IMG/VR virus record: IMGVR_UViG_3300037493_001899 | Location: 1-30,405 of that record | Reading direction: 5' to 3' (one strand) | Source: a virus | DNA: 30,405 nucleotides | Shown: piece after piece, positions 1 through 30,405 of the stretch | Layout of the letters: the number at the start of each line of letters is the position of its first letter | How positions within the stretch are numbered: the first letter of the stretch is position 1 | Position numbers and translations under genes: made by a program | Notes under the pieces: generated by a model | What the model was told of the DNA's origin: nothing | What the model saw: only the letters and a program-made list of their open reading frames with translations | The model's database searches: none

Positions 1-2
1 TA

Positions 3-83
3 GAAAGTGTAAGGGTTCAGGAGTTACAGGAAAAAGTTAAAAATATAGAAAAGCTACCTGTAATTGAACAAGTAGAAAGTTAG
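3..83 (+). CDS. 3' end of an unknown gene (partial)
   Basis: An open frame enters from the left edge and stops at TAG 81-83. The 26 visible residues read ESVRVQELQEKVKNIEK, then LPVIEQVES. The first part is charged with regularly spaced V/L/I residues, so it is probably a short amphipathic or coiled-coil helix. The frame has no internal stop and suits the AT-rich codon use of the neighbours, but it is too short to name. The gene starts outside the window and its function is unknown. Confidence 0.5.
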   Translation, partial: ESVRVQELQEKVKNIEKLPVIEQVES

Positions 84-152
84 CTGGTTAACGGAGGAGG
101 AAAGAAGTGTGCAACCACTTTTAGTATAGGTTCGAGTCCTACTCTAGGCTCC
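70..152 (+). tRNA. Degenerate tRNA-like element (perfect T-arm box, poor cloverleaf)
   Basis: A T-arm signature GGTTCGAGTCC lies at 129-139 (T-loop TTCGAGT 131-137, stem TAGG/CCTA). A D-loop-like AGCTGGTT at 82-89 is closed by GTT/AAC. An arm AAGTG/CACTT (105-109/116-120) encloses TGCAAC, which contains GCA followed by A, as in a Cys anticodon loop, but the loop has 6 bases rather than 7. Inner acceptor pairing TAGA/TCTA (73-76/143-146) is possible, but the outer three pairs fail. A purine tract of about 12 bases (93-104) separates the D and anticodon arms. It is either a decayed tRNA, perhaps tRNA-Cys, or a tRNA mimic. A normal tRNA is unlikely. The 5' end overlaps the last codons of the preceding frame. 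Confidence 0.3.
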
Positions 153-171
153 TTATAGTAAGCAAAATTTT

Positions 172-229
172 GGGATTGGTTAGCAAGTAAGTTCAGGAGT
201 GGTCTTATTTGCTAATCATCCCATTTTTT
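172..229 (+). terminator. Long hairpin with T-run, probable Rho-independent terminator
   Basis: GGGATTGGTTAGCAAGTAAG (172-191) pairs with CTTATTTGCTAATCATCCC (204-222) with few mismatches around a loop of about 12 bases, and a T-run follows at 224-229. It closes the unit containing the preceding gene fragment and the tRNA-like element. Its 3' arm overlaps the promoter-like element reading into the next gene. Confidence 0.6.
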
Positions 230-236
230 AAATTTG
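209..236 (+). promoter_or_regulatory. Bacteroidota-type promoter, TTG-N17-TAAATTTG
   Basis: TTG at 209-211 (TTTG from 208) and TAAATTTG at 229-236 match the published -33 TTG / -7 TAnnTTTG consensus of Bacteroidota primary promoters, with a 17-base spacer. It lies 34 bases before the first gene of the ATGA-coupled chain. Transcription would start near 243. The match is by eye; the spacer is two bases shorter than in the three other candidates in this window. Confidence 0.45.
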
Positions 237-270
237 TAGAACAAATAGATCCAAATACTGTCTTATAAGT

Positions 271-633
271 ATGACAATAGAAACACACAAAGGCAATATA
301 TTAAATGAAGGTATTACAATACATGGAAGTGATGTAGGGGCTGGTGGGGCATTTACACAGTATACACTAAACTATTTTAATAAAGTTACTGGACAATTTC
401 CACAGTGCAGTTTAAAATTCCAAGTAGGCAATCCTGCAGATGGAATTAATGGAATAAGTAATGAGGCTTTGCTTGCGGTACTTATCTCTAGGATGGAAAT
501 GTTTCAAGCAAGTCAATTTGCCTGTATGCAGAATGAGACAGCATTAAATTGTTGCAAGACAGCAATGGAATTTTTAAAGGCTAGAACACAAATTCGAGTA
601 GACAAAGGAATTGAAGGTACACAAACTGTATGA
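271..633 (+). CDS. Acb2/Tad1-like protein, putative cyclic-nucleotide sponge (anti-CBASS/Thoeris)
   Basis: A 120-residue protein. Residues 50-75 read roughly F.VGNPADGINGISNEALLAVLISRM, followed by an ENetAL-type helix and an ending RTQIRVDKGIEGTQTV. This order (NG.(S/T)NEALL, R..(M/L)..FQ....C..N, then RT..R..(K/R)G(V/I)EGT) is one I associate with small phage proteins assigned to the Acb2/Tad1 hairpin family. Characterised members bind immune signalling nucleotides made by CBASS or Thoeris and so blunt host abortive defence. The assignment rests on motif recall, and nothing here shows which nucleotide, if any, is bound. First gene after a promoter and first in an ATGA-coupled chain. No Shine-Dalgarno precedes the ATG. 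Alternative: a conserved phage helical-hairpin protein of other function. Confidence 0.5.
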   Translation: MTIETHKGNILNEGITIHGSDVGAGGAFTQYTLNYFNKVTGQFPQCSLKFQVGNPADGINGISNEALLAVLISRMEMFQASQFACMQNETALNCCKTAMEFLKARTQIRVDKGIEGTQTV

Positions 634-710
634 AATCATTTGTTTTATTTTTATTAGTGATGGTCCTGAGTGCAACATTTTTTACTTTGCTACTTAAACT
701 ATTTATATGA
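630..710 (+). CDS. 26-residue single-span membrane peptide
   Basis: ATG 630-632 overlaps the stop of the preceding gene (ATGA), and TGA 708-710 overlaps the start of the next (ATGA). The product begins MKSFVLFLLVMVLSATFF and ends TLLLKLFI: one Lys near the N-terminus, then an almost uninterrupted hydrophobic stretch long enough to cross a membrane once. Four-base overlaps on both sides imply translational coupling and argue that it is translated. Function is unknown. Possible roles are a small membrane effector, a superinfection-exclusion peptide, or a coupling peptide that keeps ribosomes moving to the next gene. Confidence 0.65.
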   Translation: MKSFVLFLLVMVLSATFFTLLLKLFI

Positions 711-1114
711 AATCCTACAGTTTTAATGATGATGTATACGATATTGGCTATGAATTATTATTAGGACTTACCAATGAGGAATTAAAAGCTTGGGGAGAAG
801 TTAGAGGGAACACAGAATTAGGTAATATGGGTGATTGGCATGGTGTATGCATAACTTTTAATGACAAAGATGGTGGTGGACATATTGCAATAGGTATACA
901 TAAGAATGTAGACAATGTAATTAAGATTGTTAATCACGAAATTTACCATGCTGTTACCTCAGTTATGGAGACTCGAGGAGTACCAATTAAAGTAGGTCAA
1001 GATGAAGCTGGTGCGTATTACACAGGATGGCTAAGTAATATTGTATTACCACTAGCATATGCTTACTATGTTAAAACGCCAACCAAACCACAACCTAAAA
1101 AGAAAAAACTATGA
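707..1114 (+). CDS. HExxH-motif phage protein, putative zincin-like
   Basis: A 135-residue protein with HEIYH at residues 77-81, the zinc-binding and catalytic HExxH pattern of zincin metallopeptidases. About 20 residues further on, DE at 99-100 and the AGAYYTGWL stretch could hold a third ligand. The C-terminus is a Lys-rich tail after a Pro/Lys segment. I recognise the layout of a short phage protein in which a NHE..HA helix is followed by an acidic (D/E)EA.AY..G(W/Y) stretch. Proteolysis is not established and the fold may be inactive. Coupled by ATGA overlaps to the membrane peptide before it and to the small protein after it. Confidence 0.6.
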   Translation: MKSYSFNDDVYDIGYELLLGLTNEELKAWGEVRGNTELGNMGDWHGVCITFNDKDGGGHIAIGIHKNVDNVIKIVNHEIYHAVTSVMETRGVPIKVGQDEAGAYYTGWLSNIVLPLAYAYYVKTPTKPQPKKKKL

Positions 1115-1287
1115 TCTTTGAAAAAAACAAAATCCCAAAAATAAACGGAGTCATTAATGGTAAGAGGATTGAGATAATATCCAATTCTGAAGCAATTATT
1201 GTAGTTTCTGTGAATGGAGAGTTACATACAATCTCTACTGTAGGAAAGAGTGATAAAGAATTAGGAAATGAGATTCGCAAATTATGA
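1111..1287 (+). CDS. Small unknown protein (58 aa)
   Basis: ATG 1111-1113 overlaps the preceding stop, and TGA 1285-1287 overlaps the methyltransferase start, both as ATGA. The product starts MIFEKNKIPKINGVING, continues with alternating beta-like residues (RIEIISNSEAIIVVSVNG) and ends GNEIRKL. It looks like a small soluble beta-rich protein without Cys or membrane segments. Coding status is supported by its seamless place in the overlap chain and by amphipathic beta patterning. I do not recognise a family. Confidence 0.6.
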   Translation: MIFEKNKIPKINGVINGKRIEIISNSEAIIVVSVNGELHTISTVGKSDKELGNEIRKL

Positions 1288-3164
1288 AAATACTACACGG
1301 CAACAATAAAGAAACACTTAAGACATTAGAATCAAATAGTATAGACAGCATAGTTACTGATCCGCCGTACGAATTAGGATTTATGGGTAAAAAGTGGGAT
1401 AGTACGGGTATTGCTTTTGATGTAGAGTTATGGAAAGAATGCTTACGAGTGCTTAAGCCAGGAGGGCATTTACTTGCATTTAGTGGTAGTCGAACATATC
1501 ATAGGATGACTTGTGCAATTGAGGACGCAGGATTTGAAATTAGGGATCAAATTATGTGGGTATATGGCAGTGGATTTCCGAAAAGTTTAAATATTAGTAA
1601 AGCAATTGATAAAAGCCAGCCTACTAATTTATCAGAAATAGGAAAATTATTAGAAAACATTAAATCTAAAGATATTGCGCAAGCTTGTAATGTATCCATA
1701 GCATTAGTAGAATTTTGGAGAAAAGGAGAAAGACAAATACAACAAGCGGAAGTAGATATAATTAAAAAAGTATTTGATATTGATATTGATATGTCTGAAG
1801 ATAAAAGAATTCAAGTTGGCATACAAGAAAATGCAATGAGTGGTTGGAATATGGATGGTAGTACAAAGTTTATAGATAGGCCTATACTACAAGGAACATC
1901 AGATAACGCCAAAAAATGGGATGGATGGGGAACTCAGCTAAAACCAGCCCACGAAGATTTAGTATTAGCAATAAAACCAAAAACAAATGAAATCTTTATA
2001 AAAGAAGCTATAAAAGAAGCTATAAATAACTTAAATAAAATAATATGCAAACAAACTGTCAAAACTGCGGAAAAGAATTCAAAGTATACCCATCACAAAT
2101 TAAACGTGGCTACGGAAAATTCTGCTCAAGAAGGTGTGGAAATCCTAGTAGAGGACTTTCAAAAGAACGAAATCCAAAATGGACTGGAGGGCGATATAAA
2201 CTCAACAATGGATACATTGGAATTAATATTGGAAAAGGAAAGTATAGACTTGAACACATTCTTATTATGGAAGCGCATATTGGAAGACACATTACAAAAT
2301 CTGAAAATGTCCACCACAGAAATGGTATTAGGGATGACAATAGACTGGAAAACCTTGAATTGTTGTCTATTGCAGCTCACGCAAGCCATCATCATACAGG
2401 AAAAGATTTATCCAAATGGGTTGATTGTTGCTGTTTACAATGCCATAAAATATTTAAGCGCAGCATTGTTGAAGTTACAAAGCATTCAAATGCTTGTTGT
2501 AGCAGAGAATGCTATATTAAAGTCTGCCATAAACTACCAGGAAGAAATAGGAAAGGTTAAACACGAACCAATATGTATGGCAAGGAAGCCATTAGCAGAG
2601 ATAACAATTGCAAAGAATGTCGTGGAGTATGGTACTGGCGCCATAAATATTGTCGCTTGTAGAATTGGTACAGAGGAAAGAACTAATGCTGGAATGTCTT
2701 CTCTTGGTGTAATGCACGATGATAATTGGAAACCAAAAGAAGTAAGTAATACCGTAACAGGAAGATGGCCAGCTAATTTTATCCACGATGGAAGCGATGA
2801 GGTTGTTGATTTGCTAGGAGAACCTGCACGGTTTTTTTATTGTGCCAAGGCAAGCAAGAAAGATAGAGACGCTGGATTAGACGGATTCGAAGAAAAGGAA
2901 AATACAACTTCTCGCAACGACCATCCAACGGTGAAACCTACTGATTTAATGAAATATTTAATACGCCTAGTAACCCCAAAAGGAGGTACTGTCCTAGATC
3001 CATTTATGGGTAGTGGTAGTACTGGTAAAGCAGCAATACTAGAAGATTGTGAATTTATAGGTTGTGAGCTACAAGAAGAATATATTAAAATAGCAATGGC
3101 AAGGATTAAATATGCTATGCAATTAAAGTGTAAGGAGTTAGAACAACAAATTCTTATAAAATGA
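1284..3164 (+). CDS. DNA methyltransferase (N6-adenine/N4-cytosine type) with a 612-bp insertion
   Basis: A 626-residue frame. Motif IV DPPY is at residues 26-29, and the AdoMet-binding motif I (DPFMGSGSTG) lies near the C-terminus at 572-581. This is the beta-class order of PF01555 enzymes. Residues about 115-170 resemble an XRE-type helix-turn-helix inserted in the target-recognition region. Residues 223-426 match nothing in the family and correspond to an insertion: HEDLVLAIKP (223-232) and HEPICMARKP (427-436) are two versions of one conserved segment. Removing 204 codons rejoins LKPA to HEPICMARKPL and gives a 422-residue enzyme of ordinary length. The inserted DNA encodes an HNH endonuclease in another frame yet leaves this frame open. 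Likely role: modifying phage DNA against restriction. Whether the long form is active is unknown. The start forms an ATGA overlap with the gene before it. Confidence 0.85.
   Translation: MKILHGNNKETLKTLESNSIDSIVTDPPYELGFMGKKWDSTGIAFDVELWKECLRVLKPGGHLLAFSGSRTYHRMTCAIEDAGFEIRDQIMWVYGSGFPKSLNISKAIDKSQPTNLSEIGKLLENIKSKDIAQACNVSIALVEFWRKGERQIQQAEVDIIKKVFDIDIDMSEDKRIQVGIQENAMSGWNMDGSTKFIDRPILQGTSDNAKKWDGWGTQLKPAHEDLVLAIKPKTNEIFIKEAIKEAINNLNKIICKQTVKTAEKNSKYTHHKLNVATENSAQEGVEILVEDFQKNEIQNGLEGDINSTMDTLELILEKESIDLNTFLLWKRILEDTLQNLKMSTTEMVLGMTIDWKTLNCCLLQLTQAIIIQEKIYPNGLIVAVYNAIKYLSAALLKLQSIQMLVVAENAILKSAINYQEEIGKVKHEPICMARKPLAEITIAKNVVEYGTGAINIVACRIGTEERTNAGMSSLGVMHDDNWKPKEVSNTVTGRWPANFIHDGSDEVVDLLGEPARFFYCAKASKKDRDAGLDGFEEKENTTSRNDHPTVKPTDLMKYLIRLVTPKGGTVLDPFMGSGSTGKAAILEDCEFIGCELQEEYIKIAMARIKYAMQLKCKELEQQILIK
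1950..2561 (+). mobile_element. HNH homing-type insertion, 612 bp, in frame with its host gene
   Basis: CACGAA occurs at 1950-1955 and again at 2562-2567, both as His-Glu codons in the methyltransferase frame. The distance is exactly 612 bases (204 codons). The interval contains a complete HNH endonuclease gene in the +2 frame and no stop in the methyltransferase frame. Excision between the two CACGAA copies would restore a continuous methyltransferase. It could be a free-standing homing gene inserted in frame or, less likely, an intron. No splicing structure was worked out. The boundaries are inferred from the repeat and from family alignment by memory. Confidence 0.6.
2045..2560 (+). CDS. 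HNH homing endonuclease (171 aa), overlapping frame
   Basis: The N-terminus carries a CxxC (Cys5, Cys8) and CxxxC (Cys27, Cys31) zinc-ribbon-like unit. NPKWTGGRY follows. The HNH core comes next: EHILIMEAHIG with His71, then NVHHRNG (His90, His91, Asn93) and DNRLENLELL (Asn99, Asn103). A second Cys cluster (128-133, 151-156) lies near the C-terminus. This is typical of phage HNH homing enzymes that nick or cut DNA near their insertion site. The gene lies wholly inside the methyltransferase frame, two bases out of phase. Its TAA sits 2 bases before the right-hand CACGAA repeat, so gene and insertion end together. No Shine-Dalgarno precedes the ATG. Confidence 0.85.
   Translation: MQTNCQNCGKEFKVYPSQIKRGYGKFCSRRCGNPSRGLSKERNPKWTGGRYKLNNGYIGINIGKGKYRLEHILIMEAHIGRHITKSENVHHRNGIRDDNRLENLELLSIAAHASHHHTGKDLSKWVDCCCLQCHKIFKRSIVEVTKHSNACCSRECYIKVCHKLPGRNRKG
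3129..3151 (+). repeat. Left copy of a 23-bp direct repeat (methyltransferase 3' end)
   Basis: This 23-base sequence, encoding most of CKELEQQI at the C-terminus of the methyltransferase, recurs at 4264-4286 with one mismatch (22/23). Weaker similarity continues through the following ATGAT in both copies. The two copies bound the EcoRI-type methyltransferase cassette. Confidence 0.85.
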
Positions 3165-3203
3165 TATTACATTCCCAAAAATTTCATATATTATAATTTC
3201 ATT

Positions 3204-4136
3204 ATGAGAAATAAAAACCTCCATGCAGCAAAGACTGTAAAGAATGACGAATTTTATACACGCCGTGTAGATATAGAATCGGAACTTACTAAATATAAAA
3301 AACATTTTGAGGGAAAAATAGTTTTTTGTAACTGTGATGATCCAAAATCTGGTAAGTACCCTAGCCAATTTTGGCATTATTTTGCTGATAACTTTGACCA
3401 TCTCAAATTAAAAGGGCTTATATCAACGCATTATGAAAAATCAGGAGCTTCCTATTGTCTAGAATTGACTGAATATAAAGGAATTGAAAAAAGAACAGAG
3501 TTAGAAAAAAATGGTGATTTTAGAAATGAAGAATGCGTACGATTATTAGACTCGTGCGATATAGTGGTAACAAATCCTCCATTTTCACTGTTTAGAGAAT
3601 ATCTTGAACAACTTATATCGCATAAAAAACAATTTTTAGTTATAGGTAGCATGAATGCTATTACATATAAAGATACATTTGGATGGATAAAAGAAAATAA
3701 AGTATGGTTAGGATGTACACATCCAAAAGAATTTATTCAACCTAATGGCTCTACAAAAAAATTTGGGAATATATGTTGGTTTACTAATCTACTTACCAAG
3801 AAAAGAACTGAATCCTTACCTTTAGGTAAAGTGTATAAAGGAAATGAAAAAAGTTACCAAAAATATGACAATTATGATGCTATTGAAGTTGGAAAAGTAA
3901 TTAATATTCCAGAGGATTATACTAGTACAATGGGAGTTCCTATTACATTTTTAAATAATTACAATCCAAATCAATTTGAAATATTAGGTCTGTTAGCAGA
4001 TAAACGCACAAAATCAGATGCCTTAATACAGGGTTCCCCAACCTATCTTGATTCACAACATAAAAAGTATGTAGGCGCTGTTTTGAATGGCAAGGCAACT
4101 TATGCTAGAATCATCATACAAAAAAAAACTCTATGA
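3204..4136 (+). CDS. EcoRI-family adenine-specific DNA methyltransferase
   Basis: A 310-residue protein with the hallmarks of the M.EcoRI family: KNDEFYT at 13-19, CNCDDP at 42-47, and catalytic NPPF at 124-127 followed by SLFREYLEQL. The ending GAVLNGKATYARIIIQKK is also as I recall it for the family. It transfers a methyl group from AdoMet to adenine N6; the target sequence cannot be read from the protein. Length looks complete. Unlike the other genes here it is not ATGA-coupled to the gene before it: a 39-base AT-rich spacer precedes it. The stop overlaps the next start as ATGA. It lies between two copies of a 23-bp repeat and is followed by a truncated DUF262 gene, so it looks captured from a restriction-type gene pair. 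Likely purpose: protecting phage DNA from a matching host nuclease. Confidence 0.88.
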   Translation: MRNKNLHAAKTVKNDEFYTRRVDIESELTKYKKHFEGKIVFCNCDDPKSGKYPSQFWHYFADNFDHLKLKGLISTHYEKSGASYCLELTEYKGIEKRTELEKNGDFRNEECVRLLDSCDIVVTNPPFSLFREYLEQLISHKKQFLVIGSMNAITYKDTFGWIKENKVWLGCTHPKEFIQPNGSTKKFGNICWFTNLLTKKRTESLPLGKVYKGNEKSYQKYDNYDAIEVGKVINIPEDYTSTMGVPITFLNNYNPNQFEILGLLADKRTKSDALIQGSPTYLDSQHKKYVGAVLNGKATYARIIIQKKTL

Positions 4137-4276
4137 AAATTATACTCAAAGAAATATCAATTAAGGAAGTTTTTACTGGATATGCGGACAATGATGATGA
4201 AGGTGTTGTAGGATTTCATGGAAAACTTGATATACGTCCCAAATATCAAAGAGAATTTGTATATGTAAGGAATTAG
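4133..4276 (+). pseudogene. 5' stub of a DUF262 (GmrSD-like) nuclease gene, 47 codons
   Basis: ATG 4133-4135 overlaps the stop of the EcoRI-type methyltransferase. The translation starts MKIILKEISIKEVFTGYADN and continues with EGVVGFHGKLDIRPKYQREFVY. I recognise this as the N-terminus of DUF262/GmrS-type proteins ((I/V).ELV.GY.DN...GVVGY.GKL.IRP.(Y/F)QREFVY.DKQR). After REFVY the sequence runs straight into the 23-bp repeat and stops at TAG 4274-4276. The remaining several hundred residues, including the nuclease part, are absent. In bacteria such genes commonly neighbour EcoRI-family methyltransferases. It is a truncation remnant, though a 47-residue peptide could still be made. Confidence 0.7.
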
Positions 4277-4286
4277 AACAACAAAT
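4264..4286 (+). repeat. Right copy of the 23-bp direct repeat
   Basis: Matches 3129-3151 at 22 of 23 positions. Read in the frame of the methyltransferase it gives CKELEQQILL and a TGA at 4294-4296 that overlaps the next ATG (4293-4295) as ATGA. This is probably the original end of the methyltransferase gene before the cassette arrived. The same DNA ends the DUF262 stub. Confidence 0.8.
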
Positions 4287-4292
4287 ATTATT

Positions 4293-4523
4293 ATGATTTT
4301 TACTAAGAATACAATTCCAAACTTCTACAAAGCAGTAATTCGAGTACTTAAGAAACTTAGGAAGAACGAATCTGTGCTTTTGAGTGACGAAGAATATTCT
4401 AAAAGGTTAACAATTTGTATAACATGTCCTTATCAAGAAGATAATCAGTGTCAGAAGTGTACATGCTTTATTTTTGCTAAATGTAGACTAAGTACAGAGA
4501 CCTGTCCTATAGGAAAATGGTAA
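4293..4523 (+). CDS. Small Cys-rich zinc-ribbon phage protein (76 aa)
   Basis: A Lys/Arg-rich N-terminal helix (residues 1-40) is followed by a Cys cluster: CxxC at 42-45, CxxCTC at 53-58, then Cys64 and Cys71, ending CPIGKW. The pattern KRL.IC..CPY...NQC..CTCF...K.RL.TE.CP.GKW is a recurring small phage protein that I know only as an uncharacterised zinc-binding family. It probably folds around one or two zinc ions; its binding partner is unknown. Its ATG overlaps the ancestral methyltransferase stop now stranded in the right-hand repeat. It precedes the portal gene by 24 bases. Confidence 0.7.
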   Translation: MIFTKNTIPNFYKAVIRVLKKLRKNESVLLSDEEYSKRLTICITCPYQEDNQCQKCTCFIFAKCRLSTETCPIGKW

Positions 4524-4547
4524 ATTTAAGCTAAAATAGATAAATAT

Positions 4548-6764
4548 ATGGCAACATCACCTAGAACTTCTCCTTATAAAGAGACTGCATCCGAAAATGC
4601 AACTCCAGACAACATCCTTAAAGAAGAGGATAAAATTCAGTACGATAGTAAGTTAAAACCAAGCAGAGATGCAATACCTACCGCTGAAGAGGCTCTTAAA
4701 ATAGCAAATGCATTTGTACTTGCTAACAAAGGTCGGATAGATAGAGACGCATATATTGTTAAACAAAGGGGAAATGGCACACCTTATGACGCTGAGAAGT
4801 TAAAAAACAGTGGTGGTGGGTGGCAATCAAACATTTCTGCAGGATTTTTAGGTGCATTTGTTGCTAGAATCAGTCCTGCGTTCCTAAAAGCAGTAAATTC
4901 GTCTAAATCTGTCACTGCTGCAGGTATTCCAGAGGATTCTTATAAGACAAATGTATTCCAGGAGGATTTTACCAAGTTTTTAAGGAAGCAAGAAAACTAC
5001 CAAAACCTATTAACTGATATTATTGACGAGGATTCCTTATTAGGTCGTGCTGTATTGAGATATCCAGACAAATTTACTATTAGACCAAAGTTTTATAGTA
5101 CTTCTAACGCATTATTACCAGAGGGATGTAGTCAAAATGTTAATGAGATACCATTAATGGTCTTTGTAGACGCAACATTTGTACATGAATTTGTAGAAAT
5201 GATAAAAGACAAGGAAGTATCCGAAGTAAATGGCTGGGATATACCTAATTGTGTTGTAGCATTAAATAAAGCGACCTCCAAAGACGATAGAACACAAGAT
5301 AGGCATAGAGCTTATGAAGATTGGATTAGTCAAGGTGCATATACACAAACATTTGGAGAAGAGCAACCAAAAAAGGTATTAACCTACACAATTTTAGCAC
5401 AAGAACCAGACGAAGAGGGAAAAGTGTCAGAAATGACAGTGTTGCAAGATAAAGAAAAAGGTGGTGCATTAAAACTTTATTACCAAAAGAATAAATACGA
5501 GAAAATGAGTGATGCAGTCTGTTTATTCACCTATACAAGAGAAAACGGCACAGCACATGGTAGTAAAGGTCTAGGAAGATTAATTCTAAACCACCACGAA
5601 GCATATAATCGTAATTTTAATAAATTAGTAGATGATACCTTCCTAAATGGTATGAGATGTATTGAATTACCAGAGAGACAAAAACTAAATCTAGGGTTAA
5701 AGGTACAAAATCCATTTATTATTACTGGACCAGGAGTAAAATCAACTCCTATGAATTTAAATATTAATGTGGAGGCTTTTTATGCTGTAGTTAGACAAAT
5801 TACTACAATGGCAGAGCAAACAGCAGGGGCATATGTGCCTGCAACATTATTACCAACAGGAAGCTCAGATAAAACAGCTACAGAAGCAACAATTGAGAAA
5901 TCAGAACAGGAACAAATTAAAGAAGGTGTCTTGGGAAGGTTCTTAAGTCAATTTGGTGCATTTGTATGGACTCAGCAAAGAAGGATTTTAGATGCTGAAA
6001 CATACCTACCAGAGTGCAAAGAATTCCAAGCCTCATTAATTGAGAAAGGTCTAACTACAGAAGATTTTAAATTGCTTAGAGAATCCAATCCAATGGATAA
6101 TATTATTGACTACTCTGGAACAGCAAGAAATAGTAGAATTGCAAGTTTCTTCCAAAATGTAGGGAAAGGAAATCCAGCATACGACCAACAGAAGTTAGCA
6201 AAGCTTGTAGCAGAGGTATCGGTAGATAATCAATTTGCAGATGAGATATGCATTGTTAATTCTGATCCTAGTGTTGACGCAGATGCAATCAGAATGCAAG
6301 ATATGGAATCATCCTCAATGTTAGGTAGTGGATTGTATATTCCAACCTCTCCGCTTGATAATGATTTAGTCCACATGGCTGCAATGCAAGAGACAATGAC
6401 AGTATTTATGCAAAATACTCAGATGATGGATAAGAGCAAATTGAGTGGAATGCAAGCAATGTTAAAACATGCAGCTTCACATATTGAGCAAGCAAATGCT
6501 AAGGGTGTTAAAGGGAAAGAGATTAGTGGGTTCGAACAATTTTTAAAGGTTATTGTCAAACAATTACAAGACCATGTTAAACAATTGGAACAGCTCGGAA
6601 GCCAAGTCGCTTCAAAACTACCTCAGCTCCTCGGGGGGCAAGCTAATCAATTACCTCAGGGAGAATCCAGTGTACCAGTCGGAGGTGTCGGAAGCACGCC
6701 AGCTGGGGCAATTGGAGGGATGGAACAAGTGCCTCCAAATTCTGGAGTTACTAGCATTCTATGA
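4548..6764 (+). CDS. Portal protein (head-tail connector), 738 aa
   Basis: A long acidic protein placed immediately before a small overlapping gene and a coiled-coil scaffold candidate, the usual order for portal genes. It lacks membrane segments and is rich in helices. Segments such as YEDWISQGAYTQTFGEE, the GTAHGSKGLGRLILNHHEAYNR stretch and ATLLPTGSSDKTATEATIEK fit podovirus-type portals, in which the region after the last often contains ATE(A/V)...SE. The C-terminal 60 residues are Gly/Pro/Gln-rich and look disordered. It would form the dodecameric ring at one capsid vertex, through which terminase packages DNA. Upstream TAAATTTA and TAAAATAG are A/T boxes without a good -33 element. Identification is by context and general resemblance, not a unique motif. 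Confidence 0.72.
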   Translation: MATSPRTSPYKETASENATPDNILKEEDKIQYDSKLKPSRDAIPTAEEALKIANAFVLANKGRIDRDAYIVKQRGNGTPYDAEKLKNSGGGWQSNISAGFLGAFVARISPAFLKAVNSSKSVTAAGIPEDSYKTNVFQEDFTKFLRKQENYQNLLTDIIDEDSLLGRAVLRYPDKFTIRPKFYSTSNALLPEGCSQNVNEIPLMVFVDATFVHEFVEMIKDKEVSEVNGWDIPNCVVALNKATSKDDRTQDRHRAYEDWISQGAYTQTFGEEQPKKVLTYTILAQEPDEEGKVSEMTVLQDKEKGGALKLYYQKNKYEKMSDAVCLFTYTRENGTAHGSKGLGRLILNHHEAYNRNFNKLVDDTFLNGMRCIELPERQKLNLGLKVQNPFIITGPGVKSTPMNLNINVEAFYAVVRQITTMAEQTAGAYVPATLLPTGSSDKTATEATIEKSEQEQIKEGVLGRFLSQFGAFVWTQQRRILDAETYLPECKEFQASLIEKGLTTEDFKLLRESNPMDNIIDYSGTARNSRIASFFQNVGKGNPAYDQQKLAKLVAEVSVDNQFADEICIVNSDPSVDADAIRMQDMESSSMLGSGLYIPTSPLDNDLVHMAAMQETMTVFMQNTQMMDKSKLSGMQAMLKHAASHIEQANAKGVKGKEISGFEQFLKVIVKQLQDHVKQLEQLGSQVASKLPQLLGGQANQLPQGESSVPVGGVGSTPAGAIGGMEQVPPNSGVTSIL

Positions 6765-6840
6765 GGATGAAGTAAAAACTGAAAATCCCGAGTCAGATGT
6801 GCCAGATATTGTAAAAAAACAAGGCGTAGACTTTGACTAA
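6574..6840 (+). CDS. Small head-region protein overlapping the portal 3' end (88 aa)
   Basis: The frame runs 191 bases inside the portal gene and 76 bases beyond it, ending 15 bases before the scaffold start. From ATG 6574 it reads MLNNWNSSEAKSLQNYL, then a helical SEARQLGQLEGWNKCLQILELL and an acidic tail ending in GVDFD. The Trp-rich helix and the EA...G...G...CL..L pattern resemble small proteins that often follow portal genes. A TTG at 6553 would add seven residues, but the ATG is simpler. The shared DNA is richer in G+C than its surroundings, as expected where two frames are constrained. The function is unknown. Confidence 0.6.
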   Translation: MLNNWNSSEAKSLQNYLSSSGGKLINYLRENPVYQSEVSEARQLGQLEGWNKCLQILELLAFYEDEVKTENPESDVPDIVKKQGVDFD

Positions 6841-6855
6841 AAATAATTTTCACCT

Positions 6856-8250
6856 ATGAACACAAAAAATACCGAAACTGGACTATTAGATAGCCTTAAA
6901 GAATCAATGAAATCTGCAATTTTGGAAGAGTATCCAAATATCGAAGCGGACTTAGATCCCGAAAGAGAAGCCACCATTAAGGGTGAAGAGGAAGTAACTG
7001 AAACACCACCTGCTGAAGAAACTGTTGAGAAAACAGAAACACCACCTGCAGAAGGAACTGTTGAGACAGAGAAAAAGACTGAAACACCTGTTGAGAAAAC
7101 AGAAACTCCTACTGAAAAGAAATTAGATGAGCGTGTTGAGGAACTAATTAAAGCAGAACCTCCAGGGGGTGGACATGCTAGTGCTAAAACTGTTGCTAGC
7201 TGGAAAGAAGCTACAACTGCATTATCAGAATTAAAAACTGAAAAAACAGAATTATCTAAGAAAGTAATTGAATTAGAGAATGAGGTTAAAAAGGCAAAAG
7301 GATCTGTAGAGATTCCAGAAACCATTAAAACTGAATTAGAGTATCTTCGTAATAAGGTAGCAGAGACAGATTACAGTGCTTTACCAGAAATTAAGGAGAC
7401 ATATGATAAACCAATCACACAAGCTACAGAAGCAATTATTCAATTATTCCAAAAAGCACAGGATGAAAAACGCCCTCGTGCAGAAGGTGTTGCTGATAGA
7501 CTTCGTGAGACAATTAAAGAAGTAGGTATATTTGGGTTAGAATGGGATGGACTATTAGAAGCATGTGCCGCAAGTAAAACTTTATCTGTGCAAGAACGCA
7601 AAGCAATTGAAACTACATTAGGTTCTGCATTAGCTCTACAGCAAAAGAAAGACTCTGCAATTAAAGAAGCAGGTGGTAAACTAAAAGAAATGTCTGAGAA
7701 GACAAAAGCTGAAGAAGCTGTTGCTGCAGAAAAATGGAACAACGAGCGTAGGGAATACCTTGCTGGATTAGAAGGTGCTATTACTACAATGCGTAGTAAG
7801 AATCCAAATCTAAATCCACCTGTTGATCCAGGTGCTAAAGCAACACCAGAGCAAAAAGCAGAATACAAGCAAGCATTGGCAGATTATACTGCAGATGAAC
7901 AAGTATTCTTTAAATATGCGAATACATTCCTAAAAGGCAAGGGCATAGGTATTGAAAATGCTGAAAAGATTGGTACAATTACACCAGATGAATTTGTAAC
8001 CATATTTGAAGGCTTTGTTAATGCAAAGCAATCACAAAAGCAAATTGAATCATTAAATAATAAAATAACTGAATTAACTACTAAACTAGATAATTACAAA
8101 AAGGGTGGTTCAACATTACCAAGTAAGACTGTCTCTACACCTTCAGCAGGTACAGCTACAGCAAAAACAACAGCACCTAAAAATGCAAATGAAGCTCGTC
8201 AAGCAATGAAAGATTCACTAGCAGCATTAGGAAGAGGTGGAGAAGAATAA
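6856..8250 (+). CDS. Putative capsid scaffolding protein (464 aa)
   Basis: Lies downstream of the portal and upstream of the capsid gene. Residues 45-90 are low complexity: repeats of TETPPAEETVEK-like units made almost wholly of T, E, P, K and V. Residues about 105-155 and 390-425 form heptad-like coiled coils, and the rest is highly charged and helical. The C-terminus is Ala/Lys-rich. This composition (acidic, extended N-terminus; coiled coil; basic-tinged C-terminus) is typical of scaffolds that template capsid assembly and are then removed, but scaffold sequences diverge too fast for a motif-based call. No protease motif is seen. Confidence 0.6.
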   Translation: MNTKNTETGLLDSLKESMKSAILEEYPNIEADLDPEREATIKGEEEVTETPPAEETVEKTETPPAEGTVETEKKTETPVEKTETPTEKKLDERVEELIKAEPPGGGHASAKTVASWKEATTALSELKTEKTELSKKVIELENEVKKAKGSVEIPETIKTELEYLRNKVAETDYSALPEIKETYDKPITQATEAIIQLFQKAQDEKRPRAEGVADRLRETIKEVGIFGLEWDGLLEACAASKTLSVQERKAIETTLGSALALQQKKDSAIKEAGGKLKEMSEKTKAEEAVAAEKWNNERREYLAGLEGAITTMRSKNPNLNPPVDPGAKATPEQKAEYKQALADYTADEQVFFKYANTFLKGKGIGIENAEKIGTITPDEFVTIFEGFVNAKQSQKQIESLNNKITELTTKLDNYKKGGSTLPSKTVSTPSAGTATAKTTAPKNANEARQAMKDSLAALGRGGEE

Positions 8251-8251
8251 T

Positions 8252-9361
8252 ATGAGTGATCAAGATGGATTAGGTCCAGAAGGACCAGCATTAGTAATGA
8301 AAACAAAAAATGGTAGTATAGTACCTATCCCTCGTCAAGTAGGTGGGGGATATGTACCACTAGCAAATCGTATACATCGTCCACCAGGATATGTACCACC
8401 AAAGCCTAAACAAGCAAGTGTAGTAGTAGAACCTACTCCTACACCAGCACCTGTACAGCAAGTAATTGAACCTGTACAACAAATATCTTCTACGCAGAGA
8501 AGTACAGTTATTAAACCGAAGTTTCAAGTACCTGTAATGCGTAAGACAAAAGAGGTTAAGGCTTTAGAACCTACATGTCCAGTAGAGACTATTGTTGAGA
8601 CTCCAGAGATGGACTTTTCAGATTGTAAAGTAGAAGAAAACCTACCTGTAGTACAAGACACAGCAAAGCAAGTAATGATACTTCGTCCAGCCTATAAAAT
8701 GACAGATGAGTTAGTATCATATGTGACAATGGCATTGTACGATAAAAGCAGTATGAAGTTTGAGGTTCGTAGAAATGACGCAGTAATATTTCACAGTAGG
8801 AATATGCTAGCAGACATATTTATGAAAAGTGGGTATGAGTGGTCTTTGTGGTGGGATGATGATATGATTCCATCAGTAGGCAATGCGGCATGGAGTAAAG
8901 CCAATATACCTGCAATTCCTAAATCTTATCCGGATAATTATTTAAATTTGAATCCAATTAAACGGTTACTACAACATAATAAGTCAATTATTGGTGGATT
9001 ATATTTTGGTAGGACTGGTAGACATGGGGCAATCTGTCAAAGGACAGCAGAAGACAACCAGATATTTCAACAAGTGCCAGATAATAGTATTCTAGCTCGT
9101 AAATGGGTCGGTACAGGATTTTTACTGGTACATAGATCAGTATACGAATCTATACAGGCACAGTTTCCTGAATTAGCACCTAAAGATAGTCCTAATCATT
9201 GGGAAAAAGTATGGGATTATTTCCGTCCTTCAGAACAGCAAGCAGAAGATGTTTCTTTCTGTCAAAGGGCATTGGAATGTGGACATCAGCCATATGTAGA
9301 TTTAGGAAATGTAGTTTTCCATTTAGGTAATTACGCCTATGGACCTTGGAATCAAATATAA
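8252..9361 (+). CDS. Glycosyltransferase, GT-A fold with DDD motif (369 aa)
   Basis: The start is taken at ATG 8252, one base after the scaffold stop; a GTG at 8237 would overlap the scaffold. Residues 1-135 form a Pro/Val/Gln-rich linker-like region. The catalytic part begins near VMILRPAYKMTDELVSYV. It carries WWDDDMI near residue 201, the metal- and nucleotide-sugar-binding DxD site of GT-A enzymes. KWVGTGFLLVHRSVYE and EDVSFCQRALECGHQPYVDLG follow, typical of GT2-like and related families. It would transfer a sugar from a nucleotide donor; the acceptor is unknown. Its place between scaffold and capsid genes suggests virion protein glycosylation, and the disordered N-terminus may tether it to the prohead. 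Confidence 0.75.
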   Translation: MSDQDGLGPEGPALVMKTKNGSIVPIPRQVGGGYVPLANRIHRPPGYVPPKPKQASVVVEPTPTPAPVQQVIEPVQQISSTQRSTVIKPKFQVPVMRKTKEVKALEPTCPVETIVETPEMDFSDCKVEENLPVVQDTAKQVMILRPAYKMTDELVSYVTMALYDKSSMKFEVRRNDAVIFHSRNMLADIFMKSGYEWSLWWDDDMIPSVGNAAWSKANIPAIPKSYPDNYLNLNPIKRLLQHNKSIIGGLYFGRTGRHGAICQRTAEDNQIFQQVPDNSILARKWVGTGFLLVHRSVYESIQAQFPELAPKDSPNHWEKVWDYFRPSEQQAEDVSFCQRALECGHQPYVDLGNVVFHLGNYAYGPWNQI

Positions 9362-9365
9362 AATT

Positions 9366-9749
9366 ATGAAATCAGACGAAATACGACAACTATTAGTAGA
9401 CAAAGCAGAAATACCTCTTAGATTATTTGTAGCAGCTAATCTAAAAAAGGAATTTCCTATCAATGAAACAACTGTAGAGCTAACTGACGATGCAGAAATC
9501 ACAGTGACGCACATAACAGAAGGAAAAAGAGAGAAAAAACTCATTGCTTTAGTATATCCAAGTGAAAAACAAGTATTAAAAGGTTTTTTAGCGCAACAAA
9601 ATGCTAATGGTAAGCTTTGGATATTCCAAATTTCCACTGGATGGATAGAATTTTTTAACAATCATGCATTAGAGGTACTAAAAGATGTCGAAACTAGCAA
9701 CAATAATAACAACATTCAAGAGACCACAGTACCTACAGAGGGCAATTGA
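9366..9749 (+). CDS. Unknown protein (127 aa)
   Basis: ATG 9366 follows the preceding stop by 4 bases in the recurring AAAATTATG context; an in-frame TTG at 9339 lies inside the glycosyltransferase gene and was not used. The product is a mixed alpha/beta soluble protein with a central KREKKLIALVYPSEKQVL segment, an aromatic patch (KLWIFQISTGWIEFF) and a low-complexity Asn-rich tail. The tail-coding DNA (9685-9749) doubles as the start of the next glycosyltransferase. No family recognised. Sitting between two glycosyltransferases, it may assist them, but nothing in the sequence shows this. Confidence 0.7.
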   Translation: MKSDEIRQLLVDKAEIPLRLFVAANLKKEFPINETTVELTDDAEITVTHITEGKREKKLIALVYPSEKQVLKGFLAQQNANGKLWIFQISTGWIEFFNNHALEVLKDVETSNNNNNIQETTVPTEGN

Positions 9750-11964
9750 TTCAACAATTGCTTTCTTTGGGTCAGAACATGAAATAATAGTAAGCTCAGC
9801 AGGATACAATGGAGAAGACATTGAAATCTGTAAAGATAAAGCTAGACTTGTTTCTTATAAAGGTGATCCAGGTGGTTGTAATTCTCTTTGGTTAAGGGGT
9901 GTATACCAAACAGACGCTGAATTCATTCATATTCTACATGATGATGATTATTATAATGAGTTAGAGAAAGATAATTTTAATCTAGCATTAGATTGTCTAC
10001 AAGAGGGAGTAATTCCACTATGGGATGGGCTAACACATTTTGAATCTAACGGATATGAACATAGAATTAGGCATTTAATACAAGATTATGGTGATTTACC
10101 TAGTATTGAAGCCAGTAAGCATTTACAACAATTTGGTGGTCTAACTATTAGTCCAATCTGTACACTATTGCACAGAGAGACTGCTTTAAATACTTTAAAA
10201 CGAGCAGAAGTCTTATTAAAAGATTGTAGTAGTAGGAAAGGTATGATGATAGGCAATGACCTATGGCTACACCTAACTAATTTCCAAAAGTTTAATAAGG
10301 TAAGATACTTTGAAAATATGTTTACTGTCTTTGGACATCACGACGGTTCAGAGACTGCAGCTAATGGCAATGCTTTAATTAAGTATTATGATATGGCAAG
10401 GAATATTTGGAAAAATGGTGGAAATACAAATAAGCCAAATGCAATCCACCTAGTACATGGTGAAATGTATCCGCTAGCTCAGAGGGCAAAGAATATTAAT
10501 GAAGTAAAGTATGACAAAGAAACTGTACGATATGAGGCATTACCAGAAATTGAGATAGATACACAATTACACACACCTACCATTAATTCATTAGTTGAGG
10601 AAACATGTAATAAAATAAATAATGAAGATATTATAGTGTATACTAATGGAGATATTATTTTATGTGATAATTTCTATGTAGAACTAAAAAAGGAATTCAA
10701 TACCTGTGGCTGGAGTCATAGAATAAATATTGGAGATGAATTAAATATTTATCCAAGACGAATAAATTATGATTTATATCCAGGAGCAGATTTATTTGCA
10801 TTTACCAAAAACTGGTGGTTACAAAACAAGGAATTCATACCTACATTATTAATTGGATATGAGGCGTGGGATACTGTCTTTATGCATAGGATGAAATTCA
10901 CAGGTGGTAAAGAAATAAAAGGATTGTCTTATCATATAAATCATCAATCACATTGGGAACAGCCACAAAATAGACATAGTGACAATGGGCAAATATTTAA
11001 TAGGAATGCAGCCAAAGATTATTTAATTAGAGCTGGAGTATATAACGGACAATACGAAGAAGGAGTAGTAGAATGCGAATTATTAGCAAAACCAATTAGA
11101 CAGTCAGTACAATCACCTAGTATACCAGTAGCCTCAGTAATTACAGCAAGACCAAGGTTTGTACAGCCACCAGCACCTAAAGCTCAATTACCAGATATTG
11201 CAAAAATTCATAGAGATGGATTATTTTTTAAAGAAGTTAAATCAGCCAATAAACTGACTCCAATTATTTTGGCATTACAATATTATAAGGGTGATCAATA
11301 TGCTGCAGAAAAGCTAATGAGGTTAATTGCCGATATAGAGTATGAAAAGAATTTAACAGATACTTTTCTAATTGTACATAGGTTCGATAGTCCAGCACCT
11401 AACCCAGAAACAATTAACCATTTAAAAACTAAATTTGCAAATGTAGTAATTAGGAGAGGTGCAAGAAATGTCAAAGGACATCCAGGCGGATGCAATGCGT
11501 TGTGGTGCGATACAATGGTTAATGCAAATGAAATAGGTAGAAATCGTAGAATTGATTTTATATTTACTTTTGAGGCAGATTGTGTACCTCTAAAACAAGA
11601 TTGGATAAAACATTTGAGACAAGTAGCTTTTGACGCAAAGCGTGATAATATTAAAGTTACAGGGTATTTAAATCCATCAAGTGGAAATGTTATTGAACAT
11701 ATAAATGGAAATGCTTTATTTTCTACAAAATTATTATTAGATTTTCCACAACTACTTAATTGCCCAGAAAATGATCCTTGGGATTTATGGAGTGTAAAAT
11801 TCTATAGTAGACATTGGAGAGGTAATTCGTTTATATTCAATGCTTATCGAAAGATTGGATTTACAGATGAGCAATTTTTAGACCTACAAAAAAAGGGATA
11901 TGCTCTTGTGCATGGTATACGAGATGATAATGGATTAGAGTTTATTAGAAAGATTATCTCTTGA
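9685..11964 (+). CDS. Multi-domain glycosyltransferase (759 aa), at least two GT-A modules
   Basis: Module 1 (residues 1-240) opens with KLATIITTFKRPQYLQRAI, the start of a GT2 fold, and has HILHDDDYY with the DDD site at 86-88. A middle module (about 250-450) contains EDIIVYTNGDIIL near 313-325, resembling a nucleotide-sugar-binding strand. A Pro-rich linker lies near 460-500. Module 3 (about 500-759) has FLIVHRFDSP and FIFTFEADCVPL near 625-636, where EAD may serve as DxD. PGGCN(S/A)LW appears in module 1 (62-69) and module 3 (about 600), indicating related modules. It would add one or more sugars to an unknown acceptor. The first 65 bases overlap the preceding gene. Confidence 0.8.
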   Translation: MSKLATIITTFKRPQYLQRAIDSTIAFFGSEHEIIVSSAGYNGEDIEICKDKARLVSYKGDPGGCNSLWLRGVYQTDAEFIHILHDDDYYNELEKDNFNLALDCLQEGVIPLWDGLTHFESNGYEHRIRHLIQDYGDLPSIEASKHLQQFGGLTISPICTLLHRETALNTLKRAEVLLKDCSSRKGMMIGNDLWLHLTNFQKFNKVRYFENMFTVFGHHDGSETAANGNALIKYYDMARNIWKNGGNTNKPNAIHLVHGEMYPLAQRAKNINEVKYDKETVRYEALPEIEIDTQLHTPTINSLVEETCNKINNEDIIVYTNGDIILCDNFYVELKKEFNTCGWSHRINIGDELNIYPRRINYDLYPGADLFAFTKNWWLQNKEFIPTLLIGYEAWDTVFMHRMKFTGGKEIKGLSYHINHQSHWEQPQNRHSDNGQIFNRNAAKDYLIRAGVYNGQYEEGVVECELLAKPIRQSVQSPSIPVASVITARPRFVQPPAPKAQLPDIAKIHRDGLFFKEVKSANKLTPIILALQYYKGDQYAAEKLMRLIADIEYEKNLTDTFLIVHRFDSPAPNPETINHLKTKFANVVIRRGARNVKGHPGGCNALWCDTMVNANEIGRNRRIDFIFTFEADCVPLKQDWIKHLRQVAFDAKRDNIKVTGYLNPSSGNVIEHINGNALFSTKLLLDFPQLLNCPENDPWDLWSVKFYSRHWRGNSFIFNAYRKIGFTDEQFLDLQKKGYALVHGIRDDNGLEFIRKIIS

Positions 11965-11990
11965 CATTAATTTCGTTAAAGCTAAATTTG
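11961..11990 (+). promoter_or_regulatory. Capsid-gene promoter, TTG-N19-TAAATTTG
   Basis: TTG at 11961-11963 begins on the stop codon of the glycosyltransferase. TAAATTTG at 11983-11990 is a perfect TAnnTTTG box with a 19-base spacer. The bases AAAGC just before the box also occur in the fibre promoter near 13510. Transcription would begin near 11997, giving a leader of about 200 bases before the capsid ATG. Confidence 0.6.
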
Positions 11991-11996
11991 AAGGTA

Positions 11997-12199
11997 TAGA
12001 CTCTACGCCTGGTTAGTCGCTGGCATCGGCTCTAAATTTAAGTACAAATGGTTAGCCTCGTTTGGAAAACAAAAAAACATCTCTACAGGGTGGCTCAGAT
12101 GAGTGAATTGTAATCCAAACGAGTATTAGTTAGTAGCTCACATAATTACTAACTGACCTACCAGATCAGGTTTATTTTTCTGGAAAAAAACCAAAACAT
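11997..12199 (+). ncRNA. Structured 5' leader of the capsid mRNA
   Basis: No gene fits here, but several helices do. CTCGTTTGGA (12057-12066) pairs perfectly with TCCAAACGAG (12114-12123). Inside it CATCT (12078-12082) pairs with AGATG (12097-12101). AGTTAGTA (12128-12135) pairs perfectly with TACTAACT (12147-12154). CCAGA (12161-12165) pairs with TCTGG (12179-12183), followed by an A-run and the ATG. It is likely to stabilise the capsid mRNA or control its translation. A free small RNA or a protein-binding site is also possible. The boundaries are approximate. Confidence 0.5.
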
Positions 12200-13444
12200 A
12201 TGGCCGAATGCACACAAGCACAATTAATAGACTTCGCACAGAAGAACAACAGCGCGATTACGCAAACTGTTGGACTCATCCTTGCAAAAGTAAATCCATG
12301 GGCAAGCATCTTCAAAGCATCAACTTGGCAGGGTGGTCTTGCGACCGTCCACCGCGTTGTTGTTGGTAGAGATGCCGCTCCCGCTAATCCTCAAAGCATC
12401 GTTGCTCCTTCCTTTACTGCGATTGAGCAAATGTGCACACCAGCTCTAGATGAAGACAAAGTAGGTACAACCTCCTTTGATGTCATTTTGGAAGAATTCG
12501 TAGGTCGTGGTCCAGGCGTATGCTTGAACTTAGGCTTCAATGCGTTCCAAAAGTCCTTCGACTTGGCTGTTGATTCAATCACAAAACTAGTCAAAGATAT
12601 CACTGTTGCTGACAATCGTTATCAAGCTCTTGCTCTTAGTGGCATTAAGGTTGTAACTGATTCTGCAACTGGTTTCTATGATCGTATCACTGGTGACGAG
12701 TTTGCCCTTGCAACTCCATTTGCTCCAGGTGTAACTCCAGATGGTGTCCCTACCTTTAAGGAAGTCAAACGCATAGCTCAGTATTTAACCACTGATTTAG
12801 GTGCAGAGACCTTCTCACAGGACATGAAAGCTGATGGTACTCCAATTGGTGCAAACATCAAAGTCATCGCAGGTGAAGAAGTACTAGACAAATTCCGTGA
12901 TCAACTAGGCGTCAAGGAATCCTACTACTACCTAGCTGCTGGTGGTTTCAAGTATGCTAACGAAGTCATTCAGTCTTATGACTTTGAAGGTCCTTACCAA
13001 GGCATCGGGTTCGCAAGTGATCCACAACCTCTCCGCTTGAACACAATTCCTGTGGACGGTGTTATCACTGAAGCAGACCTAATTGCTCCAAAAATCCCTG
13101 CAGGTGCAGACAACGGTGGAACAATCAACAAGCACAATCCTGCATACAGCAAAGCAAAGTATGAGCTATTGTTCATGATAATTGGACCAGACTCCTTCGA
13201 ACGCCAAATCCCAAGTCGTATGACTAAGTTAGGTACAAAAGGAATTAGCTTCCCTGATGCAATTGCTCCAGGCGAAATTAAATTCTTCGTGCCACAAGGT
13301 GCATGCGATGGATTACAGCGTGTTGGACAGCACTGGTATTCAATCCAAAGGGCAATTGAACCACACAAACCTCACTACATCGCAGCTGTCTTGTTCAAGC
13401 GTTGCAATGCAAGTGACCTAAGCTACTGCGACACAAGTCTCTAA
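12200..13444 (+). CDS. Major capsid protein (414 aa)
   Basis: It has its own promoter, a long leader and a strong terminator, as expected of the most abundant virion protein. Codon use differs clearly from its neighbours: many C-ending codons and higher G+C, a sign of very high expression. The product has the length and composition of HK97-fold capsid proteins. It begins with a helical segment (MAECTQAQLIDFAQ...), followed by beta-rich stretches, a long helix near residues 105-130 and a Cys-containing C-terminus. No unique motif is recognised, so the call rests on position after portal and scaffold and on expression signs. It could carry the sugars added by the glycosyltransferases encoded just upstream. 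Confidence 0.72.
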   Translation: MAECTQAQLIDFAQKNNSAITQTVGLILAKVNPWASIFKASTWQGGLATVHRVVVGRDAAPANPQSIVAPSFTAIEQMCTPALDEDKVGTTSFDVILEEFVGRGPGVCLNLGFNAFQKSFDLAVDSITKLVKDITVADNRYQALALSGIKVVTDSATGFYDRITGDEFALATPFAPGVTPDGVPTFKEVKRIAQYLTTDLGAETFSQDMKADGTPIGANIKVIAGEEVLDKFRDQLGVKESYYYLAAGGFKYANEVIQSYDFEGPYQGIGFASDPQPLRLNTIPVDGVITEADLIAPKIPAGADNGGTINKHNPAYSKAKYELLFMIIGPDSFERQIPSRMTKLGTKGISFPDAIAPGEIKFFVPQGACDGLQRVGQHWYSIQRAIEPHKPHYIAAVLFKRCNASDLSYCDTSL

Positions 13445-13470
13445 TAGCGTAAGTTAAACAATCAACAAAA

Positions 13471-13505
13471 GAGCCTCCTAGATAAAAACTAGGAGGCTTT
13501 TTATT
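13471..13505 (+). terminator. Strong Rho-independent terminator after the capsid gene
   Basis: GCCTCCTAG (13473-13481) and CTAGGAGGC (13489-13497) form a perfect 9-bp GC-rich stem with a 7-base loop, followed by a T-run. It isolates the capsid transcript from the fibre genes. Confidence 0.9.
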
Positions 13506-13509
13506 GTTA

Positions 13510-13539
13510 TTGACTTGCTCTAAATAAAAGCTAAATTAT
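13510..13539 (+). promoter_or_regulatory. Fibre-operon promoter, TTG-N19-TAAATTAT, directly abutting the start codon
   Basis: TTG 13510-13512 and TAAATTAT 13532-13539 are separated by 19 bases. TAGT follows, then the ATG at 13544. With a -7 box this close, transcription would begin at or beside the ATG, so the mRNA would be almost leaderless. The same box, spacer and TAGT-ATG arrangement occurs before the gene at 19970. Confidence 0.55.
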
Positions 13540-13543
13540 TAGT

Positions 13544-13960
13544 ATGTCCTGTTGTAATTCTCAACCGTTTAATTTTAATCCTACTGCTATAGCAGAAAAC
13601 TCTGTTGCAGGTTTATTTCAAGAACTATTTGGAGATGGTTCAAAACTAACATATACTGATGGCAAGTGGGTGTATGCTGAAATCATTGGATTTCCTAAAC
13701 TAGAAAATGAAGGTGTAATAGATTATCTACTTCGTATATTAGGTAGTGGACAGGTACTATTTAATAAAGGTGTATGGGTCGCTGGAAGCTATTGCAAAGG
13801 TTCTTTGGTAGCATATGATTATAAATATTATGTTGCAAATTTACTAACATCAGCAGAACCAACAACAAATGCAGATTGGTCAGAACTACTTTACTCACTA
13901 GAAGGATTACAAGGTCCAGCAGGTGTGGATGGAGAAGGCAACTTTACTTTAGGACAATAA
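13544..13960 (+). CDS. Virion appendage protein with carbohydrate-binding-like segment and collagen-like end (138 aa)
   Basis: The segment GVWVAGSYCKGSLVAYDYKY, followed by YVANLLTSAEPTTNADW, matches the aromatic spacing of CBM5/12-type (chitin-binding type 3) modules: W...Y..G..V.Y....Y.A.......P......W. The last residues start a collagen-like run (GLQGPAGVDGEGN). Small proteins like this often decorate the capsid or join fibres. First gene of the fibre unit, with its ATG 4 bases after the promoter box. The next gene starts 6 bases later and continues the collagen theme. A role in binding host polysaccharide is inferred from the module. Confidence 0.65.
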   Translation: MSCCNSQPFNFNPTAIAENSVAGLFQELFGDGSKLTYTDGKWVYAEIIGFPKLENEGVIDYLLRILGSGQVLFNKGVWVAGSYCKGSLVAYDYKYYVANLLTSAEPTTNADWSELLYSLEGLQGPAGVDGEGNFTLGQ

Positions 13961-13966
13961 AAAATT

Positions 13967-15811
13967 ATGATAACTTATATTCAGCCAGCCGTAGGGGGAA
14001 CAATTGTAATACCTGTACAAAAGCACAGGTTCGTTGCAGGAATGGTAGTATTTCATCAATATGGTGGATATTATCGTATCTCTGCAGTAAATCCAAATCA
14101 AATAGAATTAGTAAATTTAGGTATTGTATCTGAGTTTCCTTTCCCTCTTGGTTATTCAAATCCTGCACCAGGAGAAGTAATTAACAATAGTGGTGCATTA
14201 ATTCAGCCAAGTGGTGAACCTGGTCAAGATGGTAGTAAAGGAGATAAAGGTGATGTTGGTTCTCAAGGTATACAGGGTGATTCTGGAACAGTTACTTTAA
14301 CAGGGCAATTATTAGCAGTATATAACAGATTAATTGGCAAAGGTGGTCAAGGTGGTACTAATCAAATTGTATCTGGAAGCTATCAAGGAATTGGTGGTAG
14401 TTGTGGTGTCAGAAAATGCGGATATGATGGTAGAAATTTAGGTGTTAGAATTTGCCGCGCAAATCACGGATTTGCGGCTGGGCAGGTAATTAGGGTGTCA
14501 GCAAATTACGCTGATGAATTTGAATTAGCAGACGCAACAACATTTGAAAGAGCAGTTGCAATTGGTATGGTGCAATGTGTAATAGATAAAGACACATATG
14601 TTGTAATTACTAATGGTAGAGTAGAATTTAACGAAGACCAATGGCCTACATGGGCGCCAGATGGTTTATTTGCAGGTGCAATTTATTATCTATCTGATAC
14701 ACCTGGTGAATTGAGTTTAATGCCTGGTACAGAATCAAAGGCATTATTTGTAGGATATACAAATGATGTAGGGTTCTTCAATACCTATTCTGCAGGTGGT
14801 GGTGGAGAAATTGGACCTACAGGGAAAAATGCATTTACAATAACAATGGCTGATTTTGTACAGCCTGCAGAATTAGGAGATGTTGATGTAGCTGTAGAAG
14901 ACTCACTATTCTCATCAATTGGACAAGTAGTGTATATTGAAAATGGCGGTTATTACATAGTAGTAGCTAAAGTTACGCCATATTTAATTACATTGAGGAA
15001 TTTAGGATATTCAGATAATGCAGCAGTAGGCGTAACAGTACCTACAAATTCTGCATTAACTCCAGCGGGTACAAAAGGAAATAAAGGTGATCAAGGTGTA
15101 CAGGGTTTCCAAGGTTTCCCTGGCATTGATGGTAGTACAGTATTAAATGGTAATGGTATTCCAGACGGCTTAATAGGTATAGATGGAGATTTTTATCTAG
15201 ATTTACTAACCTATGAAATCTATGGACCTAAAGCAGGTGGTGTTTGGGGTGTTGGTGTTCTACTAATTGGAGCACAGGGCATACAAGGTTTCCAAGGTAA
15301 TCCAGGTGTTGATGGTAGAACACTATTAAATGGTGTTGTTGCTCCAACAATAGAAGGTGCTGATGGAGACTTTTATATCGATACTGTAGCAAGTGTTATC
15401 TACGGACCTAAAACAGCAGGTTTATGGGGTGCTGGAGTCAATTTGGTAGGTCCACAAGGTCTACAGGGTATCCAAGGTATTCAAGGAATTCAAGGTATAC
15501 AAGGTATCCCTGGATTAAATTCATTAGGTGCATTTATTGAGGTAGTTAACAACAAAGAATATGTCTTAGAAATCAATGCTGCAGTAGGATATACTGTAAC
15601 TGGAATTTCAGCTCGTACTTCTGCAGGTACATGTACTGTTAATTATTATAAGAACGGTATTTTAATAGCTGGAACAACAATTGCTGTTACTACAGTTAAA
15701 CAAACAGTAGCATTTAGTAATGCCTTCGTAGCTGGAGATGTATTAAGTGTTGCAGTAACTAGCAATGCTGGTGCTCTAGATTTAGCAGTTGAAATTTCAT
15801 TATCAGCATAA
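13967..15811 (+). CDS. Collagen-like fibre protein (614 aa)
   Basis: Four Gly-X-Y blocks are visible: about residues 83-107, 368-389, 435-450 and 495-516; the last consists of repeated GIQ triplets. Between them are globular beta-rich segments. Two of these share the pattern DGDFY(L/I)D followed by IYGPK..G.WG (DNA near 15185-15260 and 15360-15430), a motif common in collagen-like proteins of Bacteroidota. The C-terminal about 95 residues form a beta-sandwich-like head (GYTVTGISARTSAGTCTVNYY). It is probably a trimeric virion fibre whose triple helices act as rods and whose tips contact the host. Without a Shine-Dalgarno, the ATG follows AAAAAATT. Confidence 0.8.
   Translation: MITYIQPAVGGTIVIPVQKHRFVAGMVVFHQYGGYYRISAVNPNQIELVNLGIVSEFPFPLGYSNPAPGEVINNSGALIQPSGEPGQDGSKGDKGDVGSQGIQGDSGTVTLTGQLLAVYNRLIGKGGQGGTNQIVSGSYQGIGGSCGVRKCGYDGRNLGVRICRANHGFAAGQVIRVSANYADEFELADATTFERAVAIGMVQCVIDKDTYVVITNGRVEFNEDQWPTWAPDGLFAGAIYYLSDTPGELSLMPGTESKALFVGYTNDVGFFNTYSAGGGGEIGPTGKNAFTITMADFVQPAELGDVDVAVEDSLFSSIGQVVYIENGGYYIVVAKVTPYLITLRNLGYSDNAAVGVTVPTNSALTPAGTKGNKGDQGVQGFQGFPGIDGSTVLNGNGIPDGLIGIDGDFYLDLLTYEIYGPKAGGVWGVGVLLIGAQGIQGFQGNPGVDGRTLLNGVVAPTIEGADGDFYIDTVASVIYGPKTAGLWGAGVNLVGPQGLQGIQGIQGIQGIQGIPGLNSLGAFIEVVNNKEYVLEINAAVGYTVTGISARTSAGTCTVNYYKNGILIAGTTIAVTTVKQTVAFSNAFVAGDVLSVAVTSNAGALDLAVEISLSA
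15449..15514 (+). repeat. Short tandem repeat encoding GIQ triplets
   Basis: A 9-base unit resembling GGTATTCAA is repeated with third-base changes across 15449-15514 inside the collagen-like gene. Such arrays can change length by slippage in whole triplets, altering rod length without breaking the frame. Confidence 0.75.
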
Positions 15812-15812
15812 T

Positions 15813-17042
15813 ATGGCATTTAAAAAAACAACGATAGTACCTAACAGGGATTGTGAGTTTTGGGATATCAGTTTAATATCCAAAGGAGAAAACTATGCAA
15901 TTGCTGGTACTACTGGATTAAGTGGTCTGACTACTACAGATTGGACTAGTTATGCAGGTGATATTACTAATAAAATCATTGCATACAATATAAAAACATA
16001 CACAAACTTATGGGATGGTCGTCCTACTGGTACTACAAAAAAAGCCAGAAATATGAATATCCACAAAGGACCAGTAGGGCTAATGTCGACAGCTGGTGGA
16101 GCATTTAATTATGAGTGGCTTTCATTTTCATACGGTAATGCAAGTGGTACAATGTTTCAGAGGTTAGATAATCCTGCAATTACAATTAATCCAGCAACAG
16201 TCTTTCCAGCTCAAGCTGCATTCTTTAATCAATTCAGAGATAGATTTATGGGGCATTTCGATGCTGCAGGTTCGCCTGTAGTAGCTGTAGAAAGCAGCAT
16301 TAATCAAATAAGTGTGTGGAAAGCTTCTATTGGTACTCCATATGTATTTACTGGATATTCTCCAATTTTTTTAAATAGTAATGAATTCGTAGGTTTAGAG
16401 AGACTAGTAGCAGATACTGGTAATGTAGTTTTTTATACCAAAGATACTACAGGTCAAACTACAGATAAATTTGCAAGAAGGGGTACTACTATTTATTGTA
16501 GGTGTGAGGTTGATAATTATTTAATTGAAAGAACTGTTGTAAGCAGTCTAGATATAAAATGCTTAATGCAAACATGGTTTATTGGTACTAGGTCATTTAT
16601 AGTATACAATGACTCAAATTGTAATGCTAAAACATTAGAGTCAGCAAACTACCAATACATAACAGAAGAGCAAATATTAGGAACTGTTACTCCGCAATCA
16701 ATACAACTATCAACTGTTGTTAAACCAGGTGCTGGTGCAGATACTACATTAGGAACTACTGTAGCATTTACAAATGTTACTTATATCAGTGTTGTTGTAT
16801 CAAATTCACAAGCTGAATCAATGGCTGTAGTGTCAGATTTAACAGATATAACATATGTTTTAGTCGTTGTAACAGCACCACCTCAAGAAGATTTAACATT
16901 AGCTTCTGAAGTATCATTTAATTTCGTAAATTACGAATATGATCCTGTAACACCAATACCTCCAGCAACAATTATTAATGTTGACGCAGGAACAGAACAA
17001 ATTTTGGGTACTATGACTCCACAATCTATACTTTATGTCTAA
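15813..17042 (+). CDS. Putative tail/fibre structural protein (409 aa)
   Basis: ATG 15813 follows the preceding stop by one base; an earlier TTG at 15789 lies in the previous gene and was not used. The product is beta-rich and aromatic, starting MAFKKTTIVPNRDCEFWDIS. The C-terminal third is rich in Val, Thr and Ser. EEQILGTVTPQSIQ (about residues 285-298) recurs as GTEQILGTMTPQSIL at the very end, so this part contains a repeated unit. No enzyme motif is seen. Its place between fibre genes implies a structural or receptor-binding role. The stop overlaps the next start by 8 bases (ATG 17035). Confidence 0.65.
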   Translation: MAFKKTTIVPNRDCEFWDISLISKGENYAIAGTTGLSGLTTTDWTSYAGDITNKIIAYNIKTYTNLWDGRPTGTTKKARNMNIHKGPVGLMSTAGGAFNYEWLSFSYGNASGTMFQRLDNPAITINPATVFPAQAAFFNQFRDRFMGHFDAAGSPVVAVESSINQISVWKASIGTPYVFTGYSPIFLNSNEFVGLERLVADTGNVVFYTKDTTGQTTDKFARRGTTIYCRCEVDNYLIERTVVSSLDIKCLMQTWFIGTRSFIVYNDSNCNAKTLESANYQYITEEQILGTVTPQSIQLSTVVKPGAGADTTLGTTVAFTNVTYISVVVSNSQAESMAVVSDLTDITYVLVVVTAPPQEDLTLASEVSFNFVNYEYDPVTPIPPATIINVDAGTEQILGTMTPQSILYV

Positions 17043-18021
17043 TCAAGCTAAATTTAACAATATGGAATTAAAAGGCTCAGTAAGTGGTGAATATTTGCTA
17101 TCAGTTATCAAAACTGATGGAACAGAAGTATTTCCATTAGGTAAAGAATTTAGGAAAAACTTAGTATTAAATAGTGGTTTAGACATGTTATTTAACACTG
17201 GACAAGCAGGCAATGGTTTTGCTTCAGTAATGACAGCTTGTAGAGCAGGTGGTGGAAATACTACAGCTAATGTAGCAGATGTTGTGCTTGCTATACCATT
17301 TTCAGCATCAAATACATATACTGGTGCATGCGGAACAAATGTTGATACCGCAAATTCAAGTAGTATTCATAAACGCACATTTGATTTTGCTGCAGAAGTA
17401 GGAACATCAAAAAATTATAATGAATTAGGATTTTCAAACGATACAAACCAAGCGACTAATTTATTTTCTAGAGTAGTATTGCCTAGTACAGTTACTGTAC
17501 TTGTGGGAGAAAAATTAAGAGTAGTATATCAATTAAAATGTACATTAGTACAGACTACAACAGCAGCAACAGTAACTCTAAACAATGGAGGTTTCACTGG
17601 AGATGGGTCAATTAAATGCGTTGGTATATATTCTCAAATATTTGGAACAGTAAATCCAAATGGTTCTGAATCAGCTGGCGTAGCATCGTATTTCTTAGGT
17701 AGGTCGGCTGGTAATGCATGGTTATTAACTAATTCTACATATCCATCTATTAATACTGATTTATCACCTAGTTATACAGGTGTTTCACAAGCTGATTCTC
17801 AGAGTGCAACTGCCTCAGGAACATATGTAGGAGGAACATTCTATAAAGATTTAACATATGTATGGTCTGCATCTATACCTGCAAGCACAGAAACTGATGC
17901 AAGAGCAGTAATGTTTGGAGGAAGTGTAGCTAGAGGTTCTCTTTGGATATTTAATGCTAATCAAACAAAAGAAAACACAAAAACACTAACTCTTGTATTA
18001 AGAGTAGCATGGACACGATAA
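17035..18021 (+). CDS. Fibre-tip paralogue A (328 aa)
   Basis: Paralogous to the next gene. Shared blocks are (K/R)TDGTE.FP.GK followed by KNL.LNSGLD, and later NLFSR with a V..GE.LRVVY.L segment; both proteins end with a beta strand leading to W(T). The protein is Ser/Thr/Asn-rich with beta patterning and no Gly-X-Y run. The shared N-terminal half probably folds as the attachment or trunk domain, while the divergent middle may face the host. Such duplicated fibre genes often give alternative receptor specificities. It overlaps the preceding gene and lies 4 bases before its paralogue. Confidence 0.65.
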   Translation: MSNQAKFNNMELKGSVSGEYLLSVIKTDGTEVFPLGKEFRKNLVLNSGLDMLFNTGQAGNGFASVMTACRAGGGNTTANVADVVLAIPFSASNTYTGACGTNVDTANSSSIHKRTFDFAAEVGTSKNYNELGFSNDTNQATNLFSRVVLPSTVTVLVGEKLRVVYQLKCTLVQTTTAATVTLNNGGFTGDGSIKCVGIYSQIFGTVNPNGSESAGVASYFLGRSAGNAWLLTNSTYPSINTDLSPSYTGVSQADSQSATASGTYVGGTFYKDLTYVWSASIPASTETDARAVMFGGSVARGSLWIFNANQTKENTKTLTLVLRVAWTR

Positions 18022-18025
18022 AATT

Positions 18026-19090
18026 ATGAAAATTAACGCAAATTTAGATACAAAATTAGATGGTAGGTTTAAAATAGCTGTTGTTAAAGCAGATGGAACT
18101 GAAAGATTTCCAATCGGTAAAGGATATCATAAGAACCTTATTTTAAACAGTGGTTTAGATTTATTTTTTACTCACTATACTCAGTATTCACCAGCTTTTA
18201 ATACAGCCCCATCATTTTCTACTGAATTAAGTGCTAATTGTCGTATTGGAACAGGTACAACTGCTGTTTCACCTACAGATGTTGCATTAGTAAATCCTGT
18301 ACGCTGGCAAAGTGCGTATAATGAAGCTATTGGTGTTCCAGGCGGAGGAAACGCATGTCAAACAATATATGATTTAGTCGCTGGTTCTTGCACACATCGT
18401 AGAACATATGATTATCCGACCGAAGTAGGAACTGTAATATATACAGAATTAGGTATTGCACCATTGCAAACAGGTAATTTATTTTCTAGAATTGTAATTA
18501 GTCCAGTCACAGTTAATGCTGGGGAACAATTACGAGTAGTATACGAATTGACAATTACTATTGCTCAATATATTACACCTACTGCTGCATCTGGCTCATC
18601 TGGAACATTTGATTGTGCTGGAAATTTAAAATTTGTTGGGCAATTAGCAAGTTTATTTGGAGCAATTGGAACAGATGGTCTTAGAGTAAATGGTTGGAAA
18701 AATTCTATAATTAATGGTTTTGCTAGTAATCCTAGTTGGTCATATTATCCATTATATGCTTGGCTAACTGTGCATAGTGCATTCCCAGCTAGTGATACAA
18801 ATTTAGCTATATCTTATTTAGCAGGACAATATATAGGAGCCAATAGTGTGTATGTTGCTGGATCATTTACAAAATATGCAGAGTGGATATTTTCTGCTGT
18901 AAATCCAGTATCAACAGTAAGTACTGTTAATTCTATTATAATTACACCAAGAAGCTCGTGGTCTGGTACTAGTGATCCTCAATTGGGTTTATTTCCAGGG
19001 CATGGTTTACAATTACTGTTGAATGGTGTACAGACAAAACAAGCAGATTATAAACTAACACTACAATTTACTTGGACAGCATCAAGATAA
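18026..19090 (+). CDS. Fibre-tip paralogue B (354 aa)
   Basis: Shares the DGTERFPIGK, KNLILNSGLDLFF and GNLFSRIVISPVTV-type blocks with the preceding protein, in the same order, followed by a GEQLRVVYELTITIAQ strand. The C-terminal half differs: it has extra aromatic residues (NPSWSYYPLYAWLTV) and an extended SWSGTSDPQLG loop. It probably arose by tandem duplication and diverged in the exposed half. The start follows AAAATT; the stop TAA overlaps the next ATG (TAATG). Confidence 0.65.
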   Translation: MKINANLDTKLDGRFKIAVVKADGTERFPIGKGYHKNLILNSGLDLFFTHYTQYSPAFNTAPSFSTELSANCRIGTGTTAVSPTDVALVNPVRWQSAYNEAIGVPGGGNACQTIYDLVAGSCTHRRTYDYPTEVGTVIYTELGIAPLQTGNLFSRIVISPVTVNAGEQLRVVYELTITIAQYITPTAASGSSGTFDCAGNLKFVGQLASLFGAIGTDGLRVNGWKNSIINGFASNPSWSYYPLYAWLTVHSAFPASDTNLAISYLAGQYIGANSVYVAGSFTKYAEWIFSAVNPVSTVSTVNSIIITPRSSWSGTSDPQLGLFPGHGLQLLLNGVQTKQADYKLTLQFTWTASR

Positions 19091-19479
19091 TGAACACTAC
19101 TGAAAAATTATCAGCTTTGGTTGATACAATATTAGTAAATCCATTCACAAAGACACAAGCTGTTGATGAGGATGGAAATATTAAATATTTGTATGCAGTT
19201 AATCCATTTGGACAAGGATTAATTCCATGTGCTGATACAGTGGTTGGAAAAGTTTGGTATTTATTTGATTTTTTAGCAACAACCTTAGTGAACAATTTGG
19301 TTATTTGGAAATCAAATACTATGTATAGGAAGTATCAAATTGTCAGATATGGACTTGATGATTATATGAGTTTAGAACAGACAACCAGTATTCCTACAGA
19401 GGGAAATTGGGTTAAAATCAGAACAAATATACAAGGTCCTGCTGGTGAGGATGGAGACAATGTAGTAGTAACACTTTAA
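19090..19479 (+). CDS. Small appendage protein with carbohydrate-binding-like segment and collagen-like end (129 aa)
   Basis: ATG 19090 overlaps the previous stop; an upstream ATA at 19072 lies inside the paralogue and was not used. The C-terminal half has the aromatic spacing of CBM5/12-type modules (VIWKSNTMYRKYQIVRYG, then the DDYMSLEQTTSIPTEGNW stretch) and ends in a short Gly-X-Y run (GPAGEDGDN). The gene at 13544 has the same two-part design, so the fibre unit begins and ends with related small proteins. They may cap or anchor the fibres. Confidence 0.6.
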   Translation: MNTTEKLSALVDTILVNPFTKTQAVDEDGNIKYLYAVNPFGQGLIPCADTVVGKVWYLFDFLATTLVNNLVIWKSNTMYRKYQIVRYGLDDYMSLEQTTSIPTEGNWVKIRTNIQGPAGEDGDNVVVTL

Positions 19480-19483
19480 AATT

Positions 19484-19885
19484 ATGGATAAATCAATAAC
19501 GACAGGATTAACAGACTTAGGAAAAGAAAAAACAAGGAAGGATTATGGCTGTTGCTGTGATTCTTCTTCTAAAGAAGAGCCAAAAGAGATTAAATACATT
19601 TCATATCCTAGCTTTTGCGTGCAAGGAAATGAAGACTTATTAAAAACTCCAGATGGTGAATTTTATGCTGTAGTCAAACTTAAAAAGGGCGAATACAGTA
19701 ACCACAAAGATTGGGAAGATCCCAATAAAATGATTTCTGAGGTTACATTCGAGATAATTGCAATCAAGCAACTCGATGTGCCTGCTGAAAAAGCCAAGGT
19801 TGCACAAGTACCAAAAATTGACTTCAGCTCATTAAAGGCTGAAGATGATACAGAAAGCGAAACTTCGGATCCTGAGGAAGACTAA
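19484..19885 (+). CDS. Unknown acidic small virion-region protein (133 aa)
   Basis: A cluster of three Cys (YGCCCDSSS) near residue 23 is followed by an alpha/beta segment (EIKYISYPSFCVQGNEDLL and DGEFYAVVKLKKGEYSNH) and a strongly acidic tail ending ESETSDPEED. The acidic tail could mask a binding surface during assembly. The preferred codons resemble those of the capsid gene more than those of the fibre genes, hinting at good expression. No family recognised. Last gene of the fibre unit, 16 bases before the terminator stem. Confidence 0.6.
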   Translation: MDKSITTGLTDLGKEKTRKDYGCCCDSSSKEEPKEIKYISYPSFCVQGNEDLLKTPDGEFYAVVKLKKGEYSNHKDWEDPNKMISEVTFEIIAIKQLDVPAEKAKVAQVPKIDFSSLKAEDDTESETSDPEED

Positions 19886-19901
19886 ATGCGAGTTTAGTCG
19901 G

Positions 19902-19937
19902 AACTCCGTACAGGTGCGAGTCTAGACGGAGTTTTTT
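19902..19937 (+). terminator. Rho-independent terminator after the fibre unit
   Basis: AACTCCGT (19902-19909) and ACGGAGTT (19926-19933) form a perfect 8-bp stem with a 16-base loop and a T-run to 19937. The T-run runs into the TTG of the next promoter. Two imperfect 16-base direct repeats (19887-19902 and 19915-19930, 14/16 identical) overlap the stem and may allow alternative folds. Confidence 0.85.
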
Positions 19938-19965
19938 GCTTTATAGTCAAATTGAGCTAAATTAA
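19936..19965 (+). promoter_or_regulatory. Tail-operon promoter, TTG-N19-TAAATTAA, directly abutting the start codon
   Basis: TTG 19936-19938 and TAAATTAA 19958-19965 have a 19-base spacer. TAGT follows, then the ATG at 19970, the same geometry as the fibre promoter. The box is preceded by AGC, as in the capsid and fibre promoters. It starts directly at the end of the terminator T-run. Confidence 0.55.
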
Positions 19966-19969
19966 TAGT

Positions 19970-21802
19970 ATGATCGTATCGGAAATTTATACAAAGATAA
20001 AAAACGCATTGGGAAATTGTGGGCAAGAATTAGTATTTGATAGGATTTCCGATGCTGTTGAGGCTCTTGCAAATAAAGGGCAATGGGATCCACTACAAGC
20101 CTACATTGACCTACAAGGCAGTGCTGATAGTAATCTAATGATTCTACCAGAGTTTGTGGAAGCTCCGATGAAAATCAATATCAACAAACAACCTAGTTTT
20201 GCTCGTGGTAAACTATTTGAATTCCGTCAAAACACTGATGGGACTGCAATTGGGGATGAATTAGGCTGGGCATGGGCAGATAGAGGTGAAGTACCTTATT
20301 CTATATTTCCTACAGATGCAACATTTCAATTAAAAGCTTCTATAACTGGTGTAATTAGAGCATATGGGTATGATGTAAATAATAGAGAAATATTTGATGC
20401 CAATGGATTGCCTGGATATTTAGTAACTACTGTCTCTGAAGGACCGATATTTAAAACTATCTCATCAGTATCTAAAGATGCTACTATTGACTCAGTTACA
20501 TTGTCTGCAAATGATCAATTAATAGCATTATACGAGCCACGAGCATATGATCCTCTATATAGAGTAATTAAACTGTCTAAAAAGGCTGCAGCTATTAGGA
20601 TGTTATTCCGTAGACGCACATTCCGTGTTCAATCACTAGAAGATTGGATACCTCTCAATTCTAGACTAGCAATCCAATTAATGGTTCAAGCGGTCAGTCT
20701 ATGGACTAAAGGACAGGAGATTGAAATTGCAGAAAAGTACGAGGCACAGGCATTAAAACTTTTACAAGAAGAACAAGACTCAAGAAATGTCTTTTCCTCT
20801 GTATCTGATTCCACAGAAATATCTACAGTTAGAAATCAAACATATTTAACTACTGACGCAATTGTAGTAGGCGATATCTATGATGACGCTAGTGACATTT
20901 TTGGTGCAATTGGAAGACAAAAACTATTTGATAAAATATCTGACGCAGTAGACTTATTAGCCTGTAAGTCAAATTGGGACGGTCTAACTGGAGTGTTAGA
21001 CTTATCAACTGCTGGAAATTGTGAATATACATTACCAGACTTTGTCGAAACTGTATTAAAAGTAAACTATCATGGCATTCCTACATTAGGGCATAACAAA
21101 TGGTTTGAATTTCATTTAAATGGTCCTGGTTCTTGGGATTATGCAGGACAATTTACATGGAAAGATAGGGGAGATTTCCCTACTTTTAAAGATATTCAAG
21201 TACCAGCACAATTAATTGTATTTTTAGACTCAGCGACTGACAACAATATACAAATTCGAGTCAAAGGATGGGATGAAAAAGGAAACAGAATATTCCAAAA
21301 TGGACAGGATGGGTTTATTCTACCTGCTGTATATGGCTATCCATTCCCAGACACTACAATTCCATTTGTAGGACGCATTGAGTCAATTGTAGCGCAATCT
21401 GATCCACAAGGATTTATTAAAATCTCAGCTCTAGATAGTGGTAGAGAAGATGGAACTTTATTAGCTGTCTTAGAACCAGGACAGAGACAAACTTCTTATC
21501 GTAGAATTAAAGTGCCAGGTGGTGGAAGCTGTGTTAAAATTCTATTTAGAAAGAAAACAAGACGCATTAATTCATTAAATGATTTAATCCCACTAGAATC
21601 AAGATTAGCAATTAAAATGGCAATGATGTCATTAAAAACATATGCTAGTGTCGAAAAGGGCGCTGCAGAATTAGCAGCAAGTTTTGAAGCAACAGCTACA
21701 CGACTATTAGAAGAGGAACAGGCATTGAGAAATCCACAAATTGATATGCCAGTCCAATTCGATATGGTTACCGCTCCAGGATCAATGTATAACATGACAT
21801 AA
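19970..21802 (+). CDS. Tail structural protein made of two tandem copies of one domain (610 aa)
   Basis: Residues about 1-285 and 300-595 are diverged copies. LVFDRISDAVEALANKGQWD aligns with KLFDKISDAVDLLACKSNWD. LPEFVE aligns with LPDFVE. RRRTFRVQSLEDWIPL aligns with RKKTRRINSLNDLIPL, and LNSRLAIQL aligns with LESRLAIKM. Each copy ends in a helix rich in E and A (KLLQEEQDSRN, RLLEEEQALRN). Its place directly before the nozzle-like gene suggests an adaptor or tail-tube ring component. A two-domain protein can convert a 12-fold portal ring to 6-fold tail symmetry with six subunits; this is inference. First gene of the tail unit. Confidence 0.7.
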   Translation: MIVSEIYTKIKNALGNCGQELVFDRISDAVEALANKGQWDPLQAYIDLQGSADSNLMILPEFVEAPMKININKQPSFARGKLFEFRQNTDGTAIGDELGWAWADRGEVPYSIFPTDATFQLKASITGVIRAYGYDVNNREIFDANGLPGYLVTTVSEGPIFKTISSVSKDATIDSVTLSANDQLIALYEPRAYDPLYRVIKLSKKAAAIRMLFRRRTFRVQSLEDWIPLNSRLAIQLMVQAVSLWTKGQEIEIAEKYEAQALKLLQEEQDSRNVFSSVSDSTEISTVRNQTYLTTDAIVVGDIYDDASDIFGAIGRQKLFDKISDAVDLLACKSNWDGLTGVLDLSTAGNCEYTLPDFVETVLKVNYHGIPTLGHNKWFEFHLNGPGSWDYAGQFTWKDRGDFPTFKDIQVPAQLIVFLDSATDNNIQIRVKGWDEKGNRIFQNGQDGFILPAVYGYPFPDTTIPFVGRIESIVAQSDPQGFIKISALDSGREDGTLLAVLEPGQRQTSYRRIKVPGGGSCVKILFRKKTRRINSLNDLIPLESRLAIKMAMMSLKTYASVEKGAAELAASFEATATRLLEEEQALRNPQIDMPVQFDMVTAPGSMYNMT

Positions 21803-21804
21803 TT

Positions 21805-24800
21805 ATGACAGACGCAGACAAATTTAAATCAGAAAGTGGTGGATTTTGGCTTGGTGGATGTAATACATCACTAGAACCAGAGTCTATTCCATCAGCACCT
21901 TATCCACAATATGCATGGGGTGAAAACATTGATAATTCAAGAGGTCAATTATCTACTAGGGATGGATTTGATCAAGTATTAACATTGCCAGGTGGAAAAC
22001 CACAAATGCTAGCTCATTTCCGTACAAGCAATAACTGGGTTGATTATGCTGTATGCGTAGTTTCTGGACAAGTTTATGTCTCACCAGCACCATTCACACA
22101 ATGGAGGAATTTAGGAGTATCCTTAGATGGTAATGTAAATATCTGTACTCATACAATTGTTGAAAGAGGTGCTAAAAGAACAGAAGAGGATGGAGATGGT
22201 AAGGGTAGAGAATTAATCTGTCCTAAACGATACATTGTCATTCAAGATGGTAAAAATCCTGCAGTAGCATGGGATGGTGGTTATGTAGTAAATAGACCAC
22301 CAGAAATTCCAATTGGCAAATGGATGGCTTATGTAAATAACCGCTTATTTGTTTCTGTTGGAGAAGAAATATTTTGGTCTGATATTGCTGATCCATTTTC
22401 CTTTTACGACATGGGATTTTTAGCTGATGGTGGTCAATTCAGACTTCGTTCACCTGTCACAGGTTTAGCAATGAGTCCAGACGGACAATCATTACTAGCC
22501 TTTGAAACTGACGCATGTTGGAGGTTTTTAGTTAGCACACAAATTAAAAGAGAAAACGACTGGAAAACTACTCCAGGATTTCAAACTAAAATTCTCAATG
22601 GTGTTGGCTGTTTAGCTGGTAATTCCTTTGTAGAACACTATGGAGATTTATGGTGGTGGTCGAATAAAGATTTAATTAGTTTTCGTAGGGCATTATCTGT
22701 CAATACAGAAGATGAATTAAATCAGACAGATTTAGAAATGTCTAGAAGTAGGAATAAATTTGGAAATATACAAGATGATGTCTGTGGTATTTCACATTTA
22801 AACTATTTGTTAGTCAATACACCTGTTAACGAAATTTGGGCTAAAAACAATAGTCCTGCAAGTCTATTAAATACTAATACCTCACCAGCCTGGATGGGAA
22901 TTTGGACTGGATTAAGAGTCAAAGAATTTGCAAGTTTTTATTCAAATGGGGAGCTATATACATTAGCATTATCACATGACTACGATAATAAAACACGACT
23001 ATGGAGACTATTTAATGGTAGGCAAGAAGACAACACAAATAGAATTAAATGTGCCTATGAGTCAAGAGCTCACAGCTTTAGTGCTGTAACACAAATGAAA
23101 CGAATCCGTTGGTTTGATTTTATGATTCAACGCATTTGGGGAGATGTGGATATTAAAGGTTGGTTTCGTGGTCTAAGAGGCGGATGGAATCAAGCCCTAG
23201 AAAAAGCAATTAAATCAGCTAAAGCCTTAGATGAATATGGTGGAAAGGTACTACAATTTCGTAGGTTATACAGCGAAGATGTAGCACCAGAGGGATTGGA
23301 TTGTCAAAATTGTGGTCAAGAATCTAACCTTATTGATACTATTGACTTTGCATTCCAAATACAATTGCAGTGGGAGGGTGAATGCTCACTAGATAATTAC
23401 CGTTTAGCCGCATTTATAGAAACTGAGCAATTAACAGGACAATGTGAGACAGACGAGGTTGTACCTGCTGTAGTAAACAATTGTTTGCCAGCATTAAACT
23501 ATCGTCCTACTTATTTTGAGCAACCTACAAATACAGTTAATGTACCATTCCAGCAAGATTTGTGCGATGGTGCAAGCCCTATGGTAGCTGTAACTGTAAG
23601 CTCTTTAAATACTCCTACAGATACAAATATTATAAAAAATCAAATACAAGGTAGTCAGTGTCCATGTACAGCAATGCGATCATTTACATCTACTCAAACT
23701 GCTACAGCAAATTGTGTAGTAGGTGATGGAGCTATTGTTACTAAAACTGCTACAGCAACATCATCAATTAGTCAATACGATGCTGATAAAAAAGCATTAG
23801 CACAAGCACAAGCATTAGCAGATGCAGAATTACATTGTACCTGGACTTCTACGGAGACGGTTACTGTACAATGTGCTGTAGGGTTAATGGGGCAACCAGT
23901 TACTAAAACTGCTTCTTATACTAGTACAATATCTCAAAAAGACGCAGACGAGCATGCTACAGCAATGGCTACTAATATGGCAAATCATGAGTTAATTTGC
24001 TCAGCACCTGTAGATTTTGTTAGAATTGGTGGTATTGGTGGTGGATTAGGGCCTAACATGGGAAATATCGGACTGTATAAAAACAATGGAAGTCCATCTA
24101 ATAATTGGCAGGGTTCTGCAGGTACAGATGGTATTGTTTATGGTATGGCAGAAAATCCAGCATTTACTTATGTTGTTGGGGATTTTAATAAGTATAATGG
24201 TGCTAATTCATATTGTTTAGTAAAAATGTCTAGATATGGAGTAAGAGACTCATCATTTGCTAATTCATTCTATACTAATACTGGTGCTAGGTCAGCCTCT
24301 GTAGTTTGTGCTGTTGGTGTGAATGGTTACGATCAAGTAGCATTAGGTGGATTATTTACACATTGGAGGGGTGTTGCTGCTGAGAACTTTGTAATAGTAA
24401 ATGGTACAACAGGGGCTAAAGTATCTACTGCATTTCCAGGTGCTGATGGATTAATTAGAAAAGTCATCAAGAGTGGAAATGGTTGGATAATAATTGGTGA
24501 TTTTAATAATATTGGTACTAATGCACGCCCTTATATAGCTAGATTAAATGGTGATGGAAGTTTAGATACTGCCTTTTTACCTAACGATAGTGGTACAGAG
24601 TTTTTTGGTCCTAATGGTCCTGTGGATAGTATATGTGCAAAAGGAACAGGCTTTATGGTGAGTGGTAGGTTCTCAATGTGGGGCAAAACAATCCAAAAAG
24701 GCATAACTGAATTAACAGCTATAGGTACATTAAATAGTTTCTTTAATTATTCTGGTGATCCAATAAATGGTATAGCTCAAGTAGCCTATGATGGTAGGTA

Positions 24801-25101
24801 TATCTATGTCGGATTTAGTGGTAAACTAAGCAGAGTACAATTATCTGGTGTTATTGATCCAATCTATCCAAACATATCATTTGACGGAGATTTAAATGCA
24901 ATCATAATTAATGGTTTGAATTACATATTATTAGGTGGTTTTAAAAATGTTATTTGTTCCTTTGGTGAGACTACAATTACCAGTCAAGGACAGTTTGCAT
25001 GTCTGCTTAATAAAGATGGTATAATTAACACACAATTTAACTATAATGAAGCTACAGGAAGAGGGTGGTTTGGTAACACATTATACGCTGGAATTGTCTA
25101 A
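21805..25101 (+). CDS. Tail nozzle-like protein fused to DUF5977-like and delta-60-like repeats (1098 aa)
   Basis: Residues 1 to about 560 resemble podovirus tail nozzle proteins: a beta-propeller-like region with RGQLSTRDGFDQVL, the NNRLFVSVGEEIFWSDIADP stretch and LAMSPDGQSLLAFETDACW. Residues about 624-730 hold two repeats of the form (F/W)TST.T.T..C.VG, then KTA..TS(S/T)ISQ.DAD.HA.A.A....A..ELXC, as in DUF5977 repeats of Bacteroidota surface proteins. Residues about 732-1098 form a propeller of units such as RLNGDGSLDTAF and VGDFNKYNGANS, matching delta-60 repeats. The C-terminal parts probably stick to the host surface, making this a combined conduit and receptor-binding protein. It follows the preceding gene by 2 bases. 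Confidence 0.72.
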   Translation: MTDADKFKSESGGFWLGGCNTSLEPESIPSAPYPQYAWGENIDNSRGQLSTRDGFDQVLTLPGGKPQMLAHFRTSNNWVDYAVCVVSGQVYVSPAPFTQWRNLGVSLDGNVNICTHTIVERGAKRTEEDGDGKGRELICPKRYIVIQDGKNPAVAWDGGYVVNRPPEIPIGKWMAYVNNRLFVSVGEEIFWSDIADPFSFYDMGFLADGGQFRLRSPVTGLAMSPDGQSLLAFETDACWRFLVSTQIKRENDWKTTPGFQTKILNGVGCLAGNSFVEHYGDLWWWSNKDLISFRRALSVNTEDELNQTDLEMSRSRNKFGNIQDDVCGISHLNYLLVNTPVNEIWAKNNSPASLLNTNTSPAWMGIWTGLRVKEFASFYSNGELYTLALSHDYDNKTRLWRLFNGRQEDNTNRIKCAYESRAHSFSAVTQMKRIRWFDFMIQRIWGDVDIKGWFRGLRGGWNQALEKAIKSAKALDEYGGKVLQFRRLYSEDVAPEGLDCQNCGQESNLIDTIDFAFQIQLQWEGECSLDNYRLAAFIETEQLTGQCETDEVVPAVVNNCLPALNYRPTYFEQPTNTVNVPFQQDLCDGASPMVAVTVSSLNTPTDTNIIKNQIQGSQCPCTAMRSFTSTQTATANCVVGDGAIVTKTATATSSISQYDADKKALAQAQALADAELHCTWTSTETVTVQCAVGLMGQPVTKTASYTSTISQKDADEHATAMATNMANHELICSAPVDFVRIGGIGGGLGPNMGNIGLYKNNGSPSNNWQGSAGTDGIVYGMAENPAFTYVVGDFNKYNGANSYCLVKMSRYGVRDSSFANSFYTNTGARSASVVCAVGVNGYDQVALGGLFTHWRGVAAENFVIVNGTTGAKVSTAFPGADGLIRKVIKSGNGWIIIGDFNNIGTNARPYIARLNGDGSLDTAFLPNDSGTEFFGPNGPVDSICAKGTGFMVSGRFSMWGKTIQKGITELTAIGTLNSFFNYSGDPINGIAQVAYDGRYIYVGFSGKLSRVQLSGVIDPIYPNISFDGDLNAIIINGLNYILLGGFKNVICSFGETTITSQGQFACLLNKDGIINTQFNYNEATGRGWFGNTLYAGIV

Positions 25102-25106
25102 TAACT

Positions 25107-25457
25107 ATGAATATAATTAAAGTTGATCCTAAAGGAAAAGAACTAGAAGAATTTGCAAAATCATTTAATCATCCATACAATCCAAATTTACGAACACTAG
25201 TAGCCGTAAATGATAAAAATGAGTGGTTAGGGTTTCTACAATTTATTGACTTACCATGCACAATTTCAGCGTGGAAGAAGCCAGGAATTGAGACAATAAA
25301 AGCAATAAAACTAATGAAAAACACCGTTGCAAAAGAATGTGGTGGAGCAGCATTAACAGGGTGCGCTCCAGATAGTCCTTTTTATCCACATATGGAGAGA
25401 TTGGGTTTTACAAAAGCTAATCTTGAGCTATATTTTACAGTAGATGAAAGTATATAA
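25107..25457 (+). CDS. Short GNAT-like acetyltransferase-fold protein (116 aa)
   Basis: The order of elements is GNAT-like but minimal: an N-terminal strand, RTLVAVNDKNEWLGFLQFID as the central beta hairpin, a helix (IKAIKLMKNTVAKECGG), and a C-terminal FYPHMERLGFTK, which resembles the Y...LGF ending of N-acetyltransferases. The acetyl-CoA loop (Q/R..G.G/A) is not convincing, so catalysis is doubtful. Small GNAT-like proteins occur next to internal virion genes in several podophages and may assist assembly or enter the cell with DNA. Its last 14 bases overlap the next gene. Confidence 0.5.
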   Translation: MNIIKVDPKGKELEEFAKSFNHPYNPNLRTLVAVNDKNEWLGFLQFIDLPCTISAWKKPGIETIKAIKLMKNTVAKECGGAALTGCAPDSPFYPHMERLGFTKANLELYFTVDESI

Positions 25458-26076
25458 TTTATTTCTAGGCATATTGTTTGTCATTGCGTTAGCTTTATCA
25501 TTTAATGATGCTAATGCTGGGCTGTCTATGATGTTTTTAATTGGTTGTTGGACGCAAGTACCAGAGTATAACAGGACAGACATCCCAAAGATGAATAAGA
25601 CTGTTAATAATGAAGTTACACGAAATTTAGATTTTAGTTGGAATGATGAGAAAACTCGTCAACCAGACCTATCATTTTTAAGGTCTCAAGTTCCTAAAGA
25701 AATCAAGTCCGATTTAGCATTAGGTGGTAGATTACGCAGTGATACGCAGGACACTCTAGTACAGGGAGCATTAAACGATACTGCAGGTAGTGGGGTAATT
25801 AATTCATTTAGTGGTAGAGGTGCTGTAGCCAAAGATTTAGGTCAAATGTCAGAAGGATTACATCAAACAAGATTAGCAAGGGCTCAAGATTATGTAAAAT
25901 CTGAACCTCTAGAATTTTTAGGACTTAAAGCAGGTGATATCGGTTCTATCTTCGTAGATGACAAGGTTAGACAGTTCCAAAACAAAAAAGACCAAGCACA
26001 AGCACAACAAGCGGATACAGCAACAAACATTGCAATTGGACTGGGTGTCGCTAATATGGTTGCTAGCTTAATTTAA
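25444..26076 (+). CDS. Putative internal virion/ejection protein with N-terminal hydrophobic helix (210 aa)
   Basis: Residues 4-35 contain two short hydrophobic stretches (VYNLFLGILFVIALALSF and GLSMMFLIGCW) that could act as a signal anchor or membrane-inserting helix. The middle is polar and helical (LSFLRSQVPKEIKSDLALGG). A KKDQAQAQQADTATNIAIG region and a hydrophobic end (LGVANMVASLI) follow. A protein with amphipathic or hydrophobic termini directly after the nozzle gene fits ejection proteins that leave the capsid and form a channel across the envelope. No lytic motif is present. Confidence 0.6.
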   Translation: MKVYNLFLGILFVIALALSFNDANAGLSMMFLIGCWTQVPEYNRTDIPKMNKTVNNEVTRNLDFSWNDEKTRQPDLSFLRSQVPKEIKSDLALGGRLRSDTQDTLVQGALNDTAGSGVINSFSGRGAVAKDLGQMSEGLHQTRLARAQDYVKSEPLEFLGLKAGDIGSIFVDDKVRQFQNKKDQAQAQQADTATNIAIGLGVANMVASLI

Positions 26077-26080
26077 TATT

Positions 26081-27421
26081 ATGGCATACTCATCAGAATT
26101 AACAGGTGGAGGTCTTAGACTACCATCAATTGACTACACATTGACTAAACCGATGAATGTACTTGGTGCAATTAATAGTGGTCTAGATTTGGGCAATACT
26201 GTAATGGATCAGCCAAATACTAATCGCGCTAGGCAGATTGTTACTAAACAGCAAGGTCTCATTTTAAATGACAAAATGAAGCCAACTGATATTACTGTTG
26301 ATGCAAATGGAGGATTAAAAAGCAAATTAGAAGATCCCTTAACTTATGAATTAGCAAGGGCTTTGGATGCAGCTAAGACTAAAACAGAAAGCCTGCAAGG
26401 TGAAAACTATTCATCTATGATTAATCGTAGAAAGGAATTACTACCTTACGAACAAGATCAATTGTCTGGTAAAGCAGGGCAATTAGAAATTAAATCTGCA
26501 TTAGATCAGATAAAGGCAGAGGGGCTTTTAAGTCCAGAAGTTAAAACAGTAACTGATAGTACTGGTAAACAACATCAAATATTAAATGGTAAAGTAATAA
26601 AAGAACCAACTGGATTTACATTACCAGAGGGAGTTAATGTAGGTGACAAAGTACTAGATGAAAATGGAAACGAAACTGGATTAATGTACGGAGCTAAAGG
26701 TACTGTTAATGATCCTGGATATATAACTCCTGTACAGCAGTCAAAACTAGATGCTGCTGCTACTAAAGTTAGACCTACAGATAGATTTACACCATATGTT
26801 ACTGACGAGAAAGCTGAAGCTAAAGCAAAGTCAGATTGGCGTGAAAAAGACACATTTAAGGTAGATGAAAGTAATTTAAATGATTTAGCAAGAATGAAGT
26901 CATTAAATGAAAAAATTTGGTCTGGTGGAATTGGTGGTTCGGTTGGAAAAACAGCTACGGCATTTGGGGTTAAGGAAAATGTTGAGTTTGAATCAATTTC
27001 TAATAGATTGGCAAAAGGGCAACGAATTCCTGGCGAAGGTTCAATGTCAAATTATGATGCAGAAACATTAAAAAAGACTGTTCCTGGTACTGATAAGCCT
27101 AAAGAGACAAACGATAAAATAATTGAAGCTTTTAAATTAGCAAGTGAGCGTGGCATGGAAAAAAGTAAAGCATTTACTGAACTCTTTAACAAAGGATATT
27201 CTGTAGATCAAGCAGAAGGATTTTGGAAAGACTACGCAGATAACAATAGATTGTTTTCAGAAGTTAATGGAGAATTAAGCATAAATAAACCATCTAAAGG
27301 ATTTAATACATGGTTTTCTTCGCAGAAAAATAGATCGGTAGCATCTGAATTATTAAAACAAGCTGGTGGAGATAAGGTAAAAGCCAGAGAACTAGCAAAA
27401 GCACAAGGATACAATTTTTAA
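26081..27421 (+). CDS. Putative internal virion/ejection protein (446 aa)
   Basis: Long, hydrophilic and mostly helical, with Lys- and Glu-rich segments (LARALDAAKTKTESLQGEN, KAEAKAKSDWREKDTFK) and a weak beta segment in the middle (TLPEGVNVGDKVLDENGNE). The C-terminus VASELLKQAGGDKVKARELAK is a repeated helix type seen in many phage internal proteins. No catalytic motif is recognised. It starts 4 bases after the previous stop in a TAATATTATG context. Located in the run of putative ejection genes. Confidence 0.6.
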   Translation: MAYSSELTGGGLRLPSIDYTLTKPMNVLGAINSGLDLGNTVMDQPNTNRARQIVTKQQGLILNDKMKPTDITVDANGGLKSKLEDPLTYELARALDAAKTKTESLQGENYSSMINRRKELLPYEQDQLSGKAGQLEIKSALDQIKAEGLLSPEVKTVTDSTGKQHQILNGKVIKEPTGFTLPEGVNVGDKVLDENGNETGLMYGAKGTVNDPGYITPVQQSKLDAAATKVRPTDRFTPYVTDEKAEAKAKSDWREKDTFKVDESNLNDLARMKSLNEKIWSGGIGGSVGKTATAFGVKENVEFESISNRLAKGQRIPGEGSMSNYDAETLKKTVPGTDKPKETNDKIIEAFKLASERGMEKSKAFTELFNKGYSVDQAEGFWKDYADNNRLFSEVNGELSINKPSKGFNTWFSSQKNRSVASELLKQAGGDKVKARELAKAQGYNF

Positions 27422-27425
27422 TATT

Positions 27426-28346
27426 ATGGATATTTTTGATGAAATAGAAGCAGAAAGTAAAGGACAAACTTCTGGGCAAACTTCTGATATTTTTGACGAT
27501 ATTGATGAAACTACCGTAGCAAATACACCAGTAGCAGCACCTATAGAAAAACAAGTAGAAGCGCCTAAATCATTAGGACAGAGAGCTTATGACTTTTCTA
27601 CTTCTTTGTATGGTGGTGGACTTAGAGGGTGGAATAGAGGAGCTAAATATGCAGATTTAATGACTACTGGAATTGCACATACAATTGCAGGGGGTCTAGG
27701 TAGAACAGACATACAAGATAAACTAGGAGAAGAGGCATTAAAAATACAAGAAGAGTCACAAGATAGAGAAAACAAAATTAATTCTAAAATAGTTAATAAA
27801 ACAGTAGGAGATATTGGCGATTTCTTCCTTAGTCCAGAAGGTATTGCTACTAATATGATTGGTGGTAGTGCAACAAAATTAGGAGCAAAAGGAGTTAAAG
27901 CAGCAACAAAATATGGTGCTAATTTATTAGAGAAAAAAGGGGGAAATTTGGCAACAAAAATATTACCACTATCTAATAAACTAACTACTGCGGCAAATGG
28001 TAGTTTAGTTATGGCAGGTGGTATGGCAGGTAGTGGCTATGGATCAATACCTATGAATATAGCTGCTGGAGTATTAAATACTCCTCGAATGATTAAATAT
28101 GCTGGTCAGTCTGTAGAAGGACTTGGTGCTTTAGGAAATGCTGTAGCCGATGTGCCTATGGGTGCAATTAGAGGTACACTAGCTGACTTAGCAACAAGAA
28201 GTGCTTTAATTGGTGGTGGCAGATGGGCATTAGGCAAAGCTAGAGACACAGCTACTGAAGCTATCCATAAGGCTCAAAATGGTGGAGAAGAAGAACCTCC
28301 TAAAGGTCAAATTTATGGTAGGACAGAACTATCTACGCCTCAATAA
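27426..28346 (+). CDS. Putative internal virion/membrane-interacting protein (306 aa)
   Basis: The acidic N-terminus contains a duplicated short unit (IFDEIEAESKGQTSGQ and DIFDDIDE). Residues 60-250 are rich in Gly and Ala with many small amphipathic segments (GGGLRGWNRGAKYADLM, GIATNMIGGSATKLGAKGVK, GGMAGSGYGSIPMNIAAG). This is typical of phage proteins that insert into or cross membranes during DNA delivery. The C-terminal 30 residues are polar. It starts with the same TAATATTATG context as the gene before it, indicating one unit. Confidence 0.58.
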   Translation: MDIFDEIEAESKGQTSGQTSDIFDDIDETTVANTPVAAPIEKQVEAPKSLGQRAYDFSTSLYGGGLRGWNRGAKYADLMTTGIAHTIAGGLGRTDIQDKLGEEALKIQEESQDRENKINSKIVNKTVGDIGDFFLSPEGIATNMIGGSATKLGAKGVKAATKYGANLLEKKGGNLATKILPLSNKLTTAANGSLVMAGGMAGSGYGSIPMNIAAGVLNTPRMIKYAGQSVEGLGALGNAVADVPMGAIRGTLADLATRSALIGGGRWALGKARDTATEAIHKAQNGGEEEPPKGQIYGRTELSTPQ

Positions 28347-28363
28347 TGAACTAAATTATAATT

Positions 28364-28840
28364 ATGATACCAGAACAAATAATTAATGTGTTAAAGGGAA
28401 CAGACGCATTGCTAATTCCACCACAAAACGAGGGTACTGTACCTACAGAGGCTGAGAATTTTGTATTAGAACATTTAGAACCTTTAATTGCATTAGGACT
28501 TAAATTAGCAACAGACGATGGCAATCCACAGGTAGCAGGCGATGAAACATATCTACTATTTAATCCAGATGGATTTGACGAGGAAGCAGTAATGCAAGCA
28601 GCAGATCAAGGAAGATTAGCAGAATTTGTAAATGGTGCTGGAAACAATGTTAAACCTACTAATCCAATCGCTATCGTAAAGGTTCGTAATAAAAAGTCTG
28701 GTGCAACAGTTAGAGACATATTAACTGACTCTCCAGAAACTACCATGTCTGCCGCTCAAAGAAATAACACAGAAGACCATGTTGTAGCTGTAGAACCAGC
28801 AAGCAATGATACATTATTGAATGCTCTAGATAATAGATAA
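28364..28840 (+). CDS. Unknown acidic virion-region protein (158 aa)
   Basis: An acidic protein beginning MIPEQIINVLKGTDALLIPP, with a long helix (AENFVLEHLEPLIALGLKLA) and a region of YLLFNPDGFDEEAVMQAADQG type; a strand-like IAIVKVRNKKSGATVRDI follows. No family recognised. TAAATTAT at 28352-28359 sits 4 bases before the ATG, as at two promoters in this window, but no TTG lies 19 bases upstream (TAT is there instead). A weak internal promoter is possible. The gene is 3 bases from the next. Confidence 0.6.
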   Translation: MIPEQIINVLKGTDALLIPPQNEGTVPTEAENFVLEHLEPLIALGLKLATDDGNPQVAGDETYLLFNPDGFDEEAVMQAADQGRLAEFVNGAGNNVKPTNPIAIVKVRNKKSGATVRDILTDSPETTMSAAQRNNTEDHVVAVEPASNDTLLNALDNR

Positions 28841-28843
28841 TTT

Positions 28844-29839
28844 ATGGGAGATACATATACAACGAAAGCGACCATTTTTGGATTAAATACAAATGGTAGC
28901 ATAGACAGTCTAGATAATGGTAGAGGCTTTATGGGGGCTAATACGCGTGATCCTAGCTTGCAGGGTGTATCTATCCCTATTGACGCATTTAAACAGCTGT
29001 ACGGGTCTGTCAGCGCTGGGAAACAGGCAATACAAAAATATGGTAGTCCTCAATTTGAAGTTACTAATCCAAAAACAGGTCAAACTATCCTAGCTCCTTT
29101 GGCAGATTTAGGTCCTAGTGTAGGGCAACAACAAAAAGGTGTAGGTCTAGATTTAACATATGGTGCTTCTCAAGCCTTAGGTGGTACAGGTCTAGATACA
29201 ATGCAATATAAGGTAGCCTCAGCACCTGGATCAGTTGGTAGTATCTTAGCAGGGCAATTTGGAACACAAGCTAGTCCAGAATTACAAACAGGCGGAGACA
29301 ACAATGTTAAACTTGCACAAAGCTTAACACCTGTCTCTCAAGCTGTCCCTACACAATCTGCAGGTATCAATCCTAGTTCTGGACAATTAGTACAAGGTGG
29401 AACAGCAGGGCCAATGCAACGCAAATCAAGTAGCAGTGGAAATTCTATGAATCCAATTGCACAGGTGGCTCAATCAGCTCTAACTGGTGGTGCTAATGCA
29501 GGTGAGGCTATTGTACAGGCATTACCATTGGTTAATCAATTTGCACAAGGAATTGCAGGTAGAGATACAACAAGTGGATTAGGAAAAGTTGGTGGTTCTG
29601 TTAGAAATGTATTTGAGGGAGATGTAGGGTCTGGAAATCCTAATACACCTTGGCCAACAATCAAAGAATCTATTGCCTCAATATTTAATAAAAATGATAC
29701 ACCTGCTACAAATACTATGACTGCAGCAAATACAGTAAATGTACCAGATCCAGTTGACGCTTCTACATCGTCTAATGCTAAACCACCAAAAACAGGCTTA
29801 GCTAACATATTTAATATGTGGGGTGGGCAGGATGCTTAA
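28844..29839 (+). CDS. Unknown Gly/Ser/Gln-rich virion-region protein (331 aa)
   Basis: Residues 1-130 appear folded (TKATIFGLNTNGSIDSLDNG and LQGVSIPIDAFKQLYGSVSAG). The remainder is rich in Gly, Ser, Gln, Asn and Pro with little hydrophobic core, so it is probably flexible, with one helix near VAQSALTGGANAGEAIVQAL. Last gene of the tail/ejection unit. It could be an internal virion protein, a tail-tip component or a decoration protein; the sequence does not decide. Confidence 0.58.
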   Translation: MGDTYTTKATIFGLNTNGSIDSLDNGRGFMGANTRDPSLQGVSIPIDAFKQLYGSVSAGKQAIQKYGSPQFEVTNPKTGQTILAPLADLGPSVGQQQKGVGLDLTYGASQALGGTGLDTMQYKVASAPGSVGSILAGQFGTQASPELQTGGDNNVKLAQSLTPVSQAVPTQSAGINPSSGQLVQGGTAGPMQRKSSSSGNSMNPIAQVAQSALTGGANAGEAIVQALPLVNQFAQGIAGRDTTSGLGKVGGSVRNVFEGDVGSGNPNTPWPTIKESIASIFNKNDTPATNTMTAANTVNVPDPVDASTSSNAKPPKTGLANIFNMWGGQDA

Positions 29840-29862
29840 TTTAGATTTTTTTTCTAAAAAAA
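29840..29862 (+). terminator. Weak A/T hairpin, possible terminator of the tail unit
   Basis: TTTAGA (29840-29845) pairs with TCTAAA (29853-29858) around an all-T loop directly after the last tail gene. The stem is A/T-rich and is followed by A, not T, so termination on the + strand is uncertain. The rest of the gap to 29976 (about 115 bases) holds no gene. It is AT-rich and should contain the next promoter, but no clear TTG-N17-19-TAnnTTTG pair was found. Confidence 0.25.
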
Positions 29863-29976
29863 AAGCAGCAACAGACATTTCTATATTGTGAGACGATTAG
29901 GTTATTGTATTATTTAGTATAAGTTATTGAATATTATGCATTAAACAATATTTTGAGAAATTTGTCTAATTTTTAT

Positions 29977-30405
29977 ATGAAACTCGCATTAATTACAGGT
30001 TTAACAGGACAAGATGGAAGCCATTTAGCAGACCTTTTATTGAGTAAAGGCTACGAGGTGCATGGAATTGTTAGGAGATCAGCAACGCCTAGAACAGACA
30101 ATATTTGGCATATTTTAGATCAAATACAAATACATTATGGTGAGATTACAGACTCTAGTTTTATTGCTAATTTAGTAAACAAATTGCAACCAGACGAAAT
30201 TTACAATTTAGGGGCTCAATCACATGTCCACTACTCATTCGCCTCTCCTAGAGCTACTGCAGAGGCAACAGGTATTGCTCCGCTTTATCTGTTAGAAGCA
30301 ATTAGGGAAAACCAAATGGCAGGTAATAAACTAATTAAATTCTACCAAGCCTCCTCATCTGAAATGTTTGGAAAGGTACAGGAAATCCCACAAAAAGAAA
30401 CAACA
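29977..30405 (+). CDS. gmd: GDP-mannose 4,6-dehydratase (partial, first 143 aa)
   Basis: The frame runs off the right edge. It opens MKLALITGLTGQDGSHLADL, the dinucleotide-binding GxxGxxG (here GLTGQDGS) of short-chain dehydrogenases as found in GDP-mannose dehydratases. It continues with GYEVHGIVRRSATPRTDNIW, QPDEIYNLGAQSHV, FYQASSSEMFG (with Ser as a candidate of the Ser/Thr-Tyr-Lys triad) and VQEIPQKETT. All are hallmark blocks of Gmd. The enzyme converts GDP-D-mannose to GDP-4-keto-6-deoxy-mannose, the precursor of GDP-fucose, GDP-rhamnose or GDP-perosamine. The catalytic Tyr-Lys pair lies beyond the window. With the two glycosyltransferase genes upstream, it suggests phage-directed deoxy-sugar transfer. 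The start codon has no Shine-Dalgarno. Confidence 0.93.
   Translation, partial: MKLALITGLTGQDGSHLADLLLSKGYEVHGIVRRSATPRTDNIWHILDQIQIHYGEITDSSFIANLVNKLQPDEIYNLGAQSHVHYSFASPRATAEATGIAPLYLLEAIRENQMAGNKLIKFYQASSSEMFGKVQEIPQKETT

Follow-up and report, generated by a model that had tools for sequence, protein, structure and literature searches.

The window analysed here is the whole of a 30,405-base IMG/VR virus record, and its genes are arranged as in a short-tailed phage. Family libraries gave no name to its portal-, scaffold- and capsid-like ORFs, and an Rfam search of the window returned no match. Virion-protein-like ORFs lie downstream of the nozzle gene, and at least four fibre-type genes are present in addition to it. 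The structural genes considered in this study are the following:

4548-6764, portal-like ORF, named from order and size
6856-8250, scaffold-like ORF, named from order and size
12200-13444, capsid-like ORF, named from order and size
13544-19090, block of fibre-type genes
13544..15811, + strand, two collagen-like fibre ORFs (13544-13960 and 13967-15811)
17035..19090, + strand, two more fibre-type ORFs (17035-18021 and 18026-19090), both matching the tail fibre family phrog_4176 (E 1.9e-29 and 3.2e-23)
19970..21802, + strand, tail adaptor, a fused tandem pair whose function is assigned from gene order and homologues; the expected attachment ring of the nozzle
21805..25101, + strand, fusion ORF of 1098 aa in a single unbroken frame

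The two halves of the adaptor are 33% identical (E 2e-43), and approximately 14 homologues from other viral contigs consist of a single copy; such a covalent pair could match a 12-fold adaptor ring to a 6-fold nozzle. In L046, L047 and L035, adaptor domains lie close to the C-terminus of 1199-1226 aa proteins, whose long N-terminal parts are unexplained.

The ORF at 21805-25101 starts 2 nt past the adaptor stop codon, the following ORF beginning at 25107, and is a genuine fusion of a nozzle, a pair of DUF5977 units and a DUF5122 propeller. Past the nozzle it runs on for approximately 550 residues, with GC values along the ORF of 36.9/37.3/39.0/35.5% and alike codon use. Its parts are:

21805..23439, + strand, nozzle domain (residues 1-545), platform and first beta-propeller of the P22 gp10 class, from homology, AlphaFold2 and Foldseek
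23440..23664, + strand, low-confidence linker (residues 546-620; pLDDT 35-45), without a family
23665..23835, + strand, DUF5977 unit 1 (residues 621-677), phage subtype, from PF19404, AlphaFold2 and tree
23836..24000, + strand, DUF5977 unit 2 (residues 678-732), phage subtype, from the same evidence
24133..25098, + strand, predicted second beta-propeller of about six blades (residues ~777-1098), DUF5122/delta-60 type, from PF17164 and AlphaFold2 blades

The sequence-only reading had proposed a nozzle-like propeller followed by two DUF5977-like repeats and a delta-60-like propeller. Pfam, AlphaFold2 and Foldseek agree with these domains; the layout needs correction in one detail, the linker at residues 546-620.

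No Pfam or PHROG match was obtained for residues 1-542. Single-sequence scans with the full nozzle, the capsid-like protein and the adaptor found no relatives, tblastn against phage records gave a lone insignificant match (E 0.6), and PDB sequence searches returned nothing useful. Relatives were instead recovered with the degenerate pattern IPIGKxMAY, which led to ten contigs with a nozzle relative in every one, and then by an alignment scan of viral contigs, which yielded 44 viral loci with relatives of residues 1-542. The similarity spans the entire stretch of residues 1-541. Among the approximately 45 nozzle relatives, the ORF normally ends 0-63 aa beyond the nozzle; the few exceptions include L043, L045 and L052, and the exact architecture of the window is seen in one record only. 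Neither DUF5977 nor DUF5122 exceeded the cut-off in any of 36 related virus records; weak DUF5977 matches in 12 related viral records were all under the cut-off and were not counted.

The fold assignment comes from structure prediction. The first nine PDB ranks in a Foldseek search with the AlphaFold2 model of the nozzle (pTM 0.73, pLDDT 66.7) were occupied by phage tail or virion entries only, the matches including Pa223, VP1, P22, Pam1, Sf6 and SU10, with E from 1.3e-19 (Pa223) to 2e-9. Matches among viral predicted structures include several labelled 'P22, Gp10, DNA-stabilising'. The domain belongs to the P22 gp10 class: its platform and beta-propeller fold agrees with solved nozzles, and the gene adjoins a tail adaptor homologue, itself assigned by homology and order. 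The nozzles P22 gp10, Sf6 gp8, Pa223, VP1 and Pam1 resemble residues 1-542 in fold and length (query TM 0.49-0.63), but they show approximately 10% identity and, at 442-521 aa, lack the stalk-plus-propeller extension.

Extra domains are found in other nozzles as well. SU10 gp17 (a chain of 910-922 aa) likewise bears added exposed domains, which move at infection (PMC9509320); these are Ig-like and form an insertion between blades 2 and 3 of the propeller, whereas the addition in the window is C-terminal, past the platform. The crAss001 muzzle gp44 combines a T7-like ring-joining domain and a propeller with large extras thought to touch the cell (PMC10172136), but these are Ig-like and 'crass fold' insertions, in contrast with DUF5977 and DUF5122 in the window. 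Among the relatives, the nozzle ORFs of L007, L008 and L010 carry an extra module near the nozzle end (in L010, a match to the tail protein phrog_5939), and those of L009 and L011 are without it. The nozzle of L052 is distributed over two ORFs (2195-4909 and 4897-6126), with Big_1/Big_3_5 Ig-like domains at the break; its tail looked DUF5977-like by eye, a candidate that was dropped, 51 of 2000 shuffles having equalled its score. L234 and L240 were also dropped as further nozzle-DUF5977 fusions: their A2 match falls at model positions 255-303, i.e., on a small module inserted in the nozzles of relatives and not on the nozzle proper.

The DUF5977 family (PF19404) was matched in two stretches (E 1.9e-9; 38.4 bits against a cut-off of 25). 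The two units share 55% identity, and in the model each combines a beta-hairpin with a helix, for the most part at pLDDT over 90. In fibrillar adhesins, DUF5977 is one of the curated families of stalk domains (PMC8286594), and stalk use is what these proteins would have in common with the window protein, whose anchor, in contrast, is a phage nozzle and whose units are of a phage subtype. In a sample selected by pattern, 17 of the 18 Bacteroidota genomes had classic DUF5977 above the cut-off, and none of the 8 others did. Matches to the DUF5977 pattern in genomes were mostly from Psychrobacter, and the Psychrobacter genome examined had no DUF5977 match.

The window units differ from the classic Bacteroidota surface subtype in tree, indel and motif. 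They have a TSTQT start, a three-residue deletion and no ANxNGTC end, and the viral units of L234-L240 share motif and deletion with a window-like prophage unit. In a tree of 36 units, derived from a short alignment with viral units gathered through a window-derived pattern, the 20 host units form one group (support 100/99) and the window falls outside. Among genomes, the strongest match of the window pair (45% over 109 residues, E 3.2e-13) sits in an 891-aa gene flanked by a tape-measure-like gene and a terminase, and therefore in a prophage. Across 396 Bacteroidota genomes, the phage subtype was found only in one prophage tail protein. A second DUF5977 set occurs near the tape measure gene in Rufibacter immobilis, on a 43,497-base contig; L237, of the same size, is a virus record in IMG/VR. 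The genome copies of the phage subtype that were found all lie in prophage tail clusters.

Acquisition of both repeat classes from the host had been suggested previously, and a search of host genomes for the closest repeats had been set beforehand as its test. For DUF5977 this search led to prophages and phages, and by that test host origin of this half is refuted: the subtype is phage-only, host units group apart and, in the 396 Bacteroidota genomes, copies are restricted to a prophage. To judge from these sequence relationships, the stalk units probably come from a module pool circulating among phages, not straight from a host. Phage-type units also occur in several genes of single phages. 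L238 (2037-9245) carries them on a capsid-like protein, on a connector-like protein that has three, and on a large vWA/P-domain protein, and L239 (5144-10789) shows a similar multi-gene distribution, with a calcineurin-like phosphoesterase joined to the vWA/P-domain protein.

The second propeller was recognised by DUF5122 (PF17164; E 3.8e-11, 43.5 bits against a cut-off of 27), with one blade at 24481-24576 (40 bits) and a weaker one at 24169-24258 (15.5 bits); the delta-60 repeat TIGR02608 reached 18.4 bits, below its curated cut-off of 76.5 bits. AlphaFold2 produced four blades at pLDDT of approximately 88 and the last ~115 residues at approximately 30, so that ring closure is not visible in the model, and PDB matches of the model were mostly beta-propellers with low TM. 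Matches to the C-terminal segment were present in 37 of 297 Bacteroidota, 22 of 195 Verrucomicrobiota and 1 of 299 Pseudomonadota genomes, and a one-blade pattern occurred in at least 119 viral contigs, the phage status of which is not proven for every one. DUF5122 is as common in Verrucomicrobiota as in Bacteroidota and abundant in viral contigs, and the relatives of the window propeller are both host and viral. The earlier view that both repeat classes are typical of Bacteroidota holds for DUF5977, but not for DUF5122.

Two contigs (G957 and G959) are syntenic with the window tail genes, and their portal, capsid and adaptor proteins match those of the window at E 1e-49 to 1e-50 (adaptor ~1e-50). 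Their nozzles (L382 and L383; 683 and 680 aa; nozzle match E ~1e-51) end in a degenerate DUF5977-like unit, which scored 13.8 and 14.9 bits, a value reached by none of 2000 shuffles; Pfam gave no match on these tails, the unit being too degenerate. Whereas the syntenic tail genes and the DUF5977-like nozzle tail are shared with the window, the kin phages differ in their shorter nozzle, in their single adaptor and in the location of the DUF5122 propeller (PF17164, E 2.6e-33), which lies on a separate collagen fibre of 781-785 aa between the capsid and adaptor genes, in L382 at a position equivalent to 13544..15811 of the window. These comparisons make a DUF5977-like nozzle tail likely ancestral in the lineage of the window and its kin, and the window would either have gained a propeller on such a tail or have received one from the fibre. 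The window propeller shows no particular closeness to the one on the kin fibre, and we do not regard a relocation inside this lineage as established.

Taken together, these results show the fusion, its predicted folds, the phage subtype of the stalk units and the arrangement in kin. In our view the protein is probably a nozzle of the P22 gp10 class extended at its C-terminus by an arm, comprising the linker, a two-unit DUF5977 stalk and a DUF5122 head; six such arms would project from the rim and bind a surface. We infer the copy number of six per virion from T7 and SU10. Since in both phages the C-terminal end of the nozzle is part of the platform ring that adjoins the adaptor (PMC6702177; PMC9509320), the arms are expected to radiate from the outer rim of the platform, like built-in short fibres, and not from the nozzle tip or directly on the DNA conduit as had been proposed. 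There they would attach to some component of a surface, with the nozzle providing the seal and the passage for DNA. The stalk would derive from the phage-borne pool, probably being already present in nozzles of close kin, and the head would be of the module class that kin carry on their separate collagen fibre. The extra exposed domains of the SU10 and crAss001 nozzles, together with receptor binding by tail tubular proteins (PMC7241545), make this arm model plausible. Nevertheless, the other fibre genes of the phage may do the adsorbing, and DUF5977 on capsid-like and connector-like proteins of other phages could reflect virion assembly and not adhesion. The earlier proposal was that one protein could carry both adsorption and ejection; that the nozzle alone adsorbs is unlikely, given the collagen-like and phrog_4176 fibres also encoded in the window.

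Possible, although we judge it rather unlikely, is a docking or stabilising role, in which the DUF5977 units and propeller hold fibres or virion proteins to the tail without host contact. The distribution of same-subtype units over the capsid-like, connector-like and vWA/P-domain proteins of L238, and similarly in L239, is in keeping with such a role, as are the fibre dock beside the platform in T7 (PMC6702177) and the short fibres that dock on SU10 nozzles (PMC9509320). However, a whole second propeller exceeds the needs of a dock, and the fibre location of the kin propeller suggests outward exposure. We would give little credence to a model in which arms and channel work as one unit, arm binding opening the nozzle via the platform and the tandem adaptor (six chains, twelve domains) hard-wiring the 12-to-6 step between portal and nozzle; if true, receptor sensing, symmetry adapter and conduit would all have been made by gene fusion. 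Direct capture of the arm from a Bacteroidota host surface protein appears quite improbable: although classic DUF5977 arrays are found in nearly all sampled Bacteroidota, and some of their genomes match the DUF5122 part, the units are of the phage-only subtype, DUF5122 is not Bacteroidota-specific and the extension and the nozzle have similar GC. Furthermore, kin nozzles already have the unit-like tail and the kin propeller is located on a fibre, and direct host acquisition is therefore not supported. An assembly or annotation artefact merging two genes is very hard to credit, despite the exact architecture being limited to one record, given the single open frame, the similar GC and codon use, and kin nozzles in which a DUF5977-like unit likewise follows at this point.

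The arm model is our preferred reading. The window documents a nozzle bearing stalk and head at its C-terminus instead of a blade insertion, and a phage-specific subtype of DUF5977 spread across a variety of virion genes. Should the arms bind the cell, recognition of the host and gating of the channel would reside on one polypeptide, and the long-standing question of how podoviral tails open by receptor contact would therefore become testable by trimming a single gene. The results also correct a common inference, as a domain typical of Bacteroidota is no proof of acquisition from the host.

Two further observations concern genes upstream in the window. An HNH endonuclease ORF (2045-2560; PF13392, E 1.2e-10) lies in another frame within a DNA methyltransferase ORF (1284-3164) that has profile matches at its two ends only, an arrangement that looks like a homing insertion. 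Glycosyltransferase-like genes are located between the scaffold and capsid genes both in the window (8237-11964) and in the kin contig L300 (9466-11138), pointing to possible virion glycosylation.
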